In this document: positions 1 to 64,000 of the stretch, piece by piece | How positions within the stretch are numbered: the first letter of the stretch is position 1 | Layout of the letters: every line of letters begins with the position of its first letter | The notes under the pieces: model-generated | What the model was told of the DNA's origin: nothing | The model's database searches: none | What the model saw: the letters and a program-made list of their open reading frames with translations, nothing else | Source: Pseudomonas anguilliseptica | GTDB lineage: Bacteria; Pseudomonadota; Gammaproteobacteria; Pseudomonadales; Pseudomonadaceae | Length of the DNA: 64,000 bases | NCBI RefSeq assembly: GCF_900105355.1 | Contig: NZ_FNSC01000001.1 | Span: 310,001-374,000 of the forward strand | Reading direction: 5' to 3' | Program-made: the position numbers and the translations under genes

Positions 1-1043
1 CGCACACCTCAGTTTTGGTGTCGTACCCCATGCGCCGTAAAGCCGTGTTTATGGTGTTCTCGCTCATGGGTTTGTGCTGGTAGTGGTCGCCGGGAAACAC
101 CAATTCAAAGCCACCGGAAAGCGCCTGCACCTGCTCCAGCAGGATCGCGGCCTGGCGCGACAATGGAACAAGGTGCGGGGTCCCCATCTTTGACCCGCGC
201 TGAGAATGCTTCACCCCTTCGATTGCCTGGCGCTGGCCAGGGATCGTCCATAGAGACCGGCCTAGGTCAACCTCAGGCCAGCGGGCAAATCTCAGCTCGC
301 TAGAGCGAATAAACACGGCTAGGGTTAGGCGCACAGCCAGCCTGGTGATGGCTCGCCCTTCGTCTGCGTCGATACGTGCCAGCAGTTCCGGCAAACGCTC
401 GAGCGGCAAGGCTGGGCGATGCATTGTCTTGCGCGAGGCTAGAGCGCCAGCAAAGTCTTGAGCTGGGTTGTAGTCAATGAGCCCCCCGCTGCACGGCGTA
501 GCGCATGATGCATGCCGTTCGCTGCTTCAAGCGCGCGGCCACGTCCAAGGCACCGCGCCTCTCTACAGCCCTGATTGGCGCAAGCAAGTCACTGGTTTTC
601 AGCTCACCTATGCCACGCTTACCGATCATCGGGAAAAGGTCGGATTCAAGCCACTTCAGAACGCGTGCCGAATGCTCAGGCGACCACTTGACCATGCTTG
701 CATGCCATGCGCGCCCCACCAACTCAAAGGTATTCAAGCTGGCAGCCGCCTCGGTACGCTTCACCTGACGAGCGTGTTCAACCGGGTCACTGCCTTGTGC
801 CAGAAGGGCTAGAGCTTCCGCCCTGCGTTCACGCGCACCCTTTAATGACCGGGCAGGATAGTTGCCGAATGATGCATGGCCGCCGCCCCCATCCGGCTTT
901 GTGTACTTAAAGCGCCATAGCTTGGCCCCGGTCTTTTTGACCAGAAGATACAGCCCTTGGCCATCAAACAGTTGGTAATCCTTTTCGCGAGGCTTGGCTG
1001 CATTGCATTTGGAGTCTGTAAGCGGGATCGCTGTTCTGGCCAT
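1..1043 (-). pseudogene. P4-type tyrosine integrase, frameshifted and cut by the window edge
   Basis: This is a site-specific tyrosine recombinase of the P4/DUF4102 group. The protein starts MARTAIPLTDSKCNAAKP and has the usual N-terminal arm-binding domain (FDGQGLYLLVKK, then a SFGNYPARSLKGARERR stretch). The frame stops after VQRGAH at 474. One base fewer in the six-base C run at 482-487 restores RGLIDYNPAQDF, and that frame then stays open to position 1 through the catalytic-domain motif RSSELRFARW. The last visible residues are GYDTKTEVC, so the C-terminal His/Arg/Tyr residues lie outside the window. The gene starts beside the 3' end of tRNA-Leu and points away from it, the standard layout of a tRNA-integrated island that extends to the left. 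The frameshift may be real or a homopolymer error. Confidence 0.85.
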
Positions 1044-1044
1044 T

Positions 1045-1095
1045 TTAGGTACACGCCAATTATCGGATCAATCGTGTACCTAAGTATGTACCTAA
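1045..1095. promoter_or_regulatory. Inverted and direct repeats upstream of the integrase
   Basis: TTAGGTACACG (1045-1055) is repeated as its exact reverse complement at 1073-1083. The core TGTACCTAA (1075-1083) recurs as a direct copy at 1087-1095. Three copies of one 9-bp word within 51 bp, just before the integrase start codon, suggest a binding site for the integrase, an excisionase or a repressor. The role is inferred. Confidence 0.55.
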
Positions 1096-1137
1096 AAGCT
1101 TGGGCTTGCATAGGACGACATAAAACAGCTTTAGACG

Positions 1138-1163
1138 AAAAACCCCGCACTGGGCGGGGCTTC
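1138..1163 (-). terminator. Rho-independent terminator downstream of tRNA-Leu
   Basis: On the minus strand CCCCGC and GCGGGG form a stem with a short loop, followed by five T. It lies about 45 bp past the tRNA 3' end and should end the secG-tRNA transcript before the integrase. Confidence 0.7.
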
Positions 1164-1207
1164 CGTAGTATTTATGCGACCGAATTGGACGGCATAAAAC
1201 TAGTTAT

Positions 1208-1293
1208 TGGTACCGAGGAGGGGACTCGAACCCCTACAGCCTATGGCCACTACCACCTCAAGGTAGCGTGTCTACCAATTCCACCACCTCGGC
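1208..1293 (-). tRNA. leuU: tRNA-Leu (anticodon GAG)
   Basis: The 86-nt minus-strand sequence begins GCCGAGGTGGTGGAATTG and ends CCTCGGTACCA with an encoded CCA. The anticodon stem CTACC/GGTAG encloses TTGAGGT, giving anticodon GAG. A long variable arm follows, as expected of a class II tRNA. Both ends match the enterobacterial tRNA-Leu(GAG) as I remember it. It sits downstream of secG, the usual pseudomonad arrangement. Its 3' end is the probable attachment site of the element whose integrase lies to the left. Confidence 0.95.
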
Positions 1294-1325
1294 AAAATCG
1301 TTTGTTGCGTACAACCTACTACGTT

Positions 1326-1709
1326 TTACTGCTGCTCAGGAGCCTGAGGTACGTCCGCCGCTTCAGTAGCCGGCTTAGCTGCATCGAGAACAGGTACATC
1401 GTCAACAGCTGGCTTAGCCTGTTGTACTTCCAGGACTGCTGGATCAGGCAAACCGACCTGAGCCATACCATCAGCTTTGTCTTTAGCAAAGAACGCTAAA
1501 CCCAAGCTAGTCATGAAAAAAGCGGTGGCGAGTATAGCAGTAACGCGACTCAAAAAGGTAGTAGTTCCTTGGCTACCGAATACGGTAGAAGAAGCACCCG
1601 CACCAAAAGAAGCACCTGCGTCCGCACCTTTACCCTGCTGCAGCAAAACCAGCACAACAACACCGATAGCACCCAGCAGATGAAGAACAACGATAACTGT
1701 TTCCAGCAT
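1326..1709 (-). CDS. secG: Protein translocase subunit SecG
   Basis: SecG is the small subunit of the SecYEG inner-membrane channel and assists SecA-driven export. The start [12 protein letters not shown] was chosen over an upstream in-frame codon because the family begins there, giving 127 residues. Two membrane segments are visible, near residues 3-20 and 50-70, separated by the conserved loop [17 protein letters not shown] and the [16 protein letters not shown] motif. The C-terminal tail is Pro/Ala/Val-rich and poorly conserved in the family. The gene starts 4 bp after the tpiA stop on the same strand and is followed by tRNA-Leu, so tpiA-secG-tRNA is probably one transcript. Confidence 0.95.
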
Positions 1710-1713
1710 TTCT

Positions 1714-2469
1714 TTAGCTTCCTGCGGCGCGACAAATCGCACCGAACTCATCCGCATTCAGAGAGGCTCCACCCACAAGCCCCCCATCGATATCCGGCAT
1801 ACCGAACAACTCGGCTGCACTGGCGGCCTTGACGCTGCCGCCATAAAGAATTCTTACCTCGCCCGCCAACTCAGGGCTTTTCGCCGCCAACCGCGCACGA
1901 ATTGCCGCATGCACTTCCTGCGCTTGCGCAGGCGATGCGGTCAGACCAGTACCAATGGCCCAAACTGGCTCGTAGGCAATGACCGCAGCGGCAAACACCT
2001 CAACACCCAGCGCATCGGCCACCGCAGACAACTGCGCAGCAACCACTTCAAGTGCCTGCCCCGCCTCACGCTGCGCCAGGGTCTCACCGACACACAACAC
2101 CGGAATCAAGCCTGAAGACTGCGCCGCCGCAAACTTGCGTGTCACAACCTCATCACTCTCACCCAACAGCGATCTACGCTCGGAGTGACCAACCAGCACC
2201 AGCGAACAGCTCGCATCATGCAACTGACTTGCAGCCACTTCGCCAGTCAAAGCACCTTGCTGCGCTTCGGTAGCACAATCTTGCGCACCTACCGCAACAG
2301 CCTTGCCGGCCAGACCTTCAACCACCTGACCAAGATGCAAACAAGACGGGAAAACCGCCACATCCACATCAGCAGGCAACACCTGCTGATTGAGACCGTT
2401 GATCAGCTCTGCGACGCTGGCGCGGGTACCGTGCATTTTCCAGTTACCAGCAACCATTGGGCGACGCAT
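1714..2469 (-). CDS. tpiA: Triosephosphate isomerase
   Basis: TpiA interconverts dihydroxyacetone phosphate and glyceraldehyde 3-phosphate in the cytoplasm. The 251-residue protein has the TIM-barrel signatures in order: GNWKMHG with Lys11, VGHSERR with the electrophile His95, [11 protein letters not shown] with the catalytic base Glu167, and the phosphate-binding ILYGGSVK and GLVGGASL near the C-terminus. The length is normal. It lies between glmM and secG on the same strand, with a 65-bp gap to glmM and 4 bp to secG. Confidence 0.97.
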
Positions 2470-2534
2470 ACTTTACCTCGTCGGTCAAAGAGGGCGCAGA
2501 TGTTACCCAACAGCCACCCGACTGGCAAGCCGAA

Positions 2535-3872
2535 TCAAGCACATACATCAGCAACAACTTTAGCCAATTCATCGGCATAGCCGCGCACCTGGCCTTCATC
2601 GTCACCCTCAACCATAACCCGCACCAACGGTTCGGTGCCGGACTTGCGCAGCAGCACCCGCCCACGACCAACCATCTGCTCGGTCACCCGCGCACTGGCC
2701 TGCTGCACAGCTGGGTGCTCCAGAGGGTCAACACCGCCAGCAAAGCGAACGTTCACCAGTACCTGCGGACACTTCTGCATCCCGAGGCGAGCCTCGCCCA
2801 GGGTTTGCTCACGACGCTTGAGCGCCATCAACACCTGCAGCGCAGCGATAATTGCATCACCAGTAGTGGTGTGCTGGAAACACACTAGATGACCGGAATT
2901 TTCCCCACCCAACTGCCAGTTGCGCGACAGCAACTCGGCAATCACGTAACGGTCACCGACCTTGGCACGCACAAACGGAATACCCAGATCAGCCAGAGTA
3001 AGCTCCAGCCCGAGGTTACTCATCAGCGTACCAACAACGCCCCCTTGCAGCTTGCCGCGCTCCAGCAGATCACGGGCGATGATAAACAGCAGCTCATCGC
3101 CATCCACTACGGCACCGGAGTGATCGACCATCAACACCCGATCCGCATCACCATCAAAGGCAATACCCAGATCAGCCTGCTGCGCCAGCACTTCAGCCTG
3201 CAGCGCCTCGACGTGGGTCGAGCCGCAGCTGTCATTGATATTCAAGCCATTGGGCTGCGCTGAAAGCACCGTAACCTGCGCGCCCAACTCACGGAATACG
3301 CTAGGTGCAACCTTGTACGCCGCGCCATGGGCGCAGTCGACCACAATCTTCAGCCCGGCGAAGTCGGTACTGCTCGGCACACTGCTCTTACAGAACTCGA
3401 TATAGCGCCCAGCGGCATCATTGATTCGCGAGACCTTGCCTAGCTGCTCGGACTCAACGACCATCATCGGCTGATCAAGCAACTCTTCGATCATCAACTC
3501 GATTTCGTCCGGCAGCTTGGTTCCTTGCCCAGAGAAGAACTTGATGCCGTTGTCATGATGGGGGTTGTGCGAGGCACTGATAACGATCCCCGCCTCGGCA
3601 TGGAACGTCCGAGTCAGATACGCGATTGCCGGCGTCGGCATTGGCCCGAGCAGCATTACATCAGCCCCCGCCGCAGACAGGCCCGCCTCCAGGGCAGACT
3701 CGAACATATAACCGGAGATGCGCGTGTCCTTGCCGATCAGAATGAGGCACTTGCCCTGCTTGCGAAACGCCATCCCGGCCGCCCAGCCGAGCTTGAGCAT
3801 GAATTCCGGGGTAATAGGGAAGTCACCGACACGCCCACGAATACCGTCAGTACCAAAATATTTTCTACCCAT
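2535..3872 (-). CDS. glmM: Phosphoglucosamine mutase
   Basis: GlmM converts glucosamine 6-phosphate to glucosamine 1-phosphate for UDP-GlcNAc, peptidoglycan and LPS synthesis. The 445-residue protein starts [13 protein letters not shown]. It carries the phosphoserine loop [16 protein letters not shown] with Ser101, the Mg2+-binding loop FDGDADR, the sugar-binding GGENSGH and the C-terminal phosphate-binding [12 protein letters not shown]. Order and spacing are those of the alpha-D-phosphohexomutase family. It follows folP by 18 bp, the same folP-glmM pairing found in many gammaproteobacteria. Confidence 0.97.
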
Positions 3873-3890
3873 CCCACAATTCCTTCTAAC

Positions 3891-4742
3891 TTATTCGGCC
3901 GCTTCAACCGCAGCGATCATCCGTACAACATCAACCGTCTGTGCCACGTCGTGGACCCGCAAGATGTGTGCACCTTTGCTCAACGCCAGCGCAGCCAGGG
4001 CCAGACTGCCATATAGGCGCTCGCCTACTTCATGCCCCAACACCTTGCCGATCATACTCTTGCGCGACACCCCCACCAGCAAAGGTCGCCCTAACGCATG
4101 CAGCACTGGTAGGTGCTTGAACAGCGACAGATTGTGCTCCAAGGTTTTCGCAAAACCAAAACCCGGATCAAGAATGACTCGCTCAGCGCCAATCCCCGCC
4201 GCCGTACAGGCGGCCAGCCGCTCAAGCAGAAACTCGCACACTTCTGCCACGACATCAGAGTACTGAGGGTTCTGCTGCATGGTCGTGGGCTCGCCACGCA
4301 TATGCATCAGACACACCGGCAAACCGCTATCCGCCGCCGCATCCAGCGCACCCTCACGCTGCAGTGAACGCACGCCATTGATCAATCCCGCCCCCAGCCG
4401 CGCCGTTTCGCGGATGACTGCTGGCGTTGAGGTATCCACCGAAATGATCACATCCAGCTCACGAGCAATGGCCTCGACGACCGGCGCAACCCGCTCCAGC
4501 TCCTCGACCGGTGAAACTGCACGAGCACCGGGCCGGGTCGACTCACCACCGACATCAATCAGGGTCGCCCCCGCCTGCAGCATCGCCTCGGCATGACGCA
4601 AAGCCGCATCACACTGGCCATAGCGCCCACCATCGGAAAATGAGTCGGGGGTGACGTTGAGGATACCCATCACTTGCGGACGGCTTAAATCAAGAAACCG
4701 GCTGCCACAGGGCAGCCGGTCAAAGGTTGGAGCAACAGACAT
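3891..4742 (-). CDS. folP: Dihydropteroate synthase
   Basis: FolP joins p-aminobenzoate to 6-hydroxymethyl-dihydropterin diphosphate in folate synthesis and is the sulfonamide target. The 283-residue sequence has the two family signatures: MGILNVTPDSFSDGG near residue 25, and the downstream ATLIDVGGESTRPGA loop that binds the pterin diphosphate. DPGFGFAKT, the GVSRKSMIG loop and the C-terminal ILRVHDV follow. The start lies 8 bp downstream of the ftsH stop, so ftsH-folP-glmM should be co-transcribed. Confidence 0.96.
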   Translation of the reverse strand: MSVAPTFDRLPCGSRFLDLSRPQVMGILNVTPDSFSDGGRYGQCDAALRHAEAMLQAGATLIDVGGESTRPGARAVSPVEELERVAPVVEAIARELDVIISVDTSTPAVIRETARLGAGLINGVRSLQREGALDAAADSGLPVCLMHMRGEPTTMQQNPQYSDVVAEVCEFLLERLAACTAAGIGAERVILDPGFGFAKTLEHNLSLFKHLPVLHALGRPLLVGVSRKSMIGKVLGHEVGERLYGSLALAALALSKGAHILRVHDVAQTVDVVRMIAAVEAAE

Positions 4743-4750
4743 GGAAAACC

Positions 4751-6676
<1,926 letters not shown>

Positions 6677-6847
6677 TTAGCTACCCTCTGAAGCAGGCCC
6701 CGTGTCGAAGCGCACTTCGCATGACGACCAGTTATGTACCGATCTAACTTACTACACAACGCCCACCCCTGGCAGACGCCGTCTGTAACCCTTTATTTGT
6801 TGTGAGACCACAAAGCCCCACCACAATTCGCCGCAACCCCAACGCCG

Positions 6848-7471
6848 TCAGAGGCCGCGGAAGCCTCGTGCCAGCAGATATTGCTCGCGGGAGCGGTCAC
6901 GCGAGGACAGCGGCTTGCGCATCTGCACCTTGTCGAATAGCTGACGCACCTGCTTGTGGTACAGATCGAAACCTTCGCCCTGGAAGATCTTGATCAGAAA
7001 ATCACCACCCGGTCGCAATACCCGGGTCGACAAATCCAGCGCCAACTCACACAGGTACATCGCGCGAGGCTGATCCGACTCCCTTACCCCACTCATATTG
7101 GGGGCCATATCGGAAATCACAAGGTCTACCGGGTGATCACCGATGGCCTCGAGAATCTGCGCGAACACCTCATCATCGGTAAAGTCACCCTTGATGAAGG
7201 CAACGTCCGGAATGCTGTCCATCTCCAGGATATCTGAAGCGATCAAGCGCCCTTTGTCACCGATCACCCGACTGGTGACTTGCGACCAGCCGCCCGGCAC
7301 AGCACCTAGATCAACTACAGTGATGCCAGGCCGCAGGATGCGATCCTTCTCCTGAATCTCCAGCAGCTTGTAGCTGGCGCGCGAACGATAGCCATCCTTC
7401 TGCGCCATTTTGACGTAGGGGTCGTTGAAGTGCTCTTTCAGCCAACCTTGACTGGTCTTGGAACGGGCCAC
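6848..7471 (-). CDS. rlmE: 23S rRNA 2'-O-methyltransferase E (U2552)
   Basis: RlmE (FtsJ/RrmJ) methylates the ribose of U2552 in the 50S subunit using S-adenosylmethionine. The 207-residue sequence shows the SAM-binding motif [14 protein letters not shown], the catalytic aspartate in [13 protein letters not shown], the lysine in [15 protein letters not shown] and the C-terminal [15 protein letters not shown]. The length is normal. It is upstream of ftsH on the same strand with a 170-bp gap, and is divergent from the yhbY homologue. Confidence 0.96.
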
Positions 7472-7573
7472 GCAATACCTCGAATGTGCAACGCATGAAT
7501 ATCTGGGCGGCCCCGAAGGCGCTCGGGTAAACTAACCGCCGTTTTTTACCAGATTAAATGCAGGAATCAGATT

Positions 7574-7885
7574 ATGCCGCTCACTCAAGAGCAGAAGAAA
7601 CAATTCAAATCTATCGGTCACCATTTGAAGCCTGTATTGATCGTGGCTGACAACGGTCTGACCGAAGGTGTGCTGACTGAACTGGAACGCGCACTGGGCG
7701 ATCATGAACTGATTAAAGTGCAATTACGCATCACTGAGCGTGAAGACCGCCTCGCGGCCATCAATGAACTGTGCAAAGCCGGCAAAGCCGAACTGGTTCA
7801 GGTGATTGGTAAAATGGCGCTGATCTACCGCAAGAACCCGAAAGTGAACAAGAACCTGTCCAACGTTCATCGTTATCACGGCTGA
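7574..7885 (+). CDS. yhbY: YhbY-family CRM-domain RNA-binding protein
   Basis: This is a single CRM domain of 103 residues, a KH-like fold found on pre-50S ribosomal particles. The conserved start PLTQEQKKQFKSIGHHLKPV and the GLTEGVLTELERAL and HELIKVQLR segments identify it. The C-terminal LIYRKNPK.NK motif is the usual end of the family. It is transcribed alone and divergently from rlmE, next to other ribosome-associated genes. AGGA upstream of the ATG serves as ribosome-binding site. A GC-rich hairpin (7901-7919) follows the stop and overlaps the end of the opposing gene. Confidence 0.93.
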   Translation: MPLTQEQKKQFKSIGHHLKPVLIVADNGLTEGVLTELERALGDHELIKVQLRITEREDRLAAINELCKAGKAELVQVIGKMALIYRKNPKVNKNLSNVHRYHG

Positions 7886-7909
7886 TTAGTCGGCCGCTGC
7901 AAGGCGCGC

Positions 7910-8371
7910 TCAGCGCCTTTGCCTGAGCTTTTGCGGCACTGGCTGCAAGACCAATAACAACCCGCAAAAAGCCATGACCAGATAACTGAACATCAACCAC
8001 AGTTCAGCCTCAGGCAGCAGTTGGCGCACAGCGAAGTAACTGCCTGCCATCGCCACCACAACCAACAGCAACTGCCCGCGAGCATCACGCCACAGGCTTG
8101 CCAGGCGCTCGGCACGAATCAGCACCAACACCTGCAAGCCAGCGCAAACCGCCGCCAGACCAACCAGCAATGGTCGCAGGGTATTGCTGATCTCTTCGAC
8201 CAGCAACGAAGCCAGGCCGATCTTGGCAACTGCCGGTATCAGCAGAAAATGCAGCAACCAGAGGCCACCAACCCAGAGTGTCTGAGCCAGCAGCCAGCTG
8301 ATTGCGCCCGCATCGCGCGCGCCCGGCTTAGAGATGACGAACCTCGACGATCTCATACTCCAGCGCACCAC
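7910..8371 (-). CDS. DUF4149-like integral membrane protein
   Basis: This is a small inner-membrane protein of unknown function found next to greA in pseudomonads. About four hydrophobic segments are visible ([20 protein letters not shown], a second near [33 protein letters not shown], and [17 protein letters not shown]). The QTLWVGGLW start of the first helix is typical of DUF4149. The start at 8371 overlaps the end of greA by 44 bp, and an internal ATG at 8356 also overlaps it, so translation is probably coupled. Family assignment is by pattern; no function is claimed. Confidence 0.8.
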
Positions 8372-8800
8372 TTGGCGTCTGCACCACCACCACGCCGCCT
8401 TCGTTTTTGCCGATCAAGGCACGTGCGATAGGTGAGCCGACAGAAATCTTGCGCTGCTTGATGTCCGCTTCGTCTTCACCAACGATCTGATAGACCACGC
8501 TTTCATCGGTCTCGCAGTTAGCGATTTCCACGGTGGTGCCAAAAATCACCTTGCCGGTGTGCTCAATAGTGGTGACGTCGATGATCACCGCATTCTGCAG
8601 ACGGCCTTCGATATCGCGGATACGCGCCTCAACCATACCCTGCTGCTCGCGCGCAGCGTGGTATTCAGCGTTTTCCTTGAGGTCACCGAGCTCGCGCGCG
8701 GTGCCGATATCCTGGCTGAGCTTGGGACGCACCACCTTGGTCAGATGTGCCAGCTCTTCTTCCAGGGCGCGAGCACCCTGGACGGTCATGGGGTATTTGG

Positions 8801-8804
<4 letters not shown>
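8328..8804 (-). CDS. greA: Transcription elongation factor GreA
   Basis: GreA inserts its coiled coil into the RNA polymerase secondary channel and stimulates cleavage of backtracked RNA. The 158-residue sequence has the N-terminal coiled coil, with the acidic tip [17 protein letters not shown] that carries the catalytic Asp and Glu. The C-terminal FKBP-like domain contains [15 protein letters not shown] and [14 protein letters not shown]. Its ATG overlaps the carB stop by 4 bp (ATGA), so it is the last core gene of the carAB-greA transcript. Confidence 0.97.
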
Positions 8805-12022
<3,218 letters not shown>

Positions 12023-12058
12023 GTTCTCTCTCTCGAATCCTTGGGTCAGTCGACTGGC

Positions 12059-13207
12059 TTAACGGCGCTTGGCCATGGCTTCGATAAAACGGTCGAACAG
12101 CGGCGCCACATCGGCTGGGCCGGGGCTCGCTTCGGGGTGACCCTGGAAGCTGAAGGCGTCCTTATCGGTCCGCTCGATACCCTGCAGGGAACCGTCGAAC
12201 AACGACTTGTGAATGGCGCGCACGTTGCTTGGCAGGCTGCTTTCGTCCACGGCAAAACCGTGGTTCTGGCTGGTGATCATCACCACGCCGGTTTTCAGGT
12301 CCTGCACCGGGTGGTTGGCTCCATGGTGGCCGTGGCCCATTTTCAGGGTCTTGGCACCGGAAGCCAGGGCCAACAGCTGGTGGCCAAGGCAGATACCGAA
12401 TACCGGGATCTCGGTTTCCAGCACATCCTTGATCGCCCGAATCGCGTAATCGCACGGCTCGGGATCGCCTGGGCCGTTGGACAGGAACACGCCATCGGGA
12501 TTCAGCGCCAGCACATCGCTAGCAGGCGTCTGCGCCGGCACGACGGTCACGCGGCAACCGCGCTCAACCAGCATGCGCAGGATGTTCAGCTTGACGCCGT
12601 AGTCGTAGGCCACCACATGGTATGGCAGCTCGCTGGCCGGGATTTGCGGATGACTGTCGTCTTTCAGATTCCACACACTGGAGCGCCATTCGTAACGCTC
12701 GGTGCAGCTGACCACCTTGGCCAGATCCATGCCTTTCAGGCCAGGAAAGCTACGTGCCAGCTCCAGCGCCTTCTCTTCGGTGGCGTCGTCGCCAACCAGA
12801 ATGCAACCGTTCTGCGAACCTTTCTCACGCAGGATGCGGGTCAGGCGGCGAGTGTCGATGCCGTCAATGGCGACGGTGCCGTTTTCCTTGAGGTATTCAT
12901 CCAGCGGCTGCTTGTTACGCCAGTTGCTGGAGGTCAGCGGCAGGTCACGCATAATCAGGCCAGCGGCCCATACGCGATTGGATTCGGCATCTTCCGGCGT
13001 GGTACCGGTATTGCCGATATGCGGATAGGTCAGGGTGACAATCTGCTGGGCATAGGAAGGATCGGTAAGGATTTCCTGATAGCCGGTCATGGCGGTGTTA
13101 AAAACCACCTCTCCAATAGTTTGGCCATCGGCACCGATGGCCTCGCCGCGAAAAATACTGCCATCAGCAAGAGCCAAAATGGCAGGTTTAAGGGCTGGCT
13201 TACTCAA
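12059..13207 (-). CDS. carA: Carbamoyl-phosphate synthase small (glutaminase) subunit
   Basis: CarA releases ammonia from glutamine and channels it to CarB. The protein is 382 residues. The class I amidotransferase domain in the C-terminal half has the nucleophile elbow [14 protein letters not shown], with the catalytic Cys, and GHPEASPGP with the partner His. The N-terminal domain has the STYRHHNPQ-equivalent region near [15 protein letters not shown]. The start codon is TTG, five bases after GGAGG. A strong terminator lies between dapB and carA, so carA needs its own promoter near 13210-13250. Confidence 0.97.
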
Positions 13208-13249
13208 GAAAACCTCCGGAAATCAAAACGTGAAGCAAACGCAGATTGT

Positions 13250-13290
13250 AAAAAAGCGGGATGACGTATCAACCGTCACCCCGCTTTTTT
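13250..13290. terminator. Bidirectional-looking terminator between dapB and carA
   Basis: AAAAAAGCGGG and CCCGCTTTTTT flank a stem extended by TGACG/CGTCA around a short loop. It has an A-run on one side and a T-run on the other, so it works in either orientation. On the minus strand it ends dapB transcription before carA. Confidence 0.85.
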
Positions 13291-13427
13291 ATCTGATTCA
13301 TTCTGCGCAACTTTAGTGGACACACTAAAGCAGAAAGCTTACAGGAAACTGCCTTTTCGGTCCACCGCCAGTTGCACTTGAGAGCCAGGCAAAAGGCACT
13401 CCTGCAACAGAATGCCCCACCCCAACA

Positions 13428-14273
<846 letters not shown>

Positions 14274-14302
14274 TTAACGACCGCGCAGCCTGCCAGCGGG
14301 AT

Positions 14303-15427
14303 TTACAGGTCGCCAAAGAAGCGCTTAACACCTTCGAACCAGCCATTGGCCTTCGGCGAATGCGAGCTGTCGCCTTCCAGGGTTTTACGGAACTCGTCGA
14401 GCAGTTCGCGCTGACGCTTATCCAGGTTGACCGGGGTTTCCACCGCCACCTTGCACATCAGGTCACCTGCACCACCGCCACGCACTGGAGCAACGCCCTT
14501 GCCACGCAGACGGAACATCTTGCCAGTCTGGGTGCCTTCCGGAATCTTCAGCTTGACCCGACCATCCAGGGTCGGCACTTCCAGCTCGCCGCCCAGCGCC
14601 GCATCGGCAAAACTGATTGGCACTTCGCAGTACAGGTGCTTGCCGTCGCGCTGGAAGATCGCGTGCTCGCGCACATTCACCACCACATACAGGTCGCCCG
14701 CCGGGCCACCCATGGCACCCGCCTCGCCCTCGCCAGACAGACGAATGCGGTCGCCAGTATCGACACCCGCCGGCACTTTCACCGACAGGGTCTTGTGCTC
14801 TTCTACCCGACCATGACCATGACAGGAACCGCAAGGATCGGTGATCATCTTGCCGCTGCCGTGGCAACGCGGACAGGTCTGCTGCACCGAGAAGAAGCCC
14901 TGCTGCATCCGCACCTGACCGATGCCGCCACAGGTGGTACAGGTCACCGGCGTAGTGCCCTTCTTCGCGCCCGAGCCATCGCAAGGCTTGCAATTGACCA
15001 GCGTCGGTACGCGAATGGTCACCGTCGTGCCACGCACCGCTTCTTCCAGATCCAGCTCCAGGGTGTAGCGCAGATCACTGCCGCGCTGTGCACCACCGCG
15101 TGAACCACCGCGACCACCGCCGCCAAAGAAATCGCTGAATACATCACCGAAGATATCGGAGAAATTCGCCCCGCCCGGGCCACCGCCGCCACCCATCTGC
15201 GGGTCGACCCCGGCGTGCCCGTACTGGTCGTAAGCCGAACGCTTGGCCGCATCGGAGAGCACTTCGTAAGCCTCGTTGGCCTCCTTGAACTTCTCTTCCG
15301 AGGCCTTATCGCCAGGGTTACGGTCCGGGTGATACTTCATGGCCAGACGGCGGTAGGCTTTTTTCAGCTCCGCTTCGCTGGCACCGCGCTCGACACCGAG
15401 CGCCTCGTAAAAATCGCGTTTAGCCAT
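14303..15427 (-). CDS. dnaJ: Chaperone protein DnaJ
   Basis: DnaJ delivers unfolded proteins to DnaK and stimulates its ATPase. The 374-residue protein has, in order, a J domain with [12 protein letters not shown] (HPD motif), a Gly/Phe-rich linker ([19 protein letters not shown]), four CxxCxGxG zinc repeats ([32 protein letters not shown]) and the C-terminal substrate-binding domains. It lies 126 bp downstream of dnaK, the standard order. Confidence 0.98.
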
Positions 15428-15470
15428 AAGTCTTCAACACCTTTAAATCGTCTACTCCAGACACGCCAAC

Positions 15471-15488
15471 GCGGGAGCAAGCTCCCGC
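15471..15488. repeat. Short palindrome of REP type between dnaK and dnaJ
   Basis: GCGGGAGC and GCTCCCGC form a perfect 8-bp stem around AA. The same palindrome is familiar from intergenic repeats of many pseudomonads. It has no T-run, so it is more likely a repeat or an RNA-stabilising hairpin than a terminator. Confidence 0.5.
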
Positions 15489-15553
15489 GCGGCGGATCAT
15501 GCCGAACGCGACTCGCGTCGCGCCCGGCCAGAGCGGCATAAGCTTGCGCCTAT

Positions 15554-17470
15554 TTACTTGTTGTCTTTGACCTCTTCGAACTCAGCGTCGACCACGTCGT
15601 CGCCTGCGTCCTTGGCTTGCTCAGCATCCTGGGCTTGCGCACCTGGCTGCGGCTGTTCGGCGTACATCTTCTGCGCCAGCGGGGCAGTGACTTCGGACAG
15701 CGCGGTCATCTTGGCGTCGATATCGGCCTTGTCGTCACCCTTGATCGCCACTTCCAAGGCGCTCAGTGCAGTTTCGATAGCAGCCTTCTCGTCAGCAGTA
15801 GCCTTGTCGCCCGCCTCAGTGATCATCTTGCGGGTGGCGTGCACCAGCTGATCACCCTGGTTGCGCGCGGTAGCCAGCTCCTCGAACTTGCGGTCTTCCT
15901 CGGCATTGGCCTCGGCGTCACGCACCATCTGCTGAATCTCTTCCTCGGACAGACCGGAGTTGGCCTTGATCACGATGGACTGAGTCTTGCCAGTCGCCTT
16001 GTCTTTCGCGCCGACGTGCAGGATGCCGTTGGCGTCGATGTCGAAGGTTACTTCGATCTGCGGTACGCCACGTGGCGCTGGCGGAATCTCGGCCAGGTCG
16101 AACTTGCCCAGGGACTTGTTACCGCTGGCTTGCTTGCGCTCGCCCTGCAGCACGTGAATGGTCACGGCGCCCTGGTTATCGTCAGCAGTTGAGAATACCT
16201 GCGACTTCTTGGTCGGAATGGTGGTGTTCTTCTCGATCAGCGCAGTCATCACGCCGCCCATGGTTTCGATACCCAGGGTCAGCGGGCTGACGTCGAGCAG
16301 CAGCACGTCTTTGACGTCGCCAGCCAGTACAGCCCCCTGAATAGCAGCACCCATGGCCACAGCTTCGTCCGGGTTAACATCTTTACGCGCTTCTTTACCG
16401 AAGAAATCGGTCACCAGCTTCTGCACCAGCGGCATGCGGGTCTGACCGCCAACCAGAATCACGTCATTGATTGCACCGATTTCGATACCGGCATCTTTCA
16501 GCGCGATGCGGCAAGGCTCGATGGTGCGCTGTACCAGATCCTCAACCAGCGATTCCAGCTTGGCGCGGGAAATTTTCACGTTCAGGTGCTTCGGACCGCT
16601 GGCATCCGCAGTGATGTACGGCAGGTTGACGTCGGTCGACTGGCTCGAAGACAGCTCGATCTTGGCTTTCTCAGCGGCTTCTTTCAGGCGCTGCATGGCC
16701 AGCGGATCACCCTTGAGGTTCATGCCGCTTTCTTTCTTGAATTCGTCAACGAGGTAGTCGATCAGACGAATGTCGAAGTCTTCACCGCCGAGGAAGGTGT
16801 CACCGTTGGTGGCCAACACTTCGAACTGGTGCTCGCCATCGACTTCAGCGATCTCGATCACCGAAACGTCGAAGGTACCGCCACCCAGGTCATAGACGAT
16901 CACAGTGTGATCGCCCTTGGCCTTGTCCATACCGTAGGCCAGAGCGGCTGCGGTTGGCTCGTTGATGATGCGCTTTACGTCCAGACCAGCAATACGGCCG
17001 GCGTCTTTGGTGGCCTGACGCTGGCTGTCATTGAAGTAGGCCGGCACGGTGATAACCGCTTCGGTGACTGGCTCGCCGAGGTAGTCTTCGGCGGTCTTCT
17101 TCATCTTTTTCAGAATTTCAGCCGAAATCTGTGGCGGCGCCATTTTCTGGCCGTTCACTTCCACCCAGGCGTCGTTGTTGTCAGCTTTGACAATTTTGTA
17201 CGGCACCATCTGAATGTCTTTCTGCACAACCTCTTCATCAAAACGACGACCGATCAGACGCTTTACCGCGTACAGGGTGTTGTGCGGGTTGGTCACTGCT
17301 TGGCGCTTGGCCGACTGGCCAACCAAAATTTCGCCATCGTTGGCATACGCAATGATCGACGGCGTGGTACGCGCGCCCTCAGCGTTCTCGATAACTTTGA
17401 CGCTGCCGTTTTCCAGAATAGAGACGCAGGAGTTGGTGGTCCCCAGGTCGATACCAATAATTTTGCCCAT
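15554..17470 (-). CDS. dnaK: Chaperone protein DnaK (Hsp70)
   Basis: DnaK is the main Hsp70 chaperone, an ATP-dependent holder of unfolded polypeptides. The start [15 protein letters not shown] was chosen over an in-frame GTG two codons earlier, because GGGAGA lies 6 nt before this ATG. It gives 638 residues. The actin-like ATPase motifs [25 protein letters not shown] and [15 protein letters not shown] are present, as is the interdomain linker [15 protein letters not shown]. The acidic C-terminus ends [15 protein letters not shown]. It is flanked by grpE and dnaJ. Confidence 0.98.
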
Positions 17471-17497
17471 ATTCACTCTCCCGAAACTTTGATAATC

Positions 17498-17523
17498 CCG
17501 CCGCTGATCGTTGTCAGCGGCGG
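17498..17523 (-). promoter_or_regulatory. Strong hairpin in the grpE-dnaK intergenic region
   Basis: A perfect 10-bp stem (CCGCCGCTGA/TCAGCGGCGG) with a 6-nt loop lies 28 bp before the dnaK start. It has no U-run, so it is probably a processing or stability element, or a partial attenuator, of the heat-shock mRNA. The role is inferred. Confidence 0.6.
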
Positions 17524-17569
17524 TAGCACTAAAACGCTTGACTGTTTAATGGGGGCGGCTCGGCGAATT

Positions 17570-18139
17570 TCAAGCCTGCTCATCGATCGATGGCGGCGCA
17601 TCTACCGGCGCCTTGCTGACCACCACCATGGCGGGGCGCAGCAGACGACCATTGAGCATGTAACCCTTCTGGAACACCTTGAGCACGCTGTTAGGCTCGA
17701 CGTTGGTGCTTTCCTGCATCGCCATAGCCTGATGGTGCTCAGGGTTGAACGGTGCACCATGCGGATCAAGCGCCTCCAGCTGGTGACGCTTGAGAGTGTC
17801 GCCGAACAGCTTGAGCGTCAGCTCCATGCCCTCACGGACCGCCTTGATCGCCTCATCATCCGGATTCGACAGCTCAAGGCCGCGCTCCAGGCTATCCACC
17901 ACCGGCAACAGGTCGTTGGCGAATTTCTCCAGAGCGAATTTGTGCGCCTTTTCTACATCCTGCTCGGCGCGACGACGCACGTTCTGCAGATCGGCGGCCA
18001 TGCGCAGCGACTGATCCTGCGCAGCAGCCAGTTGCTCTTCCAGCGCTTGCACGCGGGCAACCAGGTCATCGCCCGCAGCCGCTTCGGCAGCTGTTTGTAC
18101 ATCGGGGTTCTGCGTATCCAGGGTCTGTTCGTCAGCCAT
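17570..18139 (-). CDS. grpE: Nucleotide exchange factor GrpE
   Basis: GrpE releases ADP from DnaK. The 189-residue protein has a disordered acidic N-terminus and a long helix (residues ~28-90) containing [20 protein letters not shown]. The GrpE signature follows near residues 130-170, from [11 protein letters not shown] to VVVSKAPV. The length is normal. It is the first gene of the grpE-dnaK-dnaJ cluster and lies 52 bp downstream of a clear sigma-32 promoter. Confidence 0.97.
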
Positions 18140-18190
18140 GCGTCTCTCCTCTTAAAATCCGACGCGAGCCTCAACTCACGTGCCTGACCG

Positions 18191-18220
18191 CTATATGGGG
18201 TCAAAAAATGTGGTTTCAAG
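18191..18220 (-). promoter_or_regulatory. Sigma-32 heat-shock promoter of grpE
   Basis: On the minus strand CTTGAAA (18220-18214) and CCCCATATAG (18200-18191) are separated by 13 bp. This is a near-perfect match to the RpoH consensus CTTGAAA-N(13-15)-CCCCATnT, 52 bp upstream of grpE. Confidence 0.9.
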
Positions 18221-18253
18221 GACTACAGACGGATTGCCAGCCCACAAAAAACA

Positions 18254-18269
18254 CTGTATAAACAACCAG
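18254..18269 (+). promoter_or_regulatory. LexA-like SOS box upstream of recN
   Basis: CTGTATAAACAACCAG matches CTGT-N8-ACAG with one mismatch in the right arm. It lies 24 bp before the recN start, where SOS control is expected for this gene. Confidence 0.75.
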
Positions 18270-18293
18270 ACATGAACTTGGGAGGCCGTCGCC

Positions 18294-19967
18294 ATGCTGG
18301 TGCACCTGTCCGTACACAACTACGCCATCGTTGAACACCTTGATCTAGAGCTGGACGCAGGCATGAGCGTGATCAGCGGCGAAACCGGCGCCGGCAAGTC
18401 GATCATGCTCGACGCCCTCGGCCTGACTCTGGGTGATCGCGCCGACAGCGGCGTAGTGCGTCCCGGTGCGGACAAGGCGGACATCCTCGCCAGTTTCGAC
18501 CTGCATGACATCCCCGAAGCCCGCGCCTGGCTGGCCGAGCGCGACCTGGACAACGACGGCCCATGCATCCTGCGCCGGGTGATCACTGCCGAAGGCCGCT
18601 CGCGCGGCTATATCAATGGCTCACCGTGCCCGCAAGGCGACCTCAAGGCCCTGGGGGAGCTGCTGATCGACATCCACAGCCAGCATGAGCACCAATCCCT
18701 GCTCAAGCCCGACACCCACCGCCGCCTGCTCGACGAATACGCTGGCAGCCAGGAGCTGGCCCGCCAGGTGCAACTCGCGGCACAACGCTGGAAGCAGACC
18801 AAAAATGAGCTGGAGAGGGTTTCCAGCATCGGCGACGAACAACGTGCGCGCCATCAATTGCTCAGCTATCAGCTGGAAGAGCTCGACAACTTGGCACTCG
18901 GCGAAGACGAACTGGACAACCTGGAGCAGGAACACAAAAACCTGACCAACGCCGAAAGCCTGCTCAGCGCCTGCCGCCTGGTGATCGAGCAATGCAGCGA
19001 GAATGATGCCGGTAATGTACTGTCCGCCCTGACCAGCAGCCTCAATCGCCTCGGCGCTTTTCAGGGTCAACCTGGGGCGCTTAGCGAAGCCACCAACCTG
19101 CTGGCCAGCGCGCAGATTCAAGTAGAAGAAGCGGTCGGCGAACTGAACCGCTTTCTCGACCACTTCGACGCCGACCCTGAGCGCCTGCAACAGATGGAAG
19201 AGCGCCTGGACGCCATCTACACCCTGGCGCGCAAGCACCGCATCCAGCCAACAGAGCTGGGCGCCATGCAGCAGCAACTGTTCGAAGAACTGGAACGCCT
19301 TAACGCCGACGACCAAGCCGCCGAACGCCTGAGTGATGAGTTGGCCGCCTTCGAACGGCATTACCAGGAAAAAGCAGCGGAGCTCAGCACCCTGCGCAAC
19401 AACGCCGCCAGCCAGCTGGCCAGCGCGGTCGAGCAGGAAATGCAAACGCTGGGCATGCCCGGCGGGCGTTTCAATATCAAGCTGAGTGCCAACAGCAACA
19501 GCGAGCCGCACCCCAACGGCCTGGAGCAACTGGAATTTCTGGTCAGCGCCAACCCTGGCCAGCCGCTGAAGGCGCTGGCCAAAGTCGCCTCGGGCGGTGA
19601 ACTGTCGCGCATCAGCCTGGCAATTCAGGTGATCACCGCACAGACCTCGCGGGTGCCGACTCTGGTATTCGATGAAGTCGACGTCGGCATCGGCGGCCCC
19701 ACCGCCGAAGTGGTCGGCCAACTACTACGCCGCCTCGGCGAGCGTGGCCAGGTACTAACCGTCACTCACCTGCCGCAAGTTGCCGCACAAGGGCACCAGC
19801 ACCTGTTCGTGCACAAAGTACGTGAAAGCGATGCCACCCGCACCGCAGTGAGCAAACTCAGCCCTGCGCAACGGGTCGAGGAAATCGCCCGCATGCTTGG
19901 CGGCGTAGATCTCACTGAGGAGTCACTGGCCCATGCCCGACAGATGGTCGGTAGCGCCCAGGCCTGA
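18294..19967 (+). CDS. recN: DNA repair protein RecN
   Basis: RecN is an SMC-like ATPase that acts at DNA double-strand breaks. The 557-residue protein has Walker A GETGAGKS at residues 29-36, a long central coiled-coil region (roughly residues 150-360, many Glu/Leu/Gln heptads), the ABC signature KVASGGELSRISLA and Walker B LVFDEVDVGIGGPTA. The length is typical. The ATG follows GGGAGG. It is divergent from grpE, with a LexA-like box in front, and converges on fur with a shared terminator. Confidence 0.96.
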   Translation: MLVHLSVHNYAIVEHLDLELDAGMSVISGETGAGKSIMLDALGLTLGDRADSGVVRPGADKADILASFDLHDIPEARAWLAERDLDNDGPCILRRVITAEGRSRGYINGSPCPQGDLKALGELLIDIHSQHEHQSLLKPDTHRRLLDEYAGSQELARQVQLAAQRWKQTKNELERVSSIGDEQRARHQLLSYQLEELDNLALGEDELDNLEQEHKNLTNAESLLSACRLVIEQCSENDAGNVLSALTSSLNRLGAFQGQPGALSEATNLLASAQIQVEEAVGELNRFLDHFDADPERLQQMEERLDAIYTLARKHRIQPTELGAMQQQLFEELERLNADDQAAERLSDELAAFERHYQEKAAELSTLRNNAASQLASAVEQEMQTLGMPGGRFNIKLSANSNSEPHPNGLEQLEFLVSANPGQPLKALAKVASGGELSRISLAIQVITAQTSRVPTLVFDEVDVGIGGPTAEVVGQLLRRLGERGQVLTVTHLPQVAAQGHQHLFVHKVRESDATRTAVSKLSPAQRVEEIARMLGGVDLTEESLAHARQMVGSAQA

Positions 19968-19988
19968 TTGCGCAGGTCTAGAAAGCAC

Positions 19989-20012
19989 AAAGGCGGCCCT
20001 AGGGCCGCCTTT
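19989..20012. terminator. Bidirectional terminator between recN and fur
   Basis: AAAGGCGGCCCT and AGGGCCGCCTTT form a perfect 12-bp palindrome with an A-run and a T-run at the two ends, between two convergent genes. Confidence 0.9.
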
Positions 20013-20028
20013 GTTGTACCTGCATCAA

Positions 20029-20433
20029 TCAGGTTTTCTTGCGCACATACAGCACAAGATTGTGATCAACCAGTTCGAAACCGTGCTCTTTAACGATTTC
20101 TTTCTGACGTCTTTCGATCTCGGCATCGAAGAACTCGATCACATCACCAGAATCGACACAGACCATGTGGTCGTGATGGCCGCTATCCGCCAATTCGAAG
20201 ACCGCATGACCGCCATCGAAGTTATGACGAACCACCAGACCTGCTGCTTCAAACTGGGTCAGTACGCGGTACACAGTCGCCAAACCTACGTCGTCACCCG
20301 CCTCCATCAGCGCCTTGTAAACATCTTCAGCACTCATGTGACGCTGACCGGCGTGGTCGAGCATTTGCAGTATCTTGACCCGTGGCAGGGTCACTTTCAG
20401 GCCAGCCTTGCGTAGTTCGCTATTTTCAACCAT
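20029..20433 (-). CDS. fur: Ferric uptake regulator Fur
   Basis: Fur is the Fe2+-dependent repressor of siderophore and iron-uptake genes. The start MVENSELRKAGLKVTLPR gives 134 residues, the normal length; upstream in-frame codons would add a non-conserved extension. The winged-helix DNA-binding region includes GDDVGLATVYRVLTQFE. The metal-binding signature GHHDHMVCVDSGDVIEF is present. The gene is divergent from bamE with about 97 bp between starts, the usual pseudomonad arrangement. Confidence 0.97.
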   Translation of the reverse strand: MVENSELRKAGLKVTLPRVKILQMLDHAGQRHMSAEDVYKALMEAGDDVGLATVYRVLTQFEAAGLVVRHNFDGGHAVFELADSGHHDHMVCVDSGDVIEFFDAEIERRQKEIVKEHGFELVDHNLVLYVRKKT

Positions 20434-20530
20434 GGTCTGCTTTCTCACGGAAGCGGCTTCGCAGCTTCCTTTATTGCGGGTATGATCCGGGGTTATATTG
20501 CCCAGCCAAGATAGTGGAAGTCGCCCACCG

Positions 20531-21049
20531 ATGCAAAAAACCAAACTCCTGCTGACCAGCCTCACCCTTACGGGGCTACTCGCACTCGCCGGTTGTTCAT
20601 TCCCCGGGGTTTATAAAATCGACATCCAACAGGGCAATGTCGTCACGCAGGACATGATAGACCAGTTGCGGCCAGGAATGACCCGCAAGCAAGTGCGGTT
20701 TATCATGGGCAACCCCCTGCTCACTGACACCTTCCACGCCAATCGCTGGGATTACCTCTACAGTATTCAGCCGGGCGGCGGTCAACGCCTGCAAGAACGC
20801 GTCAGCGTGAATTTCAACGCTGATGACCAACTAATTGGTCTGTCTGGCGACTTTATGCCAGGCGTCAGCCGCGACCAGGCCATTCTGGGTGAGGACAGCG
20901 GCGTAACCACTCCGCAAACCACTCAGCAGCCGCAGGTTGAAGAGAAGCCCGCCCCGGGTTCGTTGCTTGAACAGATTCAGCGCGAAGTGGACGACGTGAA
21001 AGTCGTACCGGTACCGACTCCAGAGCCTCTGGAAAGTACACCGCAGTAA
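20531..21049 (+). CDS. bamE: Outer membrane assembly lipoprotein BamE (OmlA)
   Basis: BamE is a lipoprotein of the BAM complex that inserts beta-barrel proteins into the outer membrane. The start [15 protein letters not shown] gives a lipoprotein signal with lipobox LALAGC (172 residues). The BamE/SmpA fold is visible in [30 protein letters not shown] and [10 protein letters not shown] Pro/Gln-rich C-terminal tail extends the protein beyond the core domain, as in other pseudomonads. It is divergent from fur and ends before a strong terminator. Confidence 0.95.
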
Positions 21050-21060
21050 TACATGCTGAT

Positions 21061-21090
21061 AAAAAAGCCCGGACATGTCCGGGCTTTTTT
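21061..21090. terminator. Terminator downstream of bamE
   Basis: AAAAAAGCCCGGAC and GTCCGGGCTTTTTT form a stem with an A-run and a T-run. It separates bamE from the convergent rnfH and can serve both. Confidence 0.9.
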
Positions 21091-21124
21091 ATACCTGCAT
21101 CGCTGCTGACCGAGCCTTCAACAC

Positions 21125-21445
21125 TTATTGCCCGGCCTCCTCGGCCTTGGCTTGCGCTGCTTTGGCAGCACGCTGCTTGCGCACTTCTTTCGGATCGGCA
21201 ATCAGCGGCCGGTAAATCTCCACCCGCTCCCCCTCTTCCAGCACGCGCTCATCGGGCTTGCTCACTGCCCTGCCAAAGATCCCCAGCGGGCTGTTGCGCA
21301 GATCCAGATCGGGGAAATGCGCCTGCATGCCGGACTGCAGCGCCGCCTGACGCACCGTAGTGCCATAAGGCAAACTCAGGCGCAGCAACTTCTGCTTGTC
21401 GGCCAGTGCATAGACCACTTCGACCACGATATTTGGCTTATCCAT
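21125..21445 (-). CDS. rnfH: RnfH-family ubiquitin-like protein (RatB)
   Basis: This is a small beta-grasp protein of unknown biochemical role, often paired with ratA. The start MDKPNIVVEVVYALADKQ gives 106 residues. The LRLSLPYGTTVRQAAL segment, PLGIFGRAV and the ERVEIYRPLIADPKE motif are diagnostic of UPF0125/RnfH. The C-terminus is a Lys/Ala-rich tail. Its start overlaps the ratA stop by 8 bp, so the pair is translationally coupled. Confidence 0.92.
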   Translation of the reverse strand: MDKPNIVVEVVYALADKQKLLRLSLPYGTTVRQAALQSGMQAHFPDLDLRNSPLGIFGRAVSKPDERVLEEGERVEIYRPLIADPKEVRKQRAAKAAQAKAEEAGQ

Positions 21446-21872
21446 ACAGTTGCTTGGCCCTTTGGCAGAAGGCATCGACCAGGGTATTGGTGGCCTGATT
21501 GAACAGCGGCCCAAGGGTCGCCCGTACCAGTGGCCCGGCATAGTCGAAAGTCAGATCCAGGCTGATCTTGCAGGCCTTGTCGCCCAATGCCTTGAACTCC
21601 CAATGCCCATACAACTGGGTGAACGGCCCCTCAACCAGAATCAGCTTGATCAGCTCACCAGGTACCAGGGTGTTGGCTGTGACAAAGCGCTGACTCAAGC
21701 CACCTTTGGCCACCGCCAGACTGGCGCGCATATGCGTATCACTGACTTCAAGCACTTCACTGGCCGAACACCAGGGCAGAAACTGCGGGTAACTGGCCAC
21801 ATCATTGACCAGATCAAACAGCGCCCGCGCGGGATAAGGCAAGAGCGCCGAACGCTGAATATGAGTACTCAT
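21438..21872 (-). CDS. ratA: RatA-like START-domain protein
   Basis: This is a polyketide-cyclase/START-fold protein of 144 residues. The E. coli homologue RatA binds 50S subunits and blocks 70S formation when overproduced; the yeast homologue is the coenzyme Q-binding protein Coq10. Family landmarks are IQRSALLPYPARALFDLVND, YPQFLPWC and LDLTFDYAGPLVRATLGPLF. It is followed by rnfH with an 8-bp overlap, the conserved ratA-ratB pair. Whether it acts as a toxin here cannot be told from sequence. Confidence 0.9.
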   Translation of the reverse strand: MSTHIQRSALLPYPARALFDLVNDVASYPQFLPWCSASEVLEVSDTHMRASLAVAKGGLSQRFVTANTLVPGELIKLILVEGPFTQLYGHWEFKALGDKACKISLDLTFDYAGPLVRATLGPLFNQATNTLVDAFCQRAKQLYG

Positions 21873-21906
21873 AACCCAACCATTTGGCTAAACAGGATGC
21901 AGGCGA

Positions 21907-23310
21907 TCATTTGCTCAGCTCTGCGACAAATACGATCAGCACGCCAATTGGCGCGACCACACGAATCAACCAGTACACCACGTTGAACAGCAGCGGACTT
22001 TTCATTGCCAACTCTTCACGCACGGCTTCACGCTTGAGTACCCAACCGGCAAATATGGCGAAAGCCAGACCGCCGAACGGCAACAGAATGCGACTGGTCA
22101 GGTAATCGATGGTGTCGAAGAAATTCCGCCCACCTTCAGCGCCCCACTGGAACAGGTGGAAACCATCCTCACCGAAGACAAAGAACTTCGCTTCCGCCCC
22201 CAGGTTAAAGGACAGCACCGTACCCATACCGACCGCCCAGCAAAGGAGCGCCAGCACACTGGTCACCAGCACCCGGCTGCGCTTGCTGCGCTCGACCAGA
22301 TAGGCCACCGCAGGCTCCAGCATGGAGATCGACGAGGTCCAGGCCGCGATCAGCACCAGAATAAAGAACAGCGTGCCCATTACCTGACCAAAGACGATAT
22401 TGCCGAACGCCACCGGCAGGGTGACAAACATCAGCCCCGGCCCTGCGCCAGGCTCCAGGCCACCAGCGAAAACGATAGGAAACAGCGCCATTCCGGCGGT
22501 GAGCGCAACAAGAGTATCGAGGATGCCAACGGTGAGAATGGTGCCGCCAATCGAGGCACTTTTCGGCATATATGAGCCGTAAACCATGATCGCACCCACA
22601 CCGACGCTCAGAGTGAAGAATGCATGGCCCATGGCGGCCAGCACGCCATCAAGCACACGATCCGGCTGAAAATCGAAGAGGAAGTGGAAGCCCTGCATAA
22701 AGTGCCCAGTGGTCATGCTGTAACCCAGCAGCACCAGTAACAGGACGAACAGCAACGGCATCATGATGCGCAAGCTGCGTTCAAGACCAGCCACTACGCC
22801 GCGGGCAATGACAAAACCGGTTAACAGCATAAACAGCGTGTGCCACAGGGTCAGCCTCCATGGATCAGCCGTCAACGCGCCAAACGCAGCGCCTGCACCC
22901 TCGGCACTGACACCGGCAAACTGGCCGCCGCCCATGCTGAGGATGTAATCCAGTGACCAGCCGGCCACCACACTGTAAAACGACAGAATAAGCAGAGCAG
23001 CAATCATCCCCACCAGCGCTGCCCAGGACCATTTCGGCGAAGCACCTGACTCGATGGCCAGGGCTTTCAAGGTGTTCACCGGACTCTGCCGGCCGCGCCG
23101 ACCGACCAGGGTTTCGGCGAGCATGATTGGCAAGCCGACCATAAAGATGCACACCAGATACATCATCACGAAAGCCCCACCGCCGTACATGCCGGTCATA
23201 TAGGGGAACTTCCAGATATTGCCCAAGCCGACGGCCGAACCGGTCGCCGCCAGAATAAACACCCAACGACTGGCCCAGGCGCCGTGTATCGAAACCTTAT
23301 CGTTCGCCAT
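21907..23310 (-). CDS. Sodium-dependent transporter of the NSS (SNF) family
   Basis: This is an inner-membrane Na+-coupled symporter with a LeuT fold; substrates in the family are amino acids and other amines. The 467-residue sequence begins with the conserved GAWASRWVFILAATGSAVGL and GNIWKFPY, the unwound helix 1 region that binds Na+ and substrate. About 11-12 hydrophobic segments follow. The substrate cannot be inferred. It lies 34 bp upstream of ratA on the same strand and is divergent from smpB. Confidence 0.92.
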   Translation of the reverse strand: MANDKVSIHGAWASRWVFILAATGSAVGLGNIWKFPYMTGMYGGGAFVMMYLVCIFMVGLPIMLAETLVGRRGRQSPVNTLKALAIESGASPKWSWAALVGMIAALLILSFYSVVAGWSLDYILSMGGGQFAGVSAEGAGAAFGALTADPWRLTLWHTLFMLLTGFVIARGVVAGLERSLRIMMPLLFVLLLVLLGYSMTTGHFMQGFHFLFDFQPDRVLDGVLAAMGHAFFTLSVGVGAIMVYGSYMPKSASIGGTILTVGILDTLVALTAGMALFPIVFAGGLEPGAGPGLMFVTLPVAFGNIVFGQVMGTLFFILVLIAAWTSSISMLEPAVAYLVERSKRSRVLVTSVLALLCWAVGMGTVLSFNLGAEAKFFVFGEDGFHLFQWGAEGGRNFFDTIDYLTSRILLPFGGLAFAIFAGWVLKREAVREELAMKSPLLFNVVYWLIRVVAPIGVLIVFVAELSK

Positions 23311-23475
23311 GCTCGGCTAGCCTGCTCTATTGAAAAAGATCGCGCATTGTCGGGGATTCGCCAAGGCGGCTCAAGCACAGCCGACGCCGCGTAGTACCAG
23401 GCGCCCGGTAAAGCTGATTTTTGTCCTGTCGCACACATAGCGCCCGCGCCAGTGACTCCCTATAATGCGCGCCCT

Positions 23476-23958
23476 ATGGCTAAACAAAAGAAACACCCAC
23501 AAGGCACCATCGCGCAAAACAAGAAGGCGATGCACGACTACTTCGTCGAATCCCGGTTCGAGGCAGGCTTGGTCCTGGCCGGCTGGGAAGTGAAAAGTCT
23601 GCGCGCCGGAAAGGCCCAGTTGGTTGACAGCTACGTGCTGCTGAAAAACGACGAAGCCTGGCTGATGGGCTGCCACATCACCCCTCTGACGGCGGCAAGC
23701 ACCCATGTGATCGCGGATCCAACACGCACCCGCAAGCTGCTGCTGAACAAACGCGAGCTGGACAAACTGTTCGGTGCCGTACAGCAGAAAGGCTATGCCT
23801 GCGTGGCCATGTCGCTGTACTGGAAGGCGCACCTGATCAAGTGCGAAATTGCCCTGGCCAAGGGCAAGAAGGACTTCGACAAGCGCCACACCGAGAAGGA
23901 ACGCGACGCCGACCGCGAAGTGCAGCGCGCCATGCGCAGCAAAGGCAAAGACGAATAA
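23476..23958 (+). CDS. smpB: SsrA-binding protein SmpB
   Basis: SmpB binds tmRNA and brings it to stalled ribosomes for trans-translation. The start [20 protein letters not shown] gives 160 residues, the normal size. The OB-fold residues include [20 protein letters not shown] and EAWLMGCHI. The Lys/Arg-rich C-terminal tail ([19 protein letters not shown]) fits the mRNA channel. No ssrA gene is seen in this window. A terminator follows 17 bp downstream. Confidence 0.97.
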
Positions 23959-23975
23959 ATCGACTCTGCACTCGC

Positions 23976-24003
23976 AAAAAAGCCCCGCACTGCGGGGCTT
24001 TTT
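23976..24003. terminator. Terminator between smpB and the LysE-family gene
   Basis: AAAAAAGCCCCGCA and TGCGGGGCTTTTT form a tight stem with runs at both ends, suited to both convergent genes. Confidence 0.9.
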
Positions 24004-24019
24004 CATTCCAGCGCCTGGC

Positions 24020-24649
24020 CTAGCGCAACTCGCTGAAGGCCAATTTCACTCCGAGCCCTATCAGCACCGCCCCCATCAAGCGATCAAACCAGTGCCCCAT
24101 CCGGGCAAAACCTGCGCGCACCCGCTGATGACTGAAAAGCTGGGCGACCATGCAGAACCACAGCGCCGTGGCCACCGCGAGATAAACCCCGTACCCCGCC
24201 TGCACCGACAACGGCGTATGCGGATTGATCACCACGGTAAACAACGACAGAAAGAACAGCGTGGCCTTGGGGTTAAGGCCATTGGTCACAAAGCCTGCAA
24301 CAAAGGCCGCACGCGGCGAACGCTCGCCCTCACCCAGACTCAGCTCGGCGTCGTTCGGGCTTGCCGGCTTGGCGCGCAACGCCCGAATGCCGATATATAG
24401 CAGGTAAGCCGCTGCCAACCACTTCAGGGCGTTGAACAGCACAATCGACTGCGACACGATCAAGCCGATCCCCAGCAGCGAATAGGCCGCATGGATAAAA
24501 ATCCCGCAGCCCACACCAATCGCACTGAAGATGCCGGCACGCCGCCCGTGCGCCACACTCTCGCGCACCACAATCGCGAAATCCGGGCCAGGGCTGGCCA
24601 CAGCCAGCTAGTGGATCAGGGCCACAGCTAAAAACTCAGTCCAGTACAT
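24020..24649 (-). pseudogene. LysE/RhtB-family amino-acid exporter with an internal amber codon
   Basis: Inner-membrane exporters of this family pump out amino acids such as lysine, threonine or homoserine. Translation from the ATG at 24649 gives MYWTEFLAVALIH, then TAG at codon 14 (24608-24610), and continues in the same frame with LAVASPGPDFAIVVRESV to the normal end. The signature ASPGPDF and the later GFVTNGLNPKATLFF are intact, and about five or six membrane segments are visible. A GTG at 24601 could restart translation but would lose most of the first helix. The change looks recent because the rest is undamaged. Sequencing error or readthrough remain possible. Confidence 0.8.
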
Positions 24650-24731
24650 GGGGCGGCTCCGCGACGTCGAAATGATTCTGTTAGGCTCGCCACCTTACTC
24701 CCCGCCCAAACCCGCAGGATAGATACAGCTG

Positions 24732-25697
24732 ATGAGTAACAGTCACCGCGCCGTCTTTCTCGACCACAGCTCACTCGACCTGGGCGACCTTGACCTGTCC
24801 AGCCTGAGCGGCTGCTTTGCCGACCTGCAGCTGTATCCACACAGCACCCAGGCGCAAACCATCGAACGCCTGCAGGGCGCACAGGTAGCGATCAGCAACA
24901 AGGCGCCTCTGAATGCCGAGGTATTCGTCGCCTGCCCAGAACTGAAGCTGGTACTGGTGGCTGCCACCGGCACCAACCCAATTGACCTGGCAGCCGCCCG
25001 CGCTCACGGCGTAACCGTTTGCAACTGCCAGGGCTACGGCACGCCATCGGTGGCGCAGCACACCTTGATGCTGCTACTGGCGCTGGCCACGCGGCTGCCC
25101 GATTACCAGCAGGATGTTCGCGCCGGCCGCTGGCAGCAGGCGCAGCAGTTCTGCTTGCTCGATTATCCGGTCATCGAACTGCATGGAAAAACCCTCGGCC
25201 TGCTCGGTCATGGCGAACTGGGTGGCGCGGTGGCCAAACTGGCTGAAGCCTTTGGCATGCGTGTGCTGCTCGGTCAGCTGCCCGGTCGACCGCCACGTGC
25301 CGACCGTCTACCACTGGATGAGCTGCTGCCCCAGGTCGATGCGCTTACCCTGCACTGTCCGCTGAACAACGACACCCTGAACCTGATCGGCGCCCGCGAA
25401 CTCAACCTGATGAAACCCACGGCCTTTCTGATCAATACCGCCCGTGGCGGGCTGATCAACGAACAGGCCCTGGCTGACGCACTGCGCGCCGGCCACCTGG
25501 GCGGCGCAGCCACCGATGTACTGACCCAGGAGCCGCCTAAAGACGGCAACCCCTTGCTCGCCGCCGATATTCCACGGCTGATCATCACCCCGCACAGCGC
25601 CTGGGGCAGCCGTGAGGCGCGACAACGCATCGTCGGCCAGCTCAGTGAAAACGCCCTGGCCTTTTTCAGTGGCACAGCCATACGCGTAGTCGGCTAA
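24732..25697 (+). CDS. D-2-hydroxyacid dehydrogenase (hydroxypyruvate/glycerate reductase type)
   Basis: This is a cytoplasmic NAD(P)H-dependent reductase of 2-keto acids, closest in layout to glycerate dehydrogenase (HprA). The 321-residue sequence has the Rossmann motif LGLLGHGELGGAV. The catalytic set follows in order: Arg in LINTARGGLINEQAL, Glu in LTQEPPKDGNPLL and His in ITPHSAWGSREAR. The substrate is not certain. The start follows a weak purine-rich site. It is 27 bp upstream of rsmC on the same strand. Confidence 0.9.
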   Translation: MSNSHRAVFLDHSSLDLGDLDLSSLSGCFADLQLYPHSTQAQTIERLQGAQVAISNKAPLNAEVFVACPELKLVLVAATGTNPIDLAAARAHGVTVCNCQGYGTPSVAQHTLMLLLALATRLPDYQQDVRAGRWQQAQQFCLLDYPVIELHGKTLGLLGHGELGGAVAKLAEAFGMRVLLGQLPGRPPRADRLPLDELLPQVDALTLHCPLNNDTLNLIGARELNLMKPTAFLINTARGGLINEQALADALRAGHLGGAATDVLTQEPPKDGNPLLAADIPRLIITPHSAWGSREARQRIVGQLSENALAFFSGTAIRVVG

Positions 25698-25724
25698 GCT
25701 ACGCGACTTTTTCCAGGAGCGCTT

Positions 25725-26723
25725 ATGGACCCGCGAAGCGAAGTACTGCTGCGCCAGGCCGATCTGTTCAACGGCCCAATGCTGCTTGCCGGCTTGCCGG
25801 CGGATGACTTGCTCGGTCAATTCCCCGAAGCCTACGGCTGGAGCTGGCATGCAGGCGAACACGCGCTGCTGGATGCCCGTTTCAGCAATCGCTGCCACTT
25901 TGGCACCCAGCCTGGCGAACGCGACTTCCAGGCAGCCGTGCTGTTTCTGCCGAAATCTCGCGAGCTGACTGAATACCTGCTCAATGCCCTGGCGGCGCGC
26001 CTGGGCGGGCGCGAGCTGTTTCTGGTCGGTGAAAAACGCGCCGGCATTGAACGCGCCGCCAAACAGCTGGCGACCTTCGGCCAGGCACGCAAGCTCGACA
26101 GCGCGCGGCACTGCCAGCTCTGGCAGGTACGGGTTGAGCACGCACCCGCCGCGCCGGACCTGCACAGCCTGGCACAACGCTACGAGCTCGCCCTGGCTGA
26201 CGGGCCGCTGCAGGTGCTCAGCCTGCCTGGCGTATTCAGCCATGGCCGACTGGACGTTGGCAGCGCCCTGCTGCTTGAACACCTCGACGGGTTACCCAGC
26301 GGGCATATCCTGGATTTCGGTTGCGGGGCCGGCGTGCTCGGCGCAGCGCTGAAACGCCGCTACCCGGACAGCCGGATTACTCTGCTGGACGTGGACGCCT
26401 TCGCCGTCGAAAGTAGCCGCCTGACCCTGGCCGCCAATGGCCTTGAAGCCGATGTTATCAATGCTGACGGCATCGATGCCGCCCCCACGGAGCTGAGTGC
26501 GATCCTCAGCAACCCGCCCTTTCACCAGGGCGTACACACCCACTACCAGGCCACCGAACATCTGCTACGCCAAGCCAGTCAGCACCTGGCCAGCAAAGGC
26601 GAATTGCGCCTGGTGGCCAACAGCTTTCTCAAATATCCGCCGCTGATCGAACAGCACCTCGGCCCCTGCCAGATCCTGGCCGACGCCAAGGGCTTTCGCA
26701 TCTACCGCGCCAGCAAAGGCTGA
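25725..26723 (+). CDS. rsmC: 16S rRNA m2G1207 methyltransferase RsmC
   Basis: RsmC methylates N2 of G1207 in the 30S subunit. The 332-residue protein has the usual duplicated architecture: a degenerate N-terminal half (up to about residue 165) and a catalytic C-terminal half. The latter has the SAM loop [15 protein letters not shown] near residues 190-205 and the N-P-P-F motif in [14 protein letters not shown]. The ATG lies after an AGGAG site. A regulatory RNA region follows before the next gene. Confidence 0.94.
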
Positions 26724-26761
26724 AACGGGGCTTGCCCTATCACGGATGCGTGGGCAGAATG

Positions 26762-26865
26762 CGCGCGTCCTAGGGGAGTAGTCTCCCGCGAGCGCCAGCT
26801 CGCCCGGCACGCGTCAACATACTTGCTCGGCAGAGCATGGCGCGTGCGACCCAAGGCCCACTCAG
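26762..26865 (+). ncRNA. yybP-ykoY manganese riboswitch
   Basis: The conserved GGGGAGTAG element (26773-26781) is followed by hairpins and the CGTCAACAT element. A long pairing arm (GGCACGCG/CGCGTG) then closes with GCGACC. These pieces in this order are the hallmarks of the yybP-ykoY Mn2+ riboswitch, such as the one before E. coli mntP. The downstream part (26880-26945) has a 10-bp stem CTATGACACG/CGTGTCATAG that may be the expression platform. It precedes a manganese-exporter-type gene, which supports the call. Exact ends are approximate. Confidence 0.85.
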
Positions 26866-26968
26866 AGGGGCCTGCGGTTTGACAAGACCTATGACACGCA
26901 CACCTTACCCGGGGCGGGAAGGCTGTACGTGTCATAGCCGTGTCGACCCGCCCCTTTAGGAATGCCTG

Positions 26969-27553
26969 ATGCTCGAATCCCTGTTTGTTCCCACCTTTAT
27001 CGTTGCCTTGGCCGAAATCGGCGATAAAACGCAGTTGCTCTCTTTACTGCTGGCCGCACGCTTTCGCAAACCGTGGCCCATCATTTGGGGCATCGTGGTC
27101 GCCACCCTGGCCAATCATTTCGCCGCCGGCGCTATCGGCAACTGGGTTGCCAGCTTCTTCTCCCCCGCCACCTTGAGTTGGGTTCTTGCCGCAAGCTTTG
27201 TTGCCGTAGCGCTGTGGACGCTGATCCCGGACAAGCTGGATGACGACGAAAGCTCCAAACTCAAGCGCTACGGGCCGTTTCTGACCACCCTGATCGCCTT
27301 CTTCCTCGCGGAGATGGGCGACAAGACCCAGGTCGCCACGGTGATGCTGGCCGCACAGTACCCGCACTTTATTCTGGTGGTGATCGGCACCACTCTGGGC
27401 ATGCTGATCGCCAACGTGCCGGTGGTTCTGGCCGGCAACTTTGCGGCGGAACGTTTACCCCTGACCCTGATTCGCCGCCTGGCCGCCTGCGCCTTTGCAG
27501 TGCTAGCCGTGTATGCGGGGTATCAGGCGCTGAAATTCAGCGGGCTGATTTGA
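26969..27553 (+). CDS. mneA: UPF0016/TMEM165 family Mn2+ exporter (MneA-like)
   Basis: This is an inner-membrane divalent-cation exporter of the GDT1/TMEM165 family; bacterial members (MneA) export manganese. The 194-residue protein has the two inverted-repeat signature motifs, AEIGDKTQLLSLLLAARF near residues 10-28 and AEMGDKTQVATVMLAAQY near residues 110-128. Their E-x-G-D-K-T residues form the cation site. Six hydrophobic helices are visible. AGGA precedes the ATG. The manganese riboswitch directly upstream gives an independent argument for the substrate. Confidence 0.92.
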   Translation: MLESLFVPTFIVALAEIGDKTQLLSLLLAARFRKPWPIIWGIVVATLANHFAAGAIGNWVASFFSPATLSWVLAASFVAVALWTLIPDKLDDDESSKLKRYGPFLTTLIAFFLAEMGDKTQVATVMLAAQYPHFILVVIGTTLGMLIANVPVVLAGNFAAERLPLTLIRRLAACAFAVLAVYAGYQALKFSGLI

Positions 27554-27658
27554 CATCAAGTTGACGCCAGTACACTGGCGTTTCGGCCAATACCTCGGCT
27601 TCCAGACGGCTGCTACAGTGCGCAACATCCTGCCCACTCAGCCGTCAGGGAGACACCT

Positions 27659-28102
27659 ATGTCACTGGATGATCGGAAAAAACTGGTACGCCATCATATC
27701 GACCTGTCGTGGAACAAAGGCCGCACCGCGTTGGCAGAACAACTGCACAGCAAAGACTTTCTCTACAAAAGCTCGTTTATCGGCCGGCCACTGACCAGCC
27801 CCGCCTTTGCCCAGATGGTGCAGGACATCCGCCATGCCATGCCGGATCTGCAGGTGGTGATCGAGGAATGCATCGCCGAGGACAACAAGGTCGTTACCTG
27901 GAGCACCCTGATCGGCACCATCCAGAAACCCGCACTTGGCTATCCGCCCAGTGACAAAGTGTTGAGCATTTCGGCCATGGCCTTCTGGACCATTACCCCA
28001 AGCAATGAGATTCAGGAAATCTGCACCATGTTCGACATGGAAAGCTTCCGTTCGCAATTGGGTCTGGCCACTCAACCCTTTGCCGCCAAGGCATTACCCT
28101 GA
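27659..28102 (+). CDS. SnoaL-like / ester-cyclase family protein
   Basis: This is a 147-residue protein of the NTF2-like SnoaL group, small cone-shaped proteins that act as cyclases, hydrolases or isomerases or bind ligands. Features are the N-terminal helix KKLVRHHIDLSWNKG, a GRPLTSPAFAQMVQDIRHAM helix, PDLQVVIEECIAEDNKVVT and the beta-strand VLSISAMAFWTI. The reaction is unknown. GGGAG lies upstream of the ATG. It stands alone, about 100 bp after mneA, and ends at a terminator. Confidence 0.8.
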   Translation: MSLDDRKKLVRHHIDLSWNKGRTALAEQLHSKDFLYKSSFIGRPLTSPAFAQMVQDIRHAMPDLQVVIEECIAEDNKVVTWSTLIGTIQKPALGYPPSDKVLSISAMAFWTITPSNEIQEICTMFDMESFRSQLGLATQPFAAKALP

Positions 28103-28118
28103 ACAAATAACCCCCAAC

Positions 28119-28144
28119 AAAAAGCCCCCAATCGGGGGCTTTTT
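28119..28144. terminator. Terminator between the SnoaL-like gene and the M48 peptidase
   Basis: AAAAAGCCCCC and GGGGGCTTTTT form a stem around AATC, between convergent genes. Confidence 0.9.
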
Positions 28145-28156
28145 GTTTTCCGCGTT

Positions 28157-28969
28157 TTAGCGCGCTTGCTCATACAACGGCATGACCTTGGGGATTGCCG
28201 CCTGCAGAGAAGCGATTCGACTGCTCGACGAAGGGTGCGTACTCATAAATTCAGGCGGGGCACCTTCGCTGGCTGCGGCCATTTTCTGCCACAGGCTGAC
28301 CGCGGCATTAGGGTTGTAACCTCCACGGGCTGCCAGCTCCAGGCCGATCAGGTCGGCCTCGTTCTCATTGCCACGACTGTTGGGCAGCATCATGCCGTAC
28401 TGCACGGCCGCATCGGCCAGGGCCAAACTGTCGGAGCCTAGACCGAGCAAGGCACCCGCACCCTGTTTCGCCAGCTCGACACCATAGGCCTTGGACATCG
28501 CCTCACGGCTGTGCTCGCGCAGGGCGTGGGCCATTTCGTGGCCCATGATCGCGGCGATCTCATCGTCGGTGAGCTTGAGCTTCTCGATAATCCCGCTGTA
28601 GAAAATGATCTTGCCGCCTGGACCGCAGTTGGCGTTCAGCTCAGGGCTCTTGATCAGGTTGACCTCCCATTGCCACTGCGCCGCATCCGGACGGAACAAC
28701 GGGGCATGCTTGATCAGGCGATTGGCAATGGTGCGCAGACGTTTGGCGTTATTGCTGGTTTTATCCAGCACGCCCTTGCTGGACGCCTCGCCGAGGGTCT
28801 GCTGGTAAGACTGCGCATACATCTGATTGACCTCTTGGGTCGAGAGCATGCTGAACATGTATTGCTTGCGCTCAACACCTACGGCACCGCCACTGGTGGT
28901 GTTCACAGCCTGGCAAGCCGTCAGCAGGCTGCAGAGCACCAGGTTGGCCAGACGAAATGGAGTATTCAT
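28157..28969 (-). CDS. M48-family metallopeptidase lipoprotein (LoiP/YggG-like)
   Basis: This is a zinc endopeptidase anchored by a lipid, probably in the outer membrane and facing the periplasm. The 270-residue sequence starts with a signal peptide ending in lipobox LLTAC (Cys19). The metal site is IMGHEMAHALREHSRE (HExxH), and the third ligand is in NENEADLIGLELAARGGYNP. The family member LoiP/YggG in E. coli is linked to low-osmolarity stress. It converges with the SnoaL-like gene and is divergent from the chemoreceptor. Confidence 0.9.
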   Translation of the reverse strand: MNTPFRLANLVLCSLLTACQAVNTTSGGAVGVERKQYMFSMLSTQEVNQMYAQSYQQTLGEASSKGVLDKTSNNAKRLRTIANRLIKHAPLFRPDAAQWQWEVNLIKSPELNANCGPGGKIIFYSGIIEKLKLTDDEIAAIMGHEMAHALREHSREAMSKAYGVELAKQGAGALLGLGSDSLALADAAVQYGMMLPNSRGNENEADLIGLELAARGGYNPNAAVSLWQKMAAASEGAPPEFMSTHPSSSSRIASLQAAIPKVMPLYEQAR

Positions 28970-29147
28970 GTCAGTTCTCCTTCACGACAGGGACCGTATG
29001 CTAGGCCGTGCACCAGGGCAACACAACCCGCACGACCTGCACTATGGCCCTCCAGGCTCTTTGCTAGATACAGCGGCGAACTAATGCTTTGAAGTTACGC
29101 TGCCGATAAGCCAGGGACAGGCGCAACTGACACGCTGAGGAGTCCCT

Positions 29148-31288
29148 ATGCGATTCAAGTCGATCCAGTCCTCCGTAGCACTTATGGCAGGGGCCAGCAT
29201 CCTGGCAGTCGTCGTCGCCCTGGTGCTCTATGCCCTATTCGCCGGAGCCCGCACCCAGACCCAGGTACAAGAGCGCACCCAGAGCCTGTTAGAGGGTGTG
29301 ATCGACCAACGCCTCAACGCCCTGGCCAAAGCTCAGGTCGGCCAGCTGCAGCGCCAGTTTGAACACCCCATGACCGTCGCCAAATCCCTGGCCACCCTCA
29401 ACAGCCAGATGGGCAGCACTGATGGAAGCCCCGGCATCAGCCTGACCCGCGAAGAGCTGAGCAATCTGGTCGGTGTGTACCTCAAGGCCAACCCGGAACT
29501 ACTTGATCTCTACATCGGCTGGGAAGCCAACGCTTTCGATCAGGACGACGACCTCTACGTCAATCAGAAGGAAAGCGGCTACGACCACACTGGTCGCTTT
29601 ATGCCGTGGTGGTATCGGGATGGCGACCAACTGAAGCTCGACGGCCTGACTGTGGAACAGATGGAAAGCGAGGAGGTTCAACCTACCGGCGTGCGCACAG
29701 GCGAGTACTACCTGTGCCCCAAGGAAACCGGCAAGCCTTGCGTGATTGACCCGGCCTCCTACGACTTTGGCGGCAAGCAGGTACTGGTCGCCGCCTTCAA
29801 CGCGCCGATCATGGTCAATGGCCAGTTCCGCGGCATTGCCGGCAATGATCTGGCCTTGGACTTTATTCAAGAACTGCTCACAACCGCCAAAGCCGAGCTG
29901 TATGACGGCGCCGGGGAGCTGGCCCTGATTGCCTCCAACGGCACCCTGATCGCCGCAACCCAGGACGCAGCATTGATTGGCCAGCCGGCGAGCAAGGCCA
30001 TTGATGCCGAGCTGCTGAGTCAGCTCAAGCAGAGCAGTAACGACCAGCCGATCAACAAACTCGACGAAGAACACCAACTCCTCCAACTGCTGCTGCCGCT
30101 CCAGGTTGCCGGTACTTCGACACGCTGGACCCTGGCCATCGTGCTGCCGACCAGTGCAGTATTCGCAGACCTGAATGCGCTGCAGGTCGGCCTTACTGAG
30201 CAAGCCGAGGCTGACACCCTCGGTATGGCTTTGGTGGGCCTGCTGGCGGCCGGCATTGGCATGCTGGTGATCTGGTTTGTCGGCTATGGCATCGCCCGCC
30301 CACTGCGGCAGATGGTGACCATGCTCGACGATATCGCCCAAGGCGACGGCGACTTGACCTGCCGCCTGGAAGTGAACCGCAGTGATGAACTGGGTGATAT
30401 TGCCAAGGGTTTCAATACCTTCCTCGGCAAGCTGCAAAGCATGATTACTCAAGTAGTCAGCTCGGTACAGAAAGTCAGCGATTCCTCCGAACACACCGCC
30501 GACATTGCCATCCGCACCAACACGGGCGTACAGAAGCAGCTGGCGGAGATCGAACTGGTCGCAACCGCCGTGCATGAAATGACCGCCACCGCCCAGGACG
30601 TGGCGCGCAACGCCACCCATGCGGCCGAGGCAGCCAATCACGCGGACCGCGCCGCCAATCAGGGCAAGCAGACGGTGCAACACACTGCCGATGCAATCGC
30701 CGCCCTGGCGCAGGAAATCGGCCGTGCAGTCACTGTGGTGCAAACGCTGGCCCAGGACAGCGAGAACATCAACGCCATCCTGGTGGCCATTCGCGGGATT
30801 GCCGAGCAAACCAACCTGCTGGCACTCAACGCGGCCATCGAGGCGGCACGTGCCGGTGAACAGGGCCGTGGCTTTGCCGTGGTGGCCGATGAAGTGCGCA
30901 ACCTGGCACAAAAGACCCAGAAGGCCACCGAAGAAATCCAGACCATGATCCAGCAACTGCAACAGGGTACCCGCGATGTGGTCACGGTCATGGAAGACAG
31001 CCAGAGCAAGACTGAAATCAGCGTGCAACAGGCCAGCCAGGCCGCCGAAGCGCTGGAATCGATCACCCAGGCGGTCTCGGTGATCAACGATATGAACACC
31101 CAGATCGCCAGCGCCGCCGAAGAACAGAGCGCGGTGGCCGAGGACATCAACCGCAACGTCACCAACATTGGTCAGGTGGCCAATGAAGTGGCCGGGGGGG
31201 GGGGGGTGACGAAGCCAGCCAGGCCAGCGCCGAACTGACCAAGCTGGCCGAGCAGCAACGCCGCCTGATCAACCAGTTCAAGGTCTGA
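29148..31288 (+). pseudogene. Methyl-accepting chemotaxis protein, frameshifted at a 13-G run
   Basis: This is a membrane chemoreceptor with an N-terminal membrane helix (residues ~9-30), a periplasmic dCache-like domain with [12 protein letters not shown], a second helix near residues 360-385, a HAMP domain and a cytoplasmic signalling domain. The hairpin tip [20 protein letters not shown] is intact. At 31194-31206 the gene has 13 consecutive G. In this frame it ends early after 696 residues with [10 protein letters not shown]. With 11 or 14 G the frame resumes [17 protein letters not shown] and ends LINQFKV at 31288, the normal receptor C-terminus. Only the last ~30 residues are affected, so the product may still work. 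A phase-variable tract and a sequencing artefact are both possible. Confidence 0.88.
31194..31206 (+). repeat. Homopolymer run of 13 G inside the chemoreceptor gene
   Basis: Thirteen consecutive G follow GTGGCC. The run is the exact point at which the chemoreceptor frame is lost. Confidence 0.95.
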
Positions 31289-31300
31289 TCACGCCGCAAC

Positions 31301-31376
31301 AAAAAATCGCCAGGAGTGATTTTTGACGTTGCGCAGCAACGGCCACATAGTGGGGCAGCCAGGGATGGCCGGCCAC
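31301..31376 (+). repeat. Two-hairpin 3'-UTR element, copy A
   Basis: Thirteen bases after the restored chemoreceptor stop, AAAAATCGC/GTGATTTTT (9 pairs including one G-U) encloses the loop CAGGA. CGTTGC/GCAACG with loop GCA follows, then a CAGGGATG motif. Copy B lies after mqo with the same architecture and compensatory changes in both stems. Confidence 0.7.
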
Positions 31377-31413
31377 AAAAAGGGCGGACTGCCTGGCAGC
31401 ACGTCCTTTTTGC
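31377..31413 (+). terminator. Terminator downstream of the chemoreceptor gene
   Basis: AAAAAGG and CCTTTTT close an imperfect stem with an inner CTGCC/GGCAG helix. It directly follows two-hairpin element copy A. Confidence 0.7.
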
Positions 31414-31427
31414 GCTCTGTTAATGGC

Positions 31428-32045
31428 CTAGGCCGGAGTCAGACACTCAGGCGCATCCAGCTTGGGATCATTGATCAGGTTGGCCAGCACCCGCTCGCGC
31501 AGCGCCGGTTGCGGGCTCGCCAATAAAGCCTGCAACTCGGCCGCCGGTGTCTCGGCAGCTAGCCAGGCAGCCTGACCAGCCTCATCAAGAATCAGCGGCC
31601 GCCGCTGACTGGCCGCTGCCTGAGTCACCACCGCAGCACTCAGATAAACGCAACCCTCAACCGGATAGGCTTCCCACAAGGCCGCAAAATACAGCGGCGT
31701 ACTCTCACCGGTGAGCCAGTACGGACGCTTGCGCGCCGAGCCGCGCCACTCGTAAAACCCGTTGGCCGGCAACAGGCCGCGACGCAGGCGAAATGCCTCG
31801 CGAAACATCGGCTGCTCGGCCAAAGTTTCAGCACGCGCCTGGGCCGGAGTCTTGGTCAGATCAGTCAACCAGGGCGGCGTCAGCCCCCAGCGCGCACGCG
31901 TCAACTGGCGCTCACCCTCGACGTTGCGCAACAACAACACCTGGCTATTGGGCGAAATGCTCCAGTGCGGCAGCTGATCAGCAGGAAAACCGGGAATCGC
32001 CGCAAATGCAGGCGTCCAACGGAACAGGGCATAACGTCCACACAT
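31428..32045 (-). CDS. SRAP-family abasic-site-binding protein (YedK/HMCES-like), divergent active site
   Basis: SRAP proteins crosslink to abasic sites in single-stranded DNA through Cys2 and protect them. The 205-residue protein starts MCGRYALF with Cys2 and has NGFYEWRG with the catalytic Glu99. Two other conserved positions differ. The usual N-A-R-x-E-T motif reads QARAET (residues 69-74). The usual H-x-R-M-P motif reads SQRRP (residues 146-150), so the active-site Asn and His are missing. Crosslink formation should need mainly Cys2, while the His has been tied to crosslink reversal in the family. Activity is therefore uncertain. Confidence 0.88.
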   Translation of the reverse strand: MCGRYALFRWTPAFAAIPGFPADQLPHWSISPNSQVLLLRNVEGERQLTRARWGLTPPWLTDLTKTPAQARAETLAEQPMFREAFRLRRGLLPANGFYEWRGSARKRPYWLTGESTPLYFAALWEAYPVEGCVYLSAAVVTQAAASQRRPLILDEAGQAAWLAAETPAAELQALLASPQPALRERVLANLINDPKLDAPECLTPA

Positions 32046-32110
32046 GGGAAACTCGATAACACTTGAAATAAAGGCAGCAGGGGCGACGCGCCGCAGACCG
32101 TAACAGGCTC

Positions 32111-32371
32111 TTAGCAGAGCAACGTACCCTGGAAGTTATCCGGCTCATCACCGGGCAGCGGCAGCGCAGCATTGTACGCGGCGATCAGCTGTTGTGCGCT
32201 GTACGCCTGATCATCCTCAACCATCACCCCAAGCAAGCCGCAGGCGGGCAACTCACCCACCGCACCAGCCAGGTGCTGCCCAGTGAGATAGGCCTCGATC
32301 CCTTCACTGGCCAGCATACCCAGCAGCAGCTCGCCTTCCATCAGATCCTGCGGCTCATAGATTCGCTGCAT
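32111..32371 (-). CDS. DUF2007-family putative signal-transducing protein
   Basis: This is an 86-residue protein of the DUF2007 group, a ferredoxin-like fold related to ACT and PII-like modules, with no known function. The start [20 protein letters not shown] and the segment EGIEAYLTGQ are typical. GVMVEDDQAYSAQQLIAAYN forms the last strand and helix. Its start overlaps the stop of the zinc-ribbon gene by one base (TGATG), so the two are coupled. Confidence 0.85.
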   Translation of the reverse strand: MQRIYEPQDLMEGELLLGMLASEGIEAYLTGQHLAGAVGELPACGLLGVMVEDDQAYSAQQLIAAYNAALPLPGDEPDNFQGTLLC

Positions 32372-32553
32372 CAGTCATTCTCTCCGCGCACATCCAGGCT
32401 CCAGTCCTCACCATCGGTCTGCAGCGAAAACACGATGGGCCGGCAACACACCGGACAGTCTTCGATGTACTGCTGATCGCCGGCAGAAAGGTCAAGCAGC
32501 GCCTCTACCTGCTCGCCACAGTAGGGACATTGGTAGTCCTGGCTTTCCAGCAT
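32371..32553 (-). CDS. CPxCG-type small zinc-ribbon protein
   Basis: This is a 60-residue protein starting [14 protein letters not shown]. Two knuckles, CPYC near residue 9 and CPVC near residue 36, would hold one zinc ion. The [19 protein letters not shown] segment is characteristic of the cysteine-rich CPXCG family found across proteobacteria. The function is unknown. The start at 32553 was chosen because the family begins there; upstream in-frame codons are not conserved. It is coupled to the following DUF2007 gene. Confidence 0.85.
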
Positions 32554-32681
32554 CGCTGCCTCCTTGTGACTTGGCGTTATAATCACCGGTCTATAGCTGG
32601 CCCTGCAGTCGCGCACGAGCCATTACTACGCGTGACGACCGGTGCAATAAGCATCTCCACAGCCAACCACAACAAGAGAGC

Positions 32682-33848
32682 ATGATGGGCGAATTCGATG
32701 CCATCCGACCTTACGCCGACGCCGAAGTCCCTGCCGTGCTGGCGCGCCTGCTGGCCGACGATGCGTTCCTTGGCATCCTCACCCAGTTTCGCTTCCCGCG
32801 CCTTGCGGCACCTTTAGGCTGGCTGCTTAAACCACTTATAGCCTATCGCCTACGTCTTGAGTTTCGTGACGTGAACTCGGTGGCGCAATTGCAGGCGCGC
32901 ATCGAGAGTTATGTCGACCGCACCATTGAGCAGGCCACCGATGGCGTGAGCTATTCCGGCATCGAGCACCTGCAGGCCGGCAAGGCTTATCTGTTCCTCG
33001 CCAACCACCGCGATATAGTCATGGATCCGGCGTTCGTCAATTACGCGGTGTACCACGCGGGCCTGCCTACACCGCGTATCGCCATCGGCGACAACCTGCT
33101 GCAGAAGCCCTTCGTCAGCGACCTGATGCGCCTGAACAAGAGCTTTATCGTGCACCGCTCGATCAGCGGACGGCGCGAGAAGCTGGCGGCTTACCAATTG
33201 CTCTCGGCCTATATCAATCACTCGATCCGCAACGACGGCGAGTCGATCTGGATCGCCCAGGCCGAAGGCCGCGCCAAGGATGGTGATGACCGCACCGATT
33301 CGGCGATCCTCAAGATGTTCCATATGAGTCGTAAGGATGAGCCGTTCGCCGAAGTGATCAATGCCCTGCGCCTGACGCCGGTATCGATCAGCTACGAGTA
33401 CGACCCCTGCGACCAGGCCAAGGCCCGCGAGCTGTTTATCCGCGCCAGCACTGGCAACTACACCAAGGCGGCGGGCGAGGATGACCAGAGTATTGCCCTC
33501 GGCATTACAGGCTACAAAGGCCGCGTGCATGTGCACTTCGGTGCGCCAGTCAGCCAGGGCCTGGAAGACAGCAAGCTGCTGGCGGCGGAAATGGATCGGC
33601 AGATTCTCAGCGGTTATCGGCTGTTTCCCGTGCATTACCTGGCCTATGCCATGTGGGCAGATCGCGACCCAGAACTGGCCGTGCCTAACGCTGCTGAGCT
33701 ATTCCCAGCAGCAGAGCTCAGCGCAGCCAAGAACGAGTGGCAGCGGCGGCTAGCCAACTGCCCGAGCGAGCAGCAGCCCTACCTGATCCTGCAATACGCC
33801 AATCCGGTACGTAATCAGTACCGGATCAAGGCTGGTCTGCCGCTGTAG
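32682..33848 (+). CDS. 1-acyl-sn-glycerol-3-phosphate acyltransferase-like protein
   Basis: This is a PlsC-type acyltransferase of 388 residues. The catalytic motif is FLANHRDIVMDPAFVN (NHxxxxD) near residue 110. The second motif is around RRE near residue 165, and the phosphate-binding region around WIAQAEGRAKDGDDR. It is longer than a canonical PlsC and has no clear transmembrane helix, so it may act at the membrane surface on an unusual acceptor. The exact substrate is not known. Either of two adjacent ATG codons (32682 or 32685) could start it. A strong terminator follows. Confidence 0.85.
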   Translation: MMGEFDAIRPYADAEVPAVLARLLADDAFLGILTQFRFPRLAAPLGWLLKPLIAYRLRLEFRDVNSVAQLQARIESYVDRTIEQATDGVSYSGIEHLQAGKAYLFLANHRDIVMDPAFVNYAVYHAGLPTPRIAIGDNLLQKPFVSDLMRLNKSFIVHRSISGRREKLAAYQLLSAYINHSIRNDGESIWIAQAEGRAKDGDDRTDSAILKMFHMSRKDEPFAEVINALRLTPVSISYEYDPCDQAKARELFIRASTGNYTKAAGEDDQSIALGITGYKGRVHVHFGAPVSQGLEDSKLLAAEMDRQILSGYRLFPVHYLAYAMWADRDPELAVPNAAELFPAAELSAAKNEWQRRLANCPSEQQPYLILQYANPVRNQYRIKAGLPL

Positions 33849-33863
33849 GCAAATCGCAGCCAG

Positions 33864-33894
33864 AAAAAACGGCAGCCAATGGCTGCCGTTTTTT
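33864..33894. terminator. Terminator after the acyltransferase gene
   Basis: AAAAAACGGCAGCC and GGCTGCCGTTTTTT form a perfect stem around AAT. Confidence 0.92.
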
Positions 33895-33912
33895 ATTGCC
33901 TGAGAAACCAAG

Positions 33913-34200
33913 TTACAGCTGTGTGCTAAGCCAGGACAGCAGCAATGACGACCCCAGACAGACATAACCAAAGCGATAAAAAAACTGATTCAGGCGCAGT
34001 GTCGGCTCATCAAAGGCATAGGCCTCATCCGCCAGTTCATTCAACTGATTGCCCGCCAGCAAGCGGGCCTGCGCACGCTGCTCGCGCAGACGGGTAGCCA
34101 GTAGCAGCCAGGCACCCGCCAGGGCGAAAAACAGCGCCAGCCCATTCAGCCACTGCCCAGGCTGACCTTCGATCAGCAACCAGAGCGCTTGCAACGACAT
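33913..34200 (-). CDS. Small two-helix membrane protein, function unknown
   Basis: This is a 95-residue protein starting MSLQALWLLIEGQPGQ. Two hydrophobic segments are visible: WLNGLALFFALAGAWLLLA near residues 18-38 and YVCLGSSLLLSWLS near the C-terminus. Between them lies a charged region with many Arg, Glu and Gln. The start at 34200 was preferred over a TTG two codons upstream because GAGG lies 6 nt before it. I do not recognise the family. It converges with the acyltransferase gene. Confidence 0.65.
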   Translation of the reverse strand: MSLQALWLLIEGQPGQWLNGLALFFALAGAWLLLATRLREQRAQARLLAGNQLNELADEAYAFDEPTLRLNQFFYRFGYVCLGSSLLLSWLSTQL

Positions 34201-34472
34201 GCTCAACCTCGACTACGTCTATAAGGCATGCGCTCAACGGCACGCCTAGTTAGCAACACACCCGATGCAGCATCGGGCAGTCCAAATACGGCCGCGGAGT
34301 CTACCGAAGGTTGCCGTACTCGCGGTTCGATTCCGACGAATCGCAGTCGCTATGACCAAGCGGTCTAAACACTGTCATCTTCCTGAGCTATGGTCTAACA
34401 CTCGTCCCAACGCCTTAGCCAAAAGGCTTCGAGGACGGTGACAGGTTTTAAACATCCATGGAGGAACGCACC

Positions 34473-34679
34473 ATGCTGCACGCGCAACCGCAAGACCGTG
34501 ACTACCTGATCGATTCGCTGGATGACGTGGAAGCCGTCATCGACGGACTGTCTTTCAATGTGCAGGACGACCACTGGCTGGTCTACTGCGCCATGGGCGG
34601 CCATGAGCATTACGCCCTGCCCGACATAGACGCACGCACCGGCATGAGCTTGCCCGAGTTCTACAGCGAGGCTGCCTGA
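34473..34679 (+). CDS. Small acidic protein, function unknown
   Basis: This is a 68-residue acidic protein starting MLHAQPQDRDYLIDSLDDVE, with no cysteine-rich, membrane or DNA-binding motif. GGAGG lies 8 nt before the chosen ATG, which is why the shorter start was preferred to the one 15 bp upstream. A terminator follows 22 bp downstream, so it is a single-gene unit. I do not recognise it; coding potential rests on codon use and signals. Confidence 0.65.
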   Translation: MLHAQPQDRDYLIDSLDDVEAVIDGLSFNVQDDHWLVYCAMGGHEHYALPDIDARTGMSLPEFYSEAA

Positions 34680-34700
34680 AAGGCCGCAAAACGCAGGTGT

Positions 34701-34729
34701 AAAAAAGCCCGGAATAATCCGGGCTTTTT
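34701..34729. terminator. Terminator between the small acidic gene and the YajG-like gene
   Basis: AAAAAAGCCCGGA and TCCGGGCTTTTT form a stem around ATAA, between convergent genes. Confidence 0.92.
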
Positions 34730-34746
34730 CATTACCGCTGCAAGCT

Positions 34747-35331
34747 TTACTGCGCGAGCATCTGGCCGATGGTCGGGTCCTTGAAGGCACGAGTCAGGGC
34801 ATCGCTCAACACATCGCTGATCAGCTTGGTATTGGTCGCCTGATTCGGCGCCATACCGAAGCGCTGGTTCAGCGACGCGCCATAACGACCGCTGTAGCGA
34901 CGGCTGCTGTTTTGCACATCCACGCGGAAGGTGGCGGTCATGTCCGCTTCGGTCACGTACAGGCCTTCTTTCGGCGACTGGTACTTCAGTTCGGCCAGGG
35001 TCAGGGTCAGCTGTGGCGCGTTGTAGGCATTGGCGCTTGGGGTAAAGCCGAGCAGACGTACAGCCGCTTCAGCCTGAGCTTGCAGCTTGGGCAGGATGTC
35101 CTGGCCGGTCACGCTGATGGCGCTGGTTTCCGGGTAAAGACCACCACGGGTACCCAGCACAGGCGAAGGACGACCATCGGCCACCCGCACCACCACCGGC
35201 TGGCCCTGACCAACAGCAGTCAGCGGGCTATTGAGTTTGGGTTGTGGGCTGAGTTGTTGCGGGCTGTGGGCGCAACCCACCAGAGTAAGGCTGGCAACAG
35301 CCACCAGACCAAACAGCAGACGATGCAGCAT
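34747..35331 (-). CDS. YajG-family lipoprotein
   Basis: This is a 194-residue lipoprotein. The start MLHRLLFGLVAVASL follows GGAGAG and leads to lipobox LTLVGC (Cys20). The mature part begins AHSPQQLSPQPKLNSPL and includes VVVRVADGRPSPVLGTRGG, typical of YajG/DUF1425-type lipoproteins. The later FRVDVQNSSRRYSGRYGAS and SDALTRAFKDPTI regions also fit. The function is unknown. In-frame codons upstream of 35331 would destroy the signal peptide. Confidence 0.88.
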   Translation of the reverse strand: MLHRLLFGLVAVASLTLVGCAHSPQQLSPQPKLNSPLTAVGQGQPVVVRVADGRPSPVLGTRGGLYPETSAISVTGQDILPKLQAQAEAAVRLLGFTPSANAYNAPQLTLTLAELKYQSPKEGLYVTEADMTATFRVDVQNSSRRYSGRYGASLNQRFGMAPNQATNTKLISDVLSDALTRAFKDPTIGQMLAQ

Positions 35332-35504
35332 GCTCAACTCTCCATAAATAAGGGGGTGAAGTGGCGCGCAGTATAACCAGCGCGGGAAATGCCTGACAGC
35401 GCTGCTTGCTAGGACGCTTATCACGCTCACAGCGTTCCCGTAACGCCCTTGTCATGCGCATCAGGCATAAGACTTTAGTCTTCTATGTTTGTGAGTGATC
35501 CGCC

Positions 35505-35738
35505 ATGTTCTCACTGCGCAACCTGCTCGCCCCACGCCGCCCGATGCGCTCATTTGCCCTGGTCGATGCGCAAGGCACTTGCCGCGCCCTGCGCCAGTCA
35601 GCCCAGGTGCCACAAGGCTCCGGCTGGATTGAGGTGCGACACAGCTGCCTGAGCTGGCTCAATCGACCGCTGCCAGCCGGCGTCAGAACCATGCAGGTCA
35701 CGCCATGCCTGCGCTTGCAACAAACGCTGGCAGCCTGA
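35505..35738 (+). CDS. Small basic hypothetical protein
   Basis: This is a 77-residue protein, MFSLRNLLAPRRPMRSFALV at the start, rich in Arg and Leu, with no recognised domain. A short hairpin (AAGAC/GTCTT) lies upstream. No strong ribosome-binding site is seen directly before the ATG. It stands alone between the YajG-like gene, which is divergent, and a long intergenic region. The call rests on an intact frame with GC-rich third positions and is tentative. Confidence 0.5.
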   Translation: MFSLRNLLAPRRPMRSFALVDAQGTCRALRQSAQVPQGSGWIEVRHSCLSWLNRPLPAGVRTMQVTPCLRLQQTLAA

Positions 35739-36203
35739 CCAGCGGAAGAAGAAAAGTCACGCCAGGCGATCAATTTTCCTGCTTTGCCCTTATAATCGCG
35801 CCCCGATTATAAGGACGCCTCCTGTTCGGGCCCTGCCGTCACGCTGATGCACCATTCATCGGCCGCGCCCCAGAGAGTCGCCCACTTCGCGCTGCCTTCC
35901 GGCAGCCGCTTTTTCCCACTGTGAAATGCCATGCAGTCGCTGCAGTCGCTGCAGTGGTTGCTTCATATCGTGGAAAAGTCGGCCCAGGCAGACGTATTTT
36001 GAGGTTCACGACTCCAAAAGAGCGTGAAAAAACGGTTTGGAAAACTTCACAAGAGTGTGGCGAAAATGAACGATCTCGCGGTTGGCATCTGCCCCCAGAA
36101 GCCTGCTTCCTTCAACCCTGAGCGTCTCGCCGACTGCTGATTGGCTGTGTGCATACATAAGCTGACTAACGTCTATTGAGTGCTGGTTTGCGGAGAAGTG
36201 GTA
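35739..36203. other. Non-coding region upstream of mqo
   Basis: These 465 bp have no convincing gene. A 9-bp hairpin TTATAATCG/CGATTATAA with a 5-nt loop lies at 35790-35812, and a doubled GCAGTCGCT lies near 35934-35951. The promoter of mqo must be here, but I cannot place it with confidence. Confidence 0.6.
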
Positions 36204-37706
36204 ATGGCGCAAAACGATTACGAAACAATGGATGTGGTGCTGGTTGGTGCCGGCATCATGAGTGCGACCCTGGCCGTGCTGCTGAAAGAGCTCGACCCGG
36301 CGATCAAGCTGGAAGTGCTTGAAATGATGGCCTCCGGAGCGATCGAAAGCTCCAACCCTTGGAACAACGCGGGCACCGGCCACGCGGGCCTGTGCGAGCT
36401 GAACTACACGCCGGAGTCGGCGGACGGTTCGATCGACATCAAGAAATCGGTGACCATCAACACCCAGTTCGAAGAATCCAAGCAGTTCTGGGCCTACCTG
36501 GTCGAGAAAGGCCGCTTCGGTTCGCCCAAGTCGTTTATCAACCCGGTTCCACACCTGAGCTTCGTTCGCGGCCAGAAAGGTATCGACTACCTGAAGAAGC
36601 GCTTCGAAGCGCTGACCGCGCACCACGCCTTCGCCGAGATGGAATACACCGAAGACCGCGCCACCATGGCCGAATGGATGCCGCTGATGCTGCCGGGGCG
36701 CGACCCGAACGAGCCGATTGCCGCCACCCGCGTCATGGCCGGTACCGACGTCAACTTCGGCACCCTGACCAAGCACCTGCTCGACCACCTCGGCCAGCAG
36801 GCAGACGCCAAAGTGACCTGCAGCCAGAAGGTTGTCGGCCTCAAGCGCAATACCGATGGCTGGCGCGTCAGCGTCAAGGACCAGCAGAACGGCCGCAGCC
36901 GTGAAATTCAGGCCAAGTTCGTCTTCCTCGGCGCCGGCGGCGCTGCCCTGCCGCTGCTGCAGATGTCCGGCATTCCGGAAGGCAAAGGCTTTGGCGGCTT
37001 CCCGGTCAGCGGCCAGTGGCTGCGTTGCGACAACCCGGAAGTGGTCAAACAGCACCAGGCCAAGGTCTACAGCCAGGCCGCAGTCGGCTCGCCGCCGATG
37101 TCGGTACCGCACTTGGACACCCGCGTTGTGGATGGCAAGACCTCGCTGCTGTTCGGCCCTTACGCCGGCTTCTCGACCAAGTTCCTGCGTCACGGCTCTT
37201 TCCTCGACCTGCCACTTTCGGTACGCCCGAACAACATCGGCCCGATGCTGGCAGTGGCGCGCGACAACTTCGACCTGACCCGCTACCTGGTCAAGGAAGT
37301 GCTGCAGTCCGAAGAGCAACGCCTGGAAACGCTGCGCGGTTTCTACCCAGAGGCCAAAGCCGAAGACTGGCGCCTGGAGATGGCTGGCCAACGTGTGCAG
37401 ATCATCAAGAAGGACGCGAAGAATGGCGGCATCCTGCAGTTCGGTACCGAACTGGTGGCTGCCCAGGACGGCTCCATCGCCGCCCTGCTCGGTGCATCGC
37501 CAGGTGCTTCGGTGACGGTCTCGATCATGCTCGACCTGATCCAGCGCTGCTTCGGCGCGCAGGTAAAATCAGAGCAGTGGAGCAGCAAGCTGAACGAGAT
37601 CTTCCCAGCCATGGGTGCAGTGCTCGCCAGCGATGCCGAGCGCTACCGCGAAGTGCAGTCGCGCTCCGACGCGTTGCTGCAGCTGGAACAAACCGTCAGC
37701 GCCTAA
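36204..37706 (+). CDS. mqo: Malate:quinone oxidoreductase
   Basis: Mqo oxidises malate to oxaloacetate at the inner membrane with FAD and passes electrons to quinone, replacing or supporting malate dehydrogenase in the TCA cycle. The start [20 protein letters not shown] follows GGAGA and places the FAD-binding [10 protein letters not shown] near the N-terminus; the protein is 500 residues. Family landmarks are [40 protein letters not shown] and [18 protein letters not shown]. It is monocistronic, with a structured 3'-UTR and a terminator. Confidence 0.96.
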
Positions 37707-37720
37707 ACCGCCTGAAAATA

Positions 37721-37783
37721 AAAAATTGCAGGGAGCAATTTTTAACGTCGCGCCAGCGACGGCCGCCAGGGATAGCAGGCAAT
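37721..37783 (+). repeat. Two-hairpin 3'-UTR element, copy B
   Basis: Fourteen bases after the mqo stop, AAAAATTGC/GCAATTTTT encloses the loop AGGGA. CGTCGC/GCGACG with loop GCCA follows, then CAGGGATAG. The layout equals copy A at 31301-31376, and the base changes keep both stems paired. Confidence 0.7.
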
Positions 37784-37811
37784 AAAAAACCGCCTCTCGG
37801 GGCGGTTTTTT
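37784..37811 (+). terminator. Terminator downstream of mqo
   Basis: AAAAAACCGCC and GGCGGTTTTTT form a stem directly after the two-hairpin element. Confidence 0.92.
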
Positions 37812-37840
37812 ATGTCCTCAGCAATCAGTCCACCGCGTGT

Positions 37841-38203
37841 TCAGGCCGAGGCAGCCATTGACCGGAAGCTGAAGTAATGGCGCAGGGCATCGACCATCTC
37901 GACATAGTCGCCCGGCGGGGCTACCAGGGCAAAACCTGAGTCATAGCAGCCTGGGGTGACATCCTCGCGGGACCATTGGCAGGTAGCAGAGAAATCGATG
38001 TAGTGCGGCGCATCGTGCCCGGGGATCTTCAGGCGCATATCAAAACGCGCGCCCACTAGCAGGGGCAGCTGGCTGATCAGCATCAGGCCGTCCACGGAGA
38101 CGTTACCGATATAGCCCATGGGCTTGTCGGTGATGCGATTGAACACCTTCAGGTAGTAGGGCAACTGATGGCGTTCGATACTCCGCTGGATATGCTTTGG
38201 CAT
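37841..38203 (-). CDS. PilZ-domain protein
   Basis: This is a 120-residue stand-alone PilZ domain, a cyclic-di-GMP receptor fold. The arginine-rich N-terminal switch includes RSIERHQLPYYLKVFN, and the second conserved motif is GNVSVDGLML (N-x-S-x-x-G form). The beta-barrel continues to about residue 95, followed by a C-terminal helix. The N-terminal RxxxR is only partly matched (R-x-x-x-R in RSIER), so ligand binding is likely but not certain. It is transcribed singly, convergent with mqo. Confidence 0.85.
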   Translation of the reverse strand: MPKHIQRSIERHQLPYYLKVFNRITDKPMGYIGNVSVDGLMLISQLPLLVGARFDMRLKIPGHDAPHYIDFSATCQWSREDVTPGCYDSGFALVAPPGDYVEMVDALRHYFSFRSMAASA

Positions 38204-38263
38204 AGTGGCAAATCGCTATAGACGGCCATTGAGTATGGCCTCACTACTGCGCTTAAACCAGTT

Positions 38264-38686
38264 TCAGGAACAGCGTTCAGACACCCGGCTCTGCAGCTGC
38301 TGACGAGCGGTATCGACATGTTCATCACTGTAATAACTGCGTTGACCATCCGCTTCGGTGCGGTAATAGCTGCGCCCTTCGGGAATCGAGGCCAGTTTCT
38401 TGCGCATCTCGCGACACTCCTCGGCGCGCTTGGCCTGGTTTTCCGCAGCCAACGCAGACGCCTGCGCCTGCTCCTCGCGACGCGCGTCATAGAAACGACT
38501 GGCACGCTCTTCACGCTCACGAGTCAGTTGGTCACGTTCGACCACCTGCGGCTTGACCTCAATCTGCTGAGCCCCTGCCGCCGAAGGCCGCTGACCGAAA
38601 TGCACCTGGCCATTGGCATCGGTCCAACGATAGATTTCCGCAGCCGCCAACCCCGGCAATAACAACAGGCACAACAAGACGCGCAT
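38264..38686 (-). CDS. DUF4124-domain exported protein
   Basis: This is a 140-residue exported protein. A signal peptide (MRVLLCLLLLPGLAAA) is followed directly by the DUF4124 core EIYRWTDANGQVHFGQRP, which is common in periplasmic proteins of gammaproteobacteria. The remainder is a Glu/Arg/Ala-rich helical region (RASRFYDARREEQAQASALA) with four cysteines in total, two of them near the C-terminus. The function is unknown. It lies upstream of the PilZ gene on the same strand, with 60 bp between. Confidence 0.85.
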   Translation of the reverse strand: MRVLLCLLLLPGLAAAEIYRWTDANGQVHFGQRPSAAGAQQIEVKPQVVERDQLTREREERASRFYDARREEQAQASALAAENQAKRAEECREMRKKLASIPEGRSYYRTEADGQRSYYSDEHVDTARQQLQSRVSERCS

Positions 38687-38754
38687 GGATTCCCTCCCGT
38701 AAAGTCTCAGCTTACTGCCGAGAGTAGCCTTTTATGGCCTGTGACGACCAGCGG

Positions 38755-39129
38755 TCAGGGCTTGACCGGATTGACTTTGACGGCCACATCGACGCCGTCA
38801 TGCCCCAACTGACGCAGGGTGTCCATACGCGCGCGGGCCCGATAGGCGTACTCACTGGCCGGGTAGTGGGTGACGATAAACTGGTAGGTCTGCATGGCAT
38901 CGACAAACAGCGCCTGACGCTCCAGACACTGGCCGCGCAGCAGGGAGATTTCCGGCTGCATATAGCGCCGCGAGCGGCTGTTACGCTCGGCCTTGGACAG
39001 CGACAGGATGGCCGCCTCGCACTCACCGCGGTCGTAGGCCTGGTAGGCACTATTGAGGTGGTGATCAAACGAGTAACGGTTGCACCCCGCTAAACCCACC
39101 ACCAGCAGAACAATAAACAGTATGCGCAT
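38755..39129 (-). CDS. Small TPR-like lipoprotein
   Basis: This is a 124-residue lipoprotein. The start MRILFIVLLVVGLAGC gives an ideal lipobox LAGC with Cys16. The mature part has helix pairs with TPR-like character: NSAYQAYDRGECEAAILSLS and a second repeat around MQTYQFIVTHYPASEYAYRA. Longer upstream starts were rejected because they would bury the signal peptide. It is divergent from the neighbouring TPR lipoprotein gene, with which it may share an envelope role; this is inference. Confidence 0.8.
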   Translation of the reverse strand: MRILFIVLLVVGLAGCNRYSFDHHLNSAYQAYDRGECEAAILSLSKAERNSRSRRYMQPEISLLRGQCLERQALFVDAMQTYQFIVTHYPASEYAYRARARMDTLRQLGHDGVDVAVKVNPVKP

Positions 39130-39278
39130 AAGCCTCTCCTCCGATGAGCAGTGTATCGACTGCCCGGGGAAATTCTGCAGCAACATATCCTCTGATGGGT
39201 AATGCCGCCAGCCACTTGGCCGCGGCCTACACGCCTGACTAGACTGGCGCGCAACGGCCATTGCGCCCAGGAGTTGTC

Positions 39279-40076
39279 ATGTCGTCTTCCTCTCGCCTGC
39301 TAGTGCTATTGTGTACCTCCCTCTTGAGCGCCTGCTCGCCCACCACACCACTGTTTATTGCGCAGATCACCACCAACGAAGTGGTCGAATACAAAACCCT
39401 GAAGAACAACAGGATGCTCGCCGCCATCGAGGATGAAGGCGACCTGCTGACCTACAGCGCCCAGGCCATCCGCGATGCCAAGAGTGAACAGGCCGAGCAG
39501 CTGTACCTCACCGGTTACCGTGACGAGAAGCTCAGCGATGAGGTGCGCGCCATCTCGCTTTATCAGATCGGCCTGCTCTATATGAACCGTTTCAACGAGC
39601 AGCGCGATGACAACAAGGCGCTCAACTATTTCTATCAGGTGCTCAACCAGTTCCCCGCCAGCCGCGCTGCCGAACGAGCCGAGGCGCGGATTGTGATGAT
39701 CCGCGAACGCGCAGACGAGCCCGTGCACAAGACCTCACGCGAACTACTGGCGCACTGGAAACCCAACCAGCAATTTGACCTGTACAAGCCCAGCCTCGAT
39801 ACGGACATGACCCTGCTGTCGCGCCGCGCCGTGCTGAAAAACCGTGTCAATGAAGCTGAAGAACTGTACCTGCTCGCCTTGAGCGATCCAGGCATCCCCG
39901 CCGACATCAAGGAAAAGGCCCTGTACCAGCTCGGCCTGATGTACCTGGCCCCGGATAACCCACGGGCCAGCCGCGACAAGGCCATCACCTACCTGCGTCG
40001 TCTACTGGTGCAGTTTCCCAATAGCAACCTGAATACCAAGACCGCCCGCCATCTGGATCAGGCACTTAATCGCTAA
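39279..40076 (+). CDS. Tetratricopeptide-repeat lipoprotein
   Basis: This is a 265-residue lipoprotein starting MSSSSRLLVLLCTSLLSAC, with the lipobox LSAC. TPR-like helices include AEQLYLTGYRDEKLSDEVRA, YQIGLLYMNRFNEQRDDNKA and YQLGLMYLAPDNPRASRDKA. The periodicity resembles Sel1/TPR scaffolds that hold envelope complexes. The partner is unknown. AGGAG lies upstream of the ATG. A repeat-like intergenic region follows the stop. Confidence 0.8.
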   Translation: MSSSSRLLVLLCTSLLSACSPTTPLFIAQITTNEVVEYKTLKNNRMLAAIEDEGDLLTYSAQAIRDAKSEQAEQLYLTGYRDEKLSDEVRAISLYQIGLLYMNRFNEQRDDNKALNYFYQVLNQFPASRAAERAEARIVMIRERADEPVHKTSRELLAHWKPNQQFDLYKPSLDTDMTLLSRRAVLKNRVNEAEELYLLALSDPGIPADIKEKALYQLGLMYLAPDNPRASRDKAITYLRRLLVQFPNSNLNTKTARHLDQALNR

Positions 40077-40079
40077 GAA

Positions 40080-40262
40080 CCTGTTTACGATCTAGCGAGC
40101 TAGAGACCTGCAAGGCGCTACGTAGTAACAGCCTTCGGCTGGTCAAAACGGCGAGGAGGCGGAGTGTACTGTTGTACATGAGCATTACTCGCTTCGCTCG
40201 CCCTGCGGGTCGCGCTAAAGCGCGTTAGCCCCTAGTGGCTTGCCGAGCCTGTTTTTAACGCC
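40080..40262. repeat. Intergenic hairpin-rich repeat of pseudomonad type
   Basis: The region contains CTAGC/GCTAG, CAGCC/GGCTG, GTAC-rich and GCGC-rich palindromes, begins CCTGTTTACGATCTAGCGAG and ends GCCTGTTTTTAACG. I recognise it as resembling a dispersed intergenic repeat seen in several Pseudomonas genomes. No second copy is present in this window, so the repeat status is inference. Confidence 0.4.
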
Positions 40263-40374
40263 GCAGGGCCGACGCGCAGCAGATCGTATAGAGGTTCTGG
40301 TAGTGCAGAGGAACAATGACTACAGGGTTGCGGCATAGTAGCCTCGTGCTCAGCTGCCACTCAGGAGTCTGTGC

Positions 40375-41826
40375 ATGACCTTTCGCCGCACCAAAATCGT
40401 CGCCACCCTCGGCCCAGCCAGCAACGCGCCGGAAATTCTGGAGCAACTGATCATCGCTGGCCTGGATGTCGCCCGCCTGAATTTCTCCCACGGCTCGCCC
40501 GATGAGCACAAAGCACGCGCCAAGCTGGTGCGTGAGCTGGCTGCCAAGCACGGTCGCCACGTTGCCCTGCTCGGTGACCTGCAAGGCCCGAAAATCCGCA
40601 TCGCCAAATTCGCCAACAAGCGCATCGAGCTCAAACTTGGCGATCGCTTTACCTTCTCCACCAGCCATCCGCTGACTGCCGGCACCCAGGACATCGTCGG
40701 CATCGACTACCCGGATCTGGTCAAGGATTGCGGCGTTGGTGACGAGTTGTTGCTCGACGACGGCCGTGTGGTGATGCGAGTAGAAACCGCAACCGCAGAC
40801 GCCCTGCACTGCGAAGTGATCATCGGCGGCCCGTTGTCCGACCATAAGGGTATCAACCGCCGTGGCGGCGGCCTGACTGCGCCAGCCCTGACTGAGAAAG
40901 ATAAAGCCGACATCAAACTGGCTGCCGAGATGCAGTTGGATTACCTGGCCGTGTCCTTCCCGCGTGATGCCGATGACATGCACTACGCGCGCAAGCTGCG
41001 TGACGAAGCCGGCGGCACTGCCTGGCTGGTGGCCAAGATCGAGCGCGCCGAAGCGGTGGCTGACGACGAAACCCTCGACGGCCTGATCCGCGCCAGTGAT
41101 GCGGTGATGGTGGCTCGTGGCGACCTGGGCGTGGAGATCGGCGACGCCGAACTGTGCGGCATCCAGAAGAAAATCATTCTGCACGCGCGTCGCCACAACA
41201 AGGCGGTGATCACGGCCACGCAGATGATGGAGTCGATGATCCAGAATCCGATGCCAACCCGCGCGGAAGTCTCCGACGTGGCCAACGCCGTACTCGACTA
41301 CACCGATGCGGTGATGCTGTCGGCAGAAAGCGCCGCCGGCGCCTACCCGCTGGAAGCCGTGCAGGCCATGGCACGCATCTGCCTGGGCGCGGAAAAGCAC
41401 CCGACCAGCAAGAAATCCAGCCACCGCATGGGCACCGAGTTCGAGCGCTGCGACGAAAGCATTGCCCTGGCAGCCATGTACACGGCCAACCACTTCCCCG
41501 GCGTCAAGGCGATCATCGCCCTGACCGAAAGTGGCTACACGCCGCTGATCATGTCGCGCATCCGTTCTTCGGTGCCGATCTTCGCCTTCTCCCCGCACCG
41601 CGAAACCCAGGCCCGTGCGGCCATGTTCCGCGGCGTCTACACCGTGCCGTTCGACCCAGCCGCCCTGCAACCGGCGCAAGTCAGCCAGGCCGCAGTGGAC
41701 GAGCTGCTCAAGCGTGGCGTGGTGCAGGCCGGTGACTGGGTGATCCTGACCAAGGGCGACAGTTACCACACCATCGGCGGCACCAACACCATGAAGCTGC
41801 TGCATGTCGGCGAAGCCTTGGTATAA
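40375..41826 (+). CDS. pyk: Pyruvate kinase
   Basis: Pyruvate kinase makes ATP and pyruvate from phosphoenolpyruvate. The 483-residue protein starts MTFRRTKIVATLGPASNAPE and has DVARLNFSHGSPDEHK and GDLQGPKIRI. The metal and substrate motif AWLVAKIERAEAV follows, with VMVARGDLGVEIG and the ATQMMESMIQNPMPTRAEV loop. The C-terminal domain lacks obvious fructose-1,6-bisphosphate-site basic clusters, in line with a PykA-type enzyme; that is inference. The gene is monocistronic with its own terminator. Confidence 0.96.
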   Translation: MTFRRTKIVATLGPASNAPEILEQLIIAGLDVARLNFSHGSPDEHKARAKLVRELAAKHGRHVALLGDLQGPKIRIAKFANKRIELKLGDRFTFSTSHPLTAGTQDIVGIDYPDLVKDCGVGDELLLDDGRVVMRVETATADALHCEVIIGGPLSDHKGINRRGGGLTAPALTEKDKADIKLAAEMQLDYLAVSFPRDADDMHYARKLRDEAGGTAWLVAKIERAEAVADDETLDGLIRASDAVMVARGDLGVEIGDAELCGIQKKIILHARRHNKAVITATQMMESMIQNPMPTRAEVSDVANAVLDYTDAVMLSAESAAGAYPLEAVQAMARICLGAEKHPTSKKSSHRMGTEFERCDESIALAAMYTANHFPGVKAIIALTESGYTPLIMSRIRSSVPIFAFSPHRETQARAAMFRGVYTVPFDPAALQPAQVSQAAVDELLKRGVVQAGDWVILTKGDSYHTIGGTNTMKLLHVGEALV

Positions 41827-41840
41827 ACCGCAAGCCACGC

Positions 41841-41869
41841 AAAAGGCCGCTCAATCGAGCGGCCTTTTT
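41841..41869. terminator. Terminator between pyk and the enoyl-CoA hydratase gene
   Basis: AAAAGGCCGCTC and GAGCGGCCTTTTT form a stem around AATC, between convergent genes. Confidence 0.92.
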
Positions 41870-41884
41870 GTTTGCCTCTGGGCA

Positions 41885-42664
41885 TCAGACGAACTTGCTG
41901 AAGTCCGGCGTGCGCCGCTGCATAAAAGCTGTCAACGCCTCGATGGCTTCCGGCGAACGCAGGCGTTGGCCGAACAAGGCCCCCTCCTCCTCGATTACCC
42001 GGCGCAATTGCTCGCGGTCCGGTGCGCGCATCAGGCGTTTGCTATCCGCCACTGCTGCCGGTGCCAGTTGCTGAAAGCGCAGGGCCATTTCACGGGCCTT
42101 GGCCAGGGTTGCCTCACCGCTATCCAGCGCCTGATTGGCGATGCCCCAGGTTGCGGCCTGCTCACCGGTAAAGCTCTGCCCGAGCAACAGTAGTTCGGCA
42201 GCACGGGCGTGGCCGAGCAAACGCGGCAGAATCAGGCTGGATCCGTACTCGGGGCACAGGCCAAGGTTGACGAAGGGCATCTTCAGCGTGGCATCACGGC
42301 TGACATACACCAGATCGCAATGCAGCAGCATGGTCGTGCCGATGCCCACTGCAGGGCCGCTGGCGGCGGCCACCACTGGCTTGCTGAACTCGAACAGCGC
42401 CAGCATAAACTGGAACACTTCGCTGCCCAGGCCAGTGGGCGGTGCCTGGATAAAGTCGGCGACATCATTGCCGCTGGTAAAGCAGCTCTCACCGCCGGTG
42501 ATCAGCACGGCGCGCACGCTTTTATCCTGATCGGCCTGCACCAGCACTTCGGCCATGCCGCTGTACATGGCGCGGGTCAGGGCATTCTTCTTGTCGGGGC
42601 GGTGCATGCGCAGGGTCAGCAGGCCTTGCTCACGCTCAACCAGCAGGTGCTCGCTCATCATCAA
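41885..42664 (-). CDS. Enoyl-CoA hydratase/isomerase family protein
   Basis: This is a crotonase-fold enzyme of 259 residues acting on acyl-CoA thioesters. The N-terminal LTLRMHRPDKKNALTRAMY carries the ADP-binding strand. The oxyanion-hole loop TGGESCFTSGNDVADF and the ASGPAVGIGTTMLLHCDLVY helix are present. The usual first hydratase glutamate is not obvious, while an acidic residue follows in LGLCPEYGSSLILPRLLG, so an isomerase or hydratase role is possible. It is 40 bp downstream of the ferredoxin-reductase gene, on the same strand. Confidence 0.88.
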   Translation of the reverse strand: MMMSEHLLVEREQGLLTLRMHRPDKKNALTRAMYSGMAEVLVQADQDKSVRAVLITGGESCFTSGNDVADFIQAPPTGLGSEVFQFMLALFEFSKPVVAAASGPAVGIGTTMLLHCDLVYVSRDATLKMPFVNLGLCPEYGSSLILPRLLGHARAAELLLLGQSFTGEQAATWGIANQALDSGEATLAKAREMALRFQQLAPAAVADSKRLMRAPDREQLRRVIEEEGALFGQRLRSPEAIEALTAFMQRRTPDFSKFV

Positions 42665-42704
42665 TCCTCACGGCAGGCCACCTGCGCGCTGAAAACCTGA
42701 ACGG

Positions 42705-43646
42705 CTAGCGCGCGTGGGGCAAAAAAACGTCAGCAAAAACCTGGCCACGCGGTAAACCCGCCAGATACAGGCGGCGCGCAAAGGTTTCGACGCTGTCGGG
42801 GGGGCCGCAGAGTAAGGCGACGGTTTGCCGTGAAACAAGGCGCAGTTCGGCCAAAGCAGCCGGCAACTCGGCCGCCACAAGCAGCTCGACCTGCAGCTGC
42901 GGATGGCTGGCCGCCAGCGCCTGCAAGGGCTCAGCCAGGTAATGCGCTGATGCATCGTGGGCCAGGTGAATAACCCGGATCGCACCCTGATGCTCCTGGC
43001 GTAGCGCCTCACGCAGCACCCCGTACAGCGGCGCCAGGCCGGTTCCGGCGGCCATCAGCCAGAGCGGACGGGCTTGCCAGTCCGGGTCATAGTGCAAGGC
43101 CGCGCCACGCAACTCGCCCAGACGCAGACCATCGCCCGGCTGAAACGCCCGCGCCGCGCTGGCAAAGGCGCCGCCATGACGGCAGTCGATATGGAACTCC
43201 AACCAAGGTTCATCGCCCGGCACACTGGCCAGCGAATAGGGCCGGGCAATGCCGTCCTCAGTCCAGAGTTGCAGGTGCTGGCCGGCGCTGTAGCGCAGTG
43301 GCCGCTGTGGGGTCAGGCGCAGACGCAACACATCGCTGCTGAGCCAGTCGCAACTGTGAATAACGGCTGGAGCCGCATCACGCAGCGGGTCGAACACTTC
43401 GATCTGCACGTCCTCGACTACCCGGCACTGGCAAGCCAGGCACCAACCCTGTTCACGCCGCGCAGCGTCCAGGGCTTCCGGCTTTGCATCAAACAGCTCG
43501 CCGCCCACACAGCGCACCAGGCAGGCATGGCAACTGCCCGCGCGGCAGCTGTAGGTCACGGCGATGCCGGCAGCCAGCAGGCTGTCCAACAGGTTACTGG
43601 CGGGGGCGACCTCAAGGCAGCGATCAGCGGCCCGTAACTCAGGCAT
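42705..43646 (-). CDS. [2Fe-2S] ferredoxin-NAD(P)H reductase fusion
   Basis: This is a flavoprotein reductase of 313 residues with an N-terminal plant-type ferredoxin domain. The iron-sulfur ligands are in YSCRAGSCHACLVRC and CLACQC. The FAD-binding motif is RPYSLASVPG, and the NAD(P)-binding part has LMAAGTGLAPLYGVL and ALLCGPPDSVE. The layout matches CDP-6-deoxyglucoseen reductase/phenol-hydroxylase reductase types. The start MPELRAADR follows GGGAGG at 6 nt and overlaps the GGDEF gene stop by 8 bp, so the two are coupled. The electron acceptor is unknown. Confidence 0.88.
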   Translation of the reverse strand: MPELRAADRCLEVAPASNLLDSLLAAGIAVTYSCRAGSCHACLVRCVGGELFDAKPEALDAARREQGWCLACQCRVVEDVQIEVFDPLRDAAPAVIHSCDWLSSDVLRLRLTPQRPLRYSAGQHLQLWTEDGIARPYSLASVPGDEPWLEFHIDCRHGGAFASAARAFQPGDGLRLGELRGAALHYDPDWQARPLWLMAAGTGLAPLYGVLREALRQEHQGAIRVIHLAHDASAHYLAEPLQALAASHPQLQVELLVAAELPAALAELRLVSRQTVALLCGPPDSVETFARRLYLAGLPRGQVFADVFLPHAR

Positions 43647-44754
43647 CCACATCCTCCCAGGTCGCCGCGCAACGGTTACGCCCGTCGCGTTTGGCCTGGT
43701 ACAGCGCCTGATCGGCACGTTGCAGGGCTTCGTCGAGATCATCGTGCACGGTCAGCAGGGTCATGCCGATGGACACGCTCAGACTGGCTACCTTCACGCC
43801 CAGCGGCTCGGCGCGGCTAAAGGCCTCACGCAGACGCTCGCAGCAGGCGGTGAACTGATCAGCTTCGGTATTGGGCAACAACAACACAAATTCCTCACCG
43901 CCGTAGCGGGCTACCACATCACCATCGCGCAAGCAGGCGCGGGCGACGGCGGCGAACGTCTGCAGAACCCGATCCCCTGCGGCGTGGCCGTGAATATCGT
44001 TGATCCGCTTGAAATGATCCAGATCGAGCAACGCCAGGCCATGCTGGCGCCCATGATGCAGCCCTTCCAACTCGCGGCTGGCCAGACGCAGAAAGTGCCG
44101 ACGGTTGCACAGCCCGGTCAATTCATCGGTGGCGGCCAAGTCTTCCAGCTGACGCATCATGCCACGCAGCGTGTCCTGATGCGCCTGCAGGGCAAAACGC
44201 CGCTGGCGCATGGCCTGGGCGTAACTGGCAAACAGGCACAGCCAGACCAGCACCACCGCCAGTACGCACGCCTGCATCAACGCCACGCGCGGCTCGCTCA
44301 GCTGCAGGGTATAGGCTTCATACAGGTTCAAGCCGGCAAAGCCGAAAAAGGCAAACAGCGCGCAACGGGCGAAGACCCGCGGCGGCAACTGAAACACGCC
44401 GAACAGCAGAATCAGCAGATAGATCACCAGCATGCTGCCGCGGCCTTCGCTGAACAGCGACAGCAGCACGGTCAGCCAGGCCAACGCCACCAGCACCTGG
44501 GGTTCAGTCAGGCTGGGGTCGGCCAAACGCAGATTGAGGCGGGACAGAAACAGCCCGAGAAACGCCAGCTGGCTAAGCGCGGCCAGGGCAGTGATGGTCA
44601 AAGTGGTTAGGAGAGAGGCATGAAACAGCCCAGCAAATACGCCGATCCAGCACAACAGCCCAGTCAGTGCATAGGTGGCCACTGCCATGCCGAAACGCTT
44701 CAGCAGCAGGCTTTGCAGAGTTCGCTGGGTTACCCGCTGGCTACTTAGGCTCAT
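43639..44754 (-). CDS. Membrane GGDEF-domain diguanylate cyclase
   Basis: The protein makes cyclic di-GMP from two GTP. The start MSLSSQRVTQRTLQS gives 371 residues. Six hydrophobic segments span roughly residues 20-195, with no recognised sensor domain. The GGDEF domain begins near DELTGLCNRRHFLRLASREL and has the active-site loop VARYGGEEFVLLLPN, with catalytic GGEEF. An inhibitory RxxD site five residues before the loop is not obvious. It is followed, with an 8-bp overlap, by the ferredoxin-reductase gene. Confidence 0.93.
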   Translation of the reverse strand: MSLSSQRVTQRTLQSLLLKRFGMAVATYALTGLLCWIGVFAGLFHASLLTTLTITALAALSQLAFLGLFLSRLNLRLADPSLTEPQVLVALAWLTVLLSLFSEGRGSMLVIYLLILLFGVFQLPPRVFARCALFAFFGFAGLNLYEAYTLQLSEPRVALMQACVLAVVLVWLCLFASYAQAMRQRRFALQAHQDTLRGMMRQLEDLAATDELTGLCNRRHFLRLASRELEGLHHGRQHGLALLDLDHFKRINDIHGHAAGDRVLQTFAAVARACLRDGDVVARYGGEEFVLLLPNTEADQFTACCERLREAFSRAEPLGVKVASLSVSIGMTLLTVHDDLDEALQRADQALYQAKRDGRNRCAATWEDVDA

Positions 44755-45042
44755 GGGTTTATGGGCTCCGTCCCATGCTGGCATCTAGCCGCCACTGTAC
44801 CCCTGTGATCACCGAATGCCTAGGCCGCTGCCGCGTCATTAGTCGGCTCAAACAGCCGACCAGCGACCATGGTCTGGGGCGGCACAGGTGTCCGCCTGAC
44901 GGCGTGCGCGGTATACTGCCGCGCCTTTTTATCTTGTGCTTTGGCCTTGTCCTTTGACCTTGATAGCCCTGCGCCGGGCCATGACCCAGCGCTGTTCGAA
45001 GTTCCTGCCCTACTCCTACCCCTAGAAAAAGGAGCGCCAAGC

Positions 45043-46566
45043 ATGACCGTGATCAAGCAAGACGACCTGATCCAGAGCGTCGCCGACGCCCTGCAGTTCA
45101 TCTCCTACTACCACCCCGTCGACTTTATCCAGGCCATGCATGAGGCCTACCTGAAGGAAGAGTCGCCAGCCGCACGCGACTCCATGGCGCAGATCCTGAT
45201 CAACTCGCGCATGTGCGCCACCGGCCACCGGCCGATCTGCCAGGACACCGGCATCGTCACCGTATTTATCCGCGTCGGCATGGACGTGCAATGGACCGGC
45301 GCGACCATGAGCGTCGACGACATGATCAACGAAGGCGTACGCCGCGCTTACAACCTGCCGGAGAACGTGCTGCGCGCTTCGATCCTTGCCGACCCAGCTG
45401 GCGCGCGCAAGAACACCAAGGACAACACCCCGGCGGTGATCCACTACTCCATCGTCCCCGGCGACAAGGTGGAAGTGGACGTCGCAGCCAAAGGCGGCGG
45501 CTCCGAGAACAAGTCGAAGATGGCCATGCTCAACCCGTCCGACTCCATCGTCGACTGGGTACTCAAGACCGTGCCGGAAATGGGCGCAGGCTGGTGCCCG
45601 CCAGGCATGCTCGGCATCGGCATCGGCGGCACCGCCGAGAAAGCCGCAGTCATGGCCAAGGAAGTGCTGATGGAGCACATCGACATCCATGAGCTGCAAG
45701 CCCGTGGCCCGCAGAACAAGATCGAAGAAATGCGTCTGGAGCTATTCGACAAGGTCAACCAGCTGGGCATCGGCGCCCAGGGCCTCGGTGGCCTGACCAC
45801 CGTGCTCGACGTGAAGATCATGGATTACCCGACCCACGCCGCCAGTCTGCCGGTGTGCATGATCCCCAACTGCGCCGCCACCCGTCACGCCCACTTCGTG
45901 CTAGACGGCAGCGGCCCGGCCGAACTGGAAGCGCCGGACCTGTCCGCCTACCCGGAAATCGTCTGGGAAGCCGGCCCGAGTGCCCGCCGCGTTGACCTCG
46001 ACACCCTGACGCCGGAAGACGTACAGAGCTGGAAGCCGGGCGAAACCGTATTGCTCAACGGCAAAATGCTCACCGGCCGCGACGCCGCGCATAAGCGCAT
46101 GGTCGACATGCTGAACAAGGGCGAAGAGCTGCCGGTCGATCTCAAAGGCCGCTTTATCTATTACGTTGGCCCGGTCGATCCGGTGCGCGAAGAAGTGGTC
46201 GGCCCAGCTGGCCCGACCACAGCCACACGGATGGACAAGTTCACCCGGCAGATCCTCGAAAGCACTGGCTTGCTGGGCATGATCGGTAAATCCGAGCGCG
46301 GCCCGATTGCCATCGAAGCGATCAAGGACAACAAGGCCGTGTACCTGATGGCCGTTGGCGGCGCTGCTTATCTGGTGGCTCAGGCGATCAAGAAATCGCG
46401 CGTGGTGGCCTTCGCCGAACTGGGTATGGAAGCCATCTACGAGTTCGACGTGAAAGACATGCCCGTTACCGTGGCGGTCGACACCAAGGGCGAGTCGGTG
46501 CACATCACCGGCCCAGCAATCTGGAACAAAAAGATCCACGACAGCCTGGCCGTCGAGATCAAGTAA
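45043..46566 (+). CDS. fumA: Fumarate hydratase, class I ([4Fe-4S])
   Basis: The enzyme interconverts fumarate and malate in the TCA cycle using an oxygen-sensitive iron-sulfur cluster. The start MTVIKQDDLIQSVADALQ follows AAAGGAG and gives 507 residues; longer in-frame starts are not conserved. The likely cluster cysteines are Cys66 (PICQDTG), Cys185 (GWCPPG) and Cys277 (PNCAATRH). Their spacing matches that known for class I fumarases. GLGGLTTVLDVKIMDYPTHA and the C-terminal GGAAYLVAQAIK are also typical. It ends at a strong terminator. Confidence 0.95.
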   Translation: MTVIKQDDLIQSVADALQFISYYHPVDFIQAMHEAYLKEESPAARDSMAQILINSRMCATGHRPICQDTGIVTVFIRVGMDVQWTGATMSVDDMINEGVRRAYNLPENVLRASILADPAGARKNTKDNTPAVIHYSIVPGDKVEVDVAAKGGGSENKSKMAMLNPSDSIVDWVLKTVPEMGAGWCPPGMLGIGIGGTAEKAAVMAKEVLMEHIDIHELQARGPQNKIEEMRLELFDKVNQLGIGAQGLGGLTTVLDVKIMDYPTHAASLPVCMIPNCAATRHAHFVLDGSGPAELEAPDLSAYPEIVWEAGPSARRVDLDTLTPEDVQSWKPGETVLLNGKMLTGRDAAHKRMVDMLNKGEELPVDLKGRFIYYVGPVDPVREEVVGPAGPTTATRMDKFTRQILESTGLLGMIGKSERGPIAIEAIKDNKAVYLMAVGGAAYLVAQAIKKSRVVAFAELGMEAIYEFDVKDMPVTVAVDTKGESVHITGPAIWNKKIHDSLAVEIK

Positions 46567-46582
46567 GCCCTGCGACACCCCC

Positions 46583-46613
46583 AACAAACCCGGCCACGTG
46601 CCGGGTTTGTTGT
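46583..46613 (+). terminator. Terminator downstream of fumarase
   Basis: AACAAACCCGG and CCGGGTTTGTT form a perfect stem around a 7-nt loop, 16 bp after the stop. Confidence 0.85.
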
Positions 46614-46910
46614 TCCAGCGCCCACGAACCCAGCCTCAGAGTAAGCAGCCAGCCAGGCTGTGAACCACCCAGTAAGCTGCGCATAAATACCAACCATCCA
46701 TCCCGCAACCCGCCGCCGAGTGAACTCCCCGCGTTCGCTAAGTGTCTGTCTGCTGTCGGCCCGCCGGGTGGATTGCATGGCCATTGGCCCAGCGCGCAGC
46801 TGCATCGCGCCGCACCATCCCGACCGCCCAACAGCTTGCGGCCATGCGCCGGGCCAGCACTTATCGCACCCGCCTGAGGGTTTGTTTAATCGCCATGTGA
46901 AGATTGCCCC
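46614..46910. other. Intergenic region without a visible gene
   Basis: I see no convincing ORF, RNA or repeat in these 297 bp. The promoter of the SH3-like gene is presumably at the right end. Confidence 0.5.
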
Positions 46911-47474
46911 ATGCACCTACTCCGTCATCACGCCACGCCCTTTCCCCCTCTGCAAAAGCTGGTTCTTGCAGCCTGCCTGCTGGCAAGCGCCAGCAACTCC
47001 CACGCTGCAGAAAATGCCAGCAACAACCGTTGGGTCAGCGACAGCCTGCACACCTATGTACGCAGCGGCGAAACCGGCGGCGCGGTATGGATCGCCAACC
47101 GCGACCTGCAAGGCGTACCCGGCCAGGCCGAGCGCCTGCCGCAGTTGGAACAGCAAGTGGCCGAACTGAGCGCCGAACTGGCAGGCATCAACGACACCTG
47201 GAAAACCCGCGTGCAAGGCATGCAGGAAACCCTCAACTCACGCAAAACCCTGATCGACGAACTGCAAACCGCGCGCTCGACGCTGGACAGTGAGCTAAGC
47301 CAGACCAACTCCGAACTGCGCGCACTGCAAGCGCAACTGGGCGAGGAAAACCAGCAGGTACTGATGCGCTATATGGCCTACGGTGGCGGTATCGCCGGCG
47401 CTGGGCTGCTCGCGGGGCTGATTCTGCCGACCATGCTGCGGGTACGGCGTAAGCGCAATGATCAGTGGGTTTGA
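46911..47474 (+). CDS. SH3-and-anchor (YgiM-type) protein with a collapsed SH3 domain
   Basis: The family TIGR04211/YgiM has a signal peptide, a bacterial SH3 domain, a coiled coil and a C-terminal membrane anchor. This 187-residue protein has a signal peptide (residues ~1-32), then WVSDSLHTYVRSGETGG and AVWIANRDLQGVPGQAERLP. These match the first and last parts of such an SH3 domain with most of the middle missing. A coiled coil covers about residues 75-145, the anchor YGGGIAGAGLLAGLILPTML follows, and the tail is basic. I infer an in-frame internal deletion. The gene is otherwise intact, so a shortened envelope protein may be made. Confidence 0.75.
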   Translation: MHLLRHHATPFPPLQKLVLAACLLASASNSHAAENASNNRWVSDSLHTYVRSGETGGAVWIANRDLQGVPGQAERLPQLEQQVAELSAELAGINDTWKTRVQGMQETLNSRKTLIDELQTARSTLDSELSQTNSELRALQAQLGEENQQVLMRYMAYGGGIAGAGLLAGLILPTMLRVRRKRNDQWV

Positions 47475-47666
47475 GTATTGGCTAGATAAACGTCCCGACA
47501 ATCTGAAATATGGGAGCCCGCGGCAGCCTGGCCTTTGAGACCAAGCGGTCCTCCATAGCGGACAGTACAAACAAACTTCCATCAGCCGCCTGAGCGCGAT
47601 TTCAAGGCCAATACTCTCAATCGTGCAGGGGCATGATCGCACCCGACTACGACGAGAGCAGTGCAC

Positions 47667-48807
47667 ATGTCTGACAACGAAAACTACAGGCGCACCGAGA
47701 AGGCGGAAGACGAGTCTGAAATGCAACCTCCGGCAACCCTAAGCAGGGACGACTTTCCTGCCTGGCGTTCCCCACGCGAGGTGCAGTCCGGCCCAGAGTC
47801 ACTGGACAACCCAGCGTGGCATTGGCTCGTGCATACGCGGCTTTCGGCATATAGCGGTAACGAAATATTTAAAGGCCCTTCATCGTACGAAGCCGGGCCG
47901 ATGTGGTGCTTTGATCGTTTCGGGATGTCACAGACCACCCTGCCTGACGGGCGTGTTGTGTATGTCGGTGGCGAGCATGAAGACCACTATGACCCGGACT
48001 TTTATATCTATAACGATGTGGTCGTCATCAATCCAGACGGCACTATCCATATACGCGGCTACTCAAGGGATCATTTCGCGGCCACCGACTTTCACTCCGC
48101 CACTCTGGTCGGAAACTCACTTCTGATTATTGGCTGCCTTGGCTATCCCGCTGACCGAACCGCAGGCGTCACACCTGTTTATCGTCTGTCGTTAGACACT
48201 TGGTGTATTGAGAGCGTGGCCACTGATGGCCAGTCGCCTGGTTGGATTCACGGCCATACCGCAGAGCTTTCCGAGGATGGCCATTCTGTTGTGGTCACAG
48301 GAGGCACCTGCTGGCTTGGTGAAAACCGCTCGATGATTGAAAACATCGATAGCTGGTCGCTTGATGTCCGCTCGGGACGCTGGACCCGGCTGACCTCGCT
48401 CGACTGGCAGCAATGGTCAATCCGCCGCATTGATCGGAAAGTTAACCGCCTGCGGGACCTGCGGCGAGCCCTTTGGTCTCATGAGAATCCCCATCTCGGT
48501 ATCACACACGATTGGAAGTTCGAAGGTGCCCCGAACTTCGTCGAGCTAGCCAAGCTCTATCGAATCGATGATGACGCGCCACCGCCTACTGAAGGTGATG
48601 GATGCGACGAGTACAACGTGGCCGTGGATGGAGTCACCGTGCGCTTCACTGAAGGAATGTTCAGCATTAATGCTAGTGAAGGGACACCTGCCCCAAGAAC
48701 GCCTGGAGGCGCTTCAAGCTCGCACGCTGGCTACACTGGCTAAGTTGGACGGAGTCGAGTGGGGAATTGAGCCTATTCCTACGCTACCTAACAGCGGTTC
48801 TACCTAG
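47667..48807 (+). pseudogene. Kelch-like protein gene with a 3' frameshift
   Basis: The frame from 47667 gives kelch-like beta-propeller repeats: MWCFDRFGMSQTTLPDGRVV with YVGGEHEDHYDPDF, then VIINPDGTIHI-like and TAELSEDGHSVVVTGGTCW blades. After FTEGMFSIN (near 48671) the frame ends within about 25 unconserved-looking residues at 48743. The next frame, one base further, gives LVKGHLPQERLEALQARTLA and then DGVEWGIEPIP to 48807. This reads as the natural C-terminus, so one extra base near 48672 is inferred. The protein's function is unknown. It sits at the edge of the accessory region. Confidence 0.7.
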
Positions 48808-48844
48808 AGATCGAATATCTGAACGCAGAAAGACGCCCTATGGC

Positions 48845-49012
48845 CTAATCATCCCGCGTCAGCACTTCCAGCAACTCAATCTCGAAGATCAGATTGGAGT
48901 GCGGTTTGATATGCGCGCCGAACTGGCGTTCGCCATAGCCCAGGTGCGACGGCACAAAGAGTTTGCGCTTGCCGCCGACTTTCATACCCATCAGGCCCTG
49001 GTCGCAACCTTT
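48845..49012 (-). pseudogene. FKBP-type peptidyl-prolyl isomerase, 3' fragment
   Basis: Only the last ~55 residues of a small FKBP remain: GCDQGLMGMKVGGKRKLFVP, then a segment including GYGERQFGAHIKPHSNL, and the end FEIELLEVLTRDD. The family reads G-W-D-Q-G at the start of this stretch; here it is GCDQG. Sequence upstream of 49012 is unrelated to FKBP, so the 5' half is missing. The break lies about 170 bp from the IS5-family element and marks the left side of the accessory region. Confidence 0.85.
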
Positions 49013-49185
49013 ATGTTTAGTAAACAGGATTAGCACCATCACACCCCAGCACCAACCCAGCTACGCCAGTAGCCCTTAAACCCATCGTTTGGCTACCTAC
49101 AGCAGCGTATAAAGCGTTTTCTCTCTTTACGGGTACATAGATAGCCCTAAGCACCTAGCACGCTAAAACAAGGCTGCTTACCTAA

Positions 49186-50376
49186 GGATGGTCTGAAGTA
49201 GCCATGTATTTCTGGCTGACTTCAGCCCCGCCGATTTTGAAAGCGGCAAATCGATCAAAAACGATCAGATTACCCATTCATTTCTGTGTTTTTAGCCGCC
49301 GCGAGTAGCTCGCGGCAGCCATTTCCCGCATTACAGGCGCACCTCTCCTGCATTGGTCAGTAAATGTCGGCGTGCCATCCACAGGTTCGACAGCGCGAAC
49401 AGCGTCACCAGTTGCGCCGTGTTCTTGGCCAAGCCACGGAAGCGTGTCTTTACATAACTGAACTGACGCTTGATCACCCGGAACGGGTGCTCAACCTTGG
49501 CGCGCACCTGGGCCTTGGCCTTCTCGATCTTGCGTTTGGCTTTGTACAGCGGGCTGCTCTTACCCAGCTTCTTATAGGTGCTGCGGCGGGCAGCAACCTG
49601 CCAGATCACCTCGCGCCCATCATGTTCGGGGCGCTTTTCGACGCCGGTATAACCCGCATCGGCGCACACCACGTTTTCCTCGCCGTGCAGCAACTTGTCG
49701 ACCTGAGTGACATCCGCCACGTTGGCCGCCGTGCCTACCACGCTGTGTACCAGCCCCGACTCGTCATCCACGCCAATGTGCGCCTTCATGCCGAAGTAGT
49801 ATTGGTTGCCCTTCTTGGCCTGGTGCATCTCTGGGTCGCGTTTGCCGTCCTTGTTCTTGGTCGAACTCGGCGCATTGATCAGCGTGGCATCGACGATGGT
49901 GCCTTGGCGCAACGACAGGCCACGGTCGCCAAGATAGCCATTGATGACGGCCAGGATGCCGGCAGCCAACTCATGTTTCTCCAGCAGACGACGGAAGTTG
50001 AGGATGGTGGTTTCGTCGGGGATACGTTCCAGACTCAGCCCGGCGAACTGCCGCAGGATAGTGGTCTCGTACAGCGCTTCTTCCATCGCCGGGTCGCTGT
50101 AGCCGAACCAGTTCTGCATCAGGTGCACACGTAGCATCGCCATCAGCGGATAGGCCGGCCGACCGCCTTCACCCTTGGGGTAATACGGTTCGATCAGTGC
50201 GATCAAACCCTTCCACGGCACCACCCGATCCATCTCGATCAGGAACAACTCTTTGCGGGTCTGCTTGCGTTTGCCGGCGTACTCGGCATCGGCGAAGGTC
50301 ATTTGCTTCATCGGAAAACTCGGCGGGTGGCGTCCGGGCATTTTGCCAAAATCAGGAAGTCTTATTCAGAGTTTCC
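49186..50376 (-). mobile_element. IS5-family insertion sequence, complete
   Basis: The 1191-bp element is bounded by imperfect inverted repeats (left GGATGGTCTGAAGTAG, right GGAAACTCTGAATAAG read inward). It is flanked by a 4-bp direct repeat CTAA at 49182-49185 and 50377-50380, the target duplication expected of the IS5 group. One intact transposase gene fills it. Confidence 0.92.
49331..50311 (-). CDS. IS5-family transposase
   Basis: This is a DDE transposase of 326 residues, starting MKQMTFADAEYAGKRKQTRK. The N-terminal DUF772-type region includes PAYPLMAMLRVHLMQNWFGY. The acidic triad is seen in order: Asp in VDATLINAPSSTKNKDG, Asp in VCADAGYTGVEKR and Glu in RAKVEHPFRVIKRQF. The length and lack of frameshifts suggest an active enzyme. 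It is the only gene of the flanking insertion sequence. Confidence 0.95.
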   Translation of the reverse strand: MKQMTFADAEYAGKRKQTRKELFLIEMDRVVPWKGLIALIEPYYPKGEGGRPAYPLMAMLRVHLMQNWFGYSDPAMEEALYETTILRQFAGLSLERIPDETTILNFRRLLEKHELAAGILAVINGYLGDRGLSLRQGTIVDATLINAPSSTKNKDGKRDPEMHQAKKGNQYYFGMKAHIGVDDESGLVHSVVGTAANVADVTQVDKLLHGEENVVCADAGYTGVEKRPEHDGREVIWQVAARRSTYKKLGKSSPLYKAKRKIEKAKAQVRAKVEHPFRVIKRQFSYVKTRFRGLAKNTAQLVTLFALSNLWMARRHLLTNAGEVRL

Positions 50377-50427
50377 CTAAGACCTCAAGAAAAGATTCAT
50401 GTTTTTACACAAAACGCAAGATTTATC

Positions 50428-50455
50428 TTGACATAAAAAACGGTTGCTTTATACT
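50428..50455 (+). promoter_or_regulatory. Sigma-70-like promoter
   Basis: TTGACA (50428-50433) and TATACT (50450-50455) are separated by 16 bp, just inside the accessory region. Confidence 0.6.
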
Positions 50456-50669
50456 GCTTCTCACCGCTTTTTGAAAACACCACAGATCGCAGCAGTGGTG
50501 CAGCCACCGCAGATACGCCTGACACACCGCATAGACAGTTAGATGAAGAAGATCAAAAGAAAAGAGCAACAGCGATACCGAGTCGTACACATAAGCTGTT
50601 GTTGGCTGTCGGTAATCAGCGAAAGCCTGTTAATTTTTAGAGCAGACTGATTAACCAAACAAATAACGA

Positions 50670-50698
50670 TTGACTGATCGATAGAAAAATGGTATAAT
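50670..50698 (+). promoter_or_regulatory. Strong sigma-70-like promoter
   Basis: TTGACT (50670-50675) and TATAAT (50693-50698) are separated by the optimal 17 bp. No gene starts within 500 bp downstream, so it should make a long leader or a small RNA. Confidence 0.75.
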
Positions 50699-50822
50699 AT
50701 AGCTATCAGGCAATCTAAAGTTTCGATCGCTGTAATTACTTATAAAGTAACCATATTTGCTCAACAGCAGTAAACATGGGGACTGTAGAGCATTCAGCGT
50801 ACTAGATTAAAAAATAAATCAA

Positions 50823-50858
50823 AAATAGCTTGACAAGGCTTCATAAATAGCTTGACAA
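50823..50858 (+). promoter_or_regulatory. Direct repeat AAATAGCTTGACAA
   Basis: The 14-bp word occurs at 50823-50836 and 50845-50858. The 22-bp spacing is two helical turns, and each copy contains a TTGACA -35-like hexamer. It looks like a pair of operator sites or tandem promoters. Confidence 0.6.
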
Positions 50859-51147
50859 AAATCCACTTTTACTGATAGAGTGGTAATAGTAAATGAGAGT
50901 TTTTATATAAACCTCTCAACCCGAATTAGCTACCTCCTCCCCTGCTAATACCAACTCACTCCGGTGAGTTTTGTTGTTCTCTGTTCTCTCGCTCCAAATC
51001 GCTGCTTCTCATTGTTCTATTTCTTGCAAATGTCAGTGTGCGGTTTACCTCGACTGCATCAAAAGCACTGACAACCCCCGCTGACTGCTGGCCTTCTTCT
51101 CCAGCACCAGCACTTTAAACCAAAGCTTTGTACAAAGCTTTGTTATG

Positions 51148-51211
51148 GCTCACACATATTCCTATTTGGGTTATTTCAGGCACAAGGGCTGGAATATGTG
51201 TTGAGCTTTTT
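51148..51211 (+). terminator. Long hairpin with T-run before the small-gene cluster
   Basis: GCTCACACATATTCC and GGAATATGTGTTGAGC pair over 15 bp with one bulge and enclose a 28-nt loop; TTTTT follows. It can act as a terminator or attenuator 55 bp before the first gene. Confidence 0.65.
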
Positions 51212-51265
51212 GTTTGCCAATTCTCAGAAACACTTACCTAAACCCAACTCATTAAGGAGTTCTTA

Positions 51266-51505
51266 ATGCGCATCATCCTGCGCCCGTGTTTATTCTGCGG
51301 GCATGATATAGAGACAAAGCGAAGTCACACGATACTTCACAGCACTTGCCACGTTCCACACCATCGCTTGAAAAACAAACTCTTCCCCGACATGCCACCA
51401 GAAGAATTTAATGCTTTCTGTCGTGCAGAGTTAAAGGAAGGCCGACACCCCAACCCTAAACATAAAATCAACCAAAAATCAGAGGAACAACAATATGGGA
51501 CGTAA
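51266..51505 (+). CDS. Small Cys/His-rich protein, possible zinc knuckle
   Basis: This is a 79-residue protein starting MRIILRPCLFCGHDIETKRS. CLFC followed by HSTCHVPHH could bind one metal ion. The C-terminal third is polar and Lys-rich. GGAG lies 8 nt before the ATG, and the gene overlaps the next one by 11 bp. It opens the AT-rich gene cluster. I do not recognise a family. Confidence 0.65.
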   Translation: MRIILRPCLFCGHDIETKRSHTILHSTCHVPHHRLKNKLFPDMPPEEFNAFCRAELKEGRHPNPKHKINQKSEEQQYGT

Positions 51506-51692
51506 GACCGTAGACCAGCCCAAAGGAAGTACAGAGCGCGTAAGGCGCTTCCGTAAGCGTAGAGCGCTAATTGATACCTTCGCCATCCCAGCCTATAGCA
51601 CCAACGACAACGCTTCACTGGAAGCATTACAGAGCTTTCTAGACAGCATTAACAAAGACACGCAGGAAGAGACAGTAGAAGCCAATCAATAA
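51495..51692 (+). CDS. Small basic protein, possible ribbon-helix-helix fold
   Basis: This is a 65-residue protein, MGRKTVDQPKGSTERVRRFR at the start. A basic N-terminus precedes DTFAIPAY, a possible beta strand, and two predicted helices (NASLEALQSFLDSINKD). The pattern resembles Arc/MetJ ribbon-helix-helix DNA-binding proteins and the small regulators of phages. GAGGA precedes the ATG, and the start overlaps the upstream gene. The fold is inferred from pattern only. Confidence 0.6.
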   Translation: MGRKTVDQPKGSTERVRRFRKRRALIDTFAIPAYSTNDNASLEALQSFLDSINKDTQEETVEANQ

Positions 51693-51807
51693 ACAATTGT
51701 TTGTTAAGTTTTTACCCCCTCTTTTCAACGATCACCCCAAAACCAATACAACCATAGCCACATTAGGCTAACGGCCTTTTACGGCCTAAATTCATAAGGA
51801 TTTAATA

Positions 51808-52026
51808 ATGAGTAGACGTTATCCAGATGGTACACGCAAACAATACCAATCGTTCCTACTACGTCTGAATGTAGATGTTATTCAACAATTGGATTTACCA
51901 AAAAGCTTTACCCGCCATAACAATGACCTTAGCTTTTTAGTGAATGAATTGCTATCCGGTTACGTCAATGAACTTATAGACATTAAAGAGAACTCAGACA
52001 ATGAAAAAGACGTTGTATCTGAATGA
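51808..52026 (+). CDS. Small ribbon-helix-helix-like protein
   Basis: This is a 72-residue protein. SFLLRLNVDVIQQLDLP forms a candidate beta strand and first helix, and NNDLSFLVNELLSGYVNEL the second helix, the order of a ribbon-helix-helix domain. AAGGA lies 8 nt before the ATG. The last 26 bp overlap the next small gene. A DNA-binding or antitoxin-like role is inferred. Confidence 0.65.
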   Translation: MSRRYPDGTRKQYQSFLLRLNVDVIQQLDLPKSFTRHNNDLSFLVNELLSGYVNELIDIKENSDNEKDVVSE

Positions 52027-52174
52027 CCGCGAATACGAAAAACAGACAGTTCTTTTGCAATTGGACAATCTGTTCTTTTTACAACGTGAAGCTTTGGCCA
52101 CTGGCAGCAGTGTTAGTGAAATTCTAAACACCATCATCACAAAACACTTTGAGGAGATTGAACAGAATGAGTGA
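52001..52174 (+). CDS. Very small ribbon-helix-helix-like protein
   Basis: This is a 57-residue protein beginning MKKTLYLNDREYEKQTVLLQ. A strand-like segment (TVLLQL) is followed by two helices (FFLQREALATG, SVSEILNTIITKHFEEI), again the ribbon-helix-helix order. It overlaps the preceding gene by 26 bp and the following one by 8 bp, so all three are probably translationally coupled. No strong ribosome-binding site is needed or seen. The family is not recognised. Confidence 0.55.
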   Translation: MKKTLYLNDREYEKQTVLLQLDNLFFLQREALATGSSVSEILNTIITKHFEEIEQNE

Positions 52175-52364
52175 TTATCTTGCCAACGGTGAAGAATGCC
52201 TATTAAAGATGGTACGACTTAGGATGAATCGAACCCTTGTAGAACGCTATGAAGCTATGGAGTCATCAAAACCCACCTTTTCCACTCTACTCAACTCGTT
52301 GCTTGAAGATTGGTTGGTTACAGAAGACCTCAAAGCAGAGTTTGAAAAGCTGAACAATGGCTAG
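52167..52364 (+). CDS. Small ribbon-helix-helix-like protein
   Basis: This is a 65-residue protein starting MSDYLANGEECLLKMVRLRM. MVRLRMNRTLVERYEAM and PTFSTLLNSLLEDWLVTED give the strand-helix-helix pattern again. GAGGAG lies 10 nt upstream, inside the overlapping gene. The start at 52167 was chosen over an in-frame codon at 52149 for this reason. The role is unknown. Confidence 0.6.
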   Translation: MSDYLANGEECLLKMVRLRMNRTLVERYEAMESSKPTFSTLLNSLLEDWLVTEDLKAEFEKLNNG

Positions 52365-52438
52365 TATTAAAACTTGTACATTTAACTCACTCCAGCCCTT
52401 TAAACATGCGACTTCCAACAATTTAAGGAGTTATCAAA

Positions 52439-52618
52439 ATGCGCTTAGCCATTACAGGAAAAGCAGAAGAACAGTTCCTCAAGCTACTTGATGAGACAGG
52501 GGTAAATAATCCCACACACCTCAACAATCTACTTATCAGCTTTATCAGCACTCATCATTCCCAGGAGGCAATTACTTATGCCCAACATCGAGACAAACAC
52601 AAACAAGAAGAAGCTTGA
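52439..52618 (+). CDS. Very small ribbon-helix-helix-like protein
   Basis: This is a 59-residue protein starting MRLAITGKAEEQFLKLLDET. A short strand (RLAITG) and two helices (AEEQFLKLLDETG, PTHLNNLLISFISTH) again suggest a ribbon-helix-helix protein. AAGGAG lies 8 nt before the ATG. The last 41 bp overlap the zinc-ribbon gene. It is the fourth such gene in 0.8 kb. Confidence 0.6.
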   Translation: MRLAITGKAEEQFLKLLDETGVNNPTHLNNLLISFISTHHSQEAITYAQHRDKHKQEEA

Positions 52619-53315
52619 ACGCATCTACACTTGTTCAGTATGCAGCACCAGCTACCCTACCACCCGCTACAGCAATACGCACTATTGCAGCCCTTCCTGC
52701 CGTTCTAAAGCCCGCAGTGACAAGACAGCAGCTAAAAGAATCGAGAAGATCCCTTACAGTGACAACTGGTTATGGATTGCTCAGGAATGCCGTAGAGCTG
52801 GCACAGCAGAAGTCTTGCAAGACGTAGACTTAGAAAAACTGTTTGAAATCTACAATCGCCGTTATAAGTGCTACGGCTGGGACTCAGACAAGAAGCAAAG
52901 TAAATTTCACCTTTGCCATATATCCCCCGTATCTGGTAATGGCTCTGTAGGTCTTCTACACCATCAAAACCTTTTTATTGGCGGGAGTCTTCCTAACCAA
53001 GTACAGGGTACAAAGTATTATAAAGGTGCCGGCTTAAGCATCCGTAGCATCAAGCTCTTACCAAAATGGCGAGTCGCCAAGGAAGATTCAGACAAGCAAG
53101 TCTTTGCAACGATTCAAACATATTTGGGAAGCAAGCTCACCGACTACGCCAAGGCCAACCCCATCAGAAAGGCCAACCGTTTTGTTATAGCTGACCGCAT
53201 ATTCAAGCTTGATAATAATACTCTTCCTTTGTCTGATCTTCGCAAGATGAGTACAAGCAACCTAATGCAGCTAGAGGCCGATTTGTTAAACAAGTCTGTA
53301 TCAGCATTAAGTTAA
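52578..53315 (+). CDS. Zinc-ribbon protein with an HNH-like motif
   Basis: This is a 245-residue protein. The N-terminus has CSVCSTSYPTTRYSNTHYC and then CRSK, a treble-clef zinc-ribbon arrangement. The central stretch LCHISPVSGNGSVGLLHHQN, with a later N-Q in SLPNQVQGTKYY, resembles a His-Me finger (HNH) nuclease core with His, Asn and Asn in order. AGGAGG lies 10 nt upstream. Near the 3' end a GTTAAAC heptamer (53285-53291) sits in frame, and the -1 frame from there is open for another ~220 codons. Nuclease function is inferred, not shown. Confidence 0.6.
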   Translation: MPNIETNTNKKKLERIYTCSVCSTSYPTTRYSNTHYCSPSCRSKARSDKTAAKRIEKIPYSDNWLWIAQECRRAGTAEVLQDVDLEKLFEIYNRRYKCYGWDSDKKQSKFHLCHISPVSGNGSVGLLHHQNLFIGGSLPNQVQGTKYYKGAGLSIRSIKLLPKWRVAKEDSDKQVFATIQTYLGSKLTDYAKANPIRKANRFVIADRIFKLDNNTLPLSDLRKMSTSNLMQLEADLLNKSVSALS

Positions 53316-53962
53316 CAGCGCGCCGCTCTCTGTCGGTTTATCTTGAAGAGCTTGAACGCTTCGCCAGCTACAACACAGAAAAGAAAGATGATTATCTCTT
53401 TGTAGCTGCTGCTGTTCGCATTCTTACTCAGTGCATGGTGCAGCAACAGGAACAAGGATTGGCAGACGTTGCACAGCGTACCTTTCGTAGTTATTTGACA
53501 TTTAAACCGCTAACCAGAAAGCAAGGTAAGGCAATTAATAAGCTACGTGATTTTATCGGATTCACAGCCTTCTCTACGCTACAAGGTGCAGAAGTCGATA
53601 GAGCGCTGATTACAAACACTATCCGCAGTTATCTGCACGTAGATAGCCTGTCTGTAATCGAGCATATGAAGCCAGATTTTAATGACCAGTTCACCGATGC
53701 CGACGACCTTAATCAACAGCTTGAACAGTTCTACAGCCTGTCACAGAAAGTGAAAGAAGCATTTGCTACTGTCGGCATGCTGGACACTGCCACTTTGTCA
53801 CGTATCAGCAATAACGAAAAAGCAGAGAGCTTCAAACAGACGTACATGCAAGACCTGAGCTGTAGTGAATACCTGAACTATGATTTCAGCGACTACAACA
53901 TTCAAGTAGAGGAAGATTACATTCATCGCCCTACGCACTCCCCAACTTGGCTGCCATTTTAA
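53306..53962 (+). CDS. Protein of unknown function, start unclear (possible -1 frameshift product)
   Basis: The open frame gives IKLTARRSLSVYLEELERFA, then DDYLFVAAAVRILTQ, and runs to THSPTWLPF (about 218 residues). The frame is open from 53237, and coding-like sequence extends upstream of its first ATG (53435), which has no ribosome-binding site. No ATG, GTG or TTG start is available earlier in this frame. The frame is -1 to the upstream zinc-ribbon gene, which ends at 53315, so expression by frameshifting or from a rare start (ATT/CTG) must be considered. The protein is mostly helical and acidic, with no recognised domain. Confidence 0.55.
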   Translation: MKLTARRSLSVYLEELERFASYNTEKKDDYLFVAAAVRILTQCMVQQQEQGLADVAQRTFRSYLTFKPLTRKQGKAINKLRDFIGFTAFSTLQGAEVDRALITNTIRSYLHVDSLSVIEHMKPDFNDQFTDADDLNQQLEQFYSLSQKVKEAFATVGMLDTATLSRISNNEKAESFKQTYMQDLSCSEYLNYDFSDYNIQVEEDYIHRPTHSPTWLPF

Positions 53963-54066
53963 GTGCAATGCTTAATCAATAGGTAGTTATACAAATATGT
54001 ACAGCATCACACTTTAAGCCTACTCCCATAAGGCTTTCAGACAACCAACAATCAATAAAACAGAAT

Positions 54067-54086
54067 TTGATTCAATCCTGAATCAA
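54067..54086 (+). promoter_or_regulatory. Perfect hairpin before the tandem repeat
   Basis: TTGATTCA/TGAATCAA pairs over 8 bp around ATCC, and its last base is the A of an ATG that opens the repeat-coded frame. Confidence 0.6.
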
Positions 54087-54160
54087 TGTCCGGGCTTTGT
54101 GCATCCTGTGCATCCTGTGCATCCTGTGCATCCTGTGCATCCTGTGCATCCTGTGCATAG
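54086..54160 (+). CDS. Possible leader peptide of Cys-Ala-Ser repeats
   Basis: ATG at 54086 opens a 24-codon frame reading MSGL, then six CAS units and CA, ending in TAG right after the repeat. Seven of 24 codons are cysteine. No clear ribosome-binding site is seen; the upstream hairpin could mask or replace one. It is 31 bp before the next gene. The frame may be a by-product of the DNA repeat. Confidence 0.3.
   Translation: MSGLCASCASCASCASCASCASCA
54099..54158 (+). repeat. Tandem 9-bp repeat (GTGCATCCT) x 6 plus a partial copy
   Basis: Six identical, adjacent copies of GTGCATCCT run from 54099 to 54152, followed by GTGCAT. It lies between two gene groups of the AT-rich element and could be an iteron-like protein-binding array, a slippage-prone tract or a coded repeat. 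Confidence 0.95.
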
Positions 54161-54190
54161 CCCATTTTCAATAAAGAAGAGGTAACAAAA

Positions 54191-54697
54191 ATGAACGCAG
54201 TGAACAAGCAGCACGTACAACTCCCACGCACTCTGGACGCCAGCCAACTAGCCCAGCTTCAAGCACAAGCCCGCCAGAAGCTTCTAGAGGGTGTTTATAA
54301 CGGCCATCAGTGGGTATACCCCTGTGCAGACCGCCACAGCTTCCAAGGCTTTGATTTAGCCCTTGAATACACCCAACAGTCAGTAAAGGAAGGCAAAGAG
54401 CTTTACCCACATGATCCCGCTGTAAATAGTGGCTTCTACTATGGGGTTAGCTTCTGGAAGCCTAAAGGAGAAATTGAATCCATCCTTGAAAAGAGTGACT
54501 TGGAAGTAGAACAAAAACTGAAAGAAGAGATTGAAGCATTCAACGCCGCCCAGGTGGAATTGCTCACCCGGCAATTGGTAGAACAAGAGCTGAACAAGGA
54601 ACGTAAGAAAGAAGATGACCGCCTAACAGCGATTCAAGCCAAAGCAGCAGCTACAGCAGCCAAACACATTCAAGACCAACTGCAAGGAAGTAAATAA
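54191..54697 (+). CDS. Hypothetical protein with a C-terminal coiled coil
   Basis: This is a 168-residue protein starting MNAVNKQHVQLPRTLDASQL. The middle has an aromatic stretch (GHQWVYPCADRHSFQGFDLA). The C-terminal half is strongly charged and helical (residues ~100-160, including LLTRQLVEQELNKERKKEDD), a probable coiled coil. AGAGG lies 8 nt before the ATG. It ends 1 bp before the next gene. I do not recognise it; its place before a tape-measure-like gene would fit a tail chaperone, but there is no sequence proof. Confidence 0.65.
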   Translation: MNAVNKQHVQLPRTLDASQLAQLQAQARQKLLEGVYNGHQWVYPCADRHSFQGFDLALEYTQQSVKEGKELYPHDPAVNSGFYYGVSFWKPKGEIESILEKSDLEVEQKLKEEIEAFNAAQVELLTRQLVEQELNKERKKEDDRLTAIQAKAAATAAKHIQDQLQGSK

Positions 54698-54698
54698 T

Positions 54699-54905
54699 AT
54701 GTCTAAAGTAATGGATATTCTCAAAGCTAAACACAAGCCAACTGAATACGCAGCAGAACAAGAAGCAGCAGACAAGAAATTTGCCGAAACCTTGGCATTT
54801 GTTGAGGGAGTGAAAGCAGGACTTGAGCAAGTAGAGAAGTCTAAGACTAAGCCATTATTCGTTAGTGATGATTCCGCCAAAGGCTTCAAGCCAGCTAACA
54901 AGTAG
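54699..54905 (+). CDS. Small charged hypothetical protein
   Basis: This is a 68-residue Lys/Glu/Ala-rich protein (MSKVMDILKAKHKPTEYAAE), with a single predicted helix over residues ~15-48. It follows the coiled-coil gene by one base, with AAGGAAG just upstream of its ATG. A terminator-like hairpin follows. The family is not recognised. Confidence 0.6.
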   Translation: MSKVMDILKAKHKPTEYAAEQEAADKKFAETLAFVEGVKAGLEQVEKSKTKPLFVSDDSAKGFKPANK

Positions 54906-54915
54906 TCTAAAGATA

Positions 54916-54957
54916 GGGGCTGTGTGCTTGCACACGCTTGAAATACAGCCCCCTTTT
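54916..54957 (+). terminator. Terminator or attenuator before the tape-measure-like gene
   Basis: GGGGCTGT (54916-54923) pairs with ACAGCCCC (54945-54952), and a short inner GTGC/GCAC helix and four T follow. It lies 20 bp before the next start, so it may only attenuate. Confidence 0.65.
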
Positions 54958-56466
54958 CACAACAGAGAATAAATATATGAAAATAGCGTCATTTTTCGCA
55001 TCCATCGGTTTGCAGATTCAAAAGAACGATGTTCGCAACGTAGATAAAACACTGTCTAATCTTGAAAAGCGTTTTGCAAAATTCAACAAGTCAGTGACCA
55101 AAGATTTAAACCTTAACCTCAAGAATCTAAAACTCCCCGCCTTAAAATTCAAAGCCTCTTTCAATAAATTGCAGCTACAGAAAGAAGCTCAAACATCAGT
55201 CAATCGTGTTAGTAAGCTTCTAAGCATCAAAATTGATCGCTTTGAGATTAACGAGCCAAAGTTACAAAAACAGCTTGCTGGTATTTTTCAACGGGCCACA
55301 AACGCCAACCGTCTAAACCTTCGAACAATTCAAGGCAGTGCAGGCGGATCAAACCCCTATCACCCTGGACGACTGACAGCAGCCATACAGAACTATGGCA
55401 ACCCTGCCCATATGAATCTCCCCGGCATGAATAGCTTGGCTGGTATCAGCCGCTTTGGCCTTCCTATGGGTGCTGGCTTAGGTGTTGGGGCATTAGCTGG
55501 GGGCGCTGCTGGTGTAGTGGGTGGCGGTATTGTTGCTGGTCAGCAAGGCGCTGTAGCTCTCGGTAATGACCAAGCCCTGAAAGAGAACATGCGTGCTCAG
55601 TTGGACGTAGCCAGCGGCCAGTCATCCCGAGCAGGTAAAGACGCACAGAATAAACGCTTCTTTGACTTAGCAAATAGTACAGGCACAAAAGCATCTGAAC
55701 TAATCACTCCCTATGCTCAGATGATGAAAACACTGAACGCTATGGGTTTGAATACAGAAAAGAGTTTTGATCTTTACAAAGATATGTCCCTCTTTGCTAA
55801 AGGCACAGGTGCTAGTGGTGAGCAACAAGGCCGAGCCGCCTACGCTATCGGCCAAATCTACGGGAAAGGATACGTGGCTCGGGAAGAGCTTCAGCTCCAG
55901 CTGTCAGACGCCCTCCCGAGCTTTAAGAAGTATTTGATGCAAGTGTTTGAGAAAGAGACAGGGAAGAAAGGCGGTGAAGCATTCGACAAAGCTCTGACTA
56001 ATAAACAAATCACTACAACCATGATGGAGCAGGCATTCAAGCTTGCCGCAGCATCCAACATGAAGAACGTACAGCAGTACAGCAACACAGTGCTAGGCGA
56101 GCAGGCACGGCTTGAGAATATGAAGCTAGAAGAGCAGATGGGCCGTACCCTGTCAGACGATGTAATCCCCGGTATGCGTAACTATACGAAAGCTCAGGGG
56201 GAGCTATACGAAGCCCTAAAGCCAATGCGTAATCAGTTCTATGACTTGAGTGCAAGCATTCTTAATTTCAGCGCCAGTATGCTCAGAGCCTCTACACCAT
56301 TCGTTAAGACCGTAGGCGACCTAGGCACACCAACAATTCCAAAGATTGCTTCTGCAACATCAGGCAATCGTCCGTGGTGGGATACATCAGGCGGTGGTGC
56401 AGGCCCAATGAGCACAGAACGCTATGGAATGTTCGCTAATCGGGATAAAGGTGGCGGTTGCAGGAG

Positions 56467-57551
56467 CTGAGTGCAACACGGTTATTGAATTGACGCTGGC
56501 GCATCATGCCGCATAGCCATGGCTTCTTGCATTACTTCGCTCATGACTTCGATCGGGCACTTGAAGTCGAAGCGCTTACGCGGCCGCATATTCAGTTGCA
56601 GTGCAATGGCATCCAACTGTTCTTGGCTGTGTCCCGACAAGTCTGTGCCCTTGGGCAGGTACTGGCGAATGAGGCCGTTGATGTTTTCGTTGCTGCCGCG
56701 CTGCCAGGGGCTGTGTGGGTCGCAGAAGTAGATCGCTATGCCGGTTCTCTGGGTGATCTCGGCGTGCCGCGCCATCTCCCGGCCCTGGTCGTAGGTCATG
56801 CTCTTACGCATCGCCAGCGGCATACGATTGAGTGCGGCGCTGAAACCTTCCATCGCCGAGGTCGCCGTCGCATCGTTCATCTTGATCAGCATCAGGTAGC
56901 CACTGGTGCGTTCTACCAAGGTGCCGACCGACGAGGCGTTGGCCTTGCCCTTGATAAGGTCGCCCTCCCAGTGGCCCGGCATCAGGCGGTCTTCAATCTC
57001 CGGCGGGCGCACGTGAATACTGACCAGCTCCGGGAGCTGGCCACGTCGATCCACGCCGCCAGAGCGCGGCCTGCGCGTCGTCTTGCTTTGGCGCAGGCAG
57101 ATAATCAGCTCCTTGCGCAGCTCGCCGACCGGCAAGGCATAGATCGCGGTATAGATCGTCTCGCGACAGACGTAGGCATCTCTGAGGCTGGGTATGTTCA
57201 TGCTGCGCAGCTTGCCGGCAATCTGCTCGGGAGACAAACGCTCACGCAGCATATGGGTCACCAACTCGAAGCGTTCACTACCGGGCAGCAGCTTTCGCTT
57301 GGGCCGGCAGACTTGGCGCCGGGCTCTCATCTGCTGCTGCGCCGCACGGGCCGAGTAACGACCGCAGACCTCTCGATTACGGCGCAACTCGCGACTGATA
57401 GTCGAGGGGGATCGGTTGATCAGGTGGGCAATCTTGCGCAGGCTAAAGCCTTGGGCATGACCGATTTGAATAGTGGCGCGCTCTTCAACGCTGAGTTCGG
57501 AATAAGACATAGGGGCAGCACCGTATCGGAAAGATCAGGTGTTGCACTCAG
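56467..57551 (-). mobile_element. IS30-family insertion sequence
   Basis: The 1085-bp element has terminal inverted repeats CTGAGTGCAACAC (left 56467-56479, right 57539-57551). It carries one intact transposase and splits the tape-measure-like gene. No matching direct repeat is visible in the flanks. Confidence 0.92.
56482..57510 (-). CDS. IS30-family transposase
   Basis: This is a DDE transposase of 342 residues. The N-terminal helix-turn-helix is SYSELSVEERATIQIGHAQG, followed by KIAHLINRSPSTISRELRRN. The catalytic residues lie in GHWEGDLIKGK (Asp), MTYDQGREMARH (Asp) and GSNENINGLIRQYLPKGTDL (Glu). The length is normal and the frame intact. It is encoded opposite to the gene it interrupts. 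Confidence 0.95.
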   Translation of the reverse strand: MSYSELSVEERATIQIGHAQGFSLRKIAHLINRSPSTISRELRRNREVCGRYSARAAQQQMRARRQVCRPKRKLLPGSERFELVTHMLRERLSPEQIAGKLRSMNIPSLRDAYVCRETIYTAIYALPVGELRKELIICLRQSKTTRRPRSGGVDRRGQLPELVSIHVRPPEIEDRLMPGHWEGDLIKGKANASSVGTLVERTSGYLMLIKMNDATATSAMEGFSAALNRMPLAMRKSMTYDQGREMARHAEITQRTGIAIYFCDPHSPWQRGSNENINGLIRQYLPKGTDLSGHSQEQLDAIALQLNMRPRKRFDFKCPIEVMSEVMQEAMAMRHDAPASIQ

Positions 57552-57914
57552 TTTTTGCCGCCGCCGGTATTGGCCCAGCCACTCAAGCGGGTGTTGATCG
57601 TTTTAAATCCCTGTCTGAATCTTTCAAGCCTCAGCTTGGACCCTTGCCAATGGATAGCAAAGAAAGCGCACTACAGGGCATCCGAGAGGGAATGGCTCAA
57701 CGCATCACTAACAACAACGCAACAGCAAACATTACAGTGAACAACACATTTAATGGTGTTGATCCGGGTGAGGCTGAACAGAATATGGTGGAAGTCAGCA
57801 AGCGGGTATGGCGTGACAGCTTCAAAGCCACGATTACAGAGAGCTTACAGAACTACCCCCAGACAGAATAAACAGTATCAAATGTGGCTAAAAACGTCAC
57901 TTTAGTCACGAATA

Positions 57915-57945
57915 TAAGCCTCTGAAATATGGGGCTTTCTTTTTC
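57915..57945 (+). terminator. Terminator after the tape-measure-like gene
   Basis: AAGCC and GGCTT pair around an AT-rich loop with a TTTCTTTTT tail, about 45 bp after the stop. Confidence 0.6.
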
Positions 57946-58073
57946 ATCAAGCTTACAACCTGCTTATTCACTGACTTCTATGTATCTGGTGTTAAGCCGT
58001 TTGTTGCCCCTCACGTCAACTTTTTACAACAAGTCTTTTAATTTCAATCACTCATTCGAGAATTATTATCAAA

Positions 58074-58340
58074 ATGCTAGACCAACTGAATAGATACATT
58101 CCAGCTATTACACTTTCACTTCTAATAATTTCACTCTATATGGTCAACAATGACGCCAGATACACGCAGAACTTGATAACCGAGAGCTTCAAGACTCAAG
58201 CCTCCCAACAGCAACAGCTGTTCACCCTGGAGCAGAGAGACACAGAGCTAGGTGTAAGGATTGTTCGTCTTGAGTCTGCAATCTGTAGCCAGCTACCACG
58301 TCAGCGCACAGTGCAATGCCCAATAACCCTAAACCCGTAG
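58074..58340 (+). CDS. Small membrane-anchored hypothetical protein
   Basis: This is an 88-residue protein. Residues ~8-25 (YIPAITLSLLIISLYMV) form one membrane helix, followed by a polar helical region (QASQQQQLFTLEQRD) and a C-terminal pair of cysteines. This is an N-in, C-out layout. Similar short proteins serve as spanins or holins in phages, but no specific match is recognised. The ribosome-binding site is weak. It stands alone between terminators. Confidence 0.5.
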   Translation: MLDQLNRYIPAITLSLLIISLYMVNNDARYTQNLITESFKTQASQQQQLFTLEQRDTELGVRIVRLESAICSQLPRQRTVQCPITLNP

Positions 58341-58436
58341 TTTCCTGACTACAGCCTCCTATCATTTATCTCTACTTGTATGAGAGGAGCGAGAATCTAC
58401 AAACTCAACTATCACATTCCCTATTTTCAAAAGGTT

Positions 58437-58453
58437 AATGATAGGTTATCATT
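58437..58453. promoter_or_regulatory. Palindrome upstream of the recombinase gene
   Basis: AATGATAGGTTATCATT is a perfect 7-bp inverted repeat with a GGT centre, 36 bp before the recombinase start. The inner word TGATAGGTTATC recurs inside the recombinase gene at 58698-58709. It may be a recombination site or an autoregulatory operator. Confidence 0.5.
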
Positions 58454-58488
58454 GCTCTATCAAATTAATCTCTAAAGGATAGCCAGCC

Positions 58489-59109
58489 ATGAAAGCCCAT
58501 CTTTACCTGAGAGCATCGACCAAGGATCAGGATTCTCTGCGCGCTCTTTCCACTCTTCAGGCATTCGCAGCCAAGACAGGGTTAGAGGTGGCTGGTGTGT
58601 ATGCAGAGAATGTCAGCGGTACAAAACTTGATCGTCCTGAACTATTCCGTCTGTTGGAGTCAGCCGAGCAAGGAGATGTTCTGTTGTGTGAGTCAGTTGA
58701 TAGGTTATCTCGCCTATCTCAAGATGACTGGGAATCTCTCAAGGGTACTATTAAGGTGAAGGGGTTACGTCTGGTAGTAGATGACCTTCCCACCTCTCAC
58801 CAACTTGTCACTGATAAGGGGATCACTGGTCAGGTGATGATGGTAATCAACAATATGCTGATTGATTTGATGGCCACAATGGCAAGGTTAGATCAGGAAA
58901 AGCGTGTAGAACGTATCCGTCAGGGTTTAGAGAACAAGCGTATTGCAGACCCTGAGTGGAAACCTACGGGAAAGAAGAAAAACACAGCCAAACATAATCT
59001 TGTTCTGTCTCACCTATCAAACCCCACCTTGACTATGGATCAGGTCGCTAAGTTATCAGGCGTCGGCGTTGCCACTGTGTACCGTATCAAGGCATCACAG
59101 CAGGTATAG
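58489..59109 (+). CDS. Small serine recombinase (resolvase/invertase family)
   Basis: This 206-residue recombinase cuts and rejoins DNA through a 5'-phosphoserine. The catalytic core is HLYLRASTKDQDSLRALSTL, with Ser10 and the flanking Arg8. SGTKLDRPELFRLL and ESVDRLSRLSQDDW carry the other active-site Arg and Asp residues. The long E-helix region (GQVMMVINNMLIDLMATMAR) precedes the C-terminal helix-turn-helix, TMDQVAKLSGVGVATVYRIK. AAGGA lies upstream. It could resolve or invert DNA of the element; whether it also integrates the element is unknown. Confidence 0.92.
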   Translation: MKAHLYLRASTKDQDSLRALSTLQAFAAKTGLEVAGVYAENVSGTKLDRPELFRLLESAEQGDVLLCESVDRLSRLSQDDWESLKGTIKVKGLRLVVDDLPTSHQLVTDKGITGQVMMVINNMLIDLMATMARLDQEKRVERIRQGLENKRIADPEWKPTGKKKNTAKHNLVLSHLSNPTLTMDQVAKLSGVGVATVYRIKASQQV

Positions 59110-59149
59110 GCACACCCATACACACCACCTACATACACCACACACATAC

Positions 59150-59178
59150 AGCCTCGCCTCAACAGCGGGGCTTTTCTT
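59150..59178 (+). terminator. Terminator after the serine recombinase
   Basis: AGCCTCGC and GCGGGGCT pair (one T-G wobble) around a 7-nt loop, followed by TTTCTTT. Confidence 0.75.
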
Positions 59179-59461
59179 TGCCTGCTAGATAGAGAGTCAC
59201 TTAGCAAAATACCCCTCTAAACAAGCGCTCTATACATAACCTATAGGGTAGTATGGTCACACCTCTTAAACACGCTTATACGCGCTCACAGAGGCTTATA
59301 TAGGCTATGCACATACATACCAATGCCTAGCTGTGTATATGTAGTGACGATATTTCTAGCAGTAGTGGGGCCGTGCTACTGGTGAGCACGTACCTGCTTA
59401 TCACATCGGCTATATATCCAGTGTAATCAGCAGAATGCAAACGGATATTTTCCAGACATAG

Positions 59462-59492
59462 AAAAACAAAGGCCACCATTTAGGCAGCCTTT
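59462..59492 (-). terminator. Terminator on the minus strand
   Basis: On the minus strand AAAGGC and GCCTTT enclose a 13-nt loop and are followed by GTTTTT. It ends the csrA-side transcription unit. Confidence 0.6.
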
Positions 59493-59526
59493 CAGACGGG
59501 GGTAGGTGGTTTGCTGTAGCAGGGGC

Positions 59527-59841
59527 TTACAGGGTTTTAGTGTACAACCAGACCAGCACAACCACGCCAATGACAAACAACGCCTTACGCTTTATCGAGT
59601 CGTGTCGTTCTCTGTCTGCTTTTACGTGCTGGTAAGCCTGCACGTCATCCATGCCTTGAATTTTATAGTTCAGCACGTGATTCATTTGGCCTTGAATGCG
59701 CTTGTTGTGGTTGCTGTTGTTGAACGCCACGATCACCTAGACGATCACCCAAAAGCCCATTGTGATGAGGCTCAAGATCAGATGCAGAATGTGGTTGGTG
59801 GTCTTCTTCTGGCTATTGAGTATAAAAATCTGTTCGTTCAT
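59527..59841 (-). pseudogene. Small two-helix membrane protein with an internal amber codon
   Basis: From the ATG at 59841 the frame reads MNEQIFILNSQKKTTNHILH and a first membrane helix (LILSLITMGFWVIV), then TAG at 59737-59739 (codon 35). It continues in the same frame with VIVAFNNSNHNKRI, then a hydrophilic middle and a second helix (ALFVIGVVVLVWLYT). The context W-V-I-V-stop-V-I-V suggests a lost Trp (TGG to TAG). Proteins with this plan occur in phages and mobile elements, but no function is known. A GTG right after the stop could restart a 69-residue product. Confidence 0.65.
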
Positions 59842-59943
59842 GCCGTACTTCCCTGTTCACATGGCGTTGATTAGCTCAGATATTAGCAGCGACCCAGCGG
59901 CCAGCACGCCTTGTATCAAGCGCCCTGTTTTCTCGGCGGGGGG

Positions 59944-60150
59944 TTAGGTCAGAAACTCCAATTCGTCACGCAGGATTAGAACGCTGTCAGGTGCTTCTAT
60001 GGCAATCCTGACTTTGCCTTCTCTGGTGACTTCGGAAATGGTGACGGTGATGCCCTTGCGGATCAGGTCGCTGATGTTGTCTAGATGCTCGGGCCTGATA
60101 GTCAGCCGAAGCCCTTGGTCTGCCTTCCTTGTCAGCATCAGTCTACCCAC
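59944..60150 (-). CDS. csrA: CsrA/RsmA-family RNA-binding regulator
   Basis: CsrA proteins are dimeric post-transcriptional regulators that bind GGA-containing hairpins. The GTG at 60150, four bases after GGAGAG, gives 68 residues, MGRLMLTRKADQGLRLTIRP. This keeps the first beta strand (R-L-M-L-T-R matches the canonical M-L-I-L-T-R); the later ATG would cut it. The second RNA-binding surface is kept in VLILRDELEF, with the conserved Arg. The rest diverges from chromosomal RsmA, as in paralogues carried by mobile elements. Its leader CAAGGAG could allow autoregulation. Confidence 0.9.
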   Translation of the reverse strand: MGRLMLTRKADQGLRLTIRPEHLDNISDLIRKGITVTISEVTREGKVRIAIEAPDSVLILRDELEFLT

Positions 60151-60464
60151 GGTTCTCTCCTTGATTTGTGGTTGCTAGGGAGAGATTAGACAGTTTCAGG
60201 CAGGACGCCAGCCGGCAGATTTGGGTAGAAAATATGGGTAGAAATGCTGTGTAGCAATTTGTTTATATTATTGATTTATATAGACTTTTTTAAATAAAGA
60301 TAAAAACACAGCTTGTACATCGAAGTCTCCGCCGGCAAGACTGATAAAAACAGCTCGATAATGATGCCACACAATAATGGCATTCTGCCTTATTGGGTAT
60401 TCGCGCACCCCATCACACTTGCACCCTATGACCGGGCAATGTGCTGTGTGTTCAACGCATTAGC
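60151..60464. other. Right edge of the AT-rich region
   Basis: The stretch has two copies of TGGGTAGAAA (60222-60231 and 60235-60244), a very AT-rich block at 60250-60310, and then GC-rich DNA. The change of base composition near 60310 is the likely right boundary of the accessory region. I find no direct repeat matching the left side. A 74-codon frame at 60313 was rejected as a gene. Confidence 0.5.
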
Positions 60465-60746
60465 TCAATCAGCCAAGTTATACCCGCGCCAGAAACGCCG
60501 CCAACGGGCCATTAAACCGCTTACCGGCAGGTTATGACTGCCATCACAGTAAGGTAGACGTTGCGAGCGTGCACAACGGCAAAGCAGCAGAAATTGCTCA
60601 CGCTCAGGCCGCAGCTCAAGCACATCAGGGCAAACGGAAACACAATCGGGAAGCCGGGACGAACGTCCGCAGCGGCACAACAGCAAGGTATCGCCAGGTT
60701 TGACCTGGCGCACCTCAGGCAGAATCGGCGCAGGCTTACTCGACAT
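60465..60746 (-). CDS. Two-site CDGSH-type iron-sulfur protein
   Basis: This is a 93-residue protein with two CDGSH-like modules. The second is canonical: CRCARSQRLPYCDGSH (Cys56, Cys58, Cys67, His71), expected to hold a [2Fe-2S] cluster with three Cys and one His. The first reads CRCGRSSRLPDCVSVC (Cys24, Cys26, Cys35, Cys39), with a Cys exactly where His belongs. It lies 18 bp downstream of purL and is probably co-transcribed. The role is unknown; related proteins handle redox or cluster transfer. Confidence 0.85.
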   Translation of the reverse strand: MSSKPAPILPEVRQVKPGDTLLLCRCGRSSRLPDCVSVCPDVLELRPEREQFLLLCRCARSQRLPYCDGSHNLPVSGLMARWRRFWRGYNLAD

Positions 60747-60764
60747 AAGCCCGCACCAACCGGA

Positions 60765-63700
60765 TCAATCCACCCACACGCGGGCGTTGCGGAACATGCG
60801 CATCCAGCCTGCATCTTCCTGCCAGTCATCCGGCTTCCAGGAGTTCTGCACGGCGCGGAACACCCGCTCCGGGTGCGGCATCATGATGGTCACGCGGCCG
60901 TCGCGGCTGGTCAGACCGGTGATCCCACGCGGCGAACCGTTGGGGTTGGCCGGGTAGGTTTCGGTGACCTTGCCGTGGTTGTCGATAAAGCGCATGGCCA
61001 CGCAGCCGGACAGATCGGCCTCAAGCAGGGCCTCCTCGTTCTCGAACTCGGCATGCCCTTCGCCGTGGGCGATGGCGATCGGCATACGCGATCCGGCCAT
61101 GCCTTGCAGGAAGATCGATGCCGACTCCTGCACCTGAACCATGGCCACGCGCGCCTCGAACTGCTCCGAGCGGTTGCGCACGAAGTGCGGCCAGAACTCG
61201 GTGCCAGGGATCAGCTCGTGCAGGTTGCTCATCATCTGGCAGCCGTTGCACACGCCAAGGGCGAAGCTGTCCTTGCGCTCGAAGAACGCCTGGAAACCAT
61301 CACGGGCACGGGCGTTGAACAGGATCGACTTGGCCCAGCCCTCACCGGCACCCAGTACATCGCCGTAGGAGAAGCCGCCGCAGGCAACCAGGCCCTTGAA
61401 CTCTTCAAGACTGACGCGACCGCTGAGGATATCGCTCATATGCACATCGATCGCGTTGAAACCGGCGCGATCGAAGGCCGCTGCCATTTCCACCTGGCCG
61501 TTGACGCCCTGCTCACGCAGTACGGCGATCTGCGGACGTACACCCTTGCGGATGTACGGCGCGCTGATGTCCTGATTGACGTCGAAGCTGAGCTTGGCCG
61601 ACAAACCTGGGTTTTCCTCATCGAGGATGGCGTCGAACTCCTGCTCGGCGCACTGCACGTTGTCGCGCAGACGCTGGATCTGGTAGCTGGTTTGCGCCCA
61701 CTGGCGCTGCAACAGACGGCGCTGGCCGCCGAAGACCGGCCGACCGTTGAAGCTGATCGCCACGTCATCGCTGTTGACCGGCTGACCGATCACTGCCACG
61801 CAGTCGCCCAGACCGGCGGCACTGAACTGCGCCAGCACTTCCGGGGTGGCGTCCTGATGCACCTGGATCACCGCGCCCAGCTCTTCGTTGAACAATACGG
61901 CGGCCAGCTCGGCGCTGCTATCGGCCAAGGCGTCGAGGAACAGGTTCAAGCCGCAGTGGCCGGCGAAAGCCATTTCCAGCGCAGTTACCATCAGGCCACC
62001 GTCGGAACGGTCGTGGTAAGCGAGGATATGGCCGTCGGCATTCAGGCCCTGGATCACTGCGAAGAAGGCCTTGAGGTCTTCGGCGTCATCCACATCCGGC
62101 GCCTGGGTGCCGAGCTTGCCGTACACCTGAGTCAGGATCGAGGCGCCCATGCGGTTCTGCCCACGACCCAGGTCGATCAGGATCAGGTCGGTTTCGCCCT
62201 TGTCCATGCGCAGCTGCGGGGTCAGGGTCTTGCGGATATCGCTGACCGGAGCAAAGCCGGTCACCACCAACGACAGCGGCGAGGTCACGCTCTTGTCCGC
62301 GCCTTCGTCGCGCCATTGGGTTTTCATCGACATCGAGTCCTTGCCCACCGGAATGGTGATACCCAGCTCAGGGCACAGCTCCATGCCGACTGCTTTCACG
62401 GTGCCGTACAGACGCGCGTCTTCGCCCGGATGGCCAGCAGCGGCCATCCAGTTGGCGGACAGCTTGATATCGGACATCTTCTCGATGCGCGATGCGGCCA
62501 GGTTGGTCAGGGTCTCGCCAATCGCCATACGCCCGGATGCCGCAGCATCCAGCAGCGCCAGCGGCGTACGCTCGCCCATGGCCATGGCTTCACCGGTGTA
62601 CACGTCGAAGCTAGTGGCAGTCACAGCGCAATCGGCCACCGGCACCTGCCACGGGCCAACCATCTGATCACGAGCTACCAGACCGGTAATGGTACGGTCG
62701 CCGATGGTGATCAGAAAGCTCTTGCTGGCCACGACCGGGTGGTGCAGCACGCGGGTTACGGCTTCGTCGATGGCCAGGGTGCCGGCATCGAAATCATCGC
62801 CCAGCTCAGCTTCGCGGGCGGCCGAACGGTGCATGCGCGGCGGCTTGCCGAGCAGCACTTCCAGCGGCATGTCCACCGGGGTGTTGGCGAAATGGCTGTC
62901 AGTCACGGTCAGGTGGGCTTCTTCAGTGGCCTCACCGACCACGGCAAACGGGCAACGCTCGCGCTCACAGATGGCCTTGAACCGCTCGAAATCGACGGCG
63001 CTGACGGCCAGCACGTAACGCTCCTGGGACTCGTTGCTCCAGATCTCGTGCGGCGCCATGCCTGGCTCGTCATTCGGTACATTACGCAGCTCGAAACGGC
63101 CGCCACGGCCACCGTCGTTGACCAGCTCCGGGAAAGCGTTGGAAATACCGCCGGCGCCAACGTCATGAATAAAGGCGATGGGGTTGTTGTCACCCAGCTG
63201 CCAGCAACGGTCGATCACTTCCTGGCAACGGCGCTCCATTTCCGGGTTCTCGCGCTGCACCGAGGCGAAATCCAGGTCAGCCGAACTGGCACCGGTGGCG
63301 ACCGACGACGCGGCGCCACCACCCAGGCCGATCAGCATGGCTGGGCCGCCGAGCACGATCAGCTTGGCGCCGACGGTGATCTCGCCCTTCTGCACGTGAT
63401 CTGCACGGATGTTGCCCATACCGCCGGCGAGCATGATCGGCTTGTGGTAACCGCGCACTTCTTCGCCGCGCGGGGTCTGGATCGCCTGCTCGAAGGTACG
63501 GAAGTAGCCGGTCAGGGCCGGACGGCCGAATTCGTTGTTGAACGCCGCGCCACCCAGCGGGCCTTCAATCATGATGTCCAGCGCGGTAACAATGCGCTCG
63601 GGCTTGCCGTACGGCACTTCCCAGGGTTGCTCGAAACCAGGGATGTTCAGGTTGGATACGGTGAAACCAGTGAGGCCCGCTTTCGGCTTGGCACCGCGGC

Positions 63701-64000
63701 CGGTAGCACCTTCGTCGCGAATCTCGCCGCCGGAACCGGTGGACGCACCGGAGAACGGCGAGATAGCCGTCGGGTGGTTGTGGGTTTCCACCTTCATCAG
63801 GATATGCACGGGCTCCTGGGTCGCGCCGTACTGACGAGTCTCAGGGTCCGGGAAGAAACGACCAGCGACACTGCCGACGATCACCGAGGCGTTGTCCTTA
63901 TAAGCGGACAACACGCCTTCGTTGTGCATCTGGTAGGTGTTCTTGATCATGCCGAACAGGGATTTCTCTTGGCTCTCACCATCGATATCCCAGCTGGCAT
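60765..64000 (-). CDS. purL: Phosphoribosylformylglycinamidine synthase (PurL), 3' part
   Basis: PurL converts FGAR to FGAM with glutamine and ATP in purine synthesis. The frame is open to the window edge. The first visible residues are [20 protein letters not shown], so roughly the first 220 residues are outside. Motifs in order are [30 protein letters not shown] and [20 protein letters not shown] in the synthetase part, then the C-terminal glutaminase with [15 protein letters not shown] (nucleophile Cys) and [10 protein letters not shown]. The gene is intact as far as seen and ends [12 protein letters not shown]. Confidence 0.97.

Follow-up and report, generated by a model that had tools for sequence, protein, structure and literature searches.

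Why should a stretch of bacterial chromosome carry a phage tape-measure gene and no recognisable phage head genes? The question arose from a first-pass annotation of 64,000 nucleotides of Pseudomonas anguilliseptica DNA (the window; contig NZ_FNSC01000001.1, positions 310,001 to 374,000), in which about 10 kb of unusual composition was noted. This AT-rich region was placed at 50380-60319, with a GC content of 44.6% (computed without the IS30-type insert) against 60.6% in the left flank and 62.4% in the right. The tape-measure-like protein reported there matched PF20155 (TMP_3) with 52 bits (cut-off 41); it also matched four tape-measure families of PHROG, each at E < 1e-7 and the best at 6.8e-11. 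The small serine recombinase, CsrA paralogue and zinc/HNH-like protein of the same annotation were likewise recovered with profiles (Table 1). A phage structural set was again lacking: searches of the element's proteins against Pfam and PHROG brought up nothing convincing for head, portal, terminase or lysis functions. The sole matches so named were at E 0.018 and 0.2; the former, of a recombinase to a PHROG terminase family, was taken as chance. The region is probably the IS-damaged right part of a satellite integrated site-specifically at the yqfO-purL att site.

Table 1. Features of the element and its borders in the window.
Feature	Position	Strand	Evidence
Short stretch	49046..49182	no strand	49046-49164 75% identical to DNA directly after integrase stop of C2 copy (blastn)
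IS5-type insertion sequence over left end	49183..50379	-	Transposase 49331-50341, Pfam DDE_Tnp_1 3.5e-37
AT-rich leader, no clear genes, left part of element	50380..51265	no strand	
Zinc-ribbon protein, 79 aa, family F6	51266..51505	+	HMM 1.3e-13 against relatives
Small protein, 65 aa	51495..51692	+	ORF
Small regulator-like protein, 72 aa	51808..52026	+	ORF; also in C2 copy
Small regulator-like protein, 57 aa, family F9	52001..52174	+	F9 HMM 7.2e-14
Small protein, 71 aa	52149..52364	+	ORF
Small regulator-like protein, 59 aa, family F1 (weak)	52439..52618	+	HMM 0.0033
Zinc-finger/HNH-like protein F8, piece one	52578..53315	+	phrog_1271 HNH 4.5e-5; F8 HMM 1e-73
F8 protein, piece two, separate ORF	53435..53962	+	F8 HMM 5.7e-15
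6.8 copies of TGTGCATCC upstream of p168	54098..54158	no strand	Tandem Repeats Finder
p168	54191..54697	+	p168 HMM 8.3e-11
Small protein, 68 aa, between p168 and tape measure	54699..54905	+	ORF
Tape-measure gene, part one	54938..56452	+	PF20155 9.7e-14; 93% identical to P0001
IS30-type insertion sequence	56453..57566 (about)	-	Transposase 56482-57510; HTH_38 and rve
Tape-measure gene, C-terminal part	57567..57871	+	Tape-measure HMM 4.2e-10 on ORF 57539-57871
Short membrane-anchored coil-like protein (by eye), slot after tape measure	58074..58340	+	Position as in relatives
Small serine recombinase, resolvase/invertase type	58489..59109	+	PF00239 1.3e-21
Small membrane-like protein, cargo	59527..59736	-	phmmer 6e-15 to L061 12789-13103 (oriented coordinates)
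CsrA paralogue, cargo	59944..60150	-	PF02599 6.1e-9
Right attachment core, element/chromosome border before purL	60300..60319	no strand	20-bp exact repeat

The right end had earlier been placed at 60310, very near the true end at the 20-bp att core. An exact repeat of this core also lies at the yqfO start on a 206-kb contig (C2). Comparison with insert-free relatives, which had been proposed for finding attachment sites, revealed the empty site: in five relatives yqfO directly adjoins purL without the element, so that the right border is exact. The integrase end of the element lies on C2, apart from the window part, and a second, partial element copy on that contig shares 99% identity with 50762-53682. 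When a stretch of C2 was compared with plasmids, no more than two small matches resulted. Decay by IS activity, suspected earlier, was confirmed. An IS5-type element, with more copies on C2, covers the left end, and an IS30-type element, with 99.8% identical copies on C2, splits the tape-measure gene; IS5 and IS30 are presumed here as the family names of these insertion sequences. Both F8 ORFs match one profile, which describes a single protein of 441-456 aa in relatives; F8 of the window copy occupies the slot of the replication protein. In all likelihood the window copy is dead. The first-pass annotation had overlooked the att core, both IS elements, the partial copy on C2 and the split F8 gene.

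Some entries in Table 1 require comment. The short stretch at 49046 adjoins a truncated FKBP-like gene (by eye). The zinc-ribbon label of F6 was assigned by eye and from DUF2116 treble-clef matches in relatives. Profile searches with the 65-aa protein gave no convincing family match, and F9 had a weak ribbon-helix-helix match in one relative (PF01402, 0.0031 on L041:7050-7217). The TGTGCATCC array is possibly a regulatory or origin repeat. Alignment with relatives suggests that the tape-measure start is at 54977. The serine recombinase is 72% identical to L040 12342-12944. CsrA was rejected as a core gene; it occurs in this copy only, and phmmer at E <= 0.1 found no counterpart at any of the 18 further loci described below.

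The same gene order was sought in other genomes with intact borders, as had been proposed. Eighteen further loci were found in the same bacterial family, 11 of them between att repeats, mostly by whole-genome searches; they form two sets of nine, and about 20 kb was examined at each. All have an integrase, the zinc-ribbon protein, p168 and the tape measure in common, and a resolvase is usual. GenBank MT836130.1 contains the same shared set, and Stutzerimonas kunmingensis 28M-8 holds an apparently complete member. The integrase is a tyrosine integrase at 12 of the 18 loci and a large serine integrase at 6. Att repeats of at least 15 bp were present at 11 of the 12 former and none of the latter, a split expected for those enzymes. 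Integration targets were yqfO, the SRP RNA and tRNA-Ser. A site-specific integrative element is characterised by att repeats on either side and by relatives in which the site is empty, and both were found. Ten elements measured 11,174-12,166 bp from att to att (SD 326), and their size outside the tape measure had an SD of only 142 bp. Tape-measure length accounts for most of the size difference (r 0.93), so a packaging limit is suggested, not proved, by the narrow range. Neither window DNA nor the tape measure of the window, nor close relatives of these, had a match at E 1e-5 in the plasmid and phage collections, and degenerate patterns from the tape-measure and p168 alignments retrieved no relative from IMG/VR viral contigs.

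A tape-measure HMM, built from nine of the 18 loci, matched all 18, with the remaining nine scoring 7.6e-34 to 3.5e-13. When the profile of the satellite tape measures was compared with that of six tape measures from phages, 381 columns aligned (probability 99.8, E 5.5e-30). A protein search gave 20 relatives, two of them Metapseudomonas and Stutzerimonas. The structure model of the tape measure was poor (mean pLDDT 50.7), too low for use. The gene is unbroken in 18 of 18 relatives, unlike the window copy. Upstream of it lies p168, the hallmark protein of the family. An HMM of p168 from nine loci, run on a small local set with filters off, found the protein at the other nine (7.9e-23 to 2.7e-4) and in the window (8.3e-11). 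AF2 predicted an alpha/beta domain and a long helix for p168 (mean pLDDT 90.3, pTM 0.67); fold searches returned nothing at E <= 0.001, and p168 of locus L060 had nothing at E <= 1 against phages. In four pairs above 62% identity for each protein, dN/dS was 0.07-0.34 for the tape measure and 0.05-0.23 for p168 (dS 0.7-2.0, some near saturation), and both were under purifying selection in the pairs tested.

In 242 proteins from the 18 loci (ORFs of at least 70 aa in the nine genus loci), a Pfam scan at E <= 0.001 recognised 19 families among the 116 proteins of nine loci and 17 among the 126 of the other nine; none was a capsid, portal, terminase or lysin. Among the 25 of 53 PHROG families listed, one was named endolysin, and this was a second match of the two Dit-like proteins described below. 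It had been proposed that finding the same block within a full-length prophage would make the region an ordinary decayed prophage; no such arrangement was seen in the roughly 20 kb examined at each of the 18 loci. Chance retention of the tape-measure gene by a decayed prophage or phage-plasmid would suit a window copy that is broken by two IS elements and has its F8 gene in two pieces, but is highly improbable for a family in which p168 and an unbroken tape measure are kept in 18 relatives, 11 of them between att repeats, under purifying selection in the pairs tested, and in none of which a head gene was found. Of the earlier reading, a decayed, IS-cut copy was upheld, and the type of element fits a tail-remodelling satellite; a decayed phage-plasmid is disfavoured, as members of the family are of similar size and head genes are lacking from all of them alike.

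Replication-initiator-like proteins and DUF5906 helicase proteins were found in family members; the 7850S member has a transposon-like insertion at the replication gene (by eye). A small resolvase is present in nine of nine loci of one set and at least four of nine of the other, and a short membrane-like protein (by eye) lies within three genes after the tape measure at the 18 loci. The F7 HMM matched this protein neither in the nine genus loci nor in L056 nor in the window, so that the likeness across loci is one of place and look rather than of proven homology. Replication proteins, resolvase and membrane-like protein would also befit an integrative plasmid-like element that is autonomous and has recruited the TMP_3 protein to a role outside tails, for example a membrane function or DNA translocation. 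This is quite unlikely, given a tail protein beside the tape measure in two members, a tape measure that still aligns with those of phages, and Pfam listings of the 18 loci in which neither a relaxase nor a transfer family appears.

The tail protein is a Dit_like domain (PF21821) directly upstream of the tape measure at L058 and L061 (1.2e-15 and 1.5e-13; 2 of 18 loci). Of the 227 phage records that the L061 Dit protein matched, 226 came from Pseudomonas phages (best match 35.9%, 4e-34), and the L061 tape measure matched 53, of which 48 were Pseudomonas; the Pseudomonas phages among the matches of these two neighbouring proteins include myophages of 84-102 kb. Tape measures of the TMP_3 type are found elsewhere too: the L070 tape measure matched 282 records, most not Pseudomonas (58 were), and scored best with Aeromonas phages (~61 kb) and a 55-kb Salmonella phage. 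P0001, the tape measure closest to that of the window, gave weak matches, the best to Erwinia phages of 147 kb at 1e-3. Since the L070 and P0001 matches extend beyond Pseudomonas phages, the helper may differ between members, and tape-measure matches other than those of L061 point to no single helper clade.

Similarity of the tape measure and Dit to Pseudomonas phage proteins would also be expected of a mobile anti-phage island, in which they act as dominant-negative tail spoilers and the element is not packaged. Tail assembly is a known defence target according to the available text of PMC11364771, and an Abi_alpha protein was found in one of nine genus loci. PADLOC, run on 116 proteins of nine elements, detected no defence family (E <= 1e-5), however, and the narrow size range, replication-type genes and resolvases exceed the needs of a pure defence island, which makes this reading unlikely.

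Carrying a tape measure of its own, and with head genes found in no member, this conserved integrative family fits a tail-remodelling satellite. On balance it is likely that these satellites are packaged by a helper phage and build chimeric tails. Excision would be by the tyrosine or large serine integrase. The element would replicate through its own replication-type gene, and multimers would be resolved by the small recombinase. The helper phage would package the satellite, which would supply its tape measure (in some members with the Dit-like tail-tip protein); the helper tail tube would polymerise round this ruler, giving a chimeric tail. Members would thereby depend on a helper, presumably a large Pseudomonas myophage. 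That widespread Pseudomonadaceae satellites parasitise myophages of ~84-102 kb via their own tape measure, and sometimes their own tail-tip protein, is close to an even call; it is slightly less likely because the tape-measure matches outside L061 show no one helper clade.

No link of the Pseudomonas family to PLE, PICI or P4 was found, PLE being judged by description and the others by Pfam families. RepA, TcaP and CapR are PLE-specific genes, and the P4 marker set comprises alpha primase, psu, delta and sid. The family shares an integrase with P4-like satellites and, in two of nine loci of one set, a DUF5906/VapE-like helicase, but no other P4 marker function was among the Pfam matches (ORFs of at least 70 aa in the genus loci). 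It differs from a prophage in that head, packaging and lysis genes were not encountered in the window copy or the 18 loci. Markers of PICIs are the terminase small subunit and an AlpA/Stl-type regulator. The family is like PICIs in having an integrase, a size within 10-15 kb and a replication gene, but no terminase small subunit family was found in the 242 proteins (Pfam, E <= 0.001). No AlpA/Stl-type regulator family was found at the 18 loci (ORFs of at least 70 aa in the genus loci), and the capsid gene cluster that cf-PICIs possess is absent from the Pfam listings. PICIs and cf-PICIs are small integrated satellites of about 10-15 kb in the available text of PMC11364771, and putative tmp genes are mentioned for some cf-PICIs in that of PMC12987554. 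AH14b of Antarctic Pseudomonas (16.8 kb) is similarly a proposed helper-dependent element without structural genes; by description alone, in the available text of PMC4936722, it differs in that a primase and a gene for tail assembly protein I are given for it, whereas a tape measure is not.

The closest parallel is with the V. cholerae PLEs, which carry tmp and tac, in some cases bhuB, and the PLE-specific gene sviR, and are named as the first known example of satellites replacing parts of the phage tail (PMC12987554, 2026, available text). According to the same text, the chimeric tails that PLE11 builds are shorter by about 10 nm. PLEs are likewise integrated, with a tape measure unlike that of the helper and a tail-tip gene in some (PMC12987554, available text), and candidate helpers of the Pseudomonas family also include large myophages. 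The hosts differ, the Pseudomonas elements are about 11.7 kb, and tail chimerism is demonstrated for PLE (PMC12987554, available text), as is dependence on ICP1, whereas chimerism is predicted for the Pseudomonas family. A baseplate hub gene is present in some PLEs; in the Pseudomonas family, Dit_like was seen at 2 of 18 loci. The PLE tail assembly chaperone lies beside the tape measure, a place that p168 would fit, but p168 was not supported as a chaperone (hhalign probability 0.1 against six phage chaperones). In a literature search without most subscription journals and preprints, no paper recognisable as describing the Pseudomonas family was found, and no proven tail-replacing satellite besides PLE. 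If the satellite reading is true, this would be a second tail-replacing family, in a different bacterial order and with no sequence link to PLE found, and chimeric-tail piracy would have arisen, or spread, well beyond Vibrio. With apparently complete members, exact att sites and helper candidates, the reason why satellites carry their own tail ruler would become testable.

The tape measure was used to search the genus (398 genomes, E <= 0.001) and an alignment query the family (398 genomes, E <= 1e-15), and each search matched 10 genomes, the own genome included. The 18 loci besides that of the window were all retrieved and their genes read. In the genus of genome G567, 56 genomes were searched and six gave a match at E <= 1e-15; five had already been counted, and the sixth, G579, was left out of the count (a 1703 aa tape measure, partial match only, amid ORFs that were long and phage-looking by eye). 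p168, the hallmark protein upstream of the tape measure, accompanied the tape measure in 18/18 loci (profiles built from nine; E-values for small local sets).

Tape measures were 725-768 aa long in the genus loci and 554-656 aa in the others. Gene order was partly variable: the window, L056, L058, L070 and L072 have the zinc-finger/HNH-like protein ahead of the tape measure, and L071, L073, L074, L076 and L078 have it after the tape measure. The integrase was of the tyrosine type in 12 of the 18 loci and a large serine recombinase in six. A small serine recombinase was present in all nine loci of the first set (family search) and in at least four of the nine of the second (genus search). The replication slot held a DUF5906 helicase type in L041 and L057; its other proteins were of the zinc-finger/HNH-like type, or resembled initiators and had DUF6945 or HTH domains. 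Cargo varied in L070-L078, with one Abi_alpha protein and three Rap1a-like proteins among it, which suggests a slot for accessory genes. Judged by its sequences, the family looks alive, and it is of real interest; the window copy is a fossil.

Of the 12 tyrosine-integrase loci, 11 had repeats of at least 15 bp; in the six remaining loci no such repeat was found. The targets were the SRP RNA gene (L059, L061 and L075 by Rfam match; L060 through the same repeat), tRNA-Ser (L056, L071, L074, L078) and the start of yqfO (L055, L057); L058 carries a word similar to the tRNA-Ser repeat, but ARAGORN found no tRNA there. An apparent second integrase gene behind its right end is perhaps a tandem island at the same site. 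Element length was 11,174-12,166 bp (n = 10, mean 11,656, SD 326), with L071 taken as 11,929 bp (12,081 if the repeat within the tRNA is used instead). These ten do not include L055, which at 13,272 bp holds what by eye is an IS66-type insertion, L072, for which no repeat was found, or any of the six loci with a serine integrase. The spread was mostly due to the tape measure itself (r 0.93).

For the first set, 203 ORFs were reduced to 166 by removing tape measures, IS, host and short ORFs, and the 150 longest were considered; 116 were scanned and 34, mostly on the opposite strand, were left out as spurious. For the second set, all 126 selected ORFs (>= 70 aa, tape measures removed) were scanned. 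At E <= 0.001, Pfam returned 19 families for the 116 proteins and 17 for the 126. They comprised recombinases and integrases, domains for replication or DNA binding, two Dit_like, one response regulator, cargo (three Rap1a and one Abi_alpha, among others) and two names from eukaryotic coiled-coil or membrane-traffic proteins. No head genes were among them. In PHROGs, no head or packaging family was among the 25 of 53 families listed for the first set; the two tail-named matches were the Dit proteins, which also match, more weakly, a family named endolysin.

MT836130.1, an unannotated 12,681-bp 'Bacteriophage sp.' GenBank record from human faeces, gave matches to the profiles of the zinc-ribbon protein, p168 and the tape measure, and to the small serine recombinase of the window. 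It also carries a large serine recombinase and, at its end, a piece of a chromosomal gene (by eye). It is a further member of the family, though filed as bacteriophage; as it ends in what looks like host sequence, it is no proof of packaging.

Features of the window copy and of related sequences
Sequence	Coordinates	Strand	Feature
Window	48845-49045		C-terminal half of FKBP-type isomerase gene (by eye), ending at ~49045 against element-like DNA
Window	49046-49182		Short element-related piece, left of IS5-type insertion
Window		+	In order: zinc-ribbon protein, small regulator-like proteins, zinc-finger/HNH-like protein in two pieces, p168, 68 aa protein, tape measure, membrane-like protein, small serine recombinase
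Window	right end of element	-	Small membrane-like protein, CsrA
Window	50762-53682		Stretch 99% identical to the second partial copy, which lies on C2
Window	54098-54158		9-bp unit, 6.8 perfect copies, just upstream of p168
Window	60300-60319		20-bp word ATAAAAACACAGCTTGTACA, also at the C2 yqfO junction
Own genome, C2 (L010, L011)	38000-54500		yqfO and its neighbours, the latter also found beside yqfO in L055 and L057
L058	12979-14205 (oriented)		Apparent second integrase gene, directly behind right end of element
L103 (OP714164.2)	7884-9962		Annotated 'nucleotide kinase', in tape-measure slot

In the window, the element spans about 50380-60319, and its tape-measure gene is interrupted by an IS30-type element. 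The GC content of the element (44.6%, against 60.6% in the left and 62.4% in the right flank) confirms that its composition is unlike that of its neighbours. The 9-bp repeats are possibly iterons. The FKBP half-gene found otherwise only copies at 43-48% identity in its own genome, and its junction with the element-like DNA may mark where another related element once sat.

The partial copy on C2, a 206-kb contig of the same genome, lies next to yqfO and to a tyrosine integrase that an IS has broken. A single yqfO match per genome was obtained in 19 genomes (own included, on C2). Five of the other 18 yqfO loci, the best matches, were examined; in each, yqfO and purL share a 3.3-kb locus that lacks the element. 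One of them (L084) has the exact 20-bp core word of window 60300-60319, and it is there that the C2-side and window-side alignments meet. From the element-free yqfO-purL locus and the shared core, the original order was yqfO, element, purL; C2 now has the integrase half and the window the right half. Since the sole yqfO match of the genome is on C2, with neighbours as in L055 and L057, a piece of the chromosome has apparently relocated to another replicon or contig, the break lying at the element and due to IS activity.

A Dit-like (tail-tip-type) protein is encoded directly upstream of the tape measure in L058 and L061. Of 50,697 phage records searched, 227 matched the Dit protein of L061 (E <= 0.01) and 226 of these were Pseudomonas phages (best vB_PsaM_M1, 35.9%, 4e-34); the best 20 were 89-101 kb in size. 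The L061 tape measure matched 53 records (48 Pseudomonas); the best 20 were mostly Pseudomonas phages of 84-102 kb and included Achromobacter, Mesorhizobium and MT836130.1. Six matched phages, which we take to be lytic, were retrieved. Three of them have an annotated tail sheath (OP714164, OR575930 and NC_022974, the last of which is filed under Nankokuvirus). Behind the tape measure, each of the six has a gene that could be aligned with Dit of the satellites (identity to the L058 protein 21-34%). Profile comparison of the satellite tape measures with those of the six phages gave a probability of 99.8 over 381 columns; those of the phages (692-785 aa) are longer than in the window's own group. 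The 'nucleotide kinase' of OP714164.2 can be aligned to tape measures from related phages (CHA_P1, 27%) and, given its slot, looks misannotated. The L070 tape measure matched 282 records (58 Pseudomonas), with Aeromonas phages of ~61 kb scoring best, and P0001, the tape measure closest to that of the window, matched weakly, best to Erwinia phages; both argue against a single helper clade.

These proteins can be set beside the V. cholerae PLE satellites. For PLE11 it was shown (PMC12987554) that the satellite's own tape measure and hub protein take the place of the ICP1 proteins, that tails are shorter by about 10 nm, and that loss of tmp lowers transduction by about 99.9%. The weak point of a PLE-like mechanism here is the chaperone. 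p168 lies where one would be, is under purifying selection in the four pairs tested (dN/dS 0.05-0.23) and is predicted to be confidently folded; fold searches and profile comparison with phage chaperones gave no resemblance to chaperones. The small recombinase would resolve multimers. The present family makes the same odd choice of genes as PLE, a ruler and sometimes a tail tip with no head found, from which we infer the same mechanism: the satellite tape measure, sometimes with a tail-tip protein, would replace that of the helper, as in PLE11.
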